From positions 3,684,501 through 3,748,500 of the forward strand of contig NZ_CP048410.1 of the NCBI RefSeq assembly GCF_019357415.1: 64,000 nucleotides of DNA, written 5' to 3'. Position numbers and translations under genes: made by a program. The first letter of the stretch is position 1. Every line of letters starts with the position of its first letter. This DNA comes from Gramella sp. MT6 (GTDB lineage Bacteria > Bacteroidota > Bacteroidia > Flavobacteriales > Flavobacteriaceae). The notes below the pieces were generated by a model that searched no databases, had not been told where the DNA came from, and saw nothing but the letters and a program-made list of their open reading frames with translations. This document shows, one piece after another, positions 1 through 64,000 of the stretch.

Positions 1-129
1 ATGGAAGAAGGTCAGGAAAGGGTCAAAGCCTCTTTCAGAAACAACTATGACAGGTTGAGAGAAATAAAAACAAAATACGATCCCGATAATTTTTTTAGGG
101 TCAATCAGAACATTCAACCTAAAGCCTAA
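1..129 (+). CDS. C-terminal fragment of FAD-linked oxidase (BBE domain)
   Basis: The frame is open from the first base and stops at 127-129, giving the last 42 residues of a protein that begins outside the window. The segment with K-Y-D-P-D-N-F-F-R-V-N-Q-N-I-x-P near the end is the usual C-terminal signature of the berberine-bridge-enzyme (BBE) domain found in secreted or cytosolic FAD/FMN-dependent oxidases. The ATG at base 1 is in frame but is very unlikely to be the true start, because 42 residues is only the tail of this family. The substrate cannot be told from the fragment. A hairpin follows at once. Confidence 0.65.
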   Translation: MEEGQERVKASFRNNYDRLREIKTKYDPDNFFRVNQNIQPKA

Positions 130-135
130 TATTTT

Positions 136-165
136 AACTCCCTTTGGCATAAACCAGAGGGAGTT
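136..165 (+). terminator. Hairpin terminator after the FAD oxidase fragment
   Basis: An inverted repeat (AACTCCCTTTGG at 136-147, paired with CCAGAGGGAGTT at 154-165) starts 6 bases after the stop codon, with a 6-base loop and one wobble pair. Only a very short T run follows, so it is an intrinsic terminator by position and stem strength rather than by a good U-tract. Confidence 0.6.
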
Positions 166-295
166 TAAAAAATATTACATTAATAAAGCCAAATTCTGCG
201 GCAATAAAAACTAGAATTGAAGCAATAAGAAAATGTTTCATTCAGAAAATTTATTAGCAGGAAATAGTAAGATTATGTCCAAATGGGGATACCTT

Positions 296-961
296 TTAAG
301 CCGGTTCTCCTGAAGGTATGATATAGAAATATATACTTATAAAATGAGCGAAGGTTCCCAGAAGAACGAAAATATGGAAGATGGCATGGTTATAAGGGAT
401 CCTATTCTGCATAAATAAAATAGCTCCAATGGTATATGAAATTCCGCCGCCAAAAAGCCACCAAAGGCCTTCGGTTGATAAATTTTTTATTAGAGGATTA
501 ATTGCGAAGATTATAAGCCATCCCATGGCAACATACATAATTGTAGACAACAATTGATATCTACCTGCATAAAAAAGTTTCAGGATCACTCCAATCAATG
601 CCATACCCCAGACCAGCCAGAGTATAGTATATCCTGTGGTACCATTAAGAGTTACGAGAGCGTATGGAGTATACGTGCCGGCAATAAGAATATAAATAGC
701 GGCATGGTCTAAAATATTCAGCTTAATTCTTAACCTGCTGGCTTTGGCACTATGATAAAAAGTGGAAGCGGCATAAACCAAAACCATACTCGCCCCGAAA
801 ATACTGAAACTTACCAGGTGCTCCTGCTCTCCTAGTTTGTTGGCTTTCAGGATCAATAAAACCAGGGCAAGAATGCTTAATCCAAACCCAACTCCATGGG
901 AAAGAATATTCCATCGTTCTTCTTCGGGGGGATAATATTTTGGCTTTTTTATACGTCCCAT
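296..961 (-). CDS. Hemolysin III / PAQR-type membrane protein
   Basis: A 221-residue protein with about seven hydrophobic helices. It carries the hemolysin III (YqfA/YplQ, PAQR superfamily) motifs: E13-E15, N18 and S21-H22 before helix 1; S66-x3-H70 after helix 2; D85-H86 before helix 3; and a H-x3-H segment in the last helix (near residues 192-196). In PAQR proteins these His, Asp and Ser residues form an intramembrane metal site, proposed to support hydrolase activity. The true substrate of the bacterial members is unknown, and lysis of red cells is not their established role. The length is normal. It has its own start (ATG at 961) with no close upstream partner, so it is probably monocistronic. 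Confidence 0.85.
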   Translation of the reverse strand: MGRIKKPKYYPPEEERWNILSHGVGFGLSILALVLLILKANKLGEQEHLVSFSIFGASMVLVYAASTFYHSAKASRLRIKLNILDHAAIYILIAGTYTPYALVTLNGTTGYTILWLVWGMALIGVILKLFYAGRYQLLSTIMYVAMGWLIIFAINPLIKNLSTEGLWWLFGGGISYTIGAILFMQNRIPYNHAIFHIFVLLGTFAHFISIYFYIIPSGEPA

Positions 962-1089
962 TTTCAGTAGTAATAGTCTTATTAATTTAACTGAAAATCA
1001 CGAAATTTGCAATAGGGTAATTCAGAATATTTCAGAAAGGAGAATACATTTTGGGTAAGTTCAAATTTTCATTCGAATTAATTAAAATT

Positions 1090-2193
1090 CTATTCTGGTA
1101 TCTTAATTACGGTTTCCACACCTGAATTATCTTTTTTATTTCGGATCTCAAAAAAGAAATTATCCTTATATAGATTATAAAGCCTGTCGTTTATATTCTT
1201 TAGGCCAACCCCTTTTTGCATAAGCTCGGCATGGGTTTCAGAAACCGGGGCGCCATCATTTTCAACTTTTATGACCAGCATTTTATCTTCTTCATAAACA
1301 GAAACCAAGATATTAAGATCTGTATGCTCGTAAGAATATCCATGCTTAATTGAGTTTTCTATGACTGGTTGCAAAAGCATGGCGGGCACCTTTCTTAATA
1401 ATAGTGAATCATCGATCTCTTTTTTAATACTTAAATGGTCTGAAAACCTGACGTTCACTATGTTCAAATAATACTCCAATATCCTGAGTTCTTCATCCAG
1501 GCTTATGCGGTTGCGATCACTATTATAGAGTATCTCACGAAGAAAATCACTAAGATCAGCAATAGTATCCTTTGCTTTGGCCGTATCCATATCGGTTAAC
1601 ACAGCAATTGAATTAAGAGTATTGAATAAAAAGTGTGGTTGTAACTGTGAAGAAAGCATCTTCATTCTGGTATTGACCAACTGAGATTCCAGCTTTGAAT
1701 GTCGTTTCTCAGCCTCCTTGACCTGTTTAAGGTAATAATAGGTGTAAATGATAAACACCATCGCAAAATAGATAAGGAAATTGAGGTCTATCACATAGAT
1801 AAAAGCATTGATACTTTTACGGAGGTTAAAATCGGCTAGCTCAATACGCCCAATCAGAATAGCATAAAAATCGAAAATAAACCGAATGATAAGCCCTATC
1901 AATATGGAGAAAATGGTATGTATAAAAATGATCTTAACCCAGGAATAATTCTTATTCAGAAACCTTTTAGTACTAATTGCGATTAAGGTCATGTAGCTCA
2001 CCACGATGATATAGTCAAAAAGCAGGTTATTGATAAGGAAATCTGACCAGACAAAATGATCTTCTCGAGGCATATATTGTCTCATATAGCTAACCTTGAC
2101 TAGTAGAACTAAGTCAAACAACAAATAAAACCCGGCCAGTAATAAAACCAGTTTAAAATCTATGTACTTCTTTTTGAGAGTTGAGAGGCTCAT
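1090..2193 (-). CDS. LytS/YehU-type sensor histidine kinase
   Basis: 367 residues: four hydrophobic helices in the first 155 residues (about 15-35, 55-75, 85-115, 130-155), a short coiled coil (155-180), then the His_kinase domain with the phospho-acceptor His187 in Q-P-H-F-L-F-N-T-L-N and an ATPase domain with the N-box Asn280 (E-N-S-I-K-H-G) and a G-V-G-L-x-N-I glycine box. This is the LytS/AlgZ-type class that pairs with LytTR regulators. Its ATG (2193-2191) directly abuts the TAA of the regulator gene, so translation is almost certainly coupled. No periplasmic sensor domain is visible, so the signal is probably sensed in or near the membrane. The stimulus is unknown. Confidence 0.9.
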   Translation of the reverse strand: MSLSTLKKKYIDFKLVLLLAGFYLLFDLVLLVKVSYMRQYMPREDHFVWSDFLINNLLFDYIIVVSYMTLIAISTKRFLNKNYSWVKIIFIHTIFSILIGLIIRFIFDFYAILIGRIELADFNLRKSINAFIYVIDLNFLIYFAMVFIIYTYYYLKQVKEAEKRHSKLESQLVNTRMKMLSSQLQPHFLFNTLNSIAVLTDMDTAKAKDTIADLSDFLREILYNSDRNRISLDEELRILEYYLNIVNVRFSDHLSIKKEIDDSLLLRKVPAMLLQPVIENSIKHGYSYEHTDLNILVSVYEEDKMLVIKVENDGAPVSETHAELMQKGVGLKNINDRLYNLYKDNFFFEIRNKKDNSGVETVIKIPE

Positions 2194-2958
2194 TTATATT
2201 CCAATTTTATCCAAAAACTCCTTTTTATGGGATTTACTAATATGAAGTAATTTGCCGTCGGTCATTTTAGCATCGATCTCTGAATAATCTGAATGAATTA
2301 TTTCATCCACATAATTCAAATTTGCGATCGTAGATCTGTGAATCCTTACAAATATGTTGCTATCCAGAATTTCAGCAAGATTATTCAACGACTCCCTTAG
2401 TACATATTTTTTAGAATCTACATAGATCTCGGCGTAATAGCCGGAGGCCTGTATATATAAAATATCATTAGGGTCTACTAATGCAGTCTTATTACCTTGC
2501 TTGATCGGGATCTTTGAAACCGCGTTAAGTTGAATTCCCCCTTTTGAATATTCATGGAAGAATTCTACCATTCGCTTTTCAAAATTGCTGTTAGCTTCAG
2601 ACTTTGTCGTTTTCAGCACCTTGTCTATAGTTTTAAAAAATCTTTGATCTTTAAATGGTTTTAGCAAAAAATCGAAGGCTTCAACATCAAAGGCTTTTAA
2701 AGCATAATTATCGTAGGCTGTGACGAAAATAACTACCGGTTTGGGTGATATTTCCACTTTCTTCAATACTTCAAAACCATTCATGTCTTTCATATTGATG
2801 TCAAGAAAAAGAAGATCTGGTTTATCAGCATTGATCCTTTCAATGGCCGTACGCCCGTTTGAACATTCACCTATGACCTCGATCTTATCTACATCTTCCA
2901 GAAGATTTAAAACCCTTTTCCTGGCTAACTCCTCATCGTCGATTATAAGTGCTCTCAT
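2194..2958 (-). CDS. LytTR-family response regulator
   Basis: 254 residues from the chosen ATG at 2958 (protein starts M-R-A-L-I-I-D-D-E-E). An in-frame TTG at 2985 would add nine residues that the receiver fold does not need. It has a CheY-like receiver (acid pocket D7-D8, phosphorylation site D53 in F-L-D-I-N-M, a conserved K in L-L-K-P-F) and a C-terminal LytTR DNA-binding domain from about residue 150, including the typical F-V-R-I-H-R-S-x-I-A-N segment. It is the first gene of a two-gene operon with the LytS-type kinase that follows without any gap. It is a probable transcription factor for a small regulon, and the targets are not evident here. Confidence 0.9.
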   Translation of the reverse strand: MRALIIDDEELARKRVLNLLEDVDKIEVIGECSNGRTAIERINADKPDLLFLDINMKDMNGFEVLKKVEISPKPVVIFVTAYDNYALKAFDVEAFDFLLKPFKDQRFFKTIDKVLKTTKSEANSNFEKRMVEFFHEYSKGGIQLNAVSKIPIKQGNKTALVDPNDILYIQASGYYAEIYVDSKKYVLRESLNNLAEILDSNIFVRIHRSTIANLNYVDEIIHSDYSEIDAKMTDGKLLHISKSHKKEFLDKIGI

Positions 2959-3056
2959 AGTTTTTAAATGATTAGACTCTTCCAATTTAAAACTATTTCA
3001 AGATTATTTTTAAAAAATTCACAATTTCGAGAGAAGAAAAGTAACTATTTATCATA

Positions 3057-3064
3057 CAAATCTA
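3057..3064 (-). promoter_or_regulatory. Possible -7 element of the LytTR/LytS operon
   Basis: On the minus strand this reads TAGATTTG, an exact match to the Bacteroidota -7 consensus TAnnTTTG, about 98 bases before the ATG at 2958. No TTG is found at the ideal 19-base spacing upstream, so the assignment is tentative. Confidence 0.3.
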
Positions 3065-3088
3065 TTTTCTGCTATTTTATATCCAGTA

Positions 3089-3122
3089 AAAGGCTATCAA
3101 AAAATTAATTTTGACAGCCTTT
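3089..3122 (-). terminator. Terminator of the PepSY-like gene
   Basis: A 14-bp stem (AAAGGCTATCAAAA at 3089-3102 against TTTTGACAGCCTTT at 3109-3122, one mismatch) lies about 36 bases downstream of the minus-strand gene ending at 3159. On the minus strand it ends in a short T run. Confidence 0.65.
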
Positions 3123-3158
3123 ATCTTTGACTAAAACAAATTATTTATAAATTCCAAC

Positions 3159-3713
3159 CTAGTCATTACTTGCTACTGATGATCCTGATGCTCTAGGATC
3201 TAATTTCATAGTCCTCTTTTGGTTTCCATTTTCAAGTTTGATCTTGTACATTTCTTTTTCAATAAGATCTCCTCTACCAGAAGCGACATATTTATTTTTG
3301 GTCATGGTCCAACCTTTATTGGCCATATATACTTCTCGACGAACGTCTAAAGGAAGTGCTATATCATTAAACTTCTGGTATGTCTTTACCAAATTTCCTA
3401 CTTCATCATAATCTGCAGTTAAAAATCCTTTCGGACTGGTAAAGGTCACCACATAAGAATCATAGTCTTGTCCGTTGAACTCAGCAATAAAGTTTTGAAT
3501 ATCAAAATTAGCTTTCATAAAGGCGATCGCGTCTTTCGAGAATTCACCTGCGTAGGCCTCTCCTACTTTGTAAGTAAATCTATCACCGTCACGTGATATT
3601 TTCGTGTCTAGAGGTGCAAAACCTACTTTAGCTTCTTCCAGTTGGGTAATTTCCTGCGCCTGACTGAATGTTGTCACGGCAATTAGCAATAAAGAAAAAA
3701 TTAATGTTTTCAT
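3159..3713 (-). CDS. Exported PepSY-like hypothetical protein
   Basis: 184 residues with a clear Sec signal peptide (M-K-T-L-I-F-S-L-L-L-I-A, probable cleavage after the A at about residue 19, S-Q-A-Q). The mature part has two similar alpha/beta segments. The sequence around V-G-N-L-V-K-T-Y-Q-K-F-N-D-I-A-L-P resembles the PepSY-like proteins common in Flavobacteriaceae, small periplasmic proteins of unknown job. There is no catalytic motif. The C-terminus is low-complexity (S-G-S-S-V-A-S-N-D). It stands alone, with a terminator behind it and a long untranslated region in front. Confidence 0.6.
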   Translation of the reverse strand: MKTLIFSLLLIAVTTFSQAQEITQLEEAKVGFAPLDTKISRDGDRFTYKVGEAYAGEFSKDAIAFMKANFDIQNFIAEFNGQDYDSYVVTFTSPKGFLTADYDEVGNLVKTYQKFNDIALPLDVRREVYMANKGWTMTKNKYVASGRGDLIEKEMYKIKLENGNQKRTMKLDPRASGSSVASND

Positions 3714-4426
3714 GATGAATGTTTTTTGAATGAATAATGATTTTTGATAACTGTTGATTAATTGATTAATGAATTAATAACACTGCTAAACTACAGGATA
3801 AAAGCCTTAATTTAGATAGAATGATCCCGGCAACCCAAGTATAGTAACCAATCACATGTAAAAAGCTTTAAAACAGATAAAAGGAATTTTTTTACCTCTA
3901 AAATCATTATTAGGTAATTCACCGCATCATAATGGTAACTTACCGCTAAAAGAAGTTATTTCACTGCACTACCTCTAAACACTGATATTCAAAGGATTAG
4001 GATATTTACTTTTTTAACCTATCGGAATTATAGAGTTTTTCCAGTCTGATACGTGATTAAATACGGATCTGCAATTAGATCCAAATGAATACAAATCATA
4101 ATTATTGAAACTGAATAGAAGTGTATAGGAAAGTAAAAATGTTTTTCTACTTGAACAATTTTGTAGATCTAAATATGGGAGGTTCAAGTTTAAACTGCCT
4201 GTACTTTTATTTGAACGTAATCTGAAAGAGCTAATGGAAAAATTTAGGTAATAAAAAAGGGTAACTAAAACATTTAAACCATTTTTTAGTTACCCTTCGC
4301 AACTATCACTTCACTGATAATTACTTATATAAAAATACTATAATTAAGGATTGTTTTGAGTTAACTGAAAGCTAATTTTATGGTAAAAAAATTATAAAAT
4401 TTTTTACCTCTATTAGTCTTTAAAAT
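3714..4426. other. Intergenic region, no gene seen
   Basis: About 710 bases, very AT-rich, with stops in all frames. The longest open stretch starting with ATG is under 30 codons. The only clear structure is the perfect 14-bp hairpin at 4257-4296. Confidence 0.6.
4257..4296 (-). terminator. Strong intrinsic terminator of the 54-residue membrane protein
   Basis: A perfect 14-bp inverted repeat (AAGGGTAACTAAAA at 4257-4270, TTTTAGTTACCCTT at 4283-4296). Read on the minus strand it is followed by six T, so it ends a leftward transcript. The only leftward gene upstream of it is the small gene ending at 4427, which supports that gene being transcribed. Confidence 0.75.
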
Positions 4427-4591
4427 TTAATGAACTCTGTTGGATCTATTCTTTTTCAGAATGGAAAGATCGGCGATATATCTTTTTATAAGTTTCTCCT
4501 GCCTGGTATTATCCATTAAAAGTTTTATCCAGATTCCCGCTACAATTATCACAGAAGCTCCCACTACGAAATAGAATAAATTCTCATCCAT
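4427..4591 (-). CDS. Small single-pass membrane protein, 54 residues
   Basis: An ATG at 4591 opens a 54-codon frame ending in TAA at 4429-4427. The N-terminal half is one hydrophobic helix (Y7 to M26: YFVVGASVIIVAGIWIKLLM) after an acidic M-D-E-N start. The C-terminal half is a basic, amphipathic tail (R-Q-E-K-L-I-K-R-Y-I-A-D-L-S-I-L-K-K). This is the layout of small inner-membrane proteins with a cytoplasmic tail. The family is not recognised. Support comes from the sensible composition and from a strong terminator in the right direction 131 bases downstream. It is too short for standard length cut-offs. Confidence 0.6.
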   Translation of the reverse strand: MDENLFYFVVGASVIIVAGIWIKLLMDNTRQEKLIKRYIADLSILKKNRSNRVH

Positions 4592-4966
4592 CTTGCTTAA
4601 ATTTATATGTTATTAACTGAAGTGATCCGGGCTTCTAAAGATAGAATTATTTAAGACTTAAGATTTTGATCTCTAGTGAATTAAGCTTTTTTTAACAGTA
4701 TTTCCCCTATTACTGAAGATCTGGGGTGTAAGAAATTTCTGAAAACTTTTCCAGCAGTCTGATAATCAGATGAAAATAAAAAAGGGCCGTGACTATCATT
4801 TCAGAATTGACCCTTTTCCTTATTCACTATTTATATCAAATATAGAATTTCAGAACAGAAATTACATTAAGCTCATTTAAACAAAGCACTATCTAAAAGT
4901 TAAGAAAAAAGCCACGACTAGTGCGTGGCTTTTACCTTATCTAAGTTGTGAAATGTGTTGTTTTTT
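4592..4966. other. Intergenic region with a terminator only
   Basis: 375 AT-rich bases between the small membrane protein and the nuclease gene. Apart from the hairpin at 4907-4933, a weak G3/C3 pairing near 4785-4816 is the only structure. No coding frame is supported. Confidence 0.55.
4907..4933 (-). terminator. Terminator of the nuclease gene
   Basis: Stem AAAAGCCACG / CGTGGCTTTT (4907-4916 and 4924-4933) with a 7-base loop, 34 bases after the minus-strand stop at 4967. On the minus strand it is followed by a T run, so it is a standard intrinsic terminator. Confidence 0.8.
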
Positions 4967-6790
4967 TTAGATCGAATCGATATTGGATTCAATAACGTTT
5001 TCAATAGAATCTGGTACCAGGTCAAAGAAGTCGTAACCAGTAGCAGCCTCGATATCGTCTACTGTAGTTAGATACTGAGTCCAGTCTGATGTTACAGAAT
5101 TGCTATTAGGCATATCTATCGCTATCACTCTGGTAGAAGTTGTAACCCGGTTAACATCATCTGTTCCGTCAGGGATAATCATGATAACTTTCCATGTATT
5201 GGAAGGGATCTGGATCTTACCGTCGGCTAAATATTCAGCATATCCATTAGCACCATCTCCTCCAAGACCATAGCCTCCTGAAATGATATAAATTTCATTT
5301 CCTCCATCAAGCATGGAACGGCAATAACTCTCCAGGTTTGCCCATGCATATCTGTTATTGCTTGGTGCCTGTGGCATCATATTGGTCATATAAAAAGTAT
5401 TAGAATTATCATCTACAGACAATGTCCTGTCGGCAGAAGGACACAAATGTCCGCGATCAAATCCACTATACTGGTAATCTGTAGCTCCAACCTGATACCA
5501 TGAAGAAGGTAGACTGCTGTCTGATCTAAAATCATCCTGCCTGGAAGCACTTCCCAGCCAGGCTTCATCCAGATGCCAGCTTACCCAATTCGCTGTACCC
5601 TTGTCTCTACTATAAGACATAACATATTCTTCCTTTTCCAATAGATAATTATTTGGGAAATTAATATCGGTAATGGCGGCTGAAGGATTTCCCATAGTTA
5701 AATGAACCGCACCCGAAACAGTTGGATTTTCTTCACCGGTTCCTTCTCCAGTTTCCTCGGTGCTGTAGATCGTAAAATCATCAATATTTATCCTATCTCC
5801 GCTTCCCGATAATTTTACAATTCTAAACCTAACATTATTAGATGAGTTAACGTCAAAATTTGCCGTTTGAAGATTGGTAGATGTCGAGTTCTGTGTTCCC
5901 AGAGTAATCCAGCTGCTTCCCTGGTCTGTACTCATCTGGAATTCCCAATCACTCGAACCATCTGTTCCGTAAACCGCGTGGTTAAAACTTACAGATTGAG
6001 CTCCCAAAACATCATAATTCATTTCCAGAATACCATAATCTCTAATTCTTACAGATTTATTTCCGGTTTTTCTATCGTTATCCAGAGAACCTAACAGCGC
6101 CTCTTCCAAATACCAAATCCCCGATGGAAGGTCTACAGTTCCTGCCGAATAGCTGCCTTTTGATCCAGCTTCATAATCCTCGCTAATATCAATGATATTT
6201 CCCGTAGTAGTTACAGGATTCGGTTCTACCACGATATCATCAATATTCAGCCTTTCATTTGAACCATCAGTTTTTCTGATCTCAAATCTTATATTTCCAA
6301 CTACATTCAGGGAAAAAGTAGCCGTTTCCAGGAACGACTTTTTGACTAAAATTTCATTTCCCAGAGTTTGCCAGGAATTACCTGAATCTGAAGAATAATA
6401 AACCTGAAAAGAAGTTTGTTTATCACGACCAAATTTTCCATACTGCAGGCTTAGATACTTCGCCCCTTCCGGTAAATCATAGTTCATAGTGATCACAGCA
6501 TTAGAAACCATTCTTACAGACTGATTTCCGTTTTTAAGATCTGAACTTAAGCTTCCGGTAAGAGCATTTGTGAAATACCAGTCACCACCGCTAAAGCTTA
6601 CCATGCCGCCAGCATAGGCAGATTTAAATCCATTTTCAAAATTCTCTTCGAAATTGCCGGCTTGATTAAGGGTAAAATTAACTTCTGAAAAAGAATCATC
6701 AGAAATTTCAGATTCATCGGTTGAGCATCCGATAATAAACAGAAATACCTGCATTAAAAGCAGGTATTTAAAATAATTAGGGTTTTTCAT
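4967..6790 (-). CDS. Lipoprotein DNA/RNA non-specific endonuclease
   Basis: 607 residues. The N-terminus is a lipoprotein signal (L-F-I-I-G-C-S, lipidated Cys about residue 22). Two similar beta-sandwich modules follow (about 48-190 and 205-345), each with a W-Y-x-x-x-A-L-x-G-S-L segment, a central G-N-x-S-V-R segment and an end resembling R-x-N-I-D-D. From about residue 365 comes a NUC1-type nuclease domain with the catalytic motif D445-R446-G447-H448-L-C-P and the downstream metal-binding region (Y-M-T-N-M-M-P-Q). The family cleaves single- and double-stranded DNA and RNA with Mg2+. Anchoring implies surface or periplasmic use, for instance nucleic-acid scavenging. The two modules are probably ligand-binding (carbohydrate or polymer). 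It is monocistronic. Confidence 0.87.
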   Translation of the reverse strand: MKNPNYFKYLLLMQVFLFIIGCSTDESEISDDSFSEVNFTLNQAGNFEENFENGFKSAYAGGMVSFSGGDWYFTNALTGSLSSDLKNGNQSVRMVSNAVITMNYDLPEGAKYLSLQYGKFGRDKQTSFQVYYSSDSGNSWQTLGNEILVKKSFLETATFSLNVVGNIRFEIRKTDGSNERLNIDDIVVEPNPVTTTGNIIDISEDYEAGSKGSYSAGTVDLPSGIWYLEEALLGSLDNDRKTGNKSVRIRDYGILEMNYDVLGAQSVSFNHAVYGTDGSSDWEFQMSTDQGSSWITLGTQNSTSTNLQTANFDVNSSNNVRFRIVKLSGSGDRINIDDFTIYSTEETGEGTGEENPTVSGAVHLTMGNPSAAITDINFPNNYLLEKEEYVMSYSRDKGTANWVSWHLDEAWLGSASRQDDFRSDSSLPSSWYQVGATDYQYSGFDRGHLCPSADRTLSVDDNSNTFYMTNMMPQAPSNNRYAWANLESYCRSMLDGGNEIYIISGGYGLGGDGANGYAEYLADGKIQIPSNTWKVIMIIPDGTDDVNRVTTSTRVIAIDMPNSNSVTSDWTQYLTTVDDIEAATGYDFFDLVPDSIENVIESNIDSI

Positions 6791-6944
6791 TGTTTGGTTT
6801 TGTTATTAGATAAGGGGTTTAAGTCCCGAATTTATCTAATTGACAACCAACGTGAAAGATGACCTAATAATACTTATTAAGAGTTTATTAACGTTTTTAA
6901 ACGACGAAATACATTATTTCTATATTTTTAAGTATGTAAGAATA

Positions 6945-8837
6945 TTAATACAAAACTCTAAATCTAATAGTTCCTTCGATGCCTTTAAGTTCTTTGATCA
7001 CTTCTGCATCATACTCCTTATCTATGTCTGTAATCACGTAACCTATAGTTTCATTTGTCTTTAAATATTGCCCTACAATATTGATATCATGAGCCGCCAG
7101 GATCCTGTTAATGTGTGCAATAATACCTGGTTTATTGTGGTGAATATGAATAAGTCTGTGCGCATTTTCCAGGATAGGCAATTGTAAATTCGGGAAATTC
7201 ACAGAATTTGTAGTACTACCCGTATTGATATAATTAATAATTTTTCCTGGAACAAAATTTCCAATGTTAACCTGAGCCTCTTCAGTACTTCCGCCAATAT
7301 GCGGAGTTAAAATAAGGTTTGGTAACCCACGCAATGGGGATTCAAATTCTTCCTGGTTAGTTTTGGGTTCCTTTGGAAAAACGTCCACTCCGGCACCACG
7401 AATTCGGCCAGATTCCATATGTTTTTTAAGGGCGTCAACATCCACCACCTGTCCCCTGGCAAGGTTGAGAAATATGGAGCCTTCTTGCATCCAGCTAAAT
7501 TCCTTATCCCCAATCATATTCTTATTTTCCTTACGGCCGTCTACATGCAGGGTAACTATATCAACTTTTTCAAAAAGTTCCTTTAAGCTATGGCACTTCG
7601 TAGCATTCCCAAGGGCTAGTTTCTCTACAAGGTCATAATAATAAACATCAAATCCAATAGCTTCTGCAACAACAGACAACTGCGAACCAATATTACCATA
7701 CCCAACAATTCCGAGCTTCTTACCTCTTACTTCAAAACTTCCCTTTGCAGATTTGTTCCATTCGCCTTTATGCATCTCAGCGATCCTGTCTGGCAAATTC
7801 CTCATTAACAGGATGATCTCGCCAATAGCAAGTTCAACCACAGAACGAGTATTACTAAACGGTGCATTAAATACAGCTACACCTTTTTTAAGGCAGGCTT
7901 CAAGATCTATTTGGTTGGTACCTATACAAAAGGCTCCAACTGCTATAAGCCGGTTCGCATTTTCAAGGACCTTAGCCGTTAATTGTGTTTTTGACCTGAT
8001 ACCCAGAACCGAAACATCCTTGATCTTTTCAGCCAGTTCCTCTTCATCCAGGGCGCCCGAAATTGTAGAAACATTGTAACCCTCATTTTTCATAATGGTT
8101 ACTGCATCAGAATGGACATTTTCAAGTAATAGAACTTTGATTCTGTTTTTTGGATAAGAAATAGCTTTATTCATTTTATGAAGGTATAGGAATTCGTCAA
8201 GACTTGGTGTGATGTGGTCTGCTTTATCGAGGATGTTATCTCGCTCTACATTTTCGGTAAAAGCATAGAATTTATTGGCCAGGCCAGCGGCTTTGATCTC
8301 GTAGTCGTTATAACCGTCTCCAATCACATAAACATCCCCTTTAAGGTCAAGTTGTTTTAAAAGCTCAACCTTGCCATTATTTGAAGAAAGTACATTATTC
8401 TGATCAAAACCATTGATATTCCCTTCTTCATCAAAAACAAAATTGTTGGCAAAGACATTCTCTTCTTTTACCCCGTATTCTTTTACAATAGGAACAATAA
8501 ACTCTTTAAACCCGTTTGAAATAATGTAGATCCGGTCCTGGTATTCGGTGAAGAACTCTTCATTTCTAACAAAGGAAACTGAGACCTTTTTTTTAAGCCT
8601 GGCGATCAACTCCGGGATCTCATTTTTATGAGCGTCCAGGATCTCCAATCTTCTCTCAAGGGATTCTCTAAAAGCAAGGTTCCCGCCCATTGCCAGATCT
8701 GTAAGTTCTTTAAGTTCTTTTAATTTCCTGTCTTTGTTGGGGTTATTCGCCAGAGTGATCTCACCAAGCACATCCAGAGCTTCTACCTGGGTAAATGTGC
8801 TGTCAAAATCGATAACAAAATGCCTTTTATTCTCCAT
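6945..8837 (-). CDS. serA: SerB-like HAD phosphatase fused to phosphoglycerate dehydrogenase
   Basis: 630 residues from ATG 8837 (an in-frame TTG at 8849 adds only four). Residues 7-205 form a HAD phosphatase like phosphoserine phosphatase SerB: motif I D10-F-D12-S-T, motif II S107 (I-S-N-G), motif III G-D174-G-Y-N-D178. Residues about 233-545 are a D-3-phosphoglycerate dehydrogenase: NAD-binding G-Y-G-N-I-G (379-384) and catalytic R461, E490 and H513. Residues about 560-630 are an ACT domain, the usual serine-feedback site. One chain would therefore hold the first and last steps of serine synthesis. serC is not in the neighbourhood. Both active sites look intact. Activity of the HAD part on phosphoserine is inferred from motifs. 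Confidence 0.88.
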   Translation of the reverse strand: MENKRHFVIDFDSTFTQVEALDVLGEITLANNPNKDRKLKELKELTDLAMGGNLAFRESLERRLEILDAHKNEIPELIARLKKKVSVSFVRNEEFFTEYQDRIYIISNGFKEFIVPIVKEYGVKEENVFANNFVFDEEGNINGFDQNNVLSSNNGKVELLKQLDLKGDVYVIGDGYNDYEIKAAGLANKFYAFTENVERDNILDKADHITPSLDEFLYLHKMNKAISYPKNRIKVLLLENVHSDAVTIMKNEGYNVSTISGALDEEELAEKIKDVSVLGIRSKTQLTAKVLENANRLIAVGAFCIGTNQIDLEACLKKGVAVFNAPFSNTRSVVELAIGEIILLMRNLPDRIAEMHKGEWNKSAKGSFEVRGKKLGIVGYGNIGSQLSVVAEAIGFDVYYYDLVEKLALGNATKCHSLKELFEKVDIVTLHVDGRKENKNMIGDKEFSWMQEGSIFLNLARGQVVDVDALKKHMESGRIRGAGVDVFPKEPKTNQEEFESPLRGLPNLILTPHIGGSTEEAQVNIGNFVPGKIINYINTGSTTNSVNFPNLQLPILENAHRLIHIHHNKPGIIAHINRILAAHDINIVGQYLKTNETIGYVITDIDKEYDAEVIKELKGIEGTIRFRVLY

Positions 8838-9176
8838 ATTGAAATTCAATACTATTGCTTTGAACCGATAAAACTAAGTCTTTTTGATGCATTTAAAAAC
8901 AGATTTTTTTATGGCTGAAATGTCTAATTACAGTTTCCTTAAAAAAGATGCTAATAACTTTCAAAACGAAAATTTTTTGATCGATAAACTGATTTTTTTG
9001 CGGAAAACTCACATTTACAAAGAAATTCTTTTTCCAGTAACTTGATTTAAGACTTCTTTCATGATGAATAACCTGTAATGAAATATTCACTATCTTCATT
9101 TACTCAAGACAAGGTTAATCCTGATGATCATTGATTCAAAATTTTACTAAGATCAAATTAAGGTTTCGTTGAACCT
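8838..9176. other. Divergent intergenic region, no gene seen
   Basis: 339 bases between the leftward serA fusion and the rightward transporter gene. It should hold both promoters. A TAGTATTG (minus strand, 8854-8847) is one base off the -7 consensus but has no TTG at the right spacing. No RNA gene or repeat is seen. Confidence 0.5.
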
Positions 9177-11414
9177 ATGAAGAAATTCTTTAAAACCAGG
9201 AATCAAAATAACGATCCGGTAATACCTTCTGTTAAAGGCGGTCTGGGTACCTTCGGCGGGGTCTTTACTCCTTCCATACTTACTATTCTTGGAGTGATCA
9301 TGTACCTGCGGTTTGGCTGGGTGGTAGGAAATGTTGGACTTCTGGGAACATTGATCATTGTAACCCTTTCTGTTTCCATAACGTTTTTAACTGCATTATC
9401 AGTCGCTTCCATTGCAACAGATCAACAGGTAAGAGCGGGTGGAGCCTATTATATGATAAGTCGGTCTCTGGGCGTAGAAGCTGGAGGTGCGATTGGCATT
9501 CCCTTATTTATTGCTCTTACTCTTTCTATAGCTCTATACACTGTAGGCTTTGCCGAAAGTGTGGTGAGCGTTTTTCCCCAACTTGATTTTAAATCGGTTG
9601 GTTTGATCACAACAATACTAGTCGCGGTATTAGCTATGATCTCAGCAAAAGTCGCGATAAAAGCACAGTATTTTATAATGGTAGGGATTGCTCTATCCTT
9701 GTTGTCACTTGCCTTTGGAAGCCCCATCGAAAATACGAGTATTGAAATGTGGAGCTCTTCGGTAGAAGGAAAAGAAAGTTTCTGGGTTGTTTTCGCCGTT
9801 TTCTTTCCGGCTGTAACAGGAATCATGGCCGGAGTAAATATGTCTGGAGATCTGAAGGATCCGTCTAAATCGATTCCTAAGGGAACCTTTGCTGCCATCG
9901 GTGTAGGTTATTTTATTTACATGACCTTACCCATCATACTGGCATATCGTGCTGATGCCGAAACCCTCATTGCAGATCCCATGATAATGAGAAAGATCTC
10001 CTACTGGGGTGATGCGATCCTTATTGGAGTCTGGGGTGCCACGCTTTCCAGCGCAGTTGGAAGTATACTTGGTGCTCCACGTGTTTTACAGGCCCTCGCA
10101 AGAGATAGAGTTTTACCTCAATGGTTGAACTGGTTGGGTAGAGGTTCTGCCAAAGATGACTCTCCGAGGTATGGAACTTTATTTACTATGTTCATTGCAC
10201 TTATTGCCGTATACCTGGGCAACCTTAATATTATTGCTCCTATCCTTACTATGTTCTTTCTTACCACTTATGGAGTTTTAAATGCTGCAGCGGGAATAGA
10301 GGGAATTCTGGATAGTCCTTCGTTCAGGCCCGCTTTTAAAATACACTGGATCTTTTCTCTTCTTGGAACTTTAGGATGTATAGCCGTTATGTTCCTTATT
10401 AATGGCCTGGCCACCGGGATCGCCTTTATTTTTATAGCCATTATATTTGTCTGGCTTCAGAGCAGGGAAATGAAAACAGCATGGGGAGATGTGCGCAGGG
10501 GTGTATGGATGGCCCTGGTTAGGATAAGCTTATTAAACCTTAGGAGTGCCAAGGAATCTAAAACGTGGAGGCCTAATCCGTTGGTACTTTCTGGCGCTCC
10601 AACCAAGAGATGGCATCTTATAGATTTTGCTTCAAATATCACTCACAACCGGGGGATTCTAACAGTTGCTACGGTTCTCACCAGTAGTCATACTACTTCT
10701 GAACGTAGAAAACAGATGCAGCAGAATATCGAGGATTTTTTAACTAAAAAAAGTTCCCGTGGTTTTGCGCGGGTTATTGAAGCAGAAGACACCTTTAAAG
10801 GCGCTGAAGATTTTGTAAAAGCCTATGGCCTGGCCTCTCTCGAGCCAAATACGATCATTCTTGGTGATAGTGAAAATATTGCTTTTAGAAAACAGTATTG
10901 TGACATGATCACTAAATTTTATAAGCTTAACCGAAATCTTGTTTTGGTTAGGGATAATAAAGAAAAAGGCTTCGGGGAAAAAGAACAAATAGACGTTTGG
11001 TGGGGTGGTTTAAAAGGTAATGGAGGTTTGTTGATGATTCTGGCATATTTGCTTAAAAGTAGCCGGGCCTGGTACGGTGCCAGGGTAACCCTTAAAATGA
11101 TGGTGGAAAATGACAAAGCCGGCGAGGATGCACACCGTAATATTGCCCAGGTAATTAAAAAGCTTCGAACAGGATTTAAATTGGAGATAATAGTTTCCGG
11201 AGGTAGATCATTCGACGAAGTATTACAGGAATCTTCGGCCAAAGCAGATCTAATATTTATGGGTATGGCGAAACCAGATGCTAATTTTGAGAATTACTAT
11301 GCAAGTTTACAAAAACGATTGAAAGATCTACCGACAACAATTCTAGTAATGGCCGCTGAAGAGATCTCCTTTGGAGAGGTTTTGATGCAGCAGGATGTTT
11401 TCCGTAAGGATTAA
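9177..11414 (+). CDS. Cation-chloride-cotransporter-like permease (APC superfamily)
   Basis: 745 residues. The N-terminal 450 residues contain about 12 membrane helices with the SLC12-type start G-G-V-F-T-P-S-I-L-T-I-L-G-V and a G-G-A-Y-Y-M-I-S-R-S-L-G segment in helix 3. The remaining ~290 residues are a soluble cytoplasmic domain with alternating alpha/beta segments, as in the C-terminal domain of Na-K-Cl cotransporters. This architecture separates it from ordinary amino-acid permeases, which lack the tail. It probably moves ions such as K+ or Cl- (or amino acids) across the inner membrane, and which solute cannot be read from sequence. It is a single gene with long untranslated flanks. Confidence 0.8.
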   Translation: MKKFFKTRNQNNDPVIPSVKGGLGTFGGVFTPSILTILGVIMYLRFGWVVGNVGLLGTLIIVTLSVSITFLTALSVASIATDQQVRAGGAYYMISRSLGVEAGGAIGIPLFIALTLSIALYTVGFAESVVSVFPQLDFKSVGLITTILVAVLAMISAKVAIKAQYFIMVGIALSLLSLAFGSPIENTSIEMWSSSVEGKESFWVVFAVFFPAVTGIMAGVNMSGDLKDPSKSIPKGTFAAIGVGYFIYMTLPIILAYRADAETLIADPMIMRKISYWGDAILIGVWGATLSSAVGSILGAPRVLQALARDRVLPQWLNWLGRGSAKDDSPRYGTLFTMFIALIAVYLGNLNIIAPILTMFFLTTYGVLNAAAGIEGILDSPSFRPAFKIHWIFSLLGTLGCIAVMFLINGLATGIAFIFIAIIFVWLQSREMKTAWGDVRRGVWMALVRISLLNLRSAKESKTWRPNPLVLSGAPTKRWHLIDFASNITHNRGILTVATVLTSSHTTSERRKQMQQNIEDFLTKKSSRGFARVIEAEDTFKGAEDFVKAYGLASLEPNTIILGDSENIAFRKQYCDMITKFYKLNRNLVLVRDNKEKGFGEKEQIDVWWGGLKGNGGLLMILAYLLKSSRAWYGARVTLKMMVENDKAGEDAHRNIAQVIKKLRTGFKLEIIVSGGRSFDEVLQESSAKADLIFMGMAKPDANFENYYASLQKRLKDLPTTILVMAAEEISFGEVLMQQDVFRKD

Positions 11415-11925
11415 ACTAACTGTAATTATCTGAGAGCCAATTTAATTATTTGAATAGAAAAAGAAAATTCAAAATTCCTGCATTTCAACTGTAACAATAT
11501 ACCTTTTATCCATACTTGTATATCGCTAGTACTCTAATTTTCTAAAAGAATTAAATAAAATTACCGGACCGTTTTAAAAGGCAAAGCAAATTGAGTAGGG
11601 TCGGTTTGCCTGCTTCAGGTCCGGTAATTATTTTAAAAAGATCTGAATCCCAGCCAATTCCTTTTTTACGGAGTTCTTTTTTACTAGATGCACCCCGATA
11701 ACAGGTGTAAAAGTCTTTACAGTTGTTAATTAATCAATAAAAGAAAGGCTATAGACCTGGTGCGCTGTCTGTATTCTAAAAATTTCTGTAACTTTAGAAT
11801 TCACTGAGGTTTAACGGTTTATAATCCCTTAAAAACCCCTCCCAAATTAAATCGATATCGTTATAAAGCCATCAGGTTTACATATAGCCCCGATTTTCCA
11901 GATAAAACCATTCATTGGATTAGGA
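11415..11925. other. Intergenic region with a two-tier stem-loop
   Basis: 511 bases upstream of the efflux operon. A large stem-loop lies at 11559-11629. The remainder is AT-rich with no supported frame. The efflux promoter must be in the last ~250 bases. TAACTTTA near 11790 resembles a -7 element but was not scored as a feature. Confidence 0.5.
11559..11629. repeat. Large two-tier stem-loop
   Basis: A perfect 12-bp outer stem (AATTACCGGACC at 11559-11570, GGTCCGGTAATT at 11618-11629) encloses a perfect 7-bp inner stem (AGGCAAA at 11579-11585, TTTGCCT at 11605-11611) with a 19-base loop. It sits 145 bases after the transporter stop. It may act as that gene's terminator, but it is bigger than needed and is not followed by a long T run. 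Confidence 0.6.
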
Positions 11926-13293
11926 ATGCTTTTTATTTTTTTCTTTTCCTGTGCTCCCAAAATGCAAGATGTGGAGGCTCCTATAGAAAATCCAGAAAAT
12001 TTTACCGATGGTGGTAATACTAATGTTCAGGAAAAATGGTGGACTTCATTCGAAGATCCAGTTTTGAACCGGCTGGTAGATACCGCTCTCACGGCTAATC
12101 TTGAACTGGCAGGTTCCTGGGAACAATTTCAGGCATCTATTGCTAGTGTAAAGAGACAGCGTTCCTTCTTATTCCCCGACATTCAGGCTGAAGCCAGAAC
12201 CGGTATAAGTCGCCCGGAGCCAGATTTTGCCGGGGGTGAGAATACGAGATTTGGAGTTTCCGCCGCTTACGAAATAGATCTTTGGGGAAGAATTCGCTCA
12301 GGTATCGAGGCCGAAGAATTCCGGGCTCAGGCAAATTATTTCGATTATCAGGCTGCGGCGATGACGGTTTCTGCAGAAACAGCTATAAATTGGTATCGGC
12401 TGGTGGCTGCGAGGAAAGAGCTTGCTCTTATTGAAGAACAGGTTGAGACCAATGAGAATATTTTAAAACTGATAAGGGCGAGATATACCAGTGGACAAAT
12501 TAGAGCAGTAGATATTTTAAGGCAGGAGAATCTTGTGGAATCTACTCGCAATCAGAAGATCACTTTTGAAACCGAAGTACAGCTTATTGAGAATCAACTT
12601 GCGGTATTACTGGGTATACCACCTCAAAATTTAAGCAATATTCCAAATACCGACTTTCCAGAACTTCCAGGTTTACCCGAAACCAGTTTACCGCTGGAAT
12701 TGACCAGAAGAAGGCCCGATCTTAAAAGCGCCTATAGCCTGGTGCTAGCCGCAGATCGCGATATGGCGCAGGCTATTAGAAATAAATATCCGCAGATCTC
12801 ACTTGATTTAAGCGCACAGGCCAGATCTAATGATTTTAATGCCTTGTTTCAGGATTGGGCTTATACCCTTGCCGGGAATATAGTGGCTCCATTGATCTAT
12901 GGCGGAAGACTTAAAGCTGAAGTAGACCGAACAGAAGCCTTGAAAAATCAACGATTATATGAATATGGACAAACTGTGCTAATTGCTTTTAGGGAGGTTG
13001 AAGATGCATTAATCCGAGAAATAAAGCAGAAAGAAAGAATAACTACCCTCGAAAAACAGCTGGATCTTTCTGCAAAAACAAACAAACAATTAAAACTTTC
13101 CTTTTTAAATGGATTAACAGATTACCTGGATGTATTGTTGGCCCTGGGACAGGAACAGCAATTACAGAGAGACCTTATCAATGCCAGACAACAACTACTG
13201 GAAATTAGAATCTCATTATACCGTGCACTCGCCGGAGGTTTTGAAACTGAAAGAGAAGTTGAAATGGAAGAATTAAAATACCTGGAAGAATAA
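11926..13293 (+). CDS. RND efflux outer-membrane factor (TolC/NodT family lipoprotein)
   Basis: 455 residues with a lipobox (F-F-F-S-C, Cys at residue 9) followed by two repeated long-helix regions typical of TolC/OprM-type trimers, including the W-W-x-x-F-x-D-P-x-L-x-x-L motif near residue 39 and L-T-R-R-R-P-D-L in the middle. It provides the outer-membrane channel of a tripartite pump. The hydrophobic stretch before the lipobox Cys is only eight residues with no basic residue, so translation may start further upstream at a rare codon; no in-frame ATG, GTG or TTG was found in the ~80 bases before it. It is the first gene of a three-gene operon, one base from the adaptor. Confidence 0.85.
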   Translation: MLFIFFFSCAPKMQDVEAPIENPENFTDGGNTNVQEKWWTSFEDPVLNRLVDTALTANLELAGSWEQFQASIASVKRQRSFLFPDIQAEARTGISRPEPDFAGGENTRFGVSAAYEIDLWGRIRSGIEAEEFRAQANYFDYQAAAMTVSAETAINWYRLVAARKELALIEEQVETNENILKLIRARYTSGQIRAVDILRQENLVESTRNQKITFETEVQLIENQLAVLLGIPPQNLSNIPNTDFPELPGLPETSLPLELTRRRPDLKSAYSLVLAADRDMAQAIRNKYPQISLDLSAQARSNDFNALFQDWAYTLAGNIVAPLIYGGRLKAEVDRTEALKNQRLYEYGQTVLIAFREVEDALIREIKQKERITTLEKQLDLSAKTNKQLKLSFLNGLTDYLDVLLALGQEQQLQRDLINARQQLLEIRISLYRALAGGFETEREVEMEELKYLEE

Positions 13294-13294
13294 T

Positions 13295-14491
13295 ATGAGT
13301 ACGAAAAAAATATTGATCATTTGTGGTGTCATATTGCTAATCGCGGTAGTGATCACTGCATTTATTTTTCTTAGCGAACCCACTGCACAAAGTGAAGGAG
13401 CTACAAAACAAATGGCTATGCTCGTAAAAGTTGAACCAGCTGAAAAGGGAGATTTTAAACCAATTATTGTAGCTACGGGAACGGTACAGCCTGTTGAAGA
13501 TGTGATGTTAAGCCCTTTGGTGGGCGGCCAGGTAATAAGACGCGATGACTCATTTATTCCAGGGGGATTCGTAAAAAAAGGAGAAGTACTTCTTCAGATA
13601 GATCCTTCAGATTATCGAAACACGTTGGAATTAAGAAAAAGCGAACTTCAGCAGGCAGAAACAAACCTGGATGTTGAAATGGGAAGACAGGAAGTGGCAG
13701 AACAGGACCTGGAATTACTCGGCATAGATTCCCTTTCTCAGGATCAAAAGTCCCTTGTTCTTAGAAAACCTCAGCTAAGTTCTGTAGAAGCAAACCTTAA
13801 ATCGGCCAGGGCATCAGTTCAGCAGGCTCAATTAAACCTTTCCCGCACGACAATAAAAGCTCCGTTTGATGCACATATCCTTAGCCAGAATGTAACGATA
13901 GGTTCGCAGGTTAGCCCGGGAGATAATCTTGGCAGACTGGTTGGCACAGATTTTTACTGGATCAACCTAACCGTACCGGTTAATAAGATCAAATGGTTGC
14001 ATTTCCCTGGCTCAGATTCTGAAAAGGGTTCACCGGTAAAGATCTTAAGTACTTCGGCATGGAATGAAGGTGAATTCCGTGAAGGTTATCTATATAAACA
14101 GGTTGGCGCATTAGATGATCAAACGAGATTGGCCAGGGTATTGGTACGGGTTCCAGATCCCCTGGGCCGGAATTCAGAAAAGGACAAACCAGAACTAATG
14201 ATAGGATCTTTTGTAGAAGCTCATATGCAGGCTGAAGAGATAAAAGACGTGGTAAGGCTTAACCGTGATCTTATTAGAAGTAATAACACGGTTTGGGTCA
14301 TGCAAGAAGGGGAACTACAAATAAGAGATGTAGAGATCTTGCTTACAGATGCTAAATATTCCTATATCAAAAAAGGCCTGGAAGATGGAGATTCAGTAGT
14401 GGTTACCAATTTGAGCACTGTATCTAACGGTATAAAGCTGAGAACAGAAAAGGATAGCAACTCCACAGGAAATAAAGAAATGATGAATTAG
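13295..14491 (+). CDS. RND efflux periplasmic adaptor (MFP/HlyD family)
   Basis: 398 residues: an N-terminal membrane anchor (about 5-27), a beta-barrel/lipoyl half-motif starting V-E-P-A-E-K-G-D, a coiled-coil hairpin (about 105-180) rich in Q, E and A, the second lipoyl half (I-K-A-P-F-D-A-H-I) and the beta-barrel domain. Adaptors of this family bridge the inner-membrane pump and the outer-membrane factor. It begins one base after the outer-membrane gene and ends six bases before the pump gene, so the three are co-translated in a block. Confidence 0.92.
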   Translation: MSTKKILIICGVILLIAVVITAFIFLSEPTAQSEGATKQMAMLVKVEPAEKGDFKPIIVATGTVQPVEDVMLSPLVGGQVIRRDDSFIPGGFVKKGEVLLQIDPSDYRNTLELRKSELQQAETNLDVEMGRQEVAEQDLELLGIDSLSQDQKSLVLRKPQLSSVEANLKSARASVQQAQLNLSRTTIKAPFDAHILSQNVTIGSQVSPGDNLGRLVGTDFYWINLTVPVNKIKWLHFPGSDSEKGSPVKILSTSAWNEGEFREGYLYKQVGALDDQTRLARVLVRVPDPLGRNSEKDKPELMIGSFVEAHMQAEEIKDVVRLNRDLIRSNNTVWVMQEGELQIRDVEILLTDAKYSYIKKGLEDGDSVVVTNLSTVSNGIKLRTEKDSNSTGNKEMMN

Positions 14492-14497
14492 GGAGCT

Positions 14498-17400
14498 ATG
14501 AGCGAGAATGGAGAAAAAAAGGTAAGACGTGAGGGAGTCATAGGCTACATGGCCAGAAACTCTATTGCCGCAAATCTTTTGATGCTGGTATTATTAGGTG
14601 GCGGTATTTATACCATGTTTAAAATTCAGAAAGAGGTCTTCCCGCAATTCCAATTGGATTATGTAGAGGTTAATGTAACCTATCCCGGCGCTGCTCCTGC
14701 CGAAGTGGAACAAGGCATCATACTACCCGTAGAGGAAGCAGTACGAGGTATCCAGGGAATCAAAGAGATCGTTTCCACTGCCAATGAGGGATCGGGAAAT
14801 GTTACTATCGAACTTATTGCTGGAACGAACAGAATGAAAAGTTTTCAGGAAATAGACCAGGCAGTGAGCCGTATAAGAACCTTTCCAGATGATATCGAAG
14901 AACCCCAGGTAAATTTACAAACCAGGCAAAGGGATGTGCTCGAAATAAGTCTTTTTGGGAATACTGATATCTGGAATTTAAGACAACTGGCAGAAAGGCT
15001 CAGGAACCGGCTTCTAAGTAATCCTAATATCACCCAGGTAGAACTAGGTAATGTGCCAGATTATGTGACCCATATTGAGATCCCTAGAAATAAACTTCGG
15101 GAGTACAATCTTACTTTAGGTCAGGTTGCAGATATTATTGAAAGATCTAGTCGAGACGTCCCGGCAGGTGCCGTGGAAACCGAATCTGGCGAGATCCTTC
15201 TAAGAATGAAGGAGCGGAAGCAATGGGCAGAAGAGTTTGGAAATATTACGATCGTTTCCTCCCCTTCTGGCGCCAAGGTGGTGCTTGAAGATATTGCAAA
15301 GATCACAGATGGCTTCGAAGAAACCGGATTTCATGGGCAGTTCAATCAGCAGCCTGCTGTAAGTTTAAGTATTTACAGGGTTGGCGACCAGTCCCCTCTT
15401 GAAATTTCTGAAATCACTAATGAAATTCTGGAAGACTTTCAATTACCTCCTGGGATAGAATATCGAATAGATAGTAACCGGGCCGAAGATTATCGTGAAA
15501 GATTATCGCTCCTAACAGAAAATGGTGTTCTGGCAATTATTATAGTAATGGTGATCCTAACTCTTTTTCTGGAATACAGGCTTGCCTTCTGGGTAATGAT
15601 GGGTATGGCCATTTCTTTCATTGGGGGAATGCTGTTTCTACCTCTGGTGGGAGTAAGTATAAATATGATCTCGATGTTCGGGTTTCTTATAGTGTTAGGT
15701 ATCGTAGTAGATGATGCTATTGTAGTAGGTGAGAATGTATACGAGTATAGGCAGAAAGGCATGAGTGCCATCGATGCTGCTATAAAAGGAACGCGGGATG
15801 TTTCTAGACCGGTTATTTTCAGCATAATTACCACGATCATCGCCTTTGTGCCTTTGCTTTTTATGCCTGGTGAAACCGGTAAATTCTGGTGGCCCTTACC
15901 AGTTGTGGTAATTGTGATACTTGCCATTTCATTATTGGAAGCATTGTTCATATTGCCCTCTCACCTGGCTCACCTTTCCATAAAAAAGAAGAAGGGGTTT
16001 ATCAGGAAATTTGAAGACTGGCAGGAAAAATTTGCCCGGGGCTTCGACAGGCTTATTGATAAATATTACCGGCCATTGCTAGACAAATGTCTTGAGTTTC
16101 GCTACATAACTCTTACCGCGGCTATAGCTCTTTTACTAATGGTAGGAGCATACGGTTATAGCGACCATATGGGAATGATCATGATGCCCGAGGTTGCCGC
16201 AGATGAGATTGAAGCCGGAGTTTCACTTCCGGTGGGCACTACTCCCCTACAAGCTGCCAAGGTAGCGGAAGAGATCACAGAGTCTACCAGGAAAATGTTT
16301 GAAGAACATAATTTATATGAAGTCGCTGAAGGAATAAAAACGAATGTGCGCGGTCAGAATTTTATAGATGTAGAGATCGTAATGCGCCCTCCTGACCAAA
16401 GAGAAATGACGGCCAGGGAAGTAATTGCACTATGGCGTGATAATATTGGAGATATCGAAGGAGTAGACCAGATCACTTTTGAGGCGGAAAGAGGTCCTGG
16501 TGGTTATCAGCAAGCCATTAGCGTAGACCTTAGTCATCCAGATATCAATGTCCTGGAAAGAGCTAGCCAGGCATTCCTGCAAAGAGTAAAGGCCTTTAAC
16601 AATACCCGTGATGTAAATGATAATTACAACAAGGGAAAGATGCAGTACGATTTCAAATTAAAACCTGAGGGCCGTAACCTGGGGCTTACCTCTTCTGAAG
16701 TTGGCCAACAGGTTAGAGATGCGTTTTATGGCGCTTTAGCCATGAGACAGCTAAGGGGAACCAACGAGATCGAGGTACGGGTAAAACTACCGTTGGAAGA
16801 ACGACGGGACCTTCAGAACCTGGAAAACTTTCTGGTGCGCACCCCTACAGGTGTGGAAGTTCCTTTGCTGGATGTGGTAGATGTAGAGCAAAGAGAAGCT
16901 TTCACCAATATTAACCGAAGAGATGGCAGCCGGGTGGTGACAGTAGGAATGGATGTGGAACCTGCGAATACCGTTTCCCAGGTGCTGGCTTCTATAGAAC
17001 AGGAAGTACTGCCGCAATTACGCGCCGATTTCCCCGGTATTACCTGGAGTTTTGAAGGCAGCCAGGCAGATATGAGAGAATCTACTTCCTCGCTCTGGAG
17101 TGGTTTCAGCATTGCGATGTTACTAATTTATGCCCTACTGGCCATAGCATTTAATAGTTATACTCAACCTCTTATAGTATTAATCGCAATTCCGTTTGGG
17201 ATCGTAGGTGCAGTGATTGGACATATTTTGCTTGGTTATGATCTTTCCCTGGTAAGTTTAATGGGTGTGATCGCCCTATCTGGTGTTGTGGTGAATGACT
17301 CCCTTATCATGATAGATTATGCTAATAAAAAACGAAAAGATAATTCGATATACGATTCTATTCACGAAGCAGGCATCAGGCGTTTCAGGCCAATTATGCT

Positions 17401-17623
17401 CACAACCCTAACCACTTTTGGAGGTTTGACCCCTATCATCCTGGAAACTTCGAGCCAGGCCTATTATCTTATTCCTATGGCAATATCTCTTGGTTTTGGG
17501 ATCGTGTTTGCAACTTCGATCATCCTGGTCATCGTTCCCTGCTTATATCTGATCTCCGAAGATATAAGACTATATGTTGAGAAAGGAAAAACCGTGGAAA
17601 AGCAACCGGTATCTCAACATTAA
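14498..17623 (+). CDS. RND multidrug efflux pump (AcrB/HAE1-like)
   Basis: 1041 residues with 12 membrane helices and two large periplasmic loops, the standard RND layout and length. Proton-relay acids are in helix 4 ([13 protein letters not shown]). The loops hold the porter motif [10 protein letters not shown]. The start is well set by AGGGAG seven bases ahead of ATG 14498, one of the few good Shine-Dalgarno sequences in the window. It would export drugs or other amphiphiles with proton antiport, together with the two genes before it. No regulator gene is adjacent. Substrate class cannot be read. Confidence 0.93.
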
Positions 17624-17685
17624 TTTCGGTTGTGCTTGGTCATATCTTTGATATAATTCTTTATGTATAAAATTTCCGGGACGAC

Positions 17686-17715
17686 TTGAAATGGCGTTAA
17701 AACTTAATTACTTTG
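17686..17715 (+). promoter_or_regulatory. Bacteroidota-type promoter of sbcDC
   Basis: TTG at 17686-17688 and TTACTTTG at 17708-17715 are separated by exactly 19 bases, matching the flavobacterial TTG-N19-TAnnTTTG consensus in all but one base. Transcription would start near 17722, leaving a leader of about 13 bases before the sbcD ATG. Confidence 0.7.
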
Positions 17716-17734
17716 CAGGGTAAGTTCCAAAAAC

Positions 17735-18955
17735 ATGAAAATACTCCACACTGCCGACTGGCATATTGGTAAAAAACTACATAAACACGAGCTAAGGGAA
17801 GATTTCGATCTTTTCATAAACTGGCTCATTGAGTATATCAAATCAGAAAATATTGATGTTCTATTGATATCAGGTGATATTTTTGACCTAGCGAATCCTT
17901 CTTCGGAAGCCAGAAAACAATATTACCAGGCACTGATAAAGCTTCAGAAATTAAATTGTAAGATCATCGCTACCGGCGGTAATCATGATTCTCCTTCTAT
18001 GCTGGACGCTCCCAAGGACCTGATGAAGGCTCTGGACATGGAAGTGATTGGGGGTTTACCCACAGATCTCGAAGAAACCCTAATCCCGGTTTATAATAGG
18101 AATCAGGAAATTGAGCTGGTGGTAGCCGCGATCTCCTACCTGCGGGATGCAGATCTTAGGTCGGGCGCAGGAGCCAGCAATTATGAAGACCGGCTGGAAG
18201 CAATAAGAGAAGGCATCAAAAATATTTTCAATTCTGCTGCGGAAATTTGCCAGGAAAAATATCCTGAAATTCCGGTTATCGCCATGGGACATTTATATAC
18301 GGCCGGGATCGAAACTTCAGAAAGCGAACGGGATATTCAAATTGGAAACCTGGCGGCATTCCAGGCTTCACAGTTTGGAGAATATTTCAAATACGTTGCT
18401 TTAGGCCATATTCATAAACCGCAGCGAGTGAATGCGGGTATACCAGTTCTCTACAGCGGTTCCCCTATTCCACTTTCATTTTCTGAAAGAAAAGATGAAA
18501 AAAGGGTACTGGTCCTTGATATCGAAAAAGGATATGAACCTGAAAGCATCAACCTGCCAAATTTCAGGCAATTGATAAGACTAAGCGGAAATCTGGAGGA
18601 ACTTCAGTTAAAATTGAATAGCCTTGAACATAAGTCTGAACTAACCTCTTTGATCGAAGTCGACCTGGTTGAGGAACAATATGATGCCCAAAAGATATAT
18701 GCGCTGGATAGCATGGTGAATGATTTTAACCGTGAAGGGTTCGAGATCGTAAAGCAACGGGTACAGTTCAGGAACAGGGTTAAAGGTGCAGCCGAACTTT
18801 ACAAGAACGAGCAACACCTTGAAGATCTGAAACCAAAAGATGTTTTTACTGAGCTTATCGCCCGGCATGAATATTCTGAGCAAGATAGGAATGAGATCCT
18901 CGCCGCTTTTGACGAGATTCTGGAAGAAGTTCAATCTGAAAATACTACGGAATAA
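17735..18955 (+). CDS. sbcD: Nuclease SbcCD subunit D
   Basis: 406 residues of the Mre11/SbcD calcineurin-like phosphoesterase family. Metal-binding motifs are all present: D8 and H10 (H-T-A-D-W-H-I-G), S-G-D-I-F-D, G-G-N-H-D-S, A-M-G-H-L-Y and L-G-H-I-H-K-P-Q, followed by a C-terminal capping and SbcC-binding region. With SbcC it forms an ATP-dependent nuclease that opens hairpins and cleaves blocked DNA ends, limiting palindromes and processing breaks. The TAA stop directly abuts the sbcC ATG, so the subunits are translationally coupled. Confidence 0.95.
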   Translation: MKILHTADWHIGKKLHKHELREDFDLFINWLIEYIKSENIDVLLISGDIFDLANPSSEARKQYYQALIKLQKLNCKIIATGGNHDSPSMLDAPKDLMKALDMEVIGGLPTDLEETLIPVYNRNQEIELVVAAISYLRDADLRSGAGASNYEDRLEAIREGIKNIFNSAAEICQEKYPEIPVIAMGHLYTAGIETSESERDIQIGNLAAFQASQFGEYFKYVALGHIHKPQRVNAGIPVLYSGSPIPLSFSERKDEKRVLVLDIEKGYEPESINLPNFRQLIRLSGNLEELQLKLNSLEHKSELTSLIEVDLVEEQYDAQKIYALDSMVNDFNREGFEIVKQRVQFRNRVKGAAELYKNEQHLEDLKPKDVFTELIARHEYSEQDRNEILAAFDEILEEVQSENTTE

Positions 18956-21900
18956 ATGAAGATCCTGAAAGTAGAATTCGAAAACATCAATTCCCTGAAA
19001 GGTTTTCACGAAATAGATTTCAGCAAGGAACCTTTTCTTACCAATTCACTTTTTGCCATTACCGGCCCAACGGGTAGTGGGAAGAGCAGCATCCTTGATG
19101 TGATCTCCCTTGCCCTGTTTAACCATGTGCCCCGTTTAGGCAAGATCACCAAAAATGAGATCCAGAGCAAAGGAGCGATACTTACCCGCAACCAGAAAAA
19201 TTCTATGGCGAGGGTTACCTATGAATGTAATAATGGTGTTTATAGCTCGCAATGGACCATTGAGATCAATAGAAATGGTAACCTGAATGATTATGAGATG
19301 GAGATCCATGATCATCATTCAGGTAAATTACTCGATCTGAAAAAGTCTATGGTTCCTAATAAGAACGAGGAATTGATAGGACTCAATTATGACCAGTTCA
19401 TCAAAGCGGTCTTACTGGCCCAGGGTGAATTCGCCCAATTTTTGAAAGCCAAAAAAGAGGAACGCGGCGAATTGCTCGAAAAAATTACGGGTACTGGAAT
19501 CTATCGCCGACTCGGAATCAAAGCTTTCGAAAAGAATAAAGAAGCAAATCGTGAGATCCAGGAACAACAGAATGAAATAAAGGTCATTCAAAATGACCTG
19601 CTGGAAGATGAAATCATTGATCAACATGAATCTGATCTAAAGAAAAAGACCAGTCAGTGCGAGGATCATCAGAAAGAGATCGAAAAGTTAAAAAAAGCTA
19701 TCCAGTTAAAAGTTGATATTGCAGCTCAGGAAAAGGAGATCCTTAAGCAGAAACAGATTGAAACAACAGCTACCCAAGAATTAAGGAAATTCGATGCTGA
19801 ACATGGATTCCCTTTAAAACAACATGAAAAGGTACAGGCAGAAGCAGATCAGTTAAGAGATTGGCATCTGTATAAGAATAATCTGAAAGAGGCCAGCGAA
19901 ACGAAAGAAAAGATCTCTGCGGCTATAAAGGATAACCTTGAGCAACAAACCCAGGTTTTAAATCAAAGCTCTGAACTAATTGGAGAGCCAGTGACCGCTG
20001 AAACCATATCAGGAAAACTGGATTCCTTCAGGGAGAAAGTTCTCGGACTACAGGAAACCAGGAAAAACAAGCTTAGTTCTTATGCTTCCAAAAAAGAACA
20101 GCTATTAACAGAACTGCGGGACACCGCGATCAATTTTAATGAGCAGGACCTTCAGGGCTCCATAATTAGTCTTACTTCAGAATTAGAAAATTCCGAAAAG
20201 AAAAAAGATATTCTCAATCAACATTTAAAAATTGAGGCCGGGGAAAACCTTGAAGAGGTTTCCCAAAAAACAAAAGCTGAGATCAAAACAGCACGTGAAG
20301 CTGCCAATATTTTTCTGAACTTTGAAACCCGGAATTCTGAAATTCGAAACATTGAGAAAGAACTGGAGAAAGATGAAAAGATCTTTGAGGAACTACCGCG
20401 GAAGATAAAGGATAAAAAAGCGACCTCAGAATCACTCAAACTCCAACTTCAGAATTCCGAACAAAGGAAAGAGCTCGAGTTGATGAAGGCGAGTCTGGAT
20501 GATCTTCGAAAGAAATTAAAAGACGGTGAAGCCTGTCCTCTCTGTGGTTCAGAACATCACCCCTATGCTCATCAGCAAGACCTTGAAGACAATGATTTGG
20601 AAAAGGAAATTGCGGAACTAAAGGCCAAATCCCAGGCAGCCGACAAAGAACTTCACCAGTTGGAAGCAGAATTCTTAAGCCTTCAAAAGCGCAGGAATGA
20701 GTTAAATAATAAGCTGAATACAATTCAGGAAGAACAGGAAAAAAGCAAGGCTACATTTTCAAACAATTTCAACGAGTTCGAAGGTTTCGAATCAAGAAAA
20801 GAAATAGAGTTGATCGCCGATGAACTGGAAAAAAAATTGGAGGTTATTATCGAAATTGATAAGCAGGTAAGAAGGTCCAGAGCGATCAAAAATGCCATTC
20901 CGCTCGCAAAAGAGTTAAAGGAGATTATTAGCGACGGAAAAGCATTGAAAAAAGAACTGGATGCCATCTATAGAGGGAACAATATTCAGAAAGACGTGCA
21001 GCAGATCTCCAATTCGTGGATAAAACTGCGAGAGAATTTTTCAAATTATCAGGAAAGAGCCGGTGAAAATGAAAAACAACTTTCAGATCTAAATAACCAA
21101 ATCGCAAAGATCGAACAGCATTTAGACCAATTCATTGCTCATACCGATTTTCAAAATATCGAAGAAGCCTGGAAAGCATTAATGTCGGAAGCTGAAGCTT
21201 CGAAACTTCGCCAGGAAAAACAACAGCTTTCTAAACAAATAGATGATGCAAGAGCATCTATTAAATTACTAAACGAGCAGCTCGAAAAATTGAAAAAACT
21301 AGATACCGAAACTGAAATAGAAAAGTTAAAAGAGCATCTTGAGGAAAAAAATGCGCTGTTCACCAGTCTGAGCAATGAATGCAAAGAACTGGAACGCAAA
21401 CTTAAAAACCAGCAGGAACGCCTAAAAAGAATGCAGGAACTACAGGAACAGATCACTGAAAAGGAAAAACAAACCAAACGATGGAGATTGCTGAATGAGC
21501 TTATTGGGGATTCCAAAGGGAAACAATTCAATGACTTTGCGCAGGACCTTACACTTTCACAATTACTAAAACTGGCCAACGTGCGATTGCAGGATCTTAA
21601 CGACCGTTACCTTATCGACAAACCCGAACCAGAAGAAGATGATGGCCTGGTAGCAATCGACGAGCATATGGGCGGGCAGCGCAGATCTGTGAAAACACTT
21701 TCTGGTGGCGAAACTTTTATTTTAAGTTTAAGTATGGCCCTGGCATTATCTGACCTCGCCTCGAAGAATGTGGAGATCAACAGCCTTTTCATAGATGAAG
21801 GTTTTGGAACCCTGGACCCCGAAACATTGGATCAAACCCTTGACACCCTGGAAAAGTTACAGGCAGAAAGTTCAAAAACCATTGGAATTATTAGTCATGT

Positions 21901-21982
21901 AGATTCATTGAAAGAGCGAATTTCTACACAGATAAAACTTACCAGGAACGGGCAGGGCTATAGTAGTTTAAGCATTAGGTGA
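18956..21982 (+). CDS. sbcC: Nuclease SbcCD subunit C (SMC-like ATPase)
   Basis: 1008 residues. The N-terminal ATPase half carries Walker A (G-P-T-G-S-G-K-S-S, about residues 35-43) and a Q-loop region. Two long coiled coils flank the zinc hook C527-P-L-C530. The C-terminal half has the ABC signature L-S-G-G-E and Walker B in S-L-F-I-D-E-G-F-G-T-L-D. This is the complete Rad50/SbcC layout at the normal length. It partners SbcD, encoded immediately upstream. A hairpin follows ten bases after its stop. Confidence 0.95.
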   Translation: MKILKVEFENINSLKGFHEIDFSKEPFLTNSLFAITGPTGSGKSSILDVISLALFNHVPRLGKITKNEIQSKGAILTRNQKNSMARVTYECNNGVYSSQWTIEINRNGNLNDYEMEIHDHHSGKLLDLKKSMVPNKNEELIGLNYDQFIKAVLLAQGEFAQFLKAKKEERGELLEKITGTGIYRRLGIKAFEKNKEANREIQEQQNEIKVIQNDLLEDEIIDQHESDLKKKTSQCEDHQKEIEKLKKAIQLKVDIAAQEKEILKQKQIETTATQELRKFDAEHGFPLKQHEKVQAEADQLRDWHLYKNNLKEASETKEKISAAIKDNLEQQTQVLNQSSELIGEPVTAETISGKLDSFREKVLGLQETRKNKLSSYASKKEQLLTELRDTAINFNEQDLQGSIISLTSELENSEKKKDILNQHLKIEAGENLEEVSQKTKAEIKTAREAANIFLNFETRNSEIRNIEKELEKDEKIFEELPRKIKDKKATSESLKLQLQNSEQRKELELMKASLDDLRKKLKDGEACPLCGSEHHPYAHQQDLEDNDLEKEIAELKAKSQAADKELHQLEAEFLSLQKRRNELNNKLNTIQEEQEKSKATFSNNFNEFEGFESRKEIELIADELEKKLEVIIEIDKQVRRSRAIKNAIPLAKELKEIISDGKALKKELDAIYRGNNIQKDVQQISNSWIKLRENFSNYQERAGENEKQLSDLNNQIAKIEQHLDQFIAHTDFQNIEEAWKALMSEAEASKLRQEKQQLSKQIDDARASIKLLNEQLEKLKKLDTETEIEKLKEHLEEKNALFTSLSNECKELERKLKNQQERLKRMQELQEQITEKEKQTKRWRLLNELIGDSKGKQFNDFAQDLTLSQLLKLANVRLQDLNDRYLIDKPEPEEDDGLVAIDEHMGGQRRSVKTLSGGETFILSLSMALALSDLASKNVEINSLFIDEGFGTLDPETLDQTLDTLEKLQAESSKTIGIISHVDSLKERISTQIKLTRNGQGYSSLSIR

Positions 21983-22327
21983 TCAAAAAAAAGCCCTGTA
22001 ATTGGTACAGGGCTTCATTTATTAGGCTAATTCAATGATTAATAATTAGTTAAACAATCATTGTAATTATACTTAATCTTTATTTTTCCATATAAAACCT
22101 CCTTCTTTAGTTTTATATATTTACGATAAAAATGAAGCTCTAGTTTTAAAGAAATAAGCCGAAAAGCTTTATTTATTGATGTATTTGCAATTTTTTACCT
22201 AAATTATTCAAGATTAAAACCGTTTTCACCATTATTCAGAATATTTTACTTAATTAATATTTTTTAGGCGATACAAATTCTAATTATGAATTTTGGCTGA
22301 GTATATTTACAATTCAATCCCTTGTAT
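21983..22327. other. Intergenic region with two hairpins
   Basis: 345 AT-rich bases. The first hairpin (21992-22014) ends sbcDC. The second is a perfect 8-bp inverted repeat (CAATGATT at 22033-22040, AATCATTG at 22056-22063) of unknown role. TATATTTA at 22302-22309 could be the -7 element of the following UspA gene, which would then have a very short leader. Confidence 0.5.
21992..22014 (+). terminator. Terminator of sbcDC
   Basis: A perfect 9-bp stem (AGCCCTGTA / TACAGGGCT) with a 5-base loop, ten bases after the sbcC stop. It is preceded by an A8 run, so it would also terminate leftward transcripts well. Confidence 0.75.
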
Positions 22328-23185
22328 ATGGAGAAGAACATTTTAGTCCCTACAAATTTTTCAAAACATTCGTGGAATGCATTGATATTTTCCATGAACC
22401 TTTATAAAAAACATCCCTGTACCTTTTATCTAATTAACGTATACCAGTCTCAAAATTTCTTAACTGAGGCTATTCCACTTGGTAAGGCTAAAGATGACGA
22501 GGAAGAGAGCGAAGAGGAGATTTCTGAAAAGGGTCTGGAACGTATGATGAAAGGTTTAGGATTTAGAAAGGAGAATCCTAAACATCAATTCAAAACCATT
22601 TCATTCAAAGGGAATCTGGTAGATGGGATTCAGGAAAGTGCCGAAAAGTATGGTATTGATCTGATTGTACTTGGATCTGACGGGGAAACCGCTGGAATAA
22701 ATCCTTCCAACGACAGTAAGATTTCAAAAATTACCGAAGAAATTGAGCAATGTCCTCTGCTGGTAGTGCCGGAACAGTTTGAATTGAGAACCGAGAAAAC
22801 TCTCGAAATTGTATTTCCAACGAACCTGAGATTACCTTTTAAACAGAAGGAACTGGTTCCCATTATGGAATTAGCTAAAGGGCTGAATGCTTCTATAAAA
22901 ATACTTTATATCAATAGTGAGAATAAAAAATTAACTGAAGATCAGGAAGAAAACAAGGAAGAACTTAGCAAACATTTTGCCGATGTATCTTTCACTTTTC
23001 ATATGCTAACTCAAACCACTCCTTCTACCGGGGTACATTTATTCATTGAAAGCAGGGACAGTGATTTTCTGGCACTTTACCAAAGAAAACAGGGTTTCTT
23101 CTCGCGTCTTTTCAGACCCACTAGATCAAATGAAATAAATTTTGATCCTAAATTACCGGTATTAATACTTAAAGAGATCAATTAA
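22328..23185 (+). CDS. Universal stress protein, tandem UspA domains
   Basis: 285 residues from ATG 22328 (a TTG two codons earlier is in frame but unneeded). It has two UspA folds, each starting with a beta strand (K-N-I-L-V-P-T-N-F-S-K and L-E-I-V-F-P-T-N-L-R). The ATP-binding loop of domain 1 (L-G-S-D-G-E-T-A-G-I-N-P) is only loosely like the canonical G-x2-G-x9-G-S/T pattern, and domain 2 lacks it. Family members are cytoplasmic and respond to stress or energy state. It is monocistronic, with a hairpin shared with the convergent DsrE gene. Confidence 0.8.
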   Translation: MEKNILVPTNFSKHSWNALIFSMNLYKKHPCTFYLINVYQSQNFLTEAIPLGKAKDDEEESEEEISEKGLERMMKGLGFRKENPKHQFKTISFKGNLVDGIQESAEKYGIDLIVLGSDGETAGINPSNDSKISKITEEIEQCPLLVVPEQFELRTEKTLEIVFPTNLRLPFKQKELVPIMELAKGLNASIKILYINSENKKLTEDQEENKEELSKHFADVSFTFHMLTQTTPSTGVHLFIESRDSDFLALYQRKQGFFSRLFRPTRSNEINFDPKLPVLILKEIN

Positions 23186-23194
23186 AATTTATCA

Positions 23195-23244
23195 TTCAAA
23201 TTCCGGGATCCAGAGTTATCTATCCCAGGATTCCGGAATTTGAA
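23195..23244. terminator. Shared hairpin between convergent genes
   Basis: A perfect 12-bp inverted repeat (TTCAAATTCCGG at 23195-23206, CCGGAATTTGAA at 23233-23244) with a 26-base loop holding a further short pairing. It fills the gap between the convergent UspA and DsrE-like genes and probably serves both, although neither side has a T run. Confidence 0.6.
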
Positions 23245-23249
23245 CTGAT

Positions 23250-23660
23250 CTACTGTTCCTTTATATAACTCCAGCCTTGGGACTGTTTTTGAGCAATTTC
23301 AAGTATCCCATCTGGAACAACGATCACACCCGGCAATAATGCAGATTTATCGGCATTCTCTCTGGTCATTGTGCCATTACACACCGCTACTGTCACGTGT
23401 TCATCCTGGGCTAGCTTAGTGAGATCATCAGCGACCGAGGACTTATCATTTAAAACCATATCCAGCGCACCGCTATAGACCACGATCTCGAAGTCTGATT
23501 CTGGGTATGCTTCAGACATCATTTTCACATGTCTTACCGCCTTCTGGTGCACCTTAACATCATCGCTAGTTACATCAAATACAATCTTAACCGGATTTTC
23601 CTGAGCTAATAGGTTCAGCGCAAAAAAACAGTTAAAGAAAATTATTAAATACTTTTTCAT
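23250..23660 (-). CDS. Exported DsrE/DsrF-like protein
   Basis: 136 residues from ATG 23660 (an in-frame TTG at 23669 is less likely). A Sec signal peptide (M-K-K-Y-L-I-I-F-F to about A-Q) leads a DsrE-type alpha/beta domain. There is one Cys, in V-A-V-C-N-G-T-M, and the family's closing pattern L-L-P-G-V-I-V-V-P-D-G-I-x-E-I-A-Q-K-Q. Cytoplasmic DsrE proteins carry sulfur on a Cys; this exported form would act in the periplasm. It is the last gene of a likely three-gene operon with the Tat-exported protein (21-base gap) and a TsdA-like cytochrome. Confidence 0.75.
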   Translation of the reverse strand: MKKYLIIFFNCFFALNLLAQENPVKIVFDVTSDDVKVHQKAVRHVKMMSEAYPESDFEIVVYSGALDMVLNDKSSVADDLTKLAQDEHVTVAVCNGTMTRENADKSALLPGVIVVPDGILEIAQKQSQGWSYIKEQ

Positions 23661-23681
23661 AATGTTCAATTTAAGTTATTG

Positions 23682-24362
23682 CTAACCTGCAAAAATATAG
23701 GCGCAACCACGTTCCTGTGCCATGGTCAATGCCCAGACTCCTGAAGGCACGATCTGGATCTCTGGCAGCACTGCAGCCTTCCATTCTTCATACACCTCGT
23801 TGGCATCCATACCCATTTGTTGTGCAGCCATACCGCTATAAACATTCAGCGCCAGGTCACATACACAGAACATGGCTCCCCTATCCTGTAGCTTTTTAAT
23901 CCCTTCTACCACAGGCATAGGCATATCCCCTTCCTTTGGTTCATACACTACATTGCGAATTGCTGCCGCCTTGGTAGTGTTATCTTTTATATCGAACATT
24001 TTACCAAGGTTATACTTTTCCCAGGCACTATCGTTCATAGCGAATGGGATAGCATCATGCCTTATAACAGTCATCCCGGTTAGATCATCATCGATGGCTC
24101 CCGCACCATTATTTGAATAATACCACGCCCAGTTCCAGATCACTGGAAAATTTTGATGTGGAGTAGATCCATCAAAAACTACCCTATGGGAACCTTTGAT
24201 CTTGTCAAACCATTTCTCAGGGTCACCTATGCTCTTTTTGTCTAAAGCCGAAATTTTAGCTTCCAGAGGATTGGCCAAAATGGATATTCCACTGGCCGCG
24301 GCTCCAAGGACCATAGCCCCCAGAAAGTCCCTCCTTGTTGCATTTAATTGATCAGATTTCAT
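23682..24362 (-). CDS. Tat-exported DsrE-like protein
   Basis: 226 residues with a twin-arginine signal (T-R-R-D-F-L-G, residues 9-15) and a following hydrophobic stretch. The family is not firmly named. The C-terminal 70 residues align by eye with the smaller DsrE-like neighbour: F-C-V-C-D-L-A-L matches A-V-C-N-G-T-M, and L-P-E-I-Q-I-V-P-S-G-V-W matches L-P-G-V-I-V-V-P-D-G-I. The C-V-C pair (about residues 168-170) and a later Cys in R-G-C-A-Y-I-F are candidates for sulfur or metal chemistry. Tat export suggests folding or cofactor loading in the cytoplasm. It lies between the dihaem cytochrome and the small DsrE-like gene. Confidence 0.6.
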   Translation of the reverse strand: MKSDQLNATRRDFLGAMVLGAAASGISILANPLEAKISALDKKSIGDPEKWFDKIKGSHRVVFDGSTPHQNFPVIWNWAWYYSNNGAGAIDDDLTGMTVIRHDAIPFAMNDSAWEKYNLGKMFDIKDNTTKAAAIRNVVYEPKEGDMPMPVVEGIKKLQDRGAMFCVCDLALNVYSGMAAQQMGMDANEVYEEWKAAVLPEIQIVPSGVWALTMAQERGCAYIFAG

Positions 24363-24461
24363 TTTTATATGATTTTTTGATTAAACGATTGTTAATAAAT
24401 TTAAACTATTATTATTTATAAATACCTAAAAACCAGTGTTTTAAAATTACTCAACAAATAT

Positions 24462-25502
24462 TTATTTGGTCTTGGTTATCCCATACTCTTTCTGATAGTA
24501 ATCCATTATTGGTTGAAAAGGACCAAGCTGATGCTGAGAAACAGAAAAAGTATCTGCATATGGTGGATAAGGTGTAGAAACCGGTTTTTTCTTAAGATCG
24601 GGGAAATCAAAATCCGGATTAGATTTTACAGGTCTGTCTTTATGATTAATGTACCCGGCGAGATCGTAACTTTCCTCATCGGTCAATTCCGGTTTTTCAT
24701 AAGTTACACCATAGGGCATATTCGCCTTGATAAATTCTGCCGCAGTTATAACCCTAGTCATTCCCGCGCCGGTATTATATGTGTCCTCACCCCAAAGTGG
24801 AGGATAAAGGTAGCCGGGGGAATTCTTCAGGGCGATCCCCTGCCCATCTTCTCCATGACAGGAAGCACATTTTTTCAGGAATAATAGTTCACCTTTTTGG
24901 AGATCGACTGCACGATTTGGAATCTCGATCCTGGCATAACCCATTCCTTCGACTTTGCCATCTTCCGGAGCATAACGGCTAAGCCAGTCCATATAAGCTA
25001 AGAAGGCTTTCATTTCCTTACCATTGGGAGGAAGTTCCTTTCCATTCATGCTTCGTTCCATACAACCGTTTATGCGTTCTTCAAGGCTACCTATCTTATT
25101 CTCCCTACCTCTGAACTGGGGAAAGCGTTTATTCACCCCTATCAACATTCCCGAATAAGACTTTGTACCAGCATTTAGATGACAATTATTACAGGCGAGA
25201 TTATTACCTGAATAGATCATGTCCTCCTTTCCATTAGAGGGGCCAAGGTATTTAGCAGTATTTGTGAAAAGTTCGAAACCATACTTTATCTGTTTATTCT
25301 TTTTAGAATCGTCCAGATAAAATGTCTCATAGTCTGCGGTAAGTGGATCTATATTTTCCTTTTTATCGACCTCCTCATATTCAGGTTCAAAGGCACCATA
25401 ATCAAATAAGAGATAAATAATGATGAGCAGTACGATAAGGAATGAAAAAACAATGATTAACTGCCGTCGAATTCGTCCTTTATTTGAAGACTTTAAATTC
25501 AT
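24462..25502 (-). CDS. TsdA-like dihaem cytochrome c (thiosulfate dehydrogenase/tetrathionate reductase family)
   Basis: 346 residues. An N-terminal helix (14-33) anchors or exports it. Two haem c sites are present: C104-N-N-C107-H108 and C212-A-S-C215-H216. Between them is R-I-N-G-C147-M-E-R-S-M-N-G-K, the block that in TsdA enzymes provides the unusual axial Cys ligand of haem 1. M262 (N-M-P-Y-G) is a candidate distal ligand of haem 2. This pattern fits the TsdA family, which interconverts thiosulfate and tetrathionate, better than generic cytochromes. It is the first gene of an operon with two exported DsrE-like genes, which supports a role in periplasmic sulfur metabolism. Substrate and direction are inferred. 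Confidence 0.75.
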   Translation of the reverse strand: MNLKSSNKGRIRRQLIIVFSFLIVLLIIIYLLFDYGAFEPEYEEVDKKENIDPLTADYETFYLDDSKKNKQIKYGFELFTNTAKYLGPSNGKEDMIYSGNNLACNNCHLNAGTKSYSGMLIGVNKRFPQFRGRENKIGSLEERINGCMERSMNGKELPPNGKEMKAFLAYMDWLSRYAPEDGKVEGMGYARIEIPNRAVDLQKGELLFLKKCASCHGEDGQGIALKNSPGYLYPPLWGEDTYNTGAGMTRVITAAEFIKANMPYGVTYEKPELTDEESYDLAGYINHKDRPVKSNPDFDFPDLKKKPVSTPYPPYADTFSVSQHQLGPFQPIMDYYQKEYGITKTK

Positions 25503-25920
25503 AATCCTTTGTTTTTAATGGATTATAAGCAGGCAGACAAGGACAAATTGGTTAATAGACCTTATTAAAATTACGAATATTATCAATGTGATACTAAAAT
25601 TTATAAGCAGCTTTTTGTTAGAAGATGCTTTCAGCATCCAAAATGATTTTGACTTTCTAAAATTTTGAATAAAAGCACTTTGGTAAAATCTCAGAATTCG
25701 TTTAAGCCATTCACCTTGCTAAATGACAACCTTCATAAGGTCTATCCTTAATTTATTCATCCTAATGAAGATTTTGTCGCTAAAACAAAGTTCATTATTA
25801 AATTGAAAAAGGGAATCATTTTAAATCATCATACTGAATTTTAGACTTTTACCGGATTACCATCATACGATTCTTCAATTTTAAGTATTATCTTAGATAG
25901 AATATTAATAACGCAGCAAC
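25503..25920. other. Divergent intergenic region, no gene seen
   Basis: 418 bases between the leftward cytochrome operon and the rightward small gene. A short perfect hairpin (GATGCT-TTC-AGCATC type, 25624-25638) is the only structure. It should contain both promoters, but no good consensus was found. Confidence 0.5.
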
Positions 25921-26118
25921 ATGGTACTTTCCACTAAAATACTGGAGCAAATCAATAAGCTGACCTTGAAACTTGAAACAGATTATCCCGAACTCTATTC
26001 ATTTATTGACGAAGAACCCATCACTATTCCCAGCTTTGAGCATCCAGATATAACTAATAAAGTGCTTAAAGAATACCTGGAAAGCTTAAAAGGCTTGATC
26101 AGGTCTCACAAAGAATGA
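25921..26118 (+). CDS. Small conserved-looking hypothetical protein
   Basis: 65 residues, acidic and mostly helical, with a central E-E-P-I-T-I-P-S-F-E-H-P-D-I segment and an end like L-K-E-Y-L-E-S-L-K-G-L-I. Small proteins with this pattern (a helix, P-x-T-I-P, P-D-I, then Y-x-E-S-L) are familiar in Flavobacteriia, usually about 60-70 residues and of unknown role. There is no signal peptide and no catalytic motif. It stands alone between the sulfur operon and the patatin gene. Confidence 0.6.
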   Translation: MVLSTKILEQINKLTLKLETDYPELYSFIDEEPITIPSFEHPDITNKVLKEYLESLKGLIRSHKE

Positions 26119-26280
26119 TGAAAACAGGAATGATCTAATTGGTGACCTTTACCCGTTCACGGTAAGTGGAATCCTCTGAATAAACTCAAATACAGATCAA
26201 TCTGAAGAAATAACAGGCTGAATAAGATTTATAATTCCGGCTATAAAAGCTATTTGCTAATTTTTAAAAAATTATTTGTA

Positions 26281-27069
26281 ATGAATACAGGTTTAGTTCT
26301 TTCCGGCGGTGGTGCACGCGGCGTGGCGCAAATTGGTTTTCTAAAAGCCCTTGACGAATACGGTATCGAGATCACTCATATCTCTGGGACCAGTGCGGGA
26401 GCTATAATTGGAGTGATGTATGCCTCAGGAGCTAACTGGAAAGAAATACTTGGTTTTTTTAAATCGGTTCCTATTTTTCATTATAAGCGTTATGCCCGTA
26501 ATAAACCCGGCTTCATAGACACCAATAAATTCTATAATGATTTTCTGAAATTCTTTTCAGAAGATGATTTCAGCATTCTTAAGAAAAAAGTTTATATCAC
26601 CGCCACTAATTTGATCGATGGAAAATTGAAATTTTTTGATTCTGGCGAGCTCATCAGGCCATTACTGGCTTCTGCCTCTATCCCAGGAATTTTCACTCCC
26701 GTACAATTCAATGAAGCGATGTATGCTGATGGGGGAATCACCAACAATTTCCCAATTGAACCGCTACAACACAGCTGCGACCAGATCATTGGAGGTTATG
26801 TGAATCCGCTTAGAAAGTTTCAGGTTAAAGGCTTAAGACATTCTTACCAGGTTATCACCCGGGCCTACCAGATAAGCCTCGACCACCAGTGCCATTCAAA
26901 ATTCAAGTATTGTGACCTGATGATCTCACCAAAAAAACTGGGGGATTACGGCTTGTTCAGCCTGAAGAATATGGACGCGATATTTGATCTGGGGTATCGA
27001 GAAGCAGTAAAGATATTAGAGGAAAAAGGCGAGTTGCTTTCAAATAAGACTGAAAAACTATCATCTTAA
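26281..27069 (+). CDS. Patatin-like phospholipase (RssA type)
   Basis: 262 residues from ATG 26281, chosen because the family starts directly with the oxyanion strand (M-N-T-G-L-V-L-S-G-G-G-A-R-G). An in-frame TTG 27 bases earlier is rejected. The catalytic dyad is visible: S38 in G-T-S-A-G and the Asp in Y-A-D-G-G-I. The family hydrolyses acyl esters of phospholipids. No signal peptide is present, so it is cytoplasmic or peripheral. It is convergent with the Mla-type transporter operon, and its TAA shares the bases TTAA with the opposing stop codon. Confidence 0.88.
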   Translation: MNTGLVLSGGGARGVAQIGFLKALDEYGIEITHISGTSAGAIIGVMYASGANWKEILGFFKSVPIFHYKRYARNKPGFIDTNKFYNDFLKFFSEDDFSILKKKVYITATNLIDGKLKFFDSGELIRPLLASASIPGIFTPVQFNEAMYADGGITNNFPIEPLQHSCDQIIGGYVNPLRKFQVKGLRHSYQVITRAYQISLDHQCHSKFKYCDLMISPKKLGDYGLFSLKNMDAIFDLGYREAVKILEEKGELLSNKTEKLSS

Positions 27070-28064
27070 TCTTTATCTTTCGCCGCTTTTTTTGCTGCTT
27101 TCCGTTCCTGACGCTCCAGTTTTCTAAAATAACCCCTGAACAAAAAGTTATGCCGCATTGCTTCCATATTTTCATTCATCTTAACCGACGATTCCTTGAT
27201 ATTGATAAGCGTTGTATCTATATTTTTCACCAGTTCTTCGTTTTGAGTAAGGTAATTAAGTGCTCCTTCGCCGTTCTTTATCTCGTCTAATATAGATTCA
27301 ACATTCTTGGTTATGGCCATAATATTACTGCTGGAAGAATCGAGTTCCATAATAATATTTTCCATTCGATCCCTGGAAACAGTATCCGCGAGCAAGGTCC
27401 CTGCCAGGCTTTCGCTGAAATTAATCTGCTTTAGTTCTCTGTTGATCTTATTCATGGCAATGGTAGTTTGTCTGCTGGTTTCCTTTAAACTTGCCAGGGT
27501 TAACTGAATATCATTAGCCAGGGTTGAATCACTCACCAGAACGCCTAAGGTTCCTTTACCTTCCAGGATCTTATTGGTGATCTTAAGCAGGTCTGAAGTT
27601 AGGAGAGCAGCATTTTCGTTGGTAACGTTTAAGGTAGACAACATATCATCTGCACCAATTCTGCTATAAGAGGCAATCGTATCACCCGAGTTTATGGAGG
27701 CCAGACTTTCTTTTCCCGGGAGAATATTTACCACCATACTTCCCACAAGACCATCTGATCCTATAGTAGCTGTCGCATCTTTCTTAATATAAATTCCGGT
27801 AGATTCTTCAACCATCATTTGAACCAGGATACGGGATTCTTCCAGCATTTCTATTTTACTAACTGTACCTACGTTAACTCCAGAATAACGCACGTTGTTC
27901 CCTATTTGCAGACCGTTCACATTCTCAAACTCAGAAAAAACCACCATGTTTTTAGTAAAAAGGTGCTGGCGGTTGCCTATGAAATAAAGAGCAGCGATAA
28001 GCAGTAAGGTTCCCACCACTACAAAAACCCCTAATTTGATACGTTGTGATACTGACTTTTCCAT
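27066..28064 (-). CDS. mlaD: MlaD/MCE-type lipid-transport protein
   Basis: 332 residues from ATG 28064 (four bases after the ATPase stop). A longer reading from 28124 overlaps the ATPase gene and has no membrane-start character. A single N-terminal helix (about 10-30) anchors an MCE domain (about 40-120; G-L-x-x-G-N-N-V-R-Y-S-G-V-N-V-G-T-V), followed by a long helical tail. MCE proteins form hexameric lipid tunnels in the periplasm, and with MlaE and MlaF they build a phospholipid transporter of the outer-membrane asymmetry type. It is the last gene of the operon. Direction of transport is unknown. Confidence 0.88.
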   Translation of the reverse strand: MEKSVSQRIKLGVFVVVGTLLLIAALYFIGNRQHLFTKNMVVFSEFENVNGLQIGNNVRYSGVNVGTVSKIEMLEESRILVQMMVEESTGIYIKKDATATIGSDGLVGSMVVNILPGKESLASINSGDTIASYSRIGADDMLSTLNVTNENAALLTSDLLKITNKILEGKGTLGVLVSDSTLANDIQLTLASLKETSRQTTIAMNKINRELKQINFSESLAGTLLADTVSRDRMENIIMELDSSSSNIMAITKNVESILDEIKNGEGALNYLTQNEELVKNIDTTLINIKESSVKMNENMEAMRHNFLFRGYFRKLERQERKAAKKAAKDKD

Positions 28065-28068
28065 AATT

Positions 28069-28821
28069 CTAATTTTTAAAAAAGGCCTGAACCTTAGGAT
28101 CTTTATTTTGCACGAGTTCTTCAAAAGTTCCTTCAGCGTAATTTATTCCGTCCACCAGCAGGATAATCCGGTTAGAAATGACCCTGGCGCAATCCACATC
28201 ATGAGTTATAATAAGTGATGAGGTATTATAGGTTTCCTGAATGTTTCTCATTAGCTGGATTATCTCTTTGGAAGTGATCGGATCTAATCCAGTGGTTGGT
28301 TCGTCATAAAGAATAATGTTTGGTTTTAAGATAAGTGCCCTGGCCAGGGCCACTCGTCTTTGCATACCACCAGATAATTCTGAAGGCATTAGATCTATGG
28401 CATTTGCCAGACCTACATTTTCGAGGGCTTCAAGCACCAGGCCTTCAGTACTGCCATCCATATGAAGTTTCTTTTTATGCCTTCTTAATGGAAACTCCAG
28501 GTTCTCCCTTACGGTCATAGAGTCATACAGGGCACTCCCCTGAAACAGGAAACCTATCTCCGTTCTTAGCAGGTCCAGTTCAGCCCTACCCAAAGTACTG
28601 ATATCCCTGTCTTTGATCTTTATGCTACCACTGTCTGCCTGCATCAATCCCACCAAACATTTTATCATCACAGATTTTCCGGAACCAGATTTTCCCATGA
28701 CCACCAGGCTCTCTCCTTTGAAAAGCTTCAGGTTGAAACCATTCAAAACATTTTGGTCGCCAAAGGATTTTCTAAGATCCCTTATTTCAAGTATCGGTTC
28801 TATGTTTGTAGATGTCTCCAT
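28069..28821 (-). CDS. mlaF: MlaF-type ABC transporter ATPase
   Basis: 250 residues with all ABC motifs: Walker A G-K-S-G-S-G-K-S-V, Q-loop region in F-L-F-Q-G, signature L-S-G-G-M-Q-R-R, Walker B I-I-L-Y-D-E-P-T-T-G-L-D, switch His in I-I-T-H-D. The signature L-S-G-G-M is typical of the MlaF/Mkl branch. The start overlaps the permease stop by one base (TAATG), so expression is coupled. It powers the MlaE/MlaD lipid transporter. Confidence 0.92.
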   Translation of the reverse strand: METSTNIEPILEIRDLRKSFGDQNVLNGFNLKLFKGESLVVMGKSGSGKSVMIKCLVGLMQADSGSIKIKDRDISTLGRAELDLLRTEIGFLFQGSALYDSMTVRENLEFPLRRHKKKLHMDGSTEGLVLEALENVGLANAIDLMPSELSGGMQRRVALARALILKPNIILYDEPTTGLDPITSKEIIQLMRNIQETYNTSSLIITHDVDCARVISNRIILLVDGINYAEGTFEELVQNKDPKVQAFFKN

Positions 28822-29603
28822 TATCCATAGAATATGTCGGTTACAAAAACAGCGATAAAGTCTATCACAAACAATAGCATTGAAGTATAAACCACTGCGG
28901 CATTAGACGCTTCCCCTACTCCTACGGTCCCTTTGGAGCAATAATATCCTTTATAACATCCTACCAAACCTATGGCGAAGCCGAAGAAAAAGGATTTGAT
29001 AGTTGCCGGGATGATATCTGAGAATTTAAGCGCATGAAATACCTTGTTGAAATATAGAACAAAGGAAACCTCTCCTTTCAGGTTTTCGATAAGTGCAGAA
29101 CCTAGAACCGCAATTGCATCACCTATAATTATTAGTAGCGGTAACATTAATGTCGTAGCAAGGATTCGCGTAACCACAAGATACTTGAAAGGGTTAGTTC
29201 CAGAAACTTCCATGGCGTCGATCTGCTCGGTTACACGCATGGAACCAAGCTCTGCACCGATCCCTGAGCCTATCCTTCCGGCACAGATAAGGGCAATGAT
29301 CACAGGCCCAATTTCCCTTACGATAGATATACTTACCATAGAAGGCATCCATGATTCTGCTCCGAATTCCATGAGGGTTGGACGGGATTGCAGGGTAAAA
29401 ACCAAACCAAGTATAAACCCGGTTACGCCTACCAGTAGTAAAGACCGGTTCCCCATATTATAGCACTGTCTCAATAATTCTCTGAACTCAAAGGGTGGCT
29501 TGAAAACCTCCACGAAAAACCGGCCGGCGAAATAGGCCATATCTCCCGCTTCTGTAAAAAAACTTTTTACATTACCCCAAATATCTTCAGAATCCTGCAT
29601 CAT
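28821..29603 (-). CDS. mlaE: MlaE-type ABC transporter permease
   Basis: 260 residues with about five to six membrane helices and the MlaE family blocks E-I-G-P-V-I-I-A-L-I-C-A-G-R-I-G-S-G-I-G-A-E-L-G and M-R-V-T-E-Q-I-D-A-M-E. It is the first gene of the permease-ATPase-MCE operon. In Gram-negative bacteria the complex moves phospholipids between the inner and outer membranes. The periplasmic shuttle MlaC and the outer-membrane MlaA are not present here, as is common outside Proteobacteria. Confidence 0.92.
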   Translation of the reverse strand: MMQDSEDIWGNVKSFFTEAGDMAYFAGRFFVEVFKPPFEFRELLRQCYNMGNRSLLLVGVTGFILGLVFTLQSRPTLMEFGAESWMPSMVSISIVREIGPVIIALICAGRIGSGIGAELGSMRVTEQIDAMEVSGTNPFKYLVVTRILATTLMLPLLIIIGDAIAVLGSALIENLKGEVSFVLYFNKVFHALKFSDIIPATIKSFFFGFAIGLVGCYKGYYCSKGTVGVGEASNAAVVYTSMLLFVIDFIAVFVTDIFYG

Positions 29604-29788
29604 ATAAAGTTCTGAATTTCAATCTAATATACCTACGAAATAATTTTGGGAAAATGACTTTGATCAGATTTGTTTTGATGAGAAAGAAAATTAGCGGCTC
29701 ATAAGGGAATTTTATAAATATTGAATCTATAGTTTTTTTATCCCTAAAAGTTATACACCTCCTATACTCATAAATTCAAAAAAATTAA

Positions 29789-29796
29789 TAGTTTTG
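29789..29796 (+). promoter_or_regulatory. -7 element of the acyltransferase gene
   Basis: TAGTTTTG is an exact match to TAnnTTTG, 43 bases before the ATG at 29840. No TTG is seen at the ideal distance upstream, so this is a one-element call. Confidence 0.4.
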
Positions 29797-29839
29797 AGAT
29801 ATCAATAACCTACCCTACCAAAAGTCTAGCTTAAGGTAA

Positions 29840-30913
29840 ATGCTCAAAGAGATATTTTTTCCTCAAGACGGAAAACCTGAACATATTAAAAGTCTTGATG
29901 GTCTAAGAGGAATGGCGGTATTATTCGTTGTTCTGGCGCATGGAAGTGAAGTTACCGATAGAATTGATTTCATCCTGGATTTTACCTATTTAGGTCAACT
30001 TGGAGTTTTTATATTTTTTGTCCTTTCTGCTTATCTATTGGATATGCAAATTAGCAAAGCTCTAATAAATGGGCTTGGTAATATACAGTACTGGTGTAAC
30101 TATTTTTTACGTCGATTTTTGAGGATCTTCCCACTTTTCTTTATTTCTCTTATCGTTTACTATATATCATACCGCTTCGGGTTTGTTACCTTGAATATCA
30201 TAAAATATCCATCAGGTATACTGGAGCATTTGACCTTTCAGGAGGCAAAAGCTATGTATTGGTCTATTAGGGTCGAATTCCAATATTATTTTATTTCTCC
30301 CCTTATAGTGTATTTAGCATTTAAATTATTTCGTTGGAAAATAAACCACATTAAGGCATTTCTGGTATCAATTGTATTGATTTCTACACTATACTTTCAG
30401 CAGCTAGATTTTGAGTATTTCCGATTAGTGAATTATATACCATTTTTTATAATTGGGTCCTATTTGGGAATAATAGACCAATTAAGGTTCAGGCCGTATT
30501 CTTATGATCTGCTCATTCCAATAATCCTGGGATTGCTCATTACCGTTGATTCTATCTTCCCTTTACTAGTGGTGGACAGACATTACTTCAATATTAGTTT
30601 TTTAACCTATGCAATATTGATAGGTCTTTTAATGGTCCTCGTAAAAGATAGCAAGGGATTTTTTTCTAAAATATTCGAATGGAAGATCCTGCGATACATT
30701 GGGAATATCTCTTACAGTATTTATTTGTTCCACTGCCTTTTTATTTTTATCCTTCATGATTATAACCTCGGGAGCAAATATTACAACAGCATTGCATACC
30801 TGGCCTTAACCATTCTATTTTCCAGTCTAACTTATCTTTTGGTGGAATATCCATTATCCAGGGTAAGGCTTACCACAGCAAAAAAACTATCCCAGAAGAA
30901 CTTTAGCTCCTAA
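29840..30913 (+). CDS. Acyltransferase-3 family membrane protein (OafA type)
   Basis: 357 residues with about ten membrane helices and the acyltransferase-3 start S-L-D-G-L-R-G-M-A-V-L-F-V-V-L-A-H-G, where the His (residue 35) is the expected catalytic residue. It also has R-F-L-R-I-F-P-L-F after helix 2 and the closing E-Y-P-L-S-R. The family transfers acyl groups such as acetate to surface sugars or other envelope molecules, and the acceptor is unknown. AAGG lies seven bases before the start. No sugar-synthesis genes are adjacent. The coding sequence is noticeably AT-rich compared with the flanking genes, which could mean transfer. Confidence 0.85.
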   Translation: MLKEIFFPQDGKPEHIKSLDGLRGMAVLFVVLAHGSEVTDRIDFILDFTYLGQLGVFIFFVLSAYLLDMQISKALINGLGNIQYWCNYFLRRFLRIFPLFFISLIVYYISYRFGFVTLNIIKYPSGILEHLTFQEAKAMYWSIRVEFQYYFISPLIVYLAFKLFRWKINHIKAFLVSIVLISTLYFQQLDFEYFRLVNYIPFFIIGSYLGIIDQLRFRPYSYDLLIPIILGLLITVDSIFPLLVVDRHYFNISFLTYAILIGLLMVLVKDSKGFFSKIFEWKILRYIGNISYSIYLFHCLFIFILHDYNLGSKYYNSIAYLALTILFSSLTYLLVEYPLSRVRLTTAKKLSQKNFSS

Positions 30914-31116
30914 TTTCAAATTCTTCCCGAAATCCAAATTATCAGCATTCTAATAGAAATGGATGAATATTTTATCTACAAATAAAGCAACGTTTTAGTA
31001 ACCGTTTCAGTAAAATTCATAAAACTGAAAAAAAGAATTAAATTGACGATATTTCCTGAAGAATTAGCTAATTATCGGCACTAGGAATAAAAACCAGATC
31101 TCCTAAGCTCTAAATC

Positions 31117-34100
31117 GTGAAACCCGAACCTACTCAACATAGGAAAACCAGGCTTAAATTGCTCAAACGCATAGGTCTTATCCTGGCAGCGCTTTTGCTG
31201 GCCCCGACACTCCTGTTCACGATTGGCTGGTTTAACCGCGACCTGCTTATCGATCAATTGCAGGACTGGTATAAAAATAATAGCCGTGGGCAGTTAGAAA
31301 TCGGGCATGTAGACGCCACCTTTTTAAGCGGTTTCCCAAATGTTGGTTTTACCATTAACAACATTTATCAAAGCAGTTTCGATACGATCCTGGATAAACG
31401 TTCCTCGATCTCTATTAAGCAAGCCCAGGTAAGTATCGCTGCGACCGATCTTTTAAGCGGAAATCTTGAATTCAAAAATATTAAGATCGAAAATGCCGAG
31501 ATTCAAACCGAGGTTATTTCTAAAAAAACCATAGAGGAATATATTCGATTAAAAAATCAAAAACAAGCTAACCCTTCAACGGGTCTCGATCTGCCTGAAT
31601 GGTTATCTAAAAAAACAGATTTCAGGTTACGCGATATAAAATTTGTTTCCAAAGACAGTATGCTCCACAAGTATTTCAACGTGGAAGTGATTGATGCCTC
31701 CGGTAAGATTCAAATTAAGGATGAAAAAGTAAGTGGAAGGCTTCATTTCAAAGGAATTGTAAATGCCCTGGGATTCAATACCAGGAAAGGAAGTTACCTC
31801 AATAGTGCGATGGTTACCGGAAATCCTGAATTTCAGCTTGACCAGAATACCAATCTTCTAAATATTCCTGAATTCCTTCTGGAAATAGGAAGTCAAAGTT
31901 TTAAGACCCAGGCCGATTTCGATTTTAACGGAGCTAACAGCTATAACTTTTCTCTTCAGAATGATGAAACCAATTTTCAGGAACTGAAAAAACTTTTGCC
32001 TGAAAATATTTCTACGAAGCTTTCTGCTTATGAAATTTCAGAAGCTATCACTGCAGAGGTTCGATTAAAAGGTAAGTTTCTATATGGGGATATTCCATTT
32101 ATAGATGCCGACTTTTCCACAACAGGAAATACCGGAAGCATTAACGACAGTCTTAAACTGGATAATATCAATCTCAGCGGATACCTTACCAATACGCTTG
32201 AAAATGATAAGGACGAAGATTTTGAACCATCGCGTCGTGATATCAAAATTTATTTTGAAGATCTTAATGCAGACCTGGAAGACCTAAAAATTGAAGCCGG
32301 AGATTCGTATTTTCAATCTTCAGAAGAAGCTTTAAATTATGTAGATGCCAACCTTAAATTGTATGGCTCCAATGAGACCCTGGCCAGGATCATGCAAAAC
32401 AGCAATTTCAATTTCCTGGGTGGTACATTTGACCTTAATGCCAGGATCATCGGCGACATTCCCAGTGCCGGAGAAGTTTTTAATTCTGCTACCGGAAGAT
32501 TTACCCTGAGAAATACCCGCGTAATTCTGAATGAAAATAACCTGCAACTACCTGTACAGTTACTGGACATCAAACTGAATAACCAGAATTCGATACTAGA
32601 AAACCTTATAGTTAATTTACCGAATGAAGAGCAATTTGTCTTTAAAGGCACTATCAAAAATATCTCATCGCTTCTAGCCGATGAACCGGAAAAACCCGCA
32701 ACAGCAGATGTATTTCTAGAGTCTGATGCGCTGAACATAAATGAGCTAATTATCACAGCCAAGGAATTTATTCCACCGGCAGAAAGATCAAAGAATGATT
32801 TAAAGACCTTACATCAAACTTTTAATGCGATATACAGGAAATTCCAGCCGCGCTTCAGGCTGGATATTAATTCTGTAGAGTATAATAATAACAATTATGA
32901 AGTTCTGGAAGCCGATATTCAACTTATAGATCCGGAAACGGTTAGTTTCAGTAACCTGAGTTTTATCTTCCAGGATGCCTTTACCGAGCTTGAAGGAACT
33001 TTAAAGATCCCCAAACCCGATAATAATTTTGAAGAGCCTATTTTTTTAAATGTAGTTGCAAACTCTTCTGGTCCTTTAGAAATATTCCAGGATCTTTTTA
33101 ATATTCAGTTATTAGAAATTAATGCAGGCGAATATAATTTCTCCGGAAATGTTACCGGCAATGTTCAAAAAACCGAACAATTACTTGGTAATATCAACGG
33201 TGACCTGAAATTACTGAATGCTAGTTTCTACTATCCGAAAGCGGCGATAGACATCGAATTTGATTCACTTAAAGTGGCCGTACATAATGCTGGAATTGAA
33301 CTGGATAGGTTCGTAGTTGAAATTGATGAACATCAACCTTTTGCCCTTCGAGGCCGAATTGAAGATTTTCCAGGTTTCCTTCTGGACAGCATTCAAAGTA
33401 ACGGAAAGGTATTTGTGCGCCTGGATGCACCTTTGGTGGATATAGATGAGTGGTTAGAAACCATAAATTCAATGGACCTTGAAAAAGCAGATAAATCACT
33501 TAAAAAACGGGATCTGGCAGCTATTTTTACTGATATCTACAGGTTTGATCCCGAATTTGAACTAGTGGTAGACACTCTGAATTACAAAGATCTTAAGGCC
33601 GAAAATATTGCCGCAAAAGTATACTTTGAGAACGATTCAATCCTAAAACTCGAAGACCTGGAAATCCATTTTAGGGATTCCAAAGCAAAGATAAGGGGTG
33701 AGCTGGCAGCACAGGAAACCACGGCGTCAGTGGCCAATCAAAATCCCTTTAATTTTAAGTTTTCAGCAGAAGCATCGGGAAGGTCTAAAGATCTGAATGA
33801 TCTTTTACAAACGGTAAATTTCGATCTTAGATCTGGGAATTTTGAGTTCAGTGGAAGTTATAACGGGGAGGCCAGGGATCTTAAGATCATGAATTCAAAC
33901 GCCAGCGGAGATCTAATCCTTGGAAAGACCAGAGTAGATATCAAGGGTACTTCTATACAGGTCCCGGTAGACAGTCTCCACCTTTACATCAAAAATAACC
34001 TTGCTACCCTGGAACGCCTGGATATTAAACTGCCCGGTAAAAGCTCTATAGATATAACCGGCCAGATAGATAATTTCTCCAATTTCATCAATAACGAACA

Positions 34101-35064
34101 GGCGATAGATTCCCATAATTCTTCATTTAAGATTCGGTCTCCTTATCTACATAGCGAGGATATTAAAAAATTTGTTGGGGGTAACGGAAAGAAAAAGGAC
34201 AGTTCAAAATCCAGTCAATTCGAAATGAAAAACCTGAAGGAATTACTAAGCAACCTCAATAATTCCTATTTCCCTTCTGCCAGTTTTCAGATCGACACCC
34301 TCATTTATGATAATATTGCAGTTTCAGATTTCGCTTCAGAAATTGGCTTTAATGACAGCGGAGACCTGAGAATACACAATACTAGTTTAAAGTATTTTGA
34401 GGGGTCGGCTAAACTTATGTTTCAGGCAGGTCTTGAAACCTCCAAGAATTTGCCTGTTCGAATTCAGATGAATATCGAAGATCTCGCGATTGAAAAGTTA
34501 GTAAAGGACCTTGATTATTTCAAGGATGACGAACTGCGGAAAGCAGAAAAGATCAGTGGTGAAATGGATTTGAATTTCGATGTAAACGGAATCTTGGGTG
34601 AGCAGGGTAAACTGAAAATGAATTCCCTCAACGGAACTATGATGGTAAATATCACAGAACTGGCTCTTTATGATTATGAACCATTGGTAGAAAGCGTGGT
34701 GCTTTTGAAAGAAGAACGATTTGAAAAATTAGAATTCCAACCTATCAAACAAACCTTCGAGGTTATAGACGGTAAGATCATGGTGCCCAGAACGCAGATA
34801 CAATCTACCGCGATGCAATTATTCGTAGAAGGAGAACTCAAGCCTGGCGAATATTATAACCTCTGGATCTCTATTCCCTGGAATAATATTTTTAAGAGCA
34901 GGGACGGTCTTGAATTACCTGAGAAGGTCTCATTTGAAAAGTCGGGAGCCAAATTTTACCTACAGATCATCCAGGATAAAGAAAGCAAAAAGGAGCGAGA
35001 GCGAAAACTGAAAACAAAGTTCAGACTGGGCAACAGCAAACTGGAAAAGTCTAAAGAGAATTAA
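31117..35064 (+). CDS. AsmA-family giant envelope protein
   Basis: 1315 residues from a GTG start, with one N-terminal membrane helix (about 18-40) and then a long, beta-rich body of AsmA/TamB-like repeats (strand patterns such as S-G-N-L-E-F-K-N-I-K-I-E-N-A near the start and L-N-G-T-M-M-V-N-I-T near the end) and a basic C-terminal tail (K-E-R-E-R-K-L-K-T-K). AsmA-like proteins are thought to form hydrophobic bridges for phospholipid movement between membranes. It is encoded 2 kb from the Mla-type operon and may serve the same physiology. GTG is the only start fitting the signal-anchor position. Confidence 0.8.
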   Translation: MKPEPTQHRKTRLKLLKRIGLILAALLLAPTLLFTIGWFNRDLLIDQLQDWYKNNSRGQLEIGHVDATFLSGFPNVGFTINNIYQSSFDTILDKRSSISIKQAQVSIAATDLLSGNLEFKNIKIENAEIQTEVISKKTIEEYIRLKNQKQANPSTGLDLPEWLSKKTDFRLRDIKFVSKDSMLHKYFNVEVIDASGKIQIKDEKVSGRLHFKGIVNALGFNTRKGSYLNSAMVTGNPEFQLDQNTNLLNIPEFLLEIGSQSFKTQADFDFNGANSYNFSLQNDETNFQELKKLLPENISTKLSAYEISEAITAEVRLKGKFLYGDIPFIDADFSTTGNTGSINDSLKLDNINLSGYLTNTLENDKDEDFEPSRRDIKIYFEDLNADLEDLKIEAGDSYFQSSEEALNYVDANLKLYGSNETLARIMQNSNFNFLGGTFDLNARIIGDIPSAGEVFNSATGRFTLRNTRVILNENNLQLPVQLLDIKLNNQNSILENLIVNLPNEEQFVFKGTIKNISSLLADEPEKPATADVFLESDALNINELIITAKEFIPPAERSKNDLKTLHQTFNAIYRKFQPRFRLDINSVEYNNNNYEVLEADIQLIDPETVSFSNLSFIFQDAFTELEGTLKIPKPDNNFEEPIFLNVVANSSGPLEIFQDLFNIQLLEINAGEYNFSGNVTGNVQKTEQLLGNINGDLKLLNASFYYPKAAIDIEFDSLKVAVHNAGIELDRFVVEIDEHQPFALRGRIEDFPGFLLDSIQSNGKVFVRLDAPLVDIDEWLETINSMDLEKADKSLKKRDLAAIFTDIYRFDPEFELVVDTLNYKDLKAENIAAKVYFENDSILKLEDLEIHFRDSKAKIRGELAAQETTASVANQNPFNFKFSAEASGRSKDLNDLLQTVNFDLRSGNFEFSGSYNGEARDLKIMNSNASGDLILGKTRVDIKGTSIQVPVDSLHLYIKNNLATLERLDIKLPGKSSIDITGQIDNFSNFINNEQAIDSHNSSFKIRSPYLHSEDIKKFVGGNGKKKDSSKSSQFEMKNLKELLSNLNNSYFPSASFQIDTLIYDNIAVSDFASEIGFNDSGDLRIHNTSLKYFEGSAKLMFQAGLETSKNLPVRIQMNIEDLAIEKLVKDLDYFKDDELRKAEKISGEMDLNFDVNGILGEQGKLKMNSLNGTMMVNITELALYDYEPLVESVVLLKEERFEKLEFQPIKQTFEVIDGKIMVPRTQIQSTAMQLFVEGELKPGEYYNLWISIPWNNIFKSRDGLELPEKVSFEKSGAKFYLQIIQDKESKKERERKLKTKFRLGNSKLEKSKEN

Positions 35065-35142
35065 TTAAATGGGGATTCCTAAGGTCTGAAAAGCGAAATT
35101 GAGCTCTCCTTTGCTTAAATTTATGGAAATCAAGATGATCCC

Positions 35143-35862
35143 ATGAGAAATTACATTTATTCCATAATAATAAGCTTATTGGCCCTAAGCTTTTTTCAAT
35201 GCAAAGGACAAACCGAAAAAAACAGCGAACAATATACGTACCAATCTGGCAGTTTAGACGGCACAGGTAAATTCTACAAAGGCCGGGAGATCTCTCATGT
35301 AATGGGATACCAGGGAATAAAATGGTTGGAGCGCCCGGAACGTGAAAAAGAAGAAAATACGAGCAGGCTTATTGAGAACCTGGATATCTCACCAGGAGAC
35401 AGCATCGCGGATATAGGCGCGGGCTCTGGCTATCACGTTTTTAAAATGGCTCCACTAGCCATGGAAGGTCTCATTTATGCCGTAGATATCCAACCGGAAA
35501 TGTTGCAGTCCATCCTTGAACGAAAGAAGGAATCGGGTTTGAACAATATTGAAATCGTAAAGGGATCAGAAAAGAGAGTAAATCTACCCGAAGACTCGGT
35601 AGATAAGATCCTTATGGTAGATGTGTATCACGAATTCAGTTACCCGGTAGAGATGCTGGAATCCATGCATAGAGCTTTACGTGAGGATGGCCAGATTTAT
35701 CTAATAGAATACCGCGGGGAGGACGATTCGATCCCCATCAAAGAACTTCACAAAATGACTGAAGAGCAGGCGGTAAAAGAATTTAAAGCAAACGGTTTTA
35801 AATTGAAGAAAAATATTGATAACCTACCCTGGCAGCATTGTTTGGTATTTGTAAAGGGGTGA
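35143..35862 (+). CDS. Exported SAM-methyltransferase-like lipoprotein
   Basis: 239 residues. The N-terminus looks like a lipoprotein signal (hydrophobic 5-18, then F-F-Q-C20-K-G). The rest is a class I methyltransferase fold: motif I A-D-I-G-A-G-S-G-Y-H (about residues 88-97), acidic end of strand 2 in Y-A-V-D-I-Q-P, and V-D-V-Y-H-E-F for the post-I/IV region. SAM is not expected outside the cytoplasm, so either the signal is not used, or the fold has another role. It follows the AsmA-like gene by 78 bases and may share its transcript. Confidence 0.75.
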   Translation: MRNYIYSIIISLLALSFFQCKGQTEKNSEQYTYQSGSLDGTGKFYKGREISHVMGYQGIKWLERPEREKEENTSRLIENLDISPGDSIADIGAGSGYHVFKMAPLAMEGLIYAVDIQPEMLQSILERKKESGLNNIEIVKGSEKRVNLPEDSVDKILMVDVYHEFSYPVEMLESMHRALREDGQIYLIEYRGEDDSIPIKELHKMTEEQAVKEFKANGFKLKKNIDNLPWQHCLVFVKG

Positions 35863-35883
35863 TCTTTTCTTAAGTTTCATACC

Positions 35884-36735
35884 TTACTCTTCACTCTGCT
35901 TCTCCCGTACCGGCATGACCATAAAGGGCACATTGGTATGATATACCAGTTGATTGATGACAGGTTTAAAAAGTATATTTTCGAAAAAACTATGCTTCTT
36001 ATGTACCATCATCATAAGATCTATGTTATTCTCTTTTTGAAAAGCCTCTACAGCCTCGGGAATATCATCACCTTCGGTAAGATGAAAAACAGGTTTACGA
36101 TCTTTCAGAAATTCAGATAGCTGTTTGCGGTGTTCCCGTTGTTTTTCGTCCAGGGTTTCGGTATAAACATTTAATATATGTAAACGTGCGGAGTGTAACC
36201 CGATATAATATTCCAGAAACCTGAGATCCTGGGGCCTTAAGATGTTATAGTCTGTTGCGAACAATATCTCTTCCGGCTTTTTATAGTGATATCCCGAAGG
36301 CACGGCCAGCACAGGACAATTCACTTTCTTGATGGTATACATGGTGTGCGTACCCAGAAAGATCTCTTTGGCACCGGTAGCACCCTGGGTTCCCATAATA
36401 ATGAGATCTATATTCTTCTCCTTTACCATGCTCCTAATCTTCCCTATAAGCAGGTTGAAATCTACTACCCACTTAAGATGGTGTTTCTGATTCTTGAATT
36501 CAGATTTGAGATCTGCTATAAGAGCCTTTATTTTTTCAGCCGCCGCATCCCTGGTGGCGTGGACAAGTTCCATAGAAGTAAAATTCTGAAAAGCTTTACC
36601 CGAATGATAGGAAGCCGGGGTGAAAGTATGCAGTAGATAAAAATTACAGTTCCTCTTCTCAAAAAACCTCAGCGCATATTTAATCGCATTTACCGAATTC
36701 TCTGAAAAATCTGTTGGTAGAAGAATATTTTTCAT
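35884..36735 (-). CDS. Universal stress protein, tandem UspA domains
   Basis: 283 residues, two UspA folds. Domain 1 has the classical nucleotide loop M-G-T-Q-G-A-T-G followed by G-T-H-T (G-x2-G-x9-G-T pattern), so it should bind ATP. Domain 2 (from about residue 150) lacks it (M-V-H-K-K-H-S-F-F). This is the second such gene in the window, but they are not close copies. It is convergent with the methyltransferase gene across a 21-base gap. Confidence 0.85.
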   Translation of the reverse strand: MKNILLPTDFSENSVNAIKYALRFFEKRNCNFYLLHTFTPASYHSGKAFQNFTSMELVHATRDAAAEKIKALIADLKSEFKNQKHHLKWVVDFNLLIGKIRSMVKEKNIDLIIMGTQGATGAKEIFLGTHTMYTIKKVNCPVLAVPSGYHYKKPEEILFATDYNILRPQDLRFLEYYIGLHSARLHILNVYTETLDEKQREHRKQLSEFLKDRKPVFHLTEGDDIPEAVEAFQKENNIDLMMMVHKKHSFFENILFKPVINQLVYHTNVPFMVMPVREKQSEE

Positions 36736-37061
36736 GACCTGTACTTTAAATTCTTTACAAAATACGATGGCTCATCCTTATAAAATATGACCTACATCAT
36801 AACCAGCTCATTTTAAGAATCATATAGACGTCAAGCTGCGATTTAATTCATTGTATTTACTTTAAAATTAAACGGCTATATCCGTGGAAAATGGAGGAGT
36901 TTTCCGACTAAATTTTTGAAGGGCTTAAATGAAGATCGGGTCGGGAATCTCCAAAATAAGAGTAGACTCAAATGATTGGTTAGATGATACCTGTCATATT
37001 ATTTAGCGGGTATTAGAAGTACCTTCAGGATTAATAATTATTGACTTAAAATATCATAGCC
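36736..37061. other. Divergent intergenic region, no gene seen
   Basis: 326 bases between the leftward UspA gene and tonB. No structure, repeat or clear promoter was recognised, although both genes must start transcription here. Confidence 0.5.
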
Positions 37062-37805
37062 ATGCAAGTCAAGAAAAATCCAAAAGCAGACCTAAGCCGT
37101 AACAGCTTAATATATTTCCAGATAGGATTGATCATCATTCTTTCAATCACTTATTTTGGAATTGAATGGAAGTTTACAGAACATTCTGATACTTTCAACT
37201 ATGAGGTCACTGTACCCGAATTCGATATGGAAGATATCCCGGTGACGGCGATAAAGGATGTACCTCCGCCTCCTCCACCTCCCCCACCCGTACCAGAAGT
37301 GATCGAAGTGGTCGCCGATGAACTGGAAGTAGAAGAAACCGAAATTAGATCTACAGAATCCAGCCAGGAACAAATGATCGAGAAGGTGATCGAAGTGGCC
37401 GAAATCAAAGAAGAAAAGTTAGAAGAAAAGGTAGAAGAAGTTCCCTTTGTGCTTATTGAAAATGTGCCTGTATATCCTGGTTGTGAGAACCAACCCGATA
37501 ATGCTTCTAAAAAGAAATGTATGTCGACCAAAATTGATGAATTGATACAAGATGAGTTCAATACGAATCTTGGTGCGGACCTAAACATGTACGGTATCAA
37601 TAGAATTTACGTAGTTTTCAGAATCAACGAGCATGGTGATGTAACTGGAATCCAAACCCGTGGCCCACATAAATTACTGGAAGCAGAGGCTGAGAGAGTT
37701 GTTAAAATGCTACCTAAAATGAGTCCGGGAAGGCAAAGAAACCGCCCCGTAAGCGTGGTCTATACTTTACCGATCATCTTCGAAGTAAGAGAAGAATCTT
37801 TATAA
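37062..37805 (+). CDS. TonB-like energy transducer
   Basis: 247 residues: a cytoplasmic basic start, one membrane helix (about 15-33), a proline run (eight to nine P at about residues 68-77) followed by an E/V/K-rich periplasmic spacer, and a C-terminal TonB domain (about 165-247) with the Y-G-I-N-R-I-Y-V-V-F-R-I-N core and the closing P-I-I-F-E-V. It also has Y-P-G-C-E-N-Q, a segment seen in many flavobacterial TonB proteins. It couples the proton-motive force to outer-membrane receptors. exbB/exbD and receptor genes are not adjacent. Confidence 0.9.
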   Translation: MQVKKNPKADLSRNSLIYFQIGLIIILSITYFGIEWKFTEHSDTFNYEVTVPEFDMEDIPVTAIKDVPPPPPPPPPVPEVIEVVADELEVEETEIRSTESSQEQMIEKVIEVAEIKEEKLEEKVEEVPFVLIENVPVYPGCENQPDNASKKKCMSTKIDELIQDEFNTNLGADLNMYGINRIYVVFRINEHGDVTGIQTRGPHKLLEAEAERVVKMLPKMSPGRQRNRPVSVVYTLPIIFEVREESL

Positions 37806-37921
37806 AACAGGCTTTCTAAAATAAAGCATTGTTGCAATGAAAAGGAAATAAAAAATCCTCAAAAAACAGAAATACAGGGTTAAATGGTTTTCTTTTCAGC
37901 AATAAATAGTAGTTTTATTTT

Positions 37922-38674
37922 ATGATAAAAGCTGTGATCATCGACGATGAATTAAATGCCCAGAGTTTACTGGAAAAAACCCTGGATAGATATTTCCCAA
38001 ATAAATTCAATATTGCAGGTAAGTGCAATTCAGTAGACACAGGGGTTCTGGCGATTAAAGAACATGAACCAGACCTCGTGTTTTTAGACATACAAATGCC
38101 CGAAAAAAATGGTTTCGAATTATTCAAGTATTTCGATGTTATAAATTTTGAGGTCATCTTCACTACAGCTTATAATCAATTTGCCATTAAAGCGATCAAG
38201 CGCAGTGCGCTGGATTATTTACTGAAACCTATAAATCATCTCGAACTTGCTGAAGCCATTAAAAGGTTTGAATCTAAAAAGACCGGCAGTTCTGCTCAGA
38301 AAAAACTTTCTTTACTACTCGAGAACCTGAATGTAAATGACCAGAACGTGAGTAAGATCGCTTTTCCTACTGTGGATGGTTTTGAACTCGTACATTCCAA
38401 TCAAATCTTATATTGCAAAGCAGAGAGCAATTATTGCTGCATAAAGAAAATTGACGGTTGCACTAAAACGGCTGCGAAGACCTTAAAATTTGTAGAAGAG
38501 ATCCTTCCTGCCAATTCCTTTAAAAGGATACACAAAAGCTATGTTCTCAATTTAAATTATGTGGTTAGATACCATAAGGCCAATAAAGAAGTTGAATTAA
38601 CCAATGGAGAGAAACTTCCTGTCTCTTTCCGCAAAGAAGAAGAATTTATCAATGCGATTCTGCAAAACCACTAG
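37922..38674 (+). CDS. LytTR-family response regulator
   Basis: 250 residues: receiver domain (D8-D9, phosphorylation site D56 in F-L-D-I-Q-M-P, K in L-L-K-P-I) and LytTR DNA-binding domain from about residue 140 with F-K-R-I-H-K-S-Y-V-L-N. Its 3' end overlaps the start of the propeller-sensor kinase gene by 23 bases, so the pair is translationally coupled. TAGTTTTA (37910-37917) right before the ATG could be a -7 element of a nearly leaderless transcript. It is the second LytTR system of the window and not a close copy of the first. Confidence 0.9.
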   Translation: MIKAVIIDDELNAQSLLEKTLDRYFPNKFNIAGKCNSVDTGVLAIKEHEPDLVFLDIQMPEKNGFELFKYFDVINFEVIFTTAYNQFAIKAIKRSALDYLLKPINHLELAEAIKRFESKKTGSSAQKKLSLLLENLNVNDQNVSKIAFPTVDGFELVHSNQILYCKAESNYCCIKKIDGCTKTAAKTLKFVEEILPANSFKRIHKSYVLNLNYVVRYHKANKEVELTNGEKLPVSFRKEEEFINAILQNH

Positions 38675-41630
38675 ACTTTTCTTCTTACTCTTTTTATGGT
38701 TTAATATTGCGTTCTCTCAAAATTTTCCCAGCAAAAATTATAACGCTGCCAGTGAGTTGCCAAACAATACCGTTAGAGCCCTATTGTTGGACAGCGATAA
38801 TGTACTCTGGATTGGCACCGATAACGGGGTGGTAAAAAAGGAGAACGATGTTTTTAAATACTTTTTTGAAGAGGATGGCTTGGCCCTGAACAGTTGCTGG
38901 GCAATTGCTGAAGACAGGAATAAGAACCTGTGGTTTGGTAGTTATGGCGAAGGTATAAGTATTTATAATGGCGCGAAATTCCGGGTAATATCAGAGAAAG
39001 ATGGACTGGCTCATAATGAGGTCACCAAGCTATTCTCTCATAAGGACCACATGTTTATTGGCACCAGCGACGGGGTTTCCCTAGTCAACATTAACAACTA
39101 TGACGTTCACACCTTTAATATTCCGGAAAGCGAGAAATTGTTTAGAGTTCAGAACTTTTTTGAGGTCAAGGAACAAATTTATGTGGTTACCTATAGATCT
39201 GGCATTTATAAAATTTCAGGAAAGGACAATGAAAAGGTTCTAACCAAGGTCAATAACGACGATTATGTTTATTCCGTATTAAAAAATAATGACAGCATCT
39301 ACATCAGTAAAAAAGGCTTTTTCAGGAAAACTACGCTTACAGATTATTTAAAAAAGGGCGATACTATATCTTCGAAAAAACTTGGATATTCAATTATCTG
39401 GGATTACATAAAAACCAGGGATCAGAAAATTTTTGCGGCTGGCTGGGGTATATATGATACTAGTGGAGGGATTTATGAGGTCCAAAATGATGAACTAATT
39501 TCAAGGGCTTCAGACTTCAATATTTTCAGTAAAGAAGTGATCTCCCTTGCTTATGATGATAAATTTGAAAAGTTATACGTAGGTACCAGGGATGCTGGTT
39601 TGTTTGAAATCAAATTAGATCCTCTGGTAAAATTCCATAGAACTGAAGGTAAAAATATCATAGGCTTTGCCAGGACCGGAAACACTTCCGCAGAATTATC
39701 CAGCAATGGTATTCTTATAAAAGAAAAAGAGATCAAAATTAACCTGGATCAGCTTAAAAAATGGCAGGAGGAATATATAAAAACCACAAAACAACCATTG
39801 CCAAAACATGAAGATTCCTTTTACGAATTAGATTATTCCACCAGGGCCAGGGATATTCAGTTTTACGACATTAAAACTTACAAAGACGTTTATTGGGTAA
39901 ATACTAATATTGGGATATTCGCTATTGAGGAAAACGGAAAATTGCATCGATACCTGCCTCTACATTCAGAAGAGATCAACTTTACAATAAACGGAGATCT
40001 CATTGAAACTCATCCTTATGGTGGCGTAAGAGTCTACCAGGATCTGAACAAATTTGAGTATACCCACTTTTTACAGGATCATCCCGAAACACCTACCTTG
40101 GTGGTCAATAGCTTACAAACAAACCGTAAGACCTATTTTCTTTCGGTTTTCTCAGGACTTTATGCCTGGGAGAAGGATGAATTTAGCTCCTATATTCAAA
40201 GCGGAAGATGGAAAGAAAAAAAATTGAGACATATCACTTCCTTAGGAAAAAACCTCGCTATCTCTAATGAGTTTGGGGATGTATTCATTGTTAATGATGG
40301 AAAATCATTTGAAATCTTAAAGAAAATACCACGGGCAAAAATTGAGGGTAATACGATTTCATTCCTTAAGGAATACCAGGGAAGTTTGTTGATAGGAACT
40401 GAAAAAGGACTAAGCCTTTATAAAGATGATAGGTTTATATACTTAAATGAGGAACAGGGCCTGAAACAGCCATTTCTTAGCGGAGAAGTAGATGGAAACA
40501 GGTTAGTTATTGGAAGCAAGGATGGTTATTACACCATTGATCTTAACCGGGTAAGCGATGCCGAACCTTTGGTAAATGATCTGAATATCAAGGAAATTTT
40601 TATCAATAACAATGAGTTCGCATACGAAGAGTTCACTGGAGAAACGGAGATTGACCTGCCGTATGACCAGAATACTGTATTGCTGAAATTTAGCACCAAT
40701 GCACATCCTTATCCTCATAAATTACGTTATCAATATCGTTTGAATAATAGTGAGAACTGGAGTCGTCCCTTTCCAGAACCACAAATATTTCTGCCTTTTT
40801 TACCATCAAAAGATTACGAGGTTGATGTGAGGGTCTTAGATAAAAGCACTGGTTTAAGTTATACACAGTCTCTATTAAATATGGCGATTTTACCTCCATT
40901 CTATAAATCCTGGTGGTTTCTTTTAATCGTGATGTCCACAATTTCACTATTGATTTTTAGCATCTATAAATTTCAGATACGGCAAACCCGGAATTTTGAA
41001 ATGCAAAAGAGACTTATCCAGAAACGATTTGAAGAAACAAAAATGGAAGCTCTCCTGGCGCAGATGAATCCGCATTTTATCTTCAATGCGATGAATTCCA
41101 TACAGAATTATATCATGGACAGCGATATAGATAACGCCACCATTTTCCTGGGTGATTTTGCCAAATTAATTCGGCTCAACCTCGATCACTGCACCAAACC
41201 TAGTATTTTATTAGTCGAGGAAATTGAATATTTACGATCTTATATCCGTATCGAAAATACCAGGTTCAATAATAAAATTGAAGTGGTAATGAGCATAGAT
41301 CCTGAAATTGATACCTACGAGGTGGAGATCCCTACAATGATATTGCAAACCTTTGTGGAAAATGTATTTGTACACGCATTCCCCGGTGATATTAAAGATC
41401 CCAGGTTAGAAATTTCCTTTAAGCTATTGACAGAGGATCTGCTACAATGTAAAATTCAAGACAACGGTATTGGCTTTACTTCAGGTACAACTAATAAATT
41501 GCATGATTCAAAAGGGGTGCGCCTCGTCCAGGAGCGACTGGCGTTACTAGGTTATAATGTAGAGGAGGCCGTTCGCATAAATTCCAAAAAAAACAAAGGA
41601 ACTACAGTCATCATTACCTTAGAGATATAA
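38652..41630 (+). CDS. Propeller-domain sensor histidine kinase (LytS class)
   Basis: 992 residues from ATG 38652, chosen because it gives a proper signal peptide (R-F-C-K-T-T-R then a hydrophobic stretch ending F-S-Q). The longer reading from 38604 buries it. A large periplasmic part has repeated L-W-I-G-T-x-N-G-V and L-W-F-G-S-Y-G-E-G-style two-component propeller blades, then a Y_Y_Y-type beta domain (about 660-745), a membrane helix (about 755-777), a coiled coil and a His_kinase domain with H808 (Q-M-N-P-H-F-I-F-N). This is the sensor build of the hybrid polysaccharide sensors of Bacteroidota, but with LytS-type output and a separate regulator. The ligand is unknown. Confidence 0.9.
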   Translation: MRFCKTTRLFFLLFLWFNIAFSQNFPSKNYNAASELPNNTVRALLLDSDNVLWIGTDNGVVKKENDVFKYFFEEDGLALNSCWAIAEDRNKNLWFGSYGEGISIYNGAKFRVISEKDGLAHNEVTKLFSHKDHMFIGTSDGVSLVNINNYDVHTFNIPESEKLFRVQNFFEVKEQIYVVTYRSGIYKISGKDNEKVLTKVNNDDYVYSVLKNNDSIYISKKGFFRKTTLTDYLKKGDTISSKKLGYSIIWDYIKTRDQKIFAAGWGIYDTSGGIYEVQNDELISRASDFNIFSKEVISLAYDDKFEKLYVGTRDAGLFEIKLDPLVKFHRTEGKNIIGFARTGNTSAELSSNGILIKEKEIKINLDQLKKWQEEYIKTTKQPLPKHEDSFYELDYSTRARDIQFYDIKTYKDVYWVNTNIGIFAIEENGKLHRYLPLHSEEINFTINGDLIETHPYGGVRVYQDLNKFEYTHFLQDHPETPTLVVNSLQTNRKTYFLSVFSGLYAWEKDEFSSYIQSGRWKEKKLRHITSLGKNLAISNEFGDVFIVNDGKSFEILKKIPRAKIEGNTISFLKEYQGSLLIGTEKGLSLYKDDRFIYLNEEQGLKQPFLSGEVDGNRLVIGSKDGYYTIDLNRVSDAEPLVNDLNIKEIFINNNEFAYEEFTGETEIDLPYDQNTVLLKFSTNAHPYPHKLRYQYRLNNSENWSRPFPEPQIFLPFLPSKDYEVDVRVLDKSTGLSYTQSLLNMAILPPFYKSWWFLLIVMSTISLLIFSIYKFQIRQTRNFEMQKRLIQKRFEETKMEALLAQMNPHFIFNAMNSIQNYIMDSDIDNATIFLGDFAKLIRLNLDHCTKPSILLVEEIEYLRSYIRIENTRFNNKIEVVMSIDPEIDTYEVEIPTMILQTFVENVFVHAFPGDIKDPRLEISFKLLTEDLLQCKIQDNGIGFTSGTTNKLHDSKGVRLVQERLALLGYNVEEAVRINSKKNKGTTVIITLEI

Positions 41631-41863
41631 CGTTTACTGCCAAAATCCACACGTTTACTAAACGGGCAGAATTGATCTTAACAAAATATTTAGTTTTATA
41701 AAAAAATTAGGGCAAGTGGCAGCTACACCTAAATTGGGGTTGCTTTAAGAATTGAGATTATGGGTAGGGTTGTAATTTCATATTTAAGCTATGGTGGCAG
41801 TCACTTCTCTAATCTTTTTATCCAGAGATCATCCAAACTAACCAATCTATTTTTTCAAGCCAA

Positions 41864-41899
41864 AAGCCATTAACGATCAAATTCGTTGATGGTTTTTTT
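41864..41899 (+). terminator. Terminator of the LytTR/propeller-kinase operon
   Basis: A 13-bp stem (AAGCCATTAACGA at 41864-41876, TCGTTGATGGTTT at 41883-41895, two G-T wobbles), 6-base loop and a run of seven T. It is a textbook intrinsic terminator, although 230 bases after the stop codon, which implies a long 3' untranslated region. Confidence 0.8.
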
Positions 41900-42036
41900 A
41901 TTACGAGGACTCTGCAAAGAGTTAGAGTAAGCTTTATTCAGGTTAAAGAAAATTAATAAAGATGATTTAAAATATCATCCAGGTGGAAATCTTAAGAATT
42001 AAACTAAAGAACCAGGTATACTTTGTTTAAAACAAA

Positions 42037-42068
42037 AAACCCGCAATTTTCATTGCGGGTTTTCTTTT
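42037..42068 (-). terminator. Probable original tRNA-Ser terminator, left behind by integration
   Basis: A perfect 11-bp stem (AAACCCGCAAT / ATTGCGGGTTT, 42037-42047 and 42052-42062) with T runs on both sides. It directly adjoins the displaced tRNA-Ser 3' end at 42069-42090. Before insertion of the element this hairpin would have followed the tRNA gene on the minus strand. Confidence 0.7.
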
Positions 42069-42090
42069 GCGGAGAAAGAGGTATTTGAAC
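42069..42090. repeat. Left attachment site (displaced tRNA-Ser 3' end)
   Basis: GCGGAGAAAGAGG, then T-ATT-T-GAAC. It matches the tRNA-Ser 3' end at 47691-47712 except for two bases (positions 14 and 18). It is the acceptor stem plus T arm only, with no anticodon half, so it is a remnant and not a tRNA gene. Confidence 0.85.
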
Positions 42091-42200
42091 TATATAATTT
42101 TAGATATAGCCTATTTTAAATAAACCCTTAATTAACAGGGGTTTGTTGATAATTACAACTATTATTTATATCCTCAACCGTTATTAAATTATATCTTTAC

Positions 42201-42220
42201 TGTCAACTATTCTGTCAACT
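42201..42220 (+). repeat. Left paired arm-type repeats (candidate integrase sites)
   Basis: Two copies of TGTCAACT at 42201-42208 and 42213-42220, spaced by 12 bases centre to centre. The same paired layout recurs at 47628-47647 in the same orientation. They lie 10-30 bases ahead of the integrase start, so integrase binding here could also repress its own gene. Confidence 0.6.
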
Positions 42221-42230
42221 GGTAAAAGTT

Positions 42231-43505
42231 ATGAGATCAACATTTAATTTGAAAGAACCCAAGAAAGATGGGGATTCCCTAATACTCTTTTCAGCTTACT
42301 TCAAAAACGAAGGAAGAAAATTTGTCTACTCTACCGGAGAAGTGATTAATCCTATCGATTGGGACTTTGAAAATAGACAGCCAAAGAACCTCAACGGGAG
42401 AACTGCAAAGTCAGATCAACAAAGAACTATTAAAAGACAGCTAGACAGGTATTCCAACTTCTTTACTGATACTGTAAACTCATTTAAGCTTTCAAATAGA
42501 GAGCTATTAATAGTTGACATAAAAGATGAATTTGATATTGAATTTAAACGTACTAAGGCAATCTCAAATAAGTTTTTCAGCGTTTATGATAGTTTTCTGT
42601 ATATGAAGAAAAGTGATTTCACAGATGAAGCCAATTCTGAAACTACCATAAAGCGATACGAATACAATAAAAAGTTATTAGAAGACTTTCAGGACCACAG
42701 GAAGAAAAAGATTCATTTCAACCAGATTAATCAAAGCTTTTATAACAAATTCATTCAGTATTGTATTGAAGAAAAAAAACATTCAGCCAATACACTTAGA
42801 AGAAATGTTGGTCTATTAAAAACATTCCTTTATTGGGCTTTAGAAAATAATCACACCTACAAAACAGATTTTCAGAAATTCAAAGCACCTAAAGCTCAAC
42901 AAACTGATGAAATTGCCTTAACAATCGATCAGGTTGAAAAAGTATTTGAATATGACCTAAGTAAAAAACCAAAATTAGAACGTGTAAGGGACTTATTTGT
43001 ATTTGGCTGTGTAACAGGTCTAAGAATAAGTAATTACTCTAAAATCAAGAAGAATGACATTCAGAACGGCAATATAAAAGTTAGGGATCAGAAGAATAAA
43101 GATAAGTCCTTAGAAATTCCACTTAATGACTTCTCAAATTACATTCTGAAAAAGTACGATTATAAGTTACCTACTATTTCTACCCAAAAATTCAATTCTT
43201 ATATCAAAGATGTTTTTGAAGAAATGGAATACAAAGACCGATTAAAGAAAACTATTAAGATAGGCAAAGACCTTATCGAAAAAGAAAATTTCTTCTATGA
43301 AAGAATCTCTTCACATACAGCACGAAGAAGCTTTATAACAATAATGAAAAATAAAAAGATTCCCGATAAAATTATTATGGGATATACCGGACATAGGAGT
43401 TTAGAAGTATTCAACAAATACTATAAACCTAATAACGAAGACAAAAAGGATTTTATGCAAACAGTATGGAAAATGAAAAATTCACCATTAAAAAAAGCTG
43501 AGTAA
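42231..43505 (+). CDS. Tyrosine site-specific integrase
   Basis: 424 residues of the Bacteroidota tyrosine-recombinase type. An N-terminal arm-binding domain (1-100), a SAM-like core-binding domain (about 115-215) and the catalytic domain with R265 (V-T-G-L-R-I-S), H362-x2-R365 (S-H-T-A-R-R-S-F), H388 (G-H-R-S) and the nucleophile Y397 (N-K-Y-Y-K). All catalytic residues are present, so the enzyme should be active. It sits at the left end of the element, as integrases usually do, reading inward from the attachment site. Its stop overlaps the start of the next gene by one base. Confidence 0.93.
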   Translation: MRSTFNLKEPKKDGDSLILFSAYFKNEGRKFVYSTGEVINPIDWDFENRQPKNLNGRTAKSDQQRTIKRQLDRYSNFFTDTVNSFKLSNRELLIVDIKDEFDIEFKRTKAISNKFFSVYDSFLYMKKSDFTDEANSETTIKRYEYNKKLLEDFQDHRKKKIHFNQINQSFYNKFIQYCIEEKKHSANTLRRNVGLLKTFLYWALENNHTYKTDFQKFKAPKAQQTDEIALTIDQVEKVFEYDLSKKPKLERVRDLFVFGCVTGLRISNYSKIKKNDIQNGNIKVRDQKNKDKSLEIPLNDFSNYILKKYDYKLPTISTQKFNSYIKDVFEEMEYKDRLKKTIKIGKDLIEKENFFYERISSHTARRSFITIMKNKKIPDKIIMGYTGHRSLEVFNKYYKPNNEDKKDFMQTVWKMKNSPLKKAE

Positions 43506-44869
43506 TGCATAGAAGAAAAAAGTTATTTGTTGATAAAGTAGAAGAAATAAGTTTTTGTGGCAATCAAATGTTTCAATTTACAGGGGGTGAATACGAAATT
43601 CCCTTTTCGATACAACCTACCGATTGTGCGCATAATTTTGAGAATTGCGAAAGCTGCAGGGAAAATCATGAATTATTGATGAAAGAGATTAGACCATTAA
43701 CTGATAAATTTCCATTTTGCTGCGAACAGCATGCAAAACTGACTGAGTTTCCCGATTTTAATATTGAGGATTATAAAAACTTAGACAAAGAAATTGCCGA
43801 TAAAGTATATTTCACTCATCATCACATTATAGATCGAATCGATAATGAAGATTGGTATGAAGATATTACTGACTATATAGCTTATGTAACTGAGAGTATT
43901 GGAACATTACCCCCCCAATATGGTGGATCATTTCAATTAGGAAGTTACTTTTTGTATGTACTGGAATTAATTAGAACTGTTGAAAATAGTATAACGTCAG
44001 ATGAAATCTCTAAAAAAGAAATCAAAATAAGAATTGAAAAAATAAAGGCTTTCATCAATAGTTTCAGAAAAGACAACCCTGAGAATAAAAACCCAGATCT
44101 GAATCTTTTACTAAGCACCTATCATAAATGGTACAAAATTTTCCCATTTGAGCTTACTTATTTCAATAATATAAGAGAAAGATATAGAACTAATATCCCA
44201 ATTCTTGCAGAGCCATTTCATTTAAACAGGTATTCGAATGTAAAGGTTGCTAAACTTCATACTAAAGAATCTCTAACTCAATCATTAATAGATACTACAA
44301 AGAATATTTTAAGCCAGGTGAATGGTAATTCACTACTAAAGGCAGGCTTGTTAACAGATACTGAGAAAATCAAGTATGACTTAATAATTAAAAAAAGGGA
44401 AACGGAATTATTTGAAATGCAACTCATTGACAATTCTAAACAATCCGGTTATATTAAAGTATTAAAGAAATGGTTGAAAGGTGAAAAGAAATTCATTGAT
44501 GAAATAACACCATACTTAAAAAATAAATCTCAGAAAAATAGAGAAGACAAACAGGAAATAACTGTTCTTAAATTCGCTCTATACATTTATTACATGCAAG
44601 CAGCCGGAAAGATCGAATATTTTGAAAATCATTCAAATGGTAAATTAGCAGCAATTGAAGAACTGTTGGAAGGAAGTAAGGTAATAGATACAACGGCTAA
44701 ATATTTTCAGATTGCATATAACAAAATTAGCAACCACAAGACTAACCGGATAGCTAACAATCAAATTTCTAATATATCATTTGTAGCAAAAAAGATGCTT
44801 AATAAGTATCCTGAAGCACGAAACATCGCTTTAGAAGAATTGAAATTAGCACAATCTAAAAATAGGTAA
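43505..44869 (+). CDS. Unknown protein coupled to the integrase
   Basis: 454 residues; family not recognised. The start overlaps the integrase stop (TAATG), so the two are translated together. The N-terminal 85 residues hold a Cys/His cluster (D-C-A-H-x-F-x-x-C-x-x-C-x4-H, then F-C-C-x-x-H) that looks like a zinc-binding module. The middle is helical and lysine/glutamate-rich. The C-terminal 100 residues (F-A-L-Y-I-Y-Y-M-Q-A-A-G-K, later Y-P-E-A-R-N-I-A-L-E-E-L-K) form a compact helical unit. No nuclease, relaxase or methylase motif is visible. Co-translation suggests a partner in recombination, control of excision, or mobilisation. Confidence 0.7.
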   Translation: MHRRKKLFVDKVEEISFCGNQMFQFTGGEYEIPFSIQPTDCAHNFENCESCRENHELLMKEIRPLTDKFPFCCEQHAKLTEFPDFNIEDYKNLDKEIADKVYFTHHHIIDRIDNEDWYEDITDYIAYVTESIGTLPPQYGGSFQLGSYFLYVLELIRTVENSITSDEISKKEIKIRIEKIKAFINSFRKDNPENKNPDLNLLLSTYHKWYKIFPFELTYFNNIRERYRTNIPILAEPFHLNRYSNVKVAKLHTKESLTQSLIDTTKNILSQVNGNSLLKAGLLTDTEKIKYDLIIKKRETELFEMQLIDNSKQSGYIKVLKKWLKGEKKFIDEITPYLKNKSQKNREDKQEITVLKFALYIYYMQAAGKIEYFENHSNGKLAAIEELLEGSKVIDTTAKYFQIAYNKISNHKTNRIANNQISNISFVAKKMLNKYPEARNIALEELKLAQSKNR

Positions 44870-44876
44870 CGGTATA

Positions 44877-44891
44877 ATGTAATAGTTACAT
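44877..44891. promoter_or_regulatory. Palindrome upstream of the HTH gene
   Basis: ATGTAA-TAG-TTACAT, a perfect 6-bp inverted repeat with a 3-base centre, 58 bases ahead of the HTH gene. It has the size of an operator half-site pair for a dimeric regulator. No function is proven. Confidence 0.35.
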
Positions 44892-44948
44892 CCCCCTTAC
44901 CTCAATCACTGACATATACTTTCGAAGAAATTCTAAAAGTATTTTGTC

Positions 44949-45224
44949 ATGAATAACCCATTTGAAACGCTAAACCAAAGATTAGCAAACATCGAAACTC
45001 TTCTTCTGGAGATCAAACACAAACCAGAGGATAAAGAAAAACCTGAAAACCTAACCGTAAAAGAAACAGCCAAACTTCTAAAGGTTTCTGAGCAGTCAGT
45101 TCACAACTACATCAAAAAAGGATTTATACCTGCTAAAAAAGTGGGCAGGATTCTTCTTATCAATCGTACCGATATTGATAATTCATTGGAAGGTGTGAAG
45201 TCCCTAAAATACAAACGTAGCTAA
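44949..45224 (+). CDS. HTH excisionase-like protein
   Basis: 91 residues: a short coiled coil (8-25), then a winged-helix/MerR-like DNA-binding domain (about 35-80) with L-T-V-K-E-T-A-K-L-L-K-V-S-E-Q-S-V-H-N-Y-I and the wing V-G-R-I-L-L-I-N. This is the HTH_17 type used by excisionases and small regulators in Bacteroidota integrative elements. It lies between the unknown gene and rep and probably directs excision or switches rep on. Confidence 0.85.
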   Translation: MNNPFETLNQRLANIETLLLEIKHKPEDKEKPENLTVKETAKLLKVSEQSVHNYIKKGFIPAKKVGRILLINRTDIDNSLEGVKSLKYKRS

Positions 45225-45263
45225 GATTCTTCTAACGGAATTATCCAATCAAAAATTAGGTAT

Positions 45264-46286
45264 ATGTATACATTAGCAGAAAACGGGACAGATAAAAAGG
45301 GACAGGATCACATATTTGTAACCGGTGAAGGTTCAGACCTCAGCAATAAAGAAGCCTTAAAAGGAAGGGCTAAGAGAAAAACTATTACTCAGTCTATGGC
45401 TTTAAGTCTTATAGATGTAGTTAAAGAAAAAGATGATTCTGAAAGAGAAAAAGCTTATTGGAATACATACTATTGTCAAAGTTCCATAACTACTTCAAAG
45501 GGGAAACTTTATGGTAAATATTGTAAAAATAGGTTTTGCACATTATGTTGTAGTATTCGCAAAGCGGAAATCATTAATAAATATTTACCAGTAATAAAAG
45601 AATGGGAAGATCCTCATTTTATAACCTTAACCGTAAAGTCCTGTAACCACAATCAGTTAAGATCTTATATAAGATCAATGAAGAGTACATTTAAGCGAAT
45701 CATTGAAAAGCATAAAAAGCAGGATCAGAGAGGAACGGGTGAGAAACTAATAGGTGTAAAATCTTTAGAATGCTGTTTCAATCCACAGAGAAGAACGTAT
45801 AACCCTCACTTTCATTTAATAGTTGCAAATAAGGCTATGGCAAATATAATCGTTGCCGAATGGATAAATAGAAGTAAGAAAGGAATGGTTTCACCCAAAG
45901 CGCAGTATATCCTGAAAACATTCGATGTAGAAAAAAACCTTATAGAAATTATTAAATATGGAAGTAAAATCTTTACAGAACCCGACTTAAAAAAGCGTTC
46001 CAAATCCAATGAAAATGAACGGCAGATGTATGTAGCTGCTTTAGATACGATATTAGCTGCAATGAAAGGAAAAAGAATATTCGACCGCTTTGGTTTCAAT
46101 TTACCGAAGAAAGCAAAAAATAACCTTTCGACTACTCAATTAATTAGTGATTTTAAGCAATGGGAATTTAATCCTGCCTTAGCAAATTGGCAGAATATAT
46201 ATAACGCTGAGGTACTTACAGATTATAAGCTTCCTTCAGACCTGGCTGCTATGTTATCAAATAATATTAATGGTAATATTAAATGA
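45264..46286 (+). CDS. Rolling-circle replication initiator (Rep_1-like HUH endonuclease)
   Basis: 340 residues. A Cys cluster (C87, C92, C95, C96 in K-Y-C-K-N-R-F-C-T-L-C-C) precedes strand motif F-I-T-L-T-V (119-124), the metal-binding H182-F-H184 in N-P-H-F-H-L-I-V, and the active-site block I-I-K-Y232-G-S-K235. The order and spacing match the Rep_1 family of pUB110-like plasmids, where the Tyr nicks the double-strand origin. The presence of a replication initiator in a chromosomally integrated element implies that the excised circle can copy itself. The origin was not identified. Confidence 0.85.
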   Translation: MYTLAENGTDKKGQDHIFVTGEGSDLSNKEALKGRAKRKTITQSMALSLIDVVKEKDDSEREKAYWNTYYCQSSITTSKGKLYGKYCKNRFCTLCCSIRKAEIINKYLPVIKEWEDPHFITLTVKSCNHNQLRSYIRSMKSTFKRIIEKHKKQDQRGTGEKLIGVKSLECCFNPQRRTYNPHFHLIVANKAMANIIVAEWINRSKKGMVSPKAQYILKTFDVEKNLIEIIKYGSKIFTEPDLKKRSKSNENERQMYVAALDTILAAMKGKRIFDRFGFNLPKKAKNNLSTTQLISDFKQWEFNPALANWQNIYNAEVLTDYKLPSDLAAMLSNNINGNIK

Positions 46287-46417
46287 AAGGATATAATGAA
46301 TCGGAAATGATTTAATTTCATTGAATATTAAAGTTATATTGCCATTTGGCTTAAGTTTTAATTAAAATTAAAGAATTACTCTTCAAAACATTTCAGCAAT
46401 TGACAGAATCAAAAAGA

Positions 46418-47536
46418 ATGGATTTAAAAACGCATTTTAATAGTGTCTTAGATGACACCCTAGAAAGAAATTTAAATGATACACCTAAGGATTATTTTAG
46501 TTGGGGACGTGATTCTCGTCACCGCCTTGATAATTCTGAAAAGATGCCTTGGCTACCACAAATAAAACAGTTCACTCTAAGGAAAATTGCATCTAAAATT
46601 AAATCCAGATTAAAAAGGAAAAGATATTCTAAAAAAGATGTTGTTGCTAATTTCAACGAGAAATATTCATGTTTTGAAAATTCATATCAACTTATGTCAG
46701 ATAATTATTCAAGACAGATTTTTACAGAATTGATTTTAATGGCTATTGTTAAGGAGAATCGTATGAGATTATCGTCTTTCTCAAAAGATTACATTGATTC
46801 ATATGAATTCGCGTCAAAAGAAATATTAAATTCTAAAGACTATCTTAATATATATGATTGGGAATTAGGCAAAGTCTCATTAGGAAACCCTAAAATTTCT
46901 ATATTTACTTCACCTGTTTTATTAGCAATGTATAACGTAGGAAGATTATATAGATATGAAAAGAATGATGTGATTGTTGAAGTAAATAAAGGTGATACAG
47001 TTATCGATGCAGGAGTAGGATGGGGTGATACCACAATTTATTTAGCTGCCCTTGCTGACCCTAAAAGTGGCGGCAAGTCTTATGCTTTTGATATTCTGGA
47101 AGAGGGAATGAATGCTTTGTCAGAACAATGCAAAATAAATAAAGAAATTAATAATATAACCCAGGTACTAAAAGCCCTTTCTGATAAAGATGATGAGACT
47201 GTTAATATATCATCTCCTTCCCCTGGCGCTAGAATAGTAAAAGAAATATCTTCTAAACAGGTACAAACAATAACTATTGACAGCATCTTAAAAGATGAGA
47301 AATTAGAAAGGATTGATTTTATTAAAATGGATATTGAAGGTGCTGAAATTCCAGCTTTAAAAGGCGCATCAAGGGCAATACAGGACTTCAAACCAAAATT
47401 AGCAATTAGTGTATATCATAAATGGGACGATTTATTAGAGATACCAAAACTAATCAATAGTCTAAGAAAGGATTATAAAATGTACTTGGATTGTACTACA
47501 GGATTCGGTGGTGAAGCAGTATTATATTGTATTTAA
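46418..47536 (+). CDS. FkbM-family methyltransferase (probable cargo)
   Basis: 372 residues from ATG 46418 (an in-frame TTG six codons earlier is less likely). The C-terminal half is a class I SAM methyltransferase: V-I-D-A-G-V-G-W-G-D-T-T (about 195-206), A-F-D at the end of strand 2, and the FkbM hallmark I-K-M-D-I-E-G-A-E (about 298-307). The N-terminal 150 residues are helical and basic and not recognised. FkbM enzymes methylate hydroxyls of sugars or natural products. As the last gene before the right end of the element, it is most simply a cargo gene altering a surface glycan. Confidence 0.85.
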   Translation: MDLKTHFNSVLDDTLERNLNDTPKDYFSWGRDSRHRLDNSEKMPWLPQIKQFTLRKIASKIKSRLKRKRYSKKDVVANFNEKYSCFENSYQLMSDNYSRQIFTELILMAIVKENRMRLSSFSKDYIDSYEFASKEILNSKDYLNIYDWELGKVSLGNPKISIFTSPVLLAMYNVGRLYRYEKNDVIVEVNKGDTVIDAGVGWGDTTIYLAALADPKSGGKSYAFDILEEGMNALSEQCKINKEINNITQVLKALSDKDDETVNISSPSPGARIVKEISSKQVQTITIDSILKDEKLERIDFIKMDIEGAEIPALKGASRAIQDFKPKLAISVYHKWDDLLEIPKLINSLRKDYKMYLDCTTGFGGEAVLYCI

Positions 47537-47627
47537 GAATTTAAATGTTTATTTTCTAACACAACATTTAAATCTACTCCAACTATAATAAATTTTAGAA
47601 TAGTTTTTAAAATAAACTCAACCGAAT

Positions 47628-47647
47628 TGTCGACTATATTGTCAACT
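47628..47647 (+). repeat. Right paired arm-type repeats (candidate integrase sites)
   Basis: TGTCGACT (47628-47635) and TGTCAACT (47640-47647), with the same 12-base period and orientation as the pair at 42201-42220; 17 of 20 positions agree between the two sites. The pair lies 44 bases inside the right attachment repeat. Confidence 0.6.
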
Positions 47648-47655
47648 ATAAAAAC

Positions 47656-47687
47656 AAAGCCCCATTATCATTGCGATACGGGGCTTT
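47656..47687 (-). terminator. Element-borne terminator now serving tRNA-Ser
   Basis: Stem AAAGCCCC (47656-47663) with GGGGCTTT (47680-47687) and an inner ATC/GAT pairing. On the minus strand a T-rich tract follows. It lies right after the tRNA 3' end but inside the element. Since it also has T bases on the other side, it can end the FkbM transcript too. Confidence 0.7.
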
Positions 47688-47690
47688 TTA

Positions 47691-47712
47691 GCGGAGAAAG
47701 AGGGATTCGAAC
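47691..47712. repeat. Right attachment site within tRNA-Ser
   Basis: GCGGAGAAAGAGG, then G-ATT-C-GAAC: the acceptor and T-arm end of the intact tRNA gene, repeated with two changes at 42069-42090. The crossover must have occurred within the shared 13-base block or the flanking matches. Confidence 0.85.
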
Positions 47713-47776
47713 CCCCGGAGGTGTGACCCTCAACAGTTTTCAAGACTGCCGCATTCGACCACTCTGCCATTTCTCC
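47692..47776 (-). tRNA. tRNA-Ser (anticodon UGA)
   Basis: 85 bases on the minus strand. The 5' GGAGAAA pairs with the 3' TTTCTCC, followed by discriminator G; CCA is not encoded. The anticodon loop CTTGAAA in the stem CAGT...ACTG gives UGA. A long variable arm (TTGAGGGTCACACCTC) is typical of class II tRNA-Ser, and the T loop is GTTCGAATC. Integration of the element rebuilt the gene end exactly, so the tRNA should remain functional. Confidence 0.95.
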
Positions 47777-47811
47777 TGAGTGCCTCATCAGCTATTTGCT
47801 GAATGCGGGTG

Positions 47812-47843
47812 CAAATATAACACGCTTTTTTAATTTTGCACAA
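47812..47843 (-). promoter_or_regulatory. Promoter of tRNA-Ser
   Basis: On the minus strand TATATTTG (47819-47812) is an exact -7 element, with TTG (47843-47841) 21 bases further upstream. The start of transcription would fall about 25-30 bases before the tRNA 5' end. Confidence 0.6.
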
Positions 47844-48055
47844 CTAATTTCCGATCTTTTTTGAAGGAATTTTTAGTCCTTTCAAAATCAATAAGTTTCA
47901 ATCCTTAAAATATCTCTAAAATTGCCATTCCTATGTTATTCAGATCATAATTAAACCTTCTTACATCAACAGGGTCTATATTTATGAATCTCTTATAATT
48001 AAATAATAACAAAACCGCTATATTGGCGCCAATTATTCTAAAATTTAATAATAAA

Positions 48056-49084
48056 ATGAAAAAAATATTGGTTTTGGTCTTTCCGGCCATCCTTTTATCC
48101 TGCAGTGCTCAAAATGGGAAGGTAGAAAATGCTGATCCTATGGAGTATGCTAAAAGCATTACTGCAGAAGAATTAAAAGAGCATCTGTACACTTTTGCCA
48201 GCGATGAATTTGAAGGTCGTGAGACCGGCGAACCAGGACAAAAGAAAGCTGCAGAGTATTTGAAAAATGAATACAAAAGTCTTGACCTACCCTCCCCTAT
48301 AGGTGGTGACGATTATTTCCAGGAAGTTCCTTCCAGTTATTTTAGAAACGGAAATATAAAATCTACCGAGAACGTATTGGCCTTTCTTAAAGGGTCTGAA
48401 AAACCGGAGGAGATCCTGGTGATCTCTTCCCATTATGACCATGTAGGTATAGATGATGAAGGAAATATCTATAATGGAGCAGATGATGACGGATCTGGTA
48501 CTGTAGGGATCCTTGAGATCGCCGAAGCTTTTGTAAAAGCCAGCAAAGATGGATACACTCCAAAAAGATCTATTCTTTTCCTAAATGTTACCGGGGAAGA
48601 AAAAGGACTTGTAGGGTCAAAATTCTATACAGACGAGCCGGTTTTTCCGTTGGAAAATACTGTGGCAAATCTAAATATAGATATGATTGGACGTATAGAT
48701 CCGTTTCACGAAGGCAACGAAAACTATGTTTACCTTATTGGTAGTGATAAACTAAGTACAGAGCTACATAATTTAAGTGAGGCTGTGAATTCTAAGTACA
48801 TTAATCTGGACCTGGATTATAAGTATAATGATGAAAACGATCCAAATCGGTTCTATTACCGAAGTGACCATTATAACTTCGCCAAGAACAATATCCCGAT
48901 CATTTTTTACTTTAACGGGACTCACGCAGATTATCATAAACCTACAGATACCCCAGACAAAATTGAATATGACCTGTTAGCAAAAAGAGCAAGACTGGTA
49001 TTCCTTACTGCCTGGGAGATCGCTAACCGCGATGCCAGACTGGTTGTAGATAAAGCTGAAGATTCTGCCAGCGTTGGAAAATAA
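48056..49084 (+). CDS. M28-family metallopeptidase lipoprotein
   Basis: 342 residues from ATG 48056 (a TTG at 48023 is in frame but hides the signal). Lipoprotein signal with lipobox L-L-S-C16-S. The zinc ligands of the M28 (aminopeptidase Y/S) family are all visible: His in S-H-Y-D-H-V-G, Asp in G-A-D-D-D-G-S-G, Glu pair in G-E-E-K-G-L, Asp in N-I-D-M-I-G-R and His in Y-R-S-D-H-Y-N-F. It cleaves N-terminal residues from peptides in the envelope. Single gene with its own terminator. Confidence 0.9.
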   Translation: MKKILVLVFPAILLSCSAQNGKVENADPMEYAKSITAEELKEHLYTFASDEFEGRETGEPGQKKAAEYLKNEYKSLDLPSPIGGDDYFQEVPSSYFRNGNIKSTENVLAFLKGSEKPEEILVISSHYDHVGIDDEGNIYNGADDDGSGTVGILEIAEAFVKASKDGYTPKRSILFLNVTGEEKGLVGSKFYTDEPVFPLENTVANLNIDMIGRIDPFHEGNENYVYLIGSDKLSTELHNLSEAVNSKYINLDLDYKYNDENDPNRFYYRSDHYNFAKNNIPIIFYFNGTHADYHKPTDTPDKIEYDLLAKRARLVFLTAWEIANRDARLVVDKAEDSASVGK

Positions 49085-49103
49085 TTTCTTTCGAAATTAA
49101 ATT

Positions 49104-49133
49104 AAAAAGCCTCGTTATAAAATGAGGCTTTTT
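49104..49133 (+). terminator. Terminator of the M28 peptidase gene
   Basis: Ten-bp stem AAAAAGCCTC / GAGGCTTTTT (49104-49113, 49124-49133) with a T7 run, 20 bases after the stop. It also works for the convergent pcm transcript. Confidence 0.85.
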
Positions 49134-49214
49134 TTATTCCTAGCAAATAAGAAATTAGTGGTTTTAATTAAGACCACTAATTTGTCAATTCTCATATATC
49201 AACCAAATAGTTTT

Positions 49215-49856
49215 TTAGTTTTTGTCCTCGAGTAACGGTACAAATCTAAAGGCGCCGAATTCCTTTTTATCAAATTCCTTGGCAGTTTTCCTAATGAAAA
49301 GGGTCATGGTTTGCACTTCGGTTCCAACTGGGATCACCAGCCTTCCTCCTACTTTTAACTGACTCAACAGATCTTTTGGGACCACCGGAGCACCAGCTGT
49401 GACAATGATCTTATCGTAAGGCGCATATTCCGGAATACCCTTATATCCGTCTCCAAAACTTAAATATTTAGGACGGTAGCCTAATTTGGAAAGGAAGGTT
49501 TTCGTCTTCTTATAAAGCTCTCTTTGGCGTTCGATACTATATACCTTAGCCCCAAGTTCGCAAAGCACAGCAGTTTGATATCCGCTACCCGTTCCTACCT
49601 CCAGCACCTTATCTCCTTTTTTGATTTCCAGTAATTCAGTCTGGAAAGCTACGGTATAAGGCTGCGAGATTGTTTGATCTGCCGCAATAGGAAAAGCTTT
49701 ATCCTGGTACGCATGATCTTCAAAACTACTATCCATAAAGAGATGCCTCGGGATTTTCCCAATGGCCGCAAGGACTTTCTCATCGGTGATGCCTTTTTTC
49801 TTTACGGTTCTCACCAATTGCTGTCTTTTCCCCTGGTGTCTGTAAGTATCCTTCAA
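49215..49856 (-). CDS. pcm: Protein-L-isoaspartate O-methyltransferase
   Basis: 213 residues. The family start M-K-D-T-Y-x-H-x-G-x-R-x-Q-L-V is encoded from a TTG at 49856; an ATG eight bases further out is in the wrong frame and stops at once. It has motif I V-L-E-V-G-T-G-S-G-Y-Q-T-A and the Pcm substrate block P-Y-T-V-A-F-Q-T-E-L-L preceded by T-I-S-Q. It repairs isoaspartyl residues of aged proteins with SAM in the cytoplasm. It is divergent from the Gfo/Idh/MocA gene across an inverted-repeat control region. Confidence 0.93.
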   Translation of the reverse strand: MKDTYRHQGKRQQLVRTVKKKGITDEKVLAAIGKIPRHLFMDSSFEDHAYQDKAFPIAADQTISQPYTVAFQTELLEIKKGDKVLEVGTGSGYQTAVLCELGAKVYSIERQRELYKKTKTFLSKLGYRPKYLSFGDGYKGIPEYAPYDKIIVTAGAPVVPKDLLSQLKVGGRLVIPVGTEVQTMTLFIRKTAKEFDKKEFGAFRFVPLLEDKN

Positions 49857-49877
49857 GTTTTCATGCTTTAATCAGGC

Positions 49878-49945
49878 TATAAAATTAGGCAAACAAGCTG
49901 ATTTATCCCAAGCAAAACGCCTTCGGGATTTAGCCTAATTTTATA
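49878..49945. promoter_or_regulatory. Inverted repeat between divergent genes
   Basis: A perfect 13-bp inverted repeat (TATAAAATTAGGC at 49878-49890, GCCTAATTTTATA at 49933-49945) with an inner ATCCC/GGGAT pairing (49905-49909, 49925-49929). Each arm, read outward, contains TAATTTTA, close to the -7 consensus, so it may be a symmetric double promoter or an operator shared by pcm and the oxidoreductase gene. Confidence 0.5.
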
Positions 49946-49966
49946 AAGTATTTAATATCAAAATGC

Positions 49967-49974
49967 TATTTTTG
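49967..49974 (+). promoter_or_regulatory. -7 element of the Gfo/Idh/MocA gene
   Basis: TATTTTTG matches TAnnTTTG exactly. Transcription from it would begin near 49980, just ahead of the ATG at 49992, which argues against the in-frame GTG at 49974 as start. No TTG at the ideal spacing. Confidence 0.45.
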
Positions 49975-49991
49975 TGAAAAACGCAAAAAAT

Positions 49992-50957
49992 ATGCTGAAA
50001 GCAGGAGTTCTGGGTGCAGGCCACCTCGGAAAAATTCATCTGAAACTTTTAAAGCAATCTGAAGAATTTGAACTTATAGGCTTCTATGACGCGAATAAGA
50101 AAAATGCTGAAAAGATCGCCTCAGAATTTGGTTATAAGATGTTTGATGACTTGGATGAACTGATCGCTGCGGTAGATATGATCGATGTTGTTACTCCTAC
50201 TCTTTCTCATTTTGACGTTGCGAAAAAGGTAATATCGGCAGGCAAACATCTTTTTATTGAAAAACCGATCACCAATACCTTCGAGGAAGCCGAAGAATTG
50301 ATAAGACTTGCTAAAGAACATGGCGTGAAAGGTCAGGTTGGGCACGTAGAAAGATTCAACCCCGCTTTCCAGGCGGTAGCAGATCGCATAGAAAACCCCA
50401 TGTTTATTGAAGCTCACAGATTAGCAGAATTTAATCCGCGTGGTACAGATGTGCCCGTAGTACTTGATCTTATGATCCATGATATCGATGCGGTTCTAAG
50501 TGTGGTGAAATCTGATGTGAAAAAGATCAATGCCAGCGGAGTTTCAGTAATTAGTGACACTCCCGATATTGCGAATGCCAGGATCGAATTTGAAAATGGT
50601 TGTGTAGCGAATCTTACGGCCAGCCGTATTTCAATGAAGAATATGAGAAAATCGAGATTCTTTCAACGAGACGCCTATATTTCTGTAGACTTCCTAGAGA
50701 AAAAATGTGAGGTAGTGAAGATGAAAGATGCTCCGGAAAATCCTGACGATTTTGCGATGATCCTTCAAAATGCTGAAGGAATTAAAAAACAGATCTATTT
50801 CGACAATCCTAATGTTTCTCCAAATAACGCGATCCTGGAAGAACTGGAAAGTTTTGCCGATGCTATAAAAAATGATAAAGAACCTGTGGTAACCATGGAA
50901 CAGGGCGCTAAAGCCCTCAAAGTTGCGAACCAGGTCATCGCTAATTTTAATGTATAA
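49992..50957 (+). CDS. Gfo/Idh/MocA-family oxidoreductase
   Basis: 321 residues from ATG 49992. N-terminal Rossmann fold with G-V-L-G-A-G-H-L-G (residues 5-13), the E-K-P-I motif after the NAD-binding half (F-I-E-K-P-I-T-N-T), and the family's catalytic region D-L-M-I-H-D-I-D. Members oxidise or reduce sugars or related metabolites with NAD(P). No sugar-pathway genes are adjacent, so the substrate is unknown. The first rightward gene of a run that continues to miaA. Confidence 0.85.
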   Translation: MLKAGVLGAGHLGKIHLKLLKQSEEFELIGFYDANKKNAEKIASEFGYKMFDDLDELIAAVDMIDVVTPTLSHFDVAKKVISAGKHLFIEKPITNTFEEAEELIRLAKEHGVKGQVGHVERFNPAFQAVADRIENPMFIEAHRLAEFNPRGTDVPVVLDLMIHDIDAVLSVVKSDVKKINASGVSVISDTPDIANARIEFENGCVANLTASRISMKNMRKSRFFQRDAYISVDFLEKKCEVVKMKDAPENPDDFAMILQNAEGIKKQIYFDNPNVSPNNAILEELESFADAIKNDKEPVVTMEQGAKALKVANQVIANFNV

Positions 50958-50985
50958 TATAATAACCAGGAATTTCTATTAAAAT

Positions 50986-51056
50986 TCGTCAAGCTGAACT
51001 CGTTTCAGCTTCTCAAAATGAAGATCCTGAAACTACCGAAACATCGGGACAGGATG
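50986..51056. repeat. REP-like double-hairpin intergenic repeat
   Basis: Two neighbouring palindromes: AAGCTGAA-CTCGT-TTCAGCTT (50991-51011) and ATCCTG...CAGGAT (51024-51055) with an inner CCGA/TCGG. The pattern (AGCTGAA...TTCAGCT and ATCCTGAAA...CAGGAT) is of the dispersed palindromic repeats often found between flavobacterial genes. No second copy exists in this window. Confidence 0.5.
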
Positions 51057-51088
51057 ATGCTTTAAGAAAATCCTGAAAAACTAATTTA

Positions 51089-51979
51089 ATGAAAAATATT
51101 GCAGTAATAGGAGCCGGAACGATGGGTAACGGTATCGCGCATACTTTTGCGCAGAATGGCTACAAAGTTCAATTGATCGATATTTCAGAGGAAAGCCTGA
51201 AAAAAGGAATGGATACCATTTCCAAAAACCTTGACAGGATGGTTTCTAAAGAAAAGATCAGCGAAGATCAGAAAAAAGAAACGCTGGAAAATATTACCAC
51301 TTACACAGATATTTCTGAAGGAGTGGAATATGCCAGCCTCGTGGTTGAAGCTGCCACTGAAAATACGGAGCTAAAACTTAAGATCTTTAGACATCTGGAT
51401 CAGCATACTTCAGACGACACGATCCTGGCGACCAACACCTCATCGATATCTATCACACAGATCGCTTCTGCGGTCTCTAATCCTGAAAGGGTGATTGGGA
51501 TGCACTTTATGAATCCTGTGCCCGTTATGAAGCTGGTAGAGATCATTCGCGGTTACAATACCAGTGACGAGGTGACAAAGACGGTGATGGAACTTTCAGA
51601 AAAGCTGAACAAGGCACCTGTAGAAGTAAATGATTACCCTGGATTTGTTGCTAACAGGATCTTGATGCCTATGATCAACGAGGCTATTGAAACCCTTTAC
51701 AATGGTGTAGCGGGAGTTTACGAGATAGACACGGTAATGAAACTGGGAATGGCACATCCAATGGGACCACTTCAGTTAGCAGATTTCATAGGGCTGGACG
51801 TTTGTCATTCTATCCTTGAGGTAATGTATTACGGATTCAAAAATCCAAAATACGCTCCCTGTCCGTTATTGACCAATATGGTTCGAGCTGGCAAGATCGG
51901 GGTGAAATCTGGTGAAGGATTCTATGATTATTCTGAAAGCAGAAAAGCTGAAAAAGTTTCATCTCAATTTAGCAGTTAG
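51089..51979 (+). CDS. 3-hydroxybutyryl-CoA dehydrogenase
   Basis: 296 residues with the NAD-binding start I-G-A-G-T-M-G-N-G-I-A-H, an acidic residue at the end of strand 2 (L-I-D-I), the active-site block G-M-H-F-M-N-P-V-P-V-M-K-L-V-E-I and the helical 3HCDH C-terminal domain (N-R-I-L-M-P-M-I-N-E-A, later G-V-K-S-G-E-G-F-Y-D-Y). It interconverts (S)-3-hydroxybutyryl-CoA and acetoacetyl-CoA. Length and motifs match the stand-alone enzyme rather than the FadB fusion. It is separated from the previous gene by the REP-like repeat. Confidence 0.92.
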   Translation: MKNIAVIGAGTMGNGIAHTFAQNGYKVQLIDISEESLKKGMDTISKNLDRMVSKEKISEDQKKETLENITTYTDISEGVEYASLVVEAATENTELKLKIFRHLDQHTSDDTILATNTSSISITQIASAVSNPERVIGMHFMNPVPVMKLVEIIRGYNTSDEVTKTVMELSEKLNKAPVEVNDYPGFVANRILMPMINEAIETLYNGVAGVYEIDTVMKLGMAHPMGPLQLADFIGLDVCHSILEVMYYGFKNPKYAPCPLLTNMVRAGKIGVKSGEGFYDYSESRKAEKVSSQFSS

Positions 51980-52074
51980 ACTCACTTATTGAGATTTTAC
52001 TTGTCCCCTAAAATGATTTAAATATTGTCATTTAGTTCCCAGGGACAAATCTCTTTAAACGCATATTATAAAAT

Positions 52075-53310
52075 TTGACTAAAATAATTCCCTTTAAAGC
52101 AGTGAGACCGGCGCCCGCTTTTGCGGGCCTCGTTGCTTCCCGTTCTTATGAAGATTACAGCGAAGAAGAGCTGAGAGCGCAATTAGAATTCAATCCTTAT
52201 TCCTTTCTTCATATCATTAACCCGGGTTATAAGTTCCAGCATGAGATTGGTGGGGAGAAACGCTTCGGAATGGTGAAGAACAGATATCTTGAGTTCAAGG
52301 AAGAGCACACTTTTATACAGGACGAACAGCCGTGTTATTACATTTATAACATCAAAAGCCGTGATGCTTCATGCTGCGGAATTATCGCCGCGACCAGTGT
52401 AGAGGATTATGAAAATGAGGTGATTCGGCGGCATGAGGATACGATCGCCCACCGTGAAGAGCTTTTTAAAGAATATCTGAAGGTGGTTGGATTTAATACT
52501 GAACCTGTATTGCTCACTTATCCCGATAACCAGGTGATTAATGACCTTCTGGAAGAAAGGATGAAATCAAGGCCGGAATATGAATTTGCCACTTATAACA
52601 AGGAGATTCATTCGCTTTGGCTAATTGATGATCCGGAAAATATCGCAAAGATCAAGGCCGAATTCGGGGCAATGGAAAAGCTTTATATCGCAGATGGCCA
52701 CCACCGCAGTGCTTCTTCTTGGTTACTAGCTAAGGAGAGTAGGGAAAACAATCCTAACCATACAGGAGAGGAGGCTTATAATTTCTTTATGAGCTATCTC
52801 ATTTCTGAAAGCAACCTTAGAATTTTTGAATTCAGCAGGCTTATTAAAGACCTTAACGGACATTCAAAAGAAGAATTTCTCATATTGCTGGATGAATGGT
52901 TCAGAATAGAAAATCGTGGTTTCGAAGTTTACAAACCATCGAAAAAGCATCATTTTAATATGTACCTTGGCGGGGAATTTTATTCACTTTACCTTAGAAA
53001 GACGAACTATAAATTCACCGATTCACTTAGCGAACTGGATTCCTATATACTTTTTGAAAAGATCTTGAAACCTATTTTAGGAATTGAAGATCTAAGGTAT
53101 GACAAGCGCATTGCTTATATACATGGGCGTAACGACCTAATTGAGCTGAAAACGAGGGTAGACAGTGGTGAATTTGAGGTAGGATTTGGAATGTTACCAG
53201 CCGGGATCGAAGAAATCAAACAAATTGCAGATGAAAATTTGACCATGCCGCCAAAAAGTACTTATATTGAACCTAAGTTACGCAGCGGTCTAACGATCTA
53301 CGAATTTTAG
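52075..53310 (+). CDS. DUF1015 family protein
   Basis: 411 residues from a TTG start (T-K-I-I-P-F-K-A-V-R-P, the family's standard opening). The conserved block I-A-D-G-H-H-R-S-A-S is about residues 204-213, and M-P-P-K-S-T-Y-I-E-P-K near the end is typical. Biochemical role unestablished; members often lie next to serine-synthesis genes in Bacteroidota, which is not the case here. A perfect hairpin (GCCCGC-TTTT-GCGGGC, 52113-52128) lies within codons 13-18. Confidence 0.85.
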   Translation: MTKIIPFKAVRPAPAFAGLVASRSYEDYSEEELRAQLEFNPYSFLHIINPGYKFQHEIGGEKRFGMVKNRYLEFKEEHTFIQDEQPCYYIYNIKSRDASCCGIIAATSVEDYENEVIRRHEDTIAHREELFKEYLKVVGFNTEPVLLTYPDNQVINDLLEERMKSRPEYEFATYNKEIHSLWLIDDPENIAKIKAEFGAMEKLYIADGHHRSASSWLLAKESRENNPNHTGEEAYNFFMSYLISESNLRIFEFSRLIKDLNGHSKEEFLILLDEWFRIENRGFEVYKPSKKHHFNMYLGGEFYSLYLRKTNYKFTDSLSELDSYILFEKILKPILGIEDLRYDKRIAYIHGRNDLIELKTRVDSGEFEVGFGMLPAGIEEIKQIADENLTMPPKSTYIEPKLRSGLTIYEF

Positions 53311-53379
53311 ATCTGGCTGGACCAGAATTTCCCCGGCAAATTAAATTTTTGAATCCTTAATTTAAAACTGAAATAAAGG

Positions 53380-54039
53380 ATGGACATTTCTGAAAATATT
53401 AAAAAATATAAAGACGAACTTCCTGAAAATGTGAAGCTCGTGGCCATTTCCAAGACCAAACCCAATGAAGATCTAATGGAGGCCTACAACGCCGGACAGC
53501 GAATCTTAGGGGAAAACAAGATCCAGGAAATGACCGATAAGTGGGAAGATCTACCCAAGGATATTGAATGGCATATGGTTGGCCATGTTCAGCGGAACAA
53601 GGTGAAATACATGGCTCCTTTTGTATCTTTGATCCATGCCGTAGACAGTCTTAAACTTCTGAAAGAGATCAATAAAAGGGCTAAACAGAACGATCGTACT
53701 ATTAACTGCCTGTTACAGATAAAGATCGCTGAAGAAGATTCAAAGTTTGGTATTTCGGCAGATGAAGCTAAAGAAATATTAGAGTCTGAAGCCTATTCCA
53801 AAATGGAGAATGTAAAGGTGATCGGTCTTATGGGTATGGCAACGTTTACCGATGATGAAGAGCAGGTAAGATTTGAATTTAAATATTTAAAGTCAGTTTT
53901 TGATAAATTCAGAGACCAACACCCAGACCTTAAAGAACTTTCCATGGGTATGAGCGGTGATTATCAGATCGCTGTGGAGTGCGGATCTACCATGGTTCGT
54001 ATTGGAAGTAGTATATTTGGGGCGCGAAATTATAATTAA
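53380..54039 (+). CDS. YggS-family pyridoxal-phosphate homeostasis protein
   Basis: 219 residues of the PLPBP/YggS family: PLP-binding Lys25 in V-A-I-S-K-T-K-P, G-E-N-K-I-Q-E after strand 2, W-H-M-V-G-H-V-Q-R-N-K and the closing M-G-M-S-G-D-Y. Family members bind PLP without known catalysis and keep PLP and amino-acid pools balanced. It lies 69 bases after DUF1015 and 15 bases before the exonuclease fusion, so probably in one transcript. Confidence 0.93.
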   Translation: MDISENIKKYKDELPENVKLVAISKTKPNEDLMEAYNAGQRILGENKIQEMTDKWEDLPKDIEWHMVGHVQRNKVKYMAPFVSLIHAVDSLKLLKEINKRAKQNDRTINCLLQIKIAEEDSKFGISADEAKEILESEAYSKMENVKVIGLMGMATFTDDEEQVRFEFKYLKSVFDKFRDQHPDLKELSMGMSGDYQIAVECGSTMVRIGSSIFGARNYN

Positions 54040-54054
54040 AGAAGAAGAGGATAT

Positions 54055-55428
54055 TTGTACGCAATATTAGACATAGAGACGACGGGTGGAAAATATAATG
54101 AAGAAGGGATCACCGAAATTGCAATCTATAAATTTGACGGTCACAAGGTAACCGACCAGTTTATTAGCCTTATTAACCCCGAACAACCCATACAGCCCTT
54201 TGTGGTGAATCTTACCGGCATCAATAATAACATGCTTCGCAATGCACCTAAATTTTACGAGATAGCGAAGCGCGTGGTAGAGATAACAGATGACTGCATC
54301 CTGGTTGCCCATAATGCCAAATTCGATTATCGCATCCTGCGCACTGAATTCAGAAGACTGGGCTTTGAATTTGAACGAAAAAGCCTTTGTACCGTAGAAC
54401 TTTCCAAAAAACTAATTCCAGGACTTCCCTCCTACAGTTTGGGAAAACTGGTGAGATCACTGGGAATTCCATTAAGTGACAGGCACCGTGCTGCTGGCGA
54501 CGCTCAGGCAACCATCAAATTGTTTAAAATGTTGCTGGCCAAGGATGTTGAAAAAGACATCATGAAAGAACATGTGCGCAAGGAACCAAAAAGGAACCTG
54601 GACACTAAACTCGTTTTTATACTCGAGGAATTACCTTCAGAAACAGGGGTCTATTATTTTCATGATGAAAACGGGGAGATCATTTACGTTGGTAAGTCAA
54701 GAAATATCAGGAAACGTGTGAATCAGCATTTCACGAATGATAATCCCAAGTCCAGGGAAATGCAACGCAAAGTAGCTTCGGTATCCTATGAACTTACCGG
54801 GAATGAATTGATAGCTCTTTTAAAGGAGAACCAGGAGATAAAGGAAATCAAGCCCAGATATAACCGTGCTTTGAAAAAGGATATTTTCAGCCATGCCCTA
54901 TACCATTCAGTAGATGAAAATGGTTATGTGAATTTTAAAATAGGCCGGGCACATAAAACAAAGAAAAATATCACCACCTTTAGCTCACTGAGATCTGCGA
55001 AAAACTCTTTGACCAAATGGGTTGAAGAATATGAGCTTTGCGAGCGGCTTTCAGGTTTACACGGTGGGACGGGTAACTGTTTTGCCTATACTATTAAAAG
55101 TTGTCATGGAGCCTGCCTGGAAGAAGAAACACCGGAAGAATATAATGATAGAGCAGAAAAATTGATAGACAGGTATTCTTACGAAAATCAAAATATGCTG
55201 CTTATTGGTCGTGGCCGTGAGGTAGATGAAAAAAGTGCTTTGTTAATTGAAGATGGGGAGTTTAAAGGAGTTGGTTATTTCAATCTTAATCATCAGATCA
55301 ATAAACTGGATATCATTAGATCTATCATTACACCCATGAACAACAATAGGGACGCTGAACATATCATTCAGAGTTTTTTACGAAAGAAACATAATTTCAA
55401 AATCGTCCAGTTATCCATACAGGATTAA
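54055..55428 (+). CDS. DnaQ-type exonuclease fused to GIY-YIG nuclease
   Basis: 457 residues from TTG 54055, supported by AAGAGG 5-6 bases before it. Residues 1-165 are a DEDDh 3'-5' exonuclease: D6-x-E8 (L-D-I-E-T-T-G), D91 (H-N-A-K-F-D-Y), H144 and D149 (H-R-A-A-G-D-A). Residues about 190-275 are a UvrC/Cho-like GIY-YIG domain (G198-V-Y...I-Y-V-G213-K-S-R). The remaining 180 residues have four Cys in a G-N-C-F-A-Y, S-C-H-G-A-C type cluster. Such fusions are known as an accessory UvrC-like nuclease; a repair role is inferred. Confidence 0.9.
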   Translation: MYAILDIETTGGKYNEEGITEIAIYKFDGHKVTDQFISLINPEQPIQPFVVNLTGINNNMLRNAPKFYEIAKRVVEITDDCILVAHNAKFDYRILRTEFRRLGFEFERKSLCTVELSKKLIPGLPSYSLGKLVRSLGIPLSDRHRAAGDAQATIKLFKMLLAKDVEKDIMKEHVRKEPKRNLDTKLVFILEELPSETGVYYFHDENGEIIYVGKSRNIRKRVNQHFTNDNPKSREMQRKVASVSYELTGNELIALLKENQEIKEIKPRYNRALKKDIFSHALYHSVDENGYVNFKIGRAHKTKKNITTFSSLRSAKNSLTKWVEEYELCERLSGLHGGTGNCFAYTIKSCHGACLEEETPEEYNDRAEKLIDRYSYENQNMLLIGRGREVDEKSALLIEDGEFKGVGYFNLNHQINKLDIIRSIITPMNNNRDAEHIIQSFLRKKHNFKIVQLSIQD

Positions 55429-55460
55429 GCTTCGGGATTTTTTCATATTTTTAACCTACT

Positions 55461-56291
55461 GTGGAAGACCAAAAAAAATCAATGCCGCCCTGGAAATCAA
55501 AGCTTCATGAAGTGATCTATGAGGCAGATACCCCTGCAGGTAAAATTTTTGATATCTCGTTGCTTATAGTCATCATCATCAGTGTTGCCCTTGTAATGAT
55601 GGAGAGCGTAACCTGGATGATAGAGAAATATGCCTATGAGTTCTATATCGCGGAATGGATCATTACGGCAATTTTCAGTATTGAATATGTCCTTCGTATC
55701 ATCGCCATTAATAAACCTAAGCGATATATTTTCAGTTTTTATGGCATCGTAGACCTTCTTTCTACCTTGCCAAGCTATATTGGTTTTATCTTTGGAGGAG
55801 CAAACCTTCTTTTTGCCATAAGGGCCTTAAGATTATTAAGAGTTTTTAGAGTATTGAAGGTAACCCGTTATATCGGGGAATCCCGAAAATTGATCGATGC
55901 CTTAAGGAACAGCCGTGCTAAGATCTTTGTCTTTCTATTCGCCGTACTCATTATTTGTATCATTGCGGGTACCCTTATGCACCTTGTAGAAGGGAAAGGC
56001 GGTGGTTTCGATAATATCCCGCTAAGTATCTATTGGTGTATTGTTACCCTTACCACGGTTGGTTTTGGAGATATTGCCCCGGTAACCCCGCTGGGAAGGC
56101 TTATAGCTTCCCTTATCATGATCACTGGTTACGGTATTATCGCGGTTCCTACCGGGATTGTTAGTGCTGAGTATAGCAAGGCAACAGAAAAGCCTATACA
56201 GAATACCCAGGTTTGTCAAAATTGTAATGCCAGCAGGCACCAGGATGGAGCAAAATATTGCCATAAATGTGGATTCCCATTGAATGATTAA
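55461..56291 (+). CDS. Voltage-gated potassium channel with C-terminal zinc ribbon
   Basis: 276 residues from GTG. Six membrane helices with the S4 voltage sensor (R121-A-L-R-L-L-R-V-F-R-V-L-K) and the K+ selectivity filter T-V-G-F-G-D (199-204). After S6 comes a short linker and a zinc ribbon C252-x2-C255 / C267-x2-C270. The ribbon could bind metal or sense redox and tune gating. GTG is used because the next ATG (7 codons in) would drop only a few residues; both are possible. Its last codons overlap miaA by eight bases. Confidence 0.9.
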   Translation: MEDQKKSMPPWKSKLHEVIYEADTPAGKIFDISLLIVIIISVALVMMESVTWMIEKYAYEFYIAEWIITAIFSIEYVLRIIAINKPKRYIFSFYGIVDLLSTLPSYIGFIFGGANLLFAIRALRLLRVFRVLKVTRYIGESRKLIDALRNSRAKIFVFLFAVLIICIIAGTLMHLVEGKGGGFDNIPLSIYWCIVTLTTVGFGDIAPVTPLGRLIASLIMITGYGIIAVPTGIVSAEYSKATEKPIQNTQVCQNCNASRHQDGAKYCHKCGFPLND

Positions 56292-57192
56292 TTACCTGAT
56301 CAATATTATAGGCCCTACAGCCATCGGAAAGACCTCGCTTTCTATAGAAGTTGCCAAACATTTTAATACAGAGATCATTTCTGCAGATTCCCGGCAATTC
56401 TTTAAAGAAATGAAGATAGGAACTGCTGTTCCTGAAAAGGAAGAACTGGAAGCTGCTCCGCACCATTTTATTCAGCATATCTCTGTTGAAGACAATTACT
56501 CCGTGGGAGATTTTGAAAGGGAAGCCATTGAGAAACTTGAGAAGTTATTCCAATCATACGATCTTGTGGTCATGGTAGGTGGAAGTGGGTTATACATTAA
56601 AGCTGTAACCGAAGGCCTGGATGAATTCCCGGAGGTTGATCCTCAAATCCGGAAAAACCTGAATAAACACCTCGAAAAGGATGGGATAGACTGGTTACAG
56701 CAAAAGCTTTTTGTACTGGATCCAGATTATTATAAAACTGCCGATGTTCAAAATCCACATCGCTTAATCAGGGCATTGGAGATCTGTATAGAAACAGGAA
56801 AACCATTTTCCAGTTTCCTGGAAAAGGAGAAGCAGGAGCGCGATTTCAAAACTATAAGTATAGGCCTTACGGCAGAAAGGGAATTGATCTATGATCGCAT
56901 TAATAAAAGGGTAGATCTTATGATCGAAAATGGCCTGGTAGAAGATGCCAGGTCTCTATATCCCAAACGAGACTTCAATGCTTTGAATACTGTTGGATAC
57001 AAGGAGCTATTTCAGTATTTTGATGGTGAGACAGACCTTGAAACAGCAATTTCAGAAATAAAAAAGAATACCCGCCGGTTTGCGAAAAGACAGCTTACCT
57101 GGTTCAGAAAAGATGAAAATATCAAGTGGTTTGAATATAATGAGGATCCAGAAGTGATCTTCAGTTATATAGAAGAACGGATCAATACTTAA
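56284..57192 (+). CDS. miaA: tRNA dimethylallyltransferase
   Basis: 302 residues: P-loop G-P-T-A-I-G-K-T-S (10-18), S-A-D-S-R-Q-F, the D-N-Y-S-V-G-D-F block and Q-N-P-H-R-L-I-R-A-L-E. It transfers dimethylallyl to A37 of tRNAs that read codons starting with U, including the tRNA-Ser of this window. Overlaps the channel gene by eight bases and, at its 3' end, the convergent T9SS gene by 11 bases. Confidence 0.95.
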   Translation: MINYLINIIGPTAIGKTSLSIEVAKHFNTEIISADSRQFFKEMKIGTAVPEKEELEAAPHHFIQHISVEDNYSVGDFEREAIEKLEKLFQSYDLVVMVGGSGLYIKAVTEGLDEFPEVDPQIRKNLNKHLEKDGIDWLQQKLFVLDPDYYKTADVQNPHRLIRALEICIETGKPFSSFLEKEKQERDFKTISIGLTAERELIYDRINKRVDLMIENGLVEDARSLYPKRDFNALNTVGYKELFQYFDGETDLETAISEIKKNTRRFAKRQLTWFRKDENIKWFEYNEDPEVIFSYIEERINT

Positions 57193-60100
57193 AAATAAAT
57201 CTTTTTGTAAGCGTTCTCTCGTTGGTAACGATCTTAACTACATAAACCGATTCCTGTAAAGGTCCTACTTCCATAGGATATTCGGTTGCTGTACTTTCGT
57301 AATCTCTTGCCGCGATAAACCTTCCGCGATGATCAAAAACTTCAATTCTTTCAATAAGAACATCTGCCGGAGTGGCTATTTTAAAACTTCCGGTATTTGG
57401 ATTAGGATAGATAAAAATATATTCAGAACCTTCTCCAAAATCATTACAGAAACCTTCATTATCTAAAACGGTCACCATCGCTGTTCTGGTAGAACTATTT
57501 CCACTGCTGTCTTCAGCCGTCACCAGGATCTCATTCTCACCTAAATTCTTGCAGGTGAAAGCCGAATGGCTAAGCGTATATATAATCTCTCCATTACAAT
57601 TATCTCGTGAACCTGCATCCAGGTCATTAAAAGTTAAAGTAGCCACACCCGCCTCGTTAAGAGAAACCTCCAGGTCATTTAAAGCCAATACCGGTGCAGA
57701 CATATCTATTACCTCCACCACTATTTCGCATGATCCTTCCTGTTTTCCTGTATAAACCAGAGTGACGGTATTTTCGCCAATATCCTCACAACTAAAAAAT
57801 CTTTCGGTCGCCCCAAACTCGATGCCTTCAACATTCCCGCTGTAGAGATCTTCAATATTCAATTCAGCAGAACCTTCAGAGTTAAGACTAAGCGTTAGTC
57901 TTTCTACGCAACTGAATTCGCCGTTCCCGTCTTCGACATTTATAGAAACAAAGATGATATTAGAATTTAATTCACCGTCATTGGCTATATAGGTAAAATA
58001 ATCCTGCCCGAAAAAGTCCTGATCTGGCGTATAAGTAAATGATCCGTCTGCATTGAGATCCAAAGTTCCATTGGAAACATTGTCCTGCAAAATAACCGTA
58101 AGTTCATCATTCTCGGGATCTGTATCGTTCACCAGAACTCCGTTCGAGGCAGAAACCTCTAATGTGGTATTTATACTGGTCGTGTATTCATCATCTATGG
58201 CGACTGGAGGCTGGTTAACTCCCGAACCATTCAGCACCACATTTACTGTGGTCTGACAGGTATCTGTATTACCAGCTTCGTCGGTAACGGTAAGGGTGAC
58301 AATATTGGCACCAAGATCCGCAGAAGTGAATTCGGTTTTATCCAGACTTAAATTGATCTCACTACAATTTGCAAAGGACCCGTTATCCAGGTCTTCGGGT
58401 TGAATCGTTACTGTTTCACCTTCGTCAAGTTGGATCTGAAAATCTGATCTGCAAATTGCCTGAGGCTGATCCTCAAGGGAAACATAAAGATTACAGGTTT
58501 TGCTTTCTCCCTGATAAGATACTGTTACCTCAACCTCTATATCTTCGAATAGCTGGGTTCCGGAAGTTATAGACTGCTCAAAATCTGCCTCTGCAGGGCT
58601 ATACTCCAGGATCTCGCTGAAATCTGGCAGAAAATATTCGCAGTTTTCATCTGGCGCAAGTTTATACTCTACGATAAGACAGGAAAAGTCAATTTCTCCT
58701 GGTTCTTCTACAATTACATTCACGGTAAATTCACAAAAGTCCAGATTTCCGGCCGCATCGTTAACCGTGAGAGTGATCACATTTTCCCCTTCATCGGCGC
58801 TGGAAAGAGAGTTGCGGTCCAGATTATAGGTAGCTATCTGGCAATTATCTGAACTCCCAGCATCAAAATCTTCCGCATTTAGTTGAATGGTTTCCCCTTC
58901 TGCGAGGCGAATTTCAGTATCACCCACACACCTTGCTACCGGATCTTCCTCGTCTACTGGTGAAAGATAAATTCTACAGGAATCTGATTGATCTTCAAAA
59001 GTCGCGGTTACGGTCACATAGGAATCGCTATTAGGCTGAAATACGGAGCCAGCTTCGATATCCTGATCTATGACCGCGCCATCGATATTTGCGGTTGCGA
59101 TCCCGGAAAAATCCGGAACTTTATAAACGCAGTTCTCATCTGCCAATACAGCGTAACTACCCGGACAGGTTAAATCCAGAACCTCGGATTCTTCCCTTAC
59201 CTCAACAGTAAAAGTGCAGGTATCGGTATGCCTGGTATCATCAGTAACTGTAATAGTGACCTGTGTCGTTATGTTAATACTGGTTCCAGATTGTGGTTCC
59301 TGGGTAACCTCATAAGCACTACAATCACGAACTTCGACTTCTTCAGTATAATTACCTAATTGATGTACCCCTCCTTCCTCTATAGTCACTATATCGTTGA
59401 GGCTATCACAATTAAGGATCTCTGGAGCAGTTTCATCCAGAACAGGAACGTCGAAGGTACAATCCCCTACCAGTTCATTGCCGTCATAAACTTCTAAGGT
59501 AACTCTTACCGCATCAGGGTTTCTTATATAAGTTTGCCGAACAACAGGATTCTCGATATTTTGAAAATTGGTGACACTTCCCCTGTAATCTGGAACCTCA
59601 AAATCACAATTTTCAGCGAGGGTTATTGGTTCGAAATCTCCTTCCTGGGGACAATCGAAATTTGGCTCGGCCTGAGGAGTGACAGTAATACTAACTGATA
59701 CCACGTTCGAATTCAATTCTCCATCATTCGCTGCATAAGTAAAAGAATCAGATCCTGTATAATTTGGATCAGGTGTATAAATAAAAGATCCATTAGGCCT
59801 CAACTCTAGCGTTCCATTAGAAACATCAGTCTGCAAAACAGCCGTTAAAGGATCATTCTCAGGATCGGTATCATTAATCAGTACCCCTGGAGCAACTTCA
59901 CTTAAAGTTTGATTTTCTATAACCGTATATGAATCGGCAACTGCGCTCGGAGCTTGATTAGGTTCTGGAGTGACAGTAATACTTACTGACACCACGTTCG
60001 AATTCAATTCTCCATCATTCGCTGCATAAGTAAAAGAATCAGTTCCTGTATAATTTGGATCAGGTGTATAAATAAAAGATCCATTAGGCCTCAACTCTAG

Positions 60101-61825
60101 CGTTCCATTAGAAACATCAGTCTGCAAAACAGCCGTTAAAAGATCATTCTCAGGATCAGTATCATTAATCAGTACCCCTGGAGCAGCTTCATTTAAGGTT
60201 TGATTTTCTATAACCGTATATGAATCGGCAACTGCGCTCGGAGCTTGATTAGGTTCTGGAGTTACCGTAATACTTACTGATACCACGTTCGAATTCAATT
60301 CTCCATCATTCGCTGCATAAGTAAAAGAATCAGATCCTGTATAATTTGGATCAGGTGTATAAATAAAAGATCCATCAGGTCTCAACTCTAGCGTTCCATT
60401 AGAAACATCAGTCTGCAAAACAGCCGTTAAAGGATCATTCTCAGAATCAGTGTCATTAATCAATACACCGGGAGCAGCTTCATTTAAGGTTTGATTTTCT
60501 ATAACCGTATATGAATCGTCTACGGCATTTGGAGGCTGGTTATTTGTCTCTTCTCCAGTAACAGTTACTTGAACTGTACAAGTATCCTCATTTCCCGCGT
60601 TATCAGTAACAGTCATTACTACATCAAAATCCCCGGTTTCAGTAAATGTTGTTTTAGAAAGACTAATATCCTTAATCCCGCAGTTATCGGTTGATCCATT
60701 ATTAACATCTTCTACACTAATTGAGGCTGAGCCATTTACGAGTTGTAAATCAAAATCTCCTCCACAATTAGCAACTGGATCGGTTAAATCAAAAGAAGGA
60801 CTACGTTCATAGATCTCTAAATCAAATTGTAATGAAGTTCCATTAATATTCGCATTATTTAAATATAACTTGGTATTACAATTATGATCATTAATTGTGA
60901 TATCTACCGGAAATCTAATCTGATTGTCCTGATAATAATATTCAAATTCCTTATTAGAATTAAAAATTTTAAATCCGAATTCATTTCTATCAATTCCTTC
61001 CTGGATATTAGATGCTAAGATTAATAAGTCAAGGAAACCTAGTTCGTCGTAGTTTAAAAATTTTTCAAAATCTACTCTTCCGGCATATTCTACGACATGA
61101 ATAAAATCAAATTCATCAACAACCACACTACCAGGTGAAATTATATTTGATAATGTGCCTTGAAAATTTAAATTCGAATCGAAATAAAGGACTTGTGGAT
61201 TATCATCTCCAGCCTGACTAACATATAAAGTAGATTTTGAGTCTACATCCAATCTAAAGGGAATTTCCACAGAATTCGTTTGATCTAAAAGAATTCCATT
61301 ACTATCAAAAACTCTTATTCTGCTTTCTTCTTCGCTTTCACAGGTTGAACCATCATAATATTCTGCAACATAAATATTATCATTAATATCTATTGCTAAC
61401 CCTAAAGGTCTGAAATATGAATAAGCAATCTCATTTTCAAAATCTCCATTAGAATTAAAGATTTTAACTTTTCCATTATCTAAACAACTTCCACTCTCAA
61501 AATAATCTGCAATGTAAATATTACCTGAACTATCTATTTCAATATCCAACGGATCTTGTAATAGATTGCCTGGAATCAATTTCTCCTGATTCATGCTACC
61601 ATCCGGATTTCTTTTATCAACTCCATTTCCGAAAGAAAGAGTGTAAATAAAGCCTTGAGAGTCTACAGCGACAGAAATTATTATATTTTCTAGTGAAGAG
61701 GTACCAGCAGTACCCAGATCAACCCCTGTTAAATGATCATAAGCAGGAACAGTATTCTCCGGGCCCTGCCCATAAGCAAATCCAAAAGCGGAAAAATATA
61801 ATAGTGCCGCAACTGCTATCCTCAT
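57182..61825 (-). CDS. Large type IX-secreted protein with NHL, HYR and cadherin-like repeats
   Basis: 1547 residues from ATG 61825, which gives a clean signal peptide (R-I-A-V-A-A-L-L-Y-F-S-A). An in-frame TTG at 61870 is less likely. Residues about 35-310 are NHL/propeller-like (D-S-S-G-N-I-Y-I-A-D-Y, repeated). Then come HYR-like domains with D-N-C-G-I or similar, three near-identical 97-residue cadherin-like repeats (about 427-712) and a fourth diverged one (about 1205-1305). The last 75 residues are a type A sorting domain (Y-P-N-P-N-T-G-S-F-K, V-F-D-H-R-G-R, closing T-K-R-F-I-F-K-Y). It is expected to be secreted by the T9SS and held at the surface. It is probably an adhesin-like protein; the ligand is unknown. 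Confidence 0.9.
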   Translation of the reverse strand: MRIAVAALLYFSAFGFAYGQGPENTVPAYDHLTGVDLGTAGTSSLENIIISVAVDSQGFIYTLSFGNGVDKRNPDGSMNQEKLIPGNLLQDPLDIEIDSSGNIYIADYFESGSCLDNGKVKIFNSNGDFENEIAYSYFRPLGLAIDINDNIYVAEYYDGSTCESEEESRIRVFDSNGILLDQTNSVEIPFRLDVDSKSTLYVSQAGDDNPQVLYFDSNLNFQGTLSNIISPGSVVVDEFDFIHVVEYAGRVDFEKFLNYDELGFLDLLILASNIQEGIDRNEFGFKIFNSNKEFEYYYQDNQIRFPVDITINDHNCNTKLYLNNANINGTSLQFDLEIYERSPSFDLTDPVANCGGDFDLQLVNGSASISVEDVNNGSTDNCGIKDISLSKTTFTETGDFDVVMTVTDNAGNEDTCTVQVTVTGEETNNQPPNAVDDSYTVIENQTLNEAAPGVLINDTDSENDPLTAVLQTDVSNGTLELRPDGSFIYTPDPNYTGSDSFTYAANDGELNSNVVSVSITVTPEPNQAPSAVADSYTVIENQTLNEAAPGVLINDTDPENDLLTAVLQTDVSNGTLELRPNGSFIYTPDPNYTGTDSFTYAANDGELNSNVVSVSITVTPEPNQAPSAVADSYTVIENQTLSEVAPGVLINDTDPENDPLTAVLQTDVSNGTLELRPNGSFIYTPDPNYTGSDSFTYAANDGELNSNVVSVSITVTPQAEPNFDCPQEGDFEPITLAENCDFEVPDYRGSVTNFQNIENPVVRQTYIRNPDAVRVTLEVYDGNELVGDCTFDVPVLDETAPEILNCDSLNDIVTIEEGGVHQLGNYTEEVEVRDCSAYEVTQEPQSGTSINITTQVTITVTDDTRHTDTCTFTVEVREESEVLDLTCPGSYAVLADENCVYKVPDFSGIATANIDGAVIDQDIEAGSVFQPNSDSYVTVTATFEDQSDSCRIYLSPVDEEDPVARCVGDTEIRLAEGETIQLNAEDFDAGSSDNCQIATYNLDRNSLSSADEGENVITLTVNDAAGNLDFCEFTVNVIVEEPGEIDFSCLIVEYKLAPDENCEYFLPDFSEILEYSPAEADFEQSITSGTQLFEDIEVEVTVSYQGESKTCNLYVSLEDQPQAICRSDFQIQLDEGETVTIQPEDLDNGSFANCSEINLSLDKTEFTSADLGANIVTLTVTDEAGNTDTCQTTVNVVLNGSGVNQPPVAIDDEYTTSINTTLEVSASNGVLVNDTDPENDELTVILQDNVSNGTLDLNADGSFTYTPDQDFFGQDYFTYIANDGELNSNIIFVSINVEDGNGEFSCVERLTLSLNSEGSAELNIEDLYSGNVEGIEFGATERFFSCEDIGENTVTLVYTGKQEGSCEIVVEVIDMSAPVLALNDLEVSLNEAGVATLTFNDLDAGSRDNCNGEIIYTLSHSAFTCKNLGENEILVTAEDSSGNSSTRTAMVTVLDNEGFCNDFGEGSEYIFIYPNPNTGSFKIATPADVLIERIEVFDHRGRFIAARDYESTATEYPMEVGPLQESVYVVKIVTNERTLTKRFIFKY
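59690..60545 (-). repeat. Three tandem 291-bp coding repeats
   Basis: The block CCACGTTCGAATTCAATTCT recurs at 59701, 59992 and 60283, i.e. exactly 291 bases (97 codons) apart, with near-identical DNA between. Each codes for one cadherin-like domain (N-D-T-D-P-E-N-D...S-F-T-Y-A-A-N-D-G-E-L-N-S-N). Confidence 0.9.
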
Positions 61826-61981
61826 AAGAGAAGACCCCTTAAAAAAAGATATATTGGCTTTACTTATCAAATTCCAGCAGGTTTGGTGAACGCCATAAAG
61901 ATAAGTATTGTAGGAAAACCGTTCTTAAAATTATGCTAAGATTACGGGTATAGGTCCGCATTGGGACCAGGTAAGAAAAAA

Positions 61982-62062
61982 CCGGGATCATTCGGGATCT
62001 CAGGATCCAGATCGAGATATTTTACTGCATCACGGTTCTGGCCATGATGCAGTAAATCCCGG
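61982..62062 (-). terminator. Nested hairpins after the OmpR-type regulator
   Basis: A perfect 12-bp inverted repeat (TTTACTGCATCA at 62021-62032, TGATGCAGTAAA at 62045-62056), 24 bases after the regulator's stop, is enclosed by a longer-range CCGGGAT (61982-61988) / ATCCCGG (62056-62062) pairing. Probably ends the kinase-regulator transcript. No T run is present. Confidence 0.55.
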
Positions 62063-62079
62063 AAACTGAAAAATTTAAA

Positions 62080-62802
62080 CTATGCTCCAGATTCTTCCTT
62101 GTTCTTTACAACAAGTCTGAAACCTTCACCATGGATATTCAGTATTTCCACGTTCTCGTCTTTTTTCAGGTATTTTCTAAGCTTGGCAATATAAACGTCC
62201 ATACTTCTGGAGGTAAAGTAATTATCATCTCTCCAGATCTTAGTTAATGCCAGTTCTCTAGGCATCAGGTCATTCTCATGCAAAGCAAGTAATCTCAATA
62301 ATTCATTCTCTTTTGGAGAAAGTTTTTGTGGCTCCTCATCTCTGAAAGTAAGGAATCTCAATTTTGAGTTCAGGTGGAAATCACCGATCTCGAATTCAAA
62401 CTGCTTAGAGTCTGCTACGCTATCTGTAGCTTTACGCTGCATGATAGCTTTGATCTTCATTAAAAGAACTTCAGAATCGAAAGGTTTGTTCAGGTAATCA
62501 TCTGCTCCAACCTTATAACCCTTAAGTACATCTTCTTTCATTGCTTTCGCAGTTAAGAAGATAATTGGCACTTCCTCGTTCTTATCACGAATCTCTTTTG
62601 CCAACGTAAATCCATCCTTGTAAGGCATCATTACGTCAAGGATACAAAGATCGAAATCGTCCTTCTTGAACTTTTCGAATCCTTCCATTCCGTTTTTTGC
62701 ATGAGTTACCTCGTAATCATTCATTGCGAGGTAATCTTTCAGGACAGTTCCGAAATTCGGATCATCCTCAACTAATAAAATTTTCTTGTTTTCAGTTTCC
62801 AT
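62080..62802 (-). CDS. OmpR/PhoB-family response regulator (RprY-like)
   Basis: 240 residues: receiver with V-E-D-D (11-14), D56 (C-I-L-D-V-M-M-P) and the K in Y-L-N-K-P-F, then a winged-helix DNA-binding domain from about 130 (L-S-P-K-E-N-E-L-L-R-L-L, later R-S-M-D-V-Y-I-A-K-L-R-K-Y-L). The sequence style matches RprY of Bacteroides. It is separated from the upstream kinase gene by only three bases and so forms a two-gene operon. Confidence 0.9.
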   Translation of the reverse strand: METENKKILLVEDDPNFGTVLKDYLAMNDYEVTHAKNGMEGFEKFKKDDFDLCILDVMMPYKDGFTLAKEIRDKNEEVPIIFLTAKAMKEDVLKGYKVGADDYLNKPFDSEVLLMKIKAIMQRKATDSVADSKQFEFEIGDFHLNSKLRFLTFRDEEPQKLSPKENELLRLLALHENDLMPRELALTKIWRDDNYFTSRSMDVYIAKLRKYLKKDENVEILNIHGEGFRLVVKNKEESGA

Positions 62803-62805
62803 ATA

Positions 62806-64000
62806 TTAAGATATTAGTGGTAGTTTAATTATAAAGGTACTTCCTTTTCCTTTTTCGCTCTGTACCGTGATCTCCCCATGATGATCCTCCACGATCTGCC
62901 TTGCATAAGCTAGACCTAAACCATGACCTTTCACATTATGGATATCGCCGGTATGTTCGCGATAAAATTTTTCAAATATTTTTTTCTGAACCAGTTTGTT
63001 CATTCCAACTCCCTGGTCTCTTATTTCACAGTATATATAATTCTTTACGTTCGTTGTATAAATGTCAATTTTCGGCGCATCTTCAGAATACTTGATCGCA
63101 TTATCCAGGATATTCACGATCACATTGGTAAAGTGGTCCTGATTTGCCAGTATAGAAGATCTAAGAGCCCCAAAATGGGTTTGAATATATCCGCCGCGGT
63201 CTTCCACGATAAGTTCCACATGCGTTACCGCATCCAGGACGATGTCATGTAGCTGGTGTCTTTCCTTCTTAAGGTCGAGTTCATTCTTCTCAAGCTTGGA
63301 AATACGCAGCACATTCTCTACCTGGGCATGCATCCTTTTATTCTCATCCCTGATCATTTGCAGATAACGGGATACTTTAGACTGATCTTCAATAACCTTA
63401 GGGTTCTTGATCGCATCCAGTGCCAGGTTGATCGTAGCAATTGGTGTCTTGAACTCGTGGGTCATATTATTTATAAAATCGGTCTTGATCTGTGATATCT
63501 GTCTTTGCTTGATCAACTGTGAAAGTGCACTTGAATATGCGATCACAATGATCAAAGTGAAAATTATTGAAAGACACGCCATTAATATCACCGATGATAA
63601 TACCGCTTCTTTCTTATTAGTAAAATTGACCAGTAACTGATATCCGCTATTTCCTGCCCTGTCCATAAAAAGCGGAACCGCGTAGGTTGCAGGGTGATTA
63701 AGACTAAAATCTTCTGAATGAAGGTTTGTCGCAATGGAATTATTATAAACCCCATACTCAAATTCGGTCTTAAGATCTCTGCTGGCTAATTCTTCCTCTA
63801 ATAATTCTCTAATCGTTTCGTCTGATACTCTTTTATGAACCGGAAGCCTAACTACCAGCTCTGAAATTGCCGAACGCAGGATATCTTTCTCGACTTCCTC
63901 CATCCTGGACATGCGCTCTATATGTTCTATTCGCTGCCTCGCACTTAAATTATCCCCATCCAGCTGGTTATTACGAACAATATCGGTCACCCTTTTATTG
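62806..64000 (-). CDS. Sensor histidine kinase (RprX-like), N-terminus outside the window
   Basis: Reads leftward and stays open to the last base of the window; the visible part has 398 codons. It includes a periplasmic segment, a membrane helix (V-L-S-S-V-I-L-M-A-C-L-S-I-I-F-T-L-I), the phospho-acceptor block M-T-H-E-F-K-T-P-I-A-T-I, the N-box N-I-L-D-N-A-I-K-Y, a G-Q/G-V-G-M box and G-H-G-L-G-L-A-Y-A. The first in-frame Met in view is at 63990 but is unlikely to be the start, since a first membrane helix is missing. Partner of the OmpR-type regulator. Confidence 0.9.
   Translation of the reverse strand, partial: NKRVTDIVRNNQLDGDNLSARQRIEHIERMSRMEEVEKDILRSAISELVVRLPVHKRVSDETIRELLEEELASRDLKTEFEYGVYNNSIATNLHSEDFSLNHPATYAVPLFMDRAGNSGYQLLVNFTNKKEAVLSSVILMACLSIIFTLIIVIAYSSALSQLIKQRQISQIKTDFINNMTHEFKTPIATINLALDAIKNPKVIEDQSKVSRYLQMIRDENKRMHAQVENVLRISKLEKNELDLKKERHQLHDIVLDAVTHVELIVEDRGGYIQTHFGALRSSILANQDHFTNVIVNILDNAIKYSEDAPKIDIYTTNVKNYIYCEIRDQGVGMNKLVQKKIFEKFYREHTGDIHNVKGHGLGLAYARQIVEDHHGEITVQSEKGKGSTFIIKLPLIS

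Follow-up and report, generated by a model that had tools for sequence, protein, structure and literature searches.

A putative integrative rolling-circle plasmid at the tRNA-Ser(UGA) gene of Gramella sp. MT6

The pSAM2-type AICEs of actinomycetes combine an integrase, an excisionase-type gene, a replication initiator (of the RepSA, RepAM or RepPP types) and an FtsK/TraB translocase with a site at a tRNA 3' end. For the Bacteroidota, NBU1 provides a reference in its gene order and site, and in NBU-type elements the int/HTH block is followed by a primase gene and canonical Mob genes.

Excerpts of a 2017 review of integrative mobilizable elements (IMEs) describe the few known from Bacteroidetes as all of the canonical-relaxase kind, list no IME encoding a Rep_1 protein and state that the replication of excised IMEs has never been studied (PMC5704250). 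Within streptococci, according to the same excerpts, are IMEs in which a rolling-circle (RCR) initiator of the Rep_trans, Rep_2, PHA00330 or Viral_Rep type replaces the canonical relaxase, 83 of 118 of which carry TcpA (PMC5704250). Other points of comparison are the 10K genomic island of Riemerella anatipestifer, for which PCR shows an excised circle (excerpted in PMC6764341), and free plasmids of Bacteroides such as pBFP35 (NC_011073.1).

Gene content and comparison with described elements

The DNA considered here is a window of 64,000 nucleotides (the whole stretch analysed) from Gramella sp. MT6, in which an AT-rich insert of 5.6 kb (42069-47690; 30.9% G+C vs 38.7% in the remainder of the window) occupies the 3' end of tRNA-Ser(UGA). 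With a probability of roughly 0.78 we read it as a rolling-circle plasmid that integrates and is built on an IME-like chassis, not as a pSAM2-type AICE. Its features are collected in Table 1; the five genes lie on the plus strand and all are open.

Table 1. Features of the element and its boundaries, in positions of the window.
Feature	Position	Strand	Match or remark
Original tRNA-Ser terminator hairpin of the host, now stranded beyond the left end	42040-42059
Left attachment site, core GCGGAGAAAGAGG, outer part host-derived	42069-42081		Identical to tRNA 3' end
Left attachment site, inner half TATTTGAAC, predicted element-derived (attP arm side)	42082-42090
Left arm-type repeat pair ACTGTCAACTATTCTGTCAACTG, directly upstream of int; candidate integrase arm-binding sites	42199-42221	+
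Tyrosine recombinase (integrase), 424 aa	42231-43505	+	PF00589 2.2e-15; PHROG integrase 2.7e-28
ORF2, 454 aa, uncharacterised; chassis gene between int and HTH	43505-44869	+
HTH_17/excisionase-type DNA-binding protein, 91 aa; candidate recombination directionality factor	44949-45224	+	PF12728 4.2e-12
Rep_1-family rolling-circle initiator, 340 aa	45264-46286	+	PF01446 4.7e-11
Frozen 23-bp motif ATACATTAGnAnnAnnnnGGACA at rep 5' end; candidate Rep nick site/double-strand origin	45268-45290	+
FkbM-family methyltransferase, 378 aa (TTG start as listed); cargo gene	46400-47536	+	PF05050 7.3e-20
Right arm-type repeat pair ATTGTCGACTATATTGTCAACTAT	47626-47649	+
Terminator-like hairpin, element-borne, in place of the displaced tRNA terminator	47659-47684
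Right attachment site (tRNA 3' end)	47691-47712
tRNA-Ser(UGA), intact	47691-47776	-	ARAGORN; Rfam RF00005, 59.7 bits

The integrase contains the motifs GLRIS, HTARR and GHRSLEVFNKYY, which we take to be the R, HxxR, H and Y of tyrosine recombinases. ORF2 has conserved Cys/His residues in its N-terminal part; counting itself, 67 homologues reach E<=0.001. Neither Pfam nor NCBIfam yields a family for it at E<=1, PHROGs yields one at E 0.2, and its AlphaFold model (pLDDT 84.6) gave no convincing fold match. The excisionase-like character of the HTH protein, proposed in an earlier sequence-only reading, is borne out by the 'excise' domain TIGR01764, found above cut-off together with HTH_17, and the core of integrase, HTH protein and rolling-circle Rep that it recognized agrees with the PF00589, HTH_17 and PF01446 matches. 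The same reading saw no DNA translocase or relaxase, and the searches had the same outcome: no relaxase, coupling-protein or FtsK family was found among the five proteins at E<=1 in Pfam, PHROGs, NCBIfam and PADLOC (for the HTH protein, among the best 25 of 30 PHROG families).

Its comparison with pSAM2 stands in part. An integrase, an excisionase-type gene, a replication initiator and a tRNA 3'-end site occur in both, but FtsK/TraB has no counterpart here (no FtsK/SpoIIIE-type translocase among the five proteins at E<=1) and the initiator belongs to Rep_1 (pC194/pUB110 type), not to RepSA, RepAM or RepPP. Common to it and to NBU1/NBU2 and other canonical Bacteroidota IMEs (excerpts of PMC5704250) is a tyrosine integrase with small accessory genes behind it; unlike NBU-type elements, it is without a canonical relaxase or primase and has a single Rep_1 gene in that place. 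With the streptococcal IMEs it shares an integrase and an RCR initiator in place of the canonical relaxase, whereas the initiators named in those excerpts are neither Rep_1 nor from Bacteroidota (PMC5704250).

The Rep_1 family (PF01446) with its HxH and ExxxY motifs is common to the pC194/pUB110 rolling-circle plasmids; in contrast to these, the element integrates and its candidate origin lies at the rep 5' end and by eye does not resemble in sequence the origin of pC194 as quoted in an excerpt of PMC5037232. The Riemerella island likewise sits at a tRNA gene in a member of the Bacteroidota, but that gene is tRNA-Arg, the att is 53 bp, the integrase alone is said to suffice and the excerpted text mentions no Rep (PMC6764341). 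Of plasmids, pBFP35 gives one of the best matches to Rep (27.9% identity, 86% coverage); it differs in being free and in having a mobilization protein of the pMV158/NBU type (MOBV) as well as toxin-antitoxin genes, and no integrase is present among its 6 listed features.

Attachment sites, hairpins and arm repeats

The two copies of the attachment site (42069-42090 and 47691-47712) agree at 20 of 22 bases, and their first 13, GCGGAGAAAGAGG, are identical and occur at only these two sites on the plus strand of the window. At position 7, the site of an A/G difference, the left copy follows the host tRNA, even in L026 and L028, whose tRNA differs. The inner half that follows the core, TATTTGAAC, recurs in elements of other species (L018, L021, L028, L040); L026, L029 and the same-genus genome G018 have another form, GTTTTGAAC. 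Because the inner half recurs across species while the outer half tracks the host tRNA, the two mismatches are taken to be the element's own attP-derived arm, with the crossover within the shared core, and not decay. Ageing, one of two explanations offered earlier, is thereby set aside, since the same variant recurs elsewhere; the other, a narrow crossover core, comes close to this reading.

An unoccupied site, as foreseen for close relatives, was found in three same-genus genomes, where 124, 125 and 124 of 126 bases match the junction predicted from the window flanks; two of the three have the same flanking kinase gene, and occupied and empty sites come from different species. In the same-genus genomes G009, G001 and G005 an intact tRNA is followed directly by the left-end hairpin, the arrangement that had been expected of relatives. 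The tyrosine integrase, the att copies and these empty sites support the earlier view of an integrative element with a tRNA 3'-end target, and the aligned bases show that it recombined into tRNA-Ser(UGA) through the shared 13-bp core, leaving the tRNA intact. It also brought its own terminator-like hairpin; a hairpin is present at this place in the window, in the 7 tRNA-Ser relatives examined and in G018 (read by eye).

In all 12 elements compared, the arm repeats keep a near-constant distance to the core, 128–133 bp on the left and 63–66 bp on the right. Left and right arms differ on average at 2.2 of 21 positions within an element, at 5.3 between elements and at 6.7 against base-shuffled ends; the two co-vary, none of 20000 permutations being as low.

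Rep, the 23-bp motif and the proposed life cycle

Rep scores 43.1 bits against PF01446 (gathering cut-off 33.2) and has the HxH (H182/H184) and ExxxY (E228/Y232) motifs of pC194-type initiators, in which the Glu of ExxxY has a role, as well as a Cys cluster (87–95); these residues are invariant in 29 aligned sequences. At about codons 2–10 of rep, synonymous positions are frozen, with a codon identity of 0.93 vs 0.33 expected; in int, ORF2 and the HTH gene even the best window is only 0.15–0.23 above expectation. At a tolerance of 2 mismatches, the resulting motif is found in all 5 chassis that have Rep and in none of the 16 that lack it; of these 16, 15 retain a recognised HTH gene. The count of 5 is not independent of the 57 rep loci because L192, L193, L194 and L196 are on contigs equal in length to those of L021, L019, L026 and L039 and are taken as the same genomes.

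We infer that the element is excised, replicated and transferred. The integrase would bind the core and the paired arm repeats, and the HTH protein would act as an excisionase that tips recombination towards excision. There is a reasonable case that Rep nicks the excised circle at the frozen 23-bp site, and the circle is likely to replicate as a plasmid before reintegrating; the candidate origin lends support to this presumed self-replication. Transfer would probably proceed via a helper, with the doubling of Rep as a relaxase a tentative proposal and the least certain step.

That the 23 bp form a regulatory or translational signal of rep (an operator, a leader or a codon constraint of the start region) and not an origin seems improbable. 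Their location at the rep start agrees with such a signal, and in six loci with an open rep frame (L022, L024, L025, L031, L039, L069) no ATG, GTG or TTG lies between the motif and a stop <=9 codons upstream, so that a special initiation is possible, protein similarity beginning at residue 3 despite these startless frames. The motif is not tied to the start codon, however, lying up to 124 nt within the listed ORF (L062, whose listed start may not be the true one) and, in L072, upstream of the long rep ORF and out of frame; no significant hairpin is found there, and the absence from chassis without Rep, even where the HTH gene is kept, also speaks for an origin.

Unlikely, too, is an IME in which Rep_1 is mainly a relaxase, the motif an oriT, transfer the work of helper conjugation machinery and replication secondary. 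The Rep_1 initiators of three Firmicutes plasmids do work as relaxases with ICEBs1 in the excerpted reports (PMC5714925, PMC5704250), the host genome has three coupling-protein matches, and at the same tRNA in G018 the slot of Rep holds DUF3987, DUF6371 and DUF5712 genes. Yet Rep retains the ExxxY pair of pC194-type replication initiators, a Pfam search of the five proteins found no coupling protein or accessory mobilization gene, and TcpA-type coupling proteins take part in the known mobilizations by such initiators (excerpts of PMC5704250). A decayed, immobile island is very unlikely: no circular form was seen, but the genes are open, the motif residues of Int and Rep, the core, the arms and the terminator-like hairpin are all in place, and rep occurs in just 1 of 24 genus genomes while the empty site exists in relatives. 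Hardly probable at all is packaging by a helper phage, as a phage satellite or phage-inducible island, for all the element's small size, tRNA site and set of integrase, excisionase-type HTH and replication gene. Of the rep loci, one stems from IMG/VR as against 56 from genomes. Two further PHROG families, phrog_57 (terminase small subunit, 0.00047) and phrog_1668 (tail assembly, 0.067), match the HTH protein, but over its HTH stretch only and much less strongly than the HTH/excisionase families do (9.2e-10 to 6.9e-8). No further packaging or structural family was found among the five proteins, none of 50,697 phage records matched rep at 1e-5, and the measured intact Rep elements are not uniform in size (5.6 to 14.1 kb).

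If true, the integrative plasmid reading would provide a minimal system for Bacteroidota with all parts (core, arms, excisionase, origin) predicted from sequence, which could serve as a small tool for integration or replication, and would name a possible route by which restriction-modification systems move. It makes testable whether one Rep_1 protein can perform both the replication and the relaxase work of a chromosomal island.

Relatives, cargo and module exchange

The same att/int/HTH chassis occurs elsewhere with other replication modules. The G018 island, likened to NBU-type IMEs, shares with the element the integrase (57%), an HTH_17 gene and the att design, and has no Rep after its HTH gene; the DUF genes found there are presumably primase-like and mobilization-related. 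The element's chassis matches this island better than pSAM2, with Rep apparently in place of those genes. Since the chassis (att, int, ORF2, HTH) is common to elements with other replication modules, rep is regarded as one swappable module on it. More speculatively, these elements may form a phylum-wide Bacteroidota family in which rep replaces the primase and mobilization block, the 23-bp site serves as replication and transfer origin, and a minimal shuttle carries restriction-modification genes between tRNA sites.

Of the 57 rep loci in Bacteroidota, 22 have int, HTH and rep in collinear order, so the recurring block foreseen by the sequence-only reading exists for these genes, while its fifth member, FkbM, is variable cargo. 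Of 397 genomes sampled across the family, rep was found in 17, fragments included. Relatives have other genes as their cargo, restriction-modification genes among them in 8 of 12 bounded elements, and the cargo is on this comparison exchangeable.

Bounds, attachment sites and empty site

The element is a real, precisely bounded integrative element of the integrative plasmid or integrative and mobilizable element kind, with five plus-strand genes flanked by two copies of the 3' end of tRNA-Ser(UGA). These copies (att) are identical at 20 of 22 bases, including all of the first 13. The encoded proteins comprise a tyrosine recombinase (Int), the unassigned ORF2, an HTH_17/excisionase-type protein, a Rep_1 rolling-circle initiator and an FkbM methyltransferase. 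The sequence-only reading had seen no translocase, relaxase or phage gene, and relaxase, coupling-protein and FtsK families were indeed not found among the five proteins at E<=1; packaging or tail labels appear only in two weak matches of the 91-aa HTH protein over its HTH stretch (phrog_57, 0.00047; phrog_1668, 0.067), which rank below its HTH/excisionase matches. The likeness then drawn to the pSAM2-type actinomycete elements stands only as an analogy, and the element is not an AICE: FtsK was not found, and the Rep is of the Rep_1 family. In ORF2, residues C51, C72, C73 and H76 are nearly invariant and a fold comparison gave no match; its place between int and the HTH gene suggests a role in recombination control.

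Coordinates of features in the window and in the host genome (G000:C1)
Feature	Position	Strand	Remark
Left-neighbour gene	window 38604-41630		histidine-kinase type, by sequence
Element	window 42069-47690		five plus-strand genes
ORF2	window 43505-44869	plus	
Frozen motif	window 45268-45290		ATACATTAGnAnnAnnnnGGACA; 16 fixed bases
tRNA-Ser(UGA)	window 47691-47776	minus	intact
Second integrase	G000:C1 1951938-1953122		37% identity
Element beside tmRNA (L157)	G000:C1 ~1980.6-1986.8 kb		
VirD4-type matches (PF02534)	G000:C1 3203492, 3316293, 1409621		above cut-off

A query with the tRNA-Ser neighbourhood matched all 24 genomes of the genus (in G020 over 27 bp only, outside the tRNA), and rep is present in one of them. 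In G009 (L005) and G001 (L007) a homologue of the left-neighbour gene (amino-acid identity 83% over the 333 residues fetched and 69% over 151, respectively) precedes the same terminator hairpin, to which the intact tRNA is immediately adjacent. Hairpin and tRNA are identically arranged in G005 (L012), but no homologue of the gene was found in the sequence retrieved from there. Joining the window flanks gives a predicted junction that agrees with G009, G001 and G005 at 124, 125 and 124 of 126 bases, and the empty site that the earlier reading proposed to look for in a close relative thus exists in three.

The left att copy reads GCGGAGAAAGAGG-TATTTGAAC and the tRNA copy GCGGAGAAAGAGG-GATTCGAAC. 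The two mismatches had been ascribed to either age or a narrow crossover core. The inner, element-facing half of the left copy, TATTTGAAC, recurs in elements of Aequorivita (L018), Flagellimonas (L028), an uncultured Flavobacteriaceae bacterium (L021) and a Vicingaceae MAG (L040), and a second form, GTTTTGAAC, occurs in L026, L029 and the element of the congener G018; position 7 is G in both copies of L026 and L028, and A in the window. Since the outer half tracks the host at position 7 and the inner half recurs in other elements, the former is chromosome-derived and the latter attP-derived, with crossover within the shared core; age is therefore not supported, and this reading comes close to the crossover explanation. 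The copies of the L065 element, whose genes are broken, have no mismatch.

All 12 elements with two cores (the window, 10 relatives and G018; L208 and G018 lack Rep) carry short repeat pairs, candidate integrase arm-binding sites, 128–133 bp inside the left core (in the window directly upstream of int) and 63–66 bp inside the right core. Mean mismatches of 21 positions are 2.2 between left and right arms of the same element, 5.3 between elements and 6.7 against base-shuffled right ends, and the observed sum was reached by 0 of 20000 permutations. The right core lies outside any ARAGORN-recognised tRNA in two of the 12 (L195 and L196, at 8849 and 10463 in int-forward orientation); these second cores are possibly tandem islands or tRNA fragments. 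A hairpin, judged by eye, sits between right arm and tRNA in the window, seven printed tRNA-Ser relatives and G018: the element displaces the host tRNA terminator and supplies its own terminator-like hairpin.

The frozen site and the Rep module

Among 48 codon-aligned rep genes (ORF >=280 aa), same-residue pairs at codons ~2-10 have identical codons at a rate of 0.93, where codon use within these genes predicts 0.33 (z 5.3); the best window elsewhere in rep reaches z 0.8. No such freeze was found in INT (31 genes), ORF2 (19) or HTH (37), where the largest codon-identity excess is 0.15, 0.23 and 0.16, respectively, versus 0.60 in rep. The motif, a candidate Rep nick site, is exact in 31 of the 48 ORFs; in 51 of 57 loci a copy with <=2 mismatches lies close to where rep is listed to start. 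These counts are not independent because the loci are related by descent. Two of the six misses (L053, L060) have it deeper inside a longer ORF; it is absent near rep in the other four (L041, L047, L063, L073).

Coding alone does not explain the freeze, because in six loci (L022, L024, L025, L031, L039, L069) the frame is open with no ATG, GTG or TTG between the motif and a stop <=9 codons upstream, and in L072 the motif lies upstream of the rep ORF, out of frame. Protein similarity in the six nonetheless begins at residue 3, so that translation of their rep may begin from a non-standard codon, or at a more internal position. Were the motif bound by Int or the HTH protein, it would be expected in chassis with and without Rep alike. 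An integrase search at 1e-60 (36 matches in 35 genomes, the window's own included) supplied the stretches behind 20 relatives, which were compared together with the G018 element. The motif occurs with <=2 mismatches (0, 0, 0, 1, 2) in all five Rep chassis, four of them genomes already in the first set of rep loci, and in none of 16 non-Rep chassis (at best 3-5 mismatches on either strand; the stretches of L204 and L206 are short), 15 of which have a recognised HTH gene. Being confined to the Rep group, it behaves as should a Rep site rather than an Int or HTH site.

Among the non-Rep chassis scanned, the slot of Rep is held by DUF3987/DUF6371 (L197, L198, L207, G018), a Rep_3 initiator (L205), a DUF5906/VapE-type protein (L211) or an AAA_25 protein (L199), other occupants being unassigned. 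The G018 element (20.3 kb; same tRNA; int 57% identical) encodes int, HTH_17, DUF3987, DUF6371, a 154-aa protein that matched no Pfam family, and DUF5712, followed by genes that similarity assigns to type I restriction. DUF3987/DUF6371 are presumably primase-like and DUF5712 mobilization-related; the window's Rep thus stands in place of these genes. Integration is ordinary, the Rep_1 module, frozen candidate origin and this swap less so.

Cargo and distribution

The cargo set comprised 68 ORFs >=90 aa without chassis label from 12 bounded relatives, some being ORF2 equivalents missed by the model. Restriction-modification genes occur in at least eight of the 12: HsdM, HsdS and HsdR in L020, L021, L026 and L040, HsdM/HsdS in L046 (labels by similarity to L021, itself assigned by size, order, Pfam and PADLOC tallies), type III in L018, HindIII-like type II in L028 and an ISP type in L033, where they lie between int and HTH, not 3' of rep. 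None was among the matches listed for L029, L036, L042 and L056 (ORFs scanned individually in part; tallies of at most 25 families). The best relatives of the window's FkbM protein (~54-62%) include a few named ones from Gammaproteobacteria, Algoriphagus and Vibrio.

Homologues at E<=0.001 number 1140 among 2093 candidates for Rep and 67 for ORF2. The 57 rep loci derive from one species-level genome scan (56, each with a Bacteroidota lineage in its title) and a single scan of IMG/VR (1); INT, HTH and REP are collinear within 3.2 kb in 22, the remainder including truncated contigs, broken rep genes and integrases unrecognised by the models used. Minus-strand tRNAs or tmRNAs, to which the att search was restricted (L041 and L048 have plus-strand tRNAs), lie at 20 loci, 13 of them with a 3'-end repeat near int (tRNA-Ser(UGA), -Asn, -Arg, -Asp, -Leu) and seven with none (L022, L025, L030, L031, L038, L051, L062). 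The left end of L020 is unsure because two repeats precede int, the better one at a distance of 3.9 kb and a shorter one at 0.2 kb. In the family sample rep occurs in 17 of 397 genomes, several as fragments. Phage records gave no rep match; plasmid records gave 284, all <60% identity, the 20 listed being ~28% identical and from Bacteroides and Phocaeicola.

Putative mechanism and other elements

Sequence comparison establishes integration site, core, arms, intact tRNA and module structure. Excision would be carried out by Int and the HTH protein, Rep would nick at the frozen site, replication would be plasmid-like and transfer would proceed via a helper. Rep_1 initiators can serve as relaxases with ICEBs1, according to passages of PMC5714925 and PMC5704250. 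The three VirD4-type coupling-protein matches of the host genome are possible helpers. The rep contig of Apibacter muscae G8 (L072) is labelled cov_1083 versus cov_228 and cov_177 on the assembly's two other listed contigs (~5x), a weak hint of extra copies that could also reflect a collapsed repeat.

The host genome also has a second integrase and, beside tmRNA, a PF03432 relaxase, a CHC2/Toprim primase and a VapE-like protein, the latter three forming a separate mobilizable-type element. In L043, two copies of a segment with HTH and rep, without int (8628-12230 and 17367-20969, the second reaching the end of the stretch), are 99.94% identical over 3603 bp compared and 8.74 kb apart, reflecting either a recent duplication or an assembly effect.
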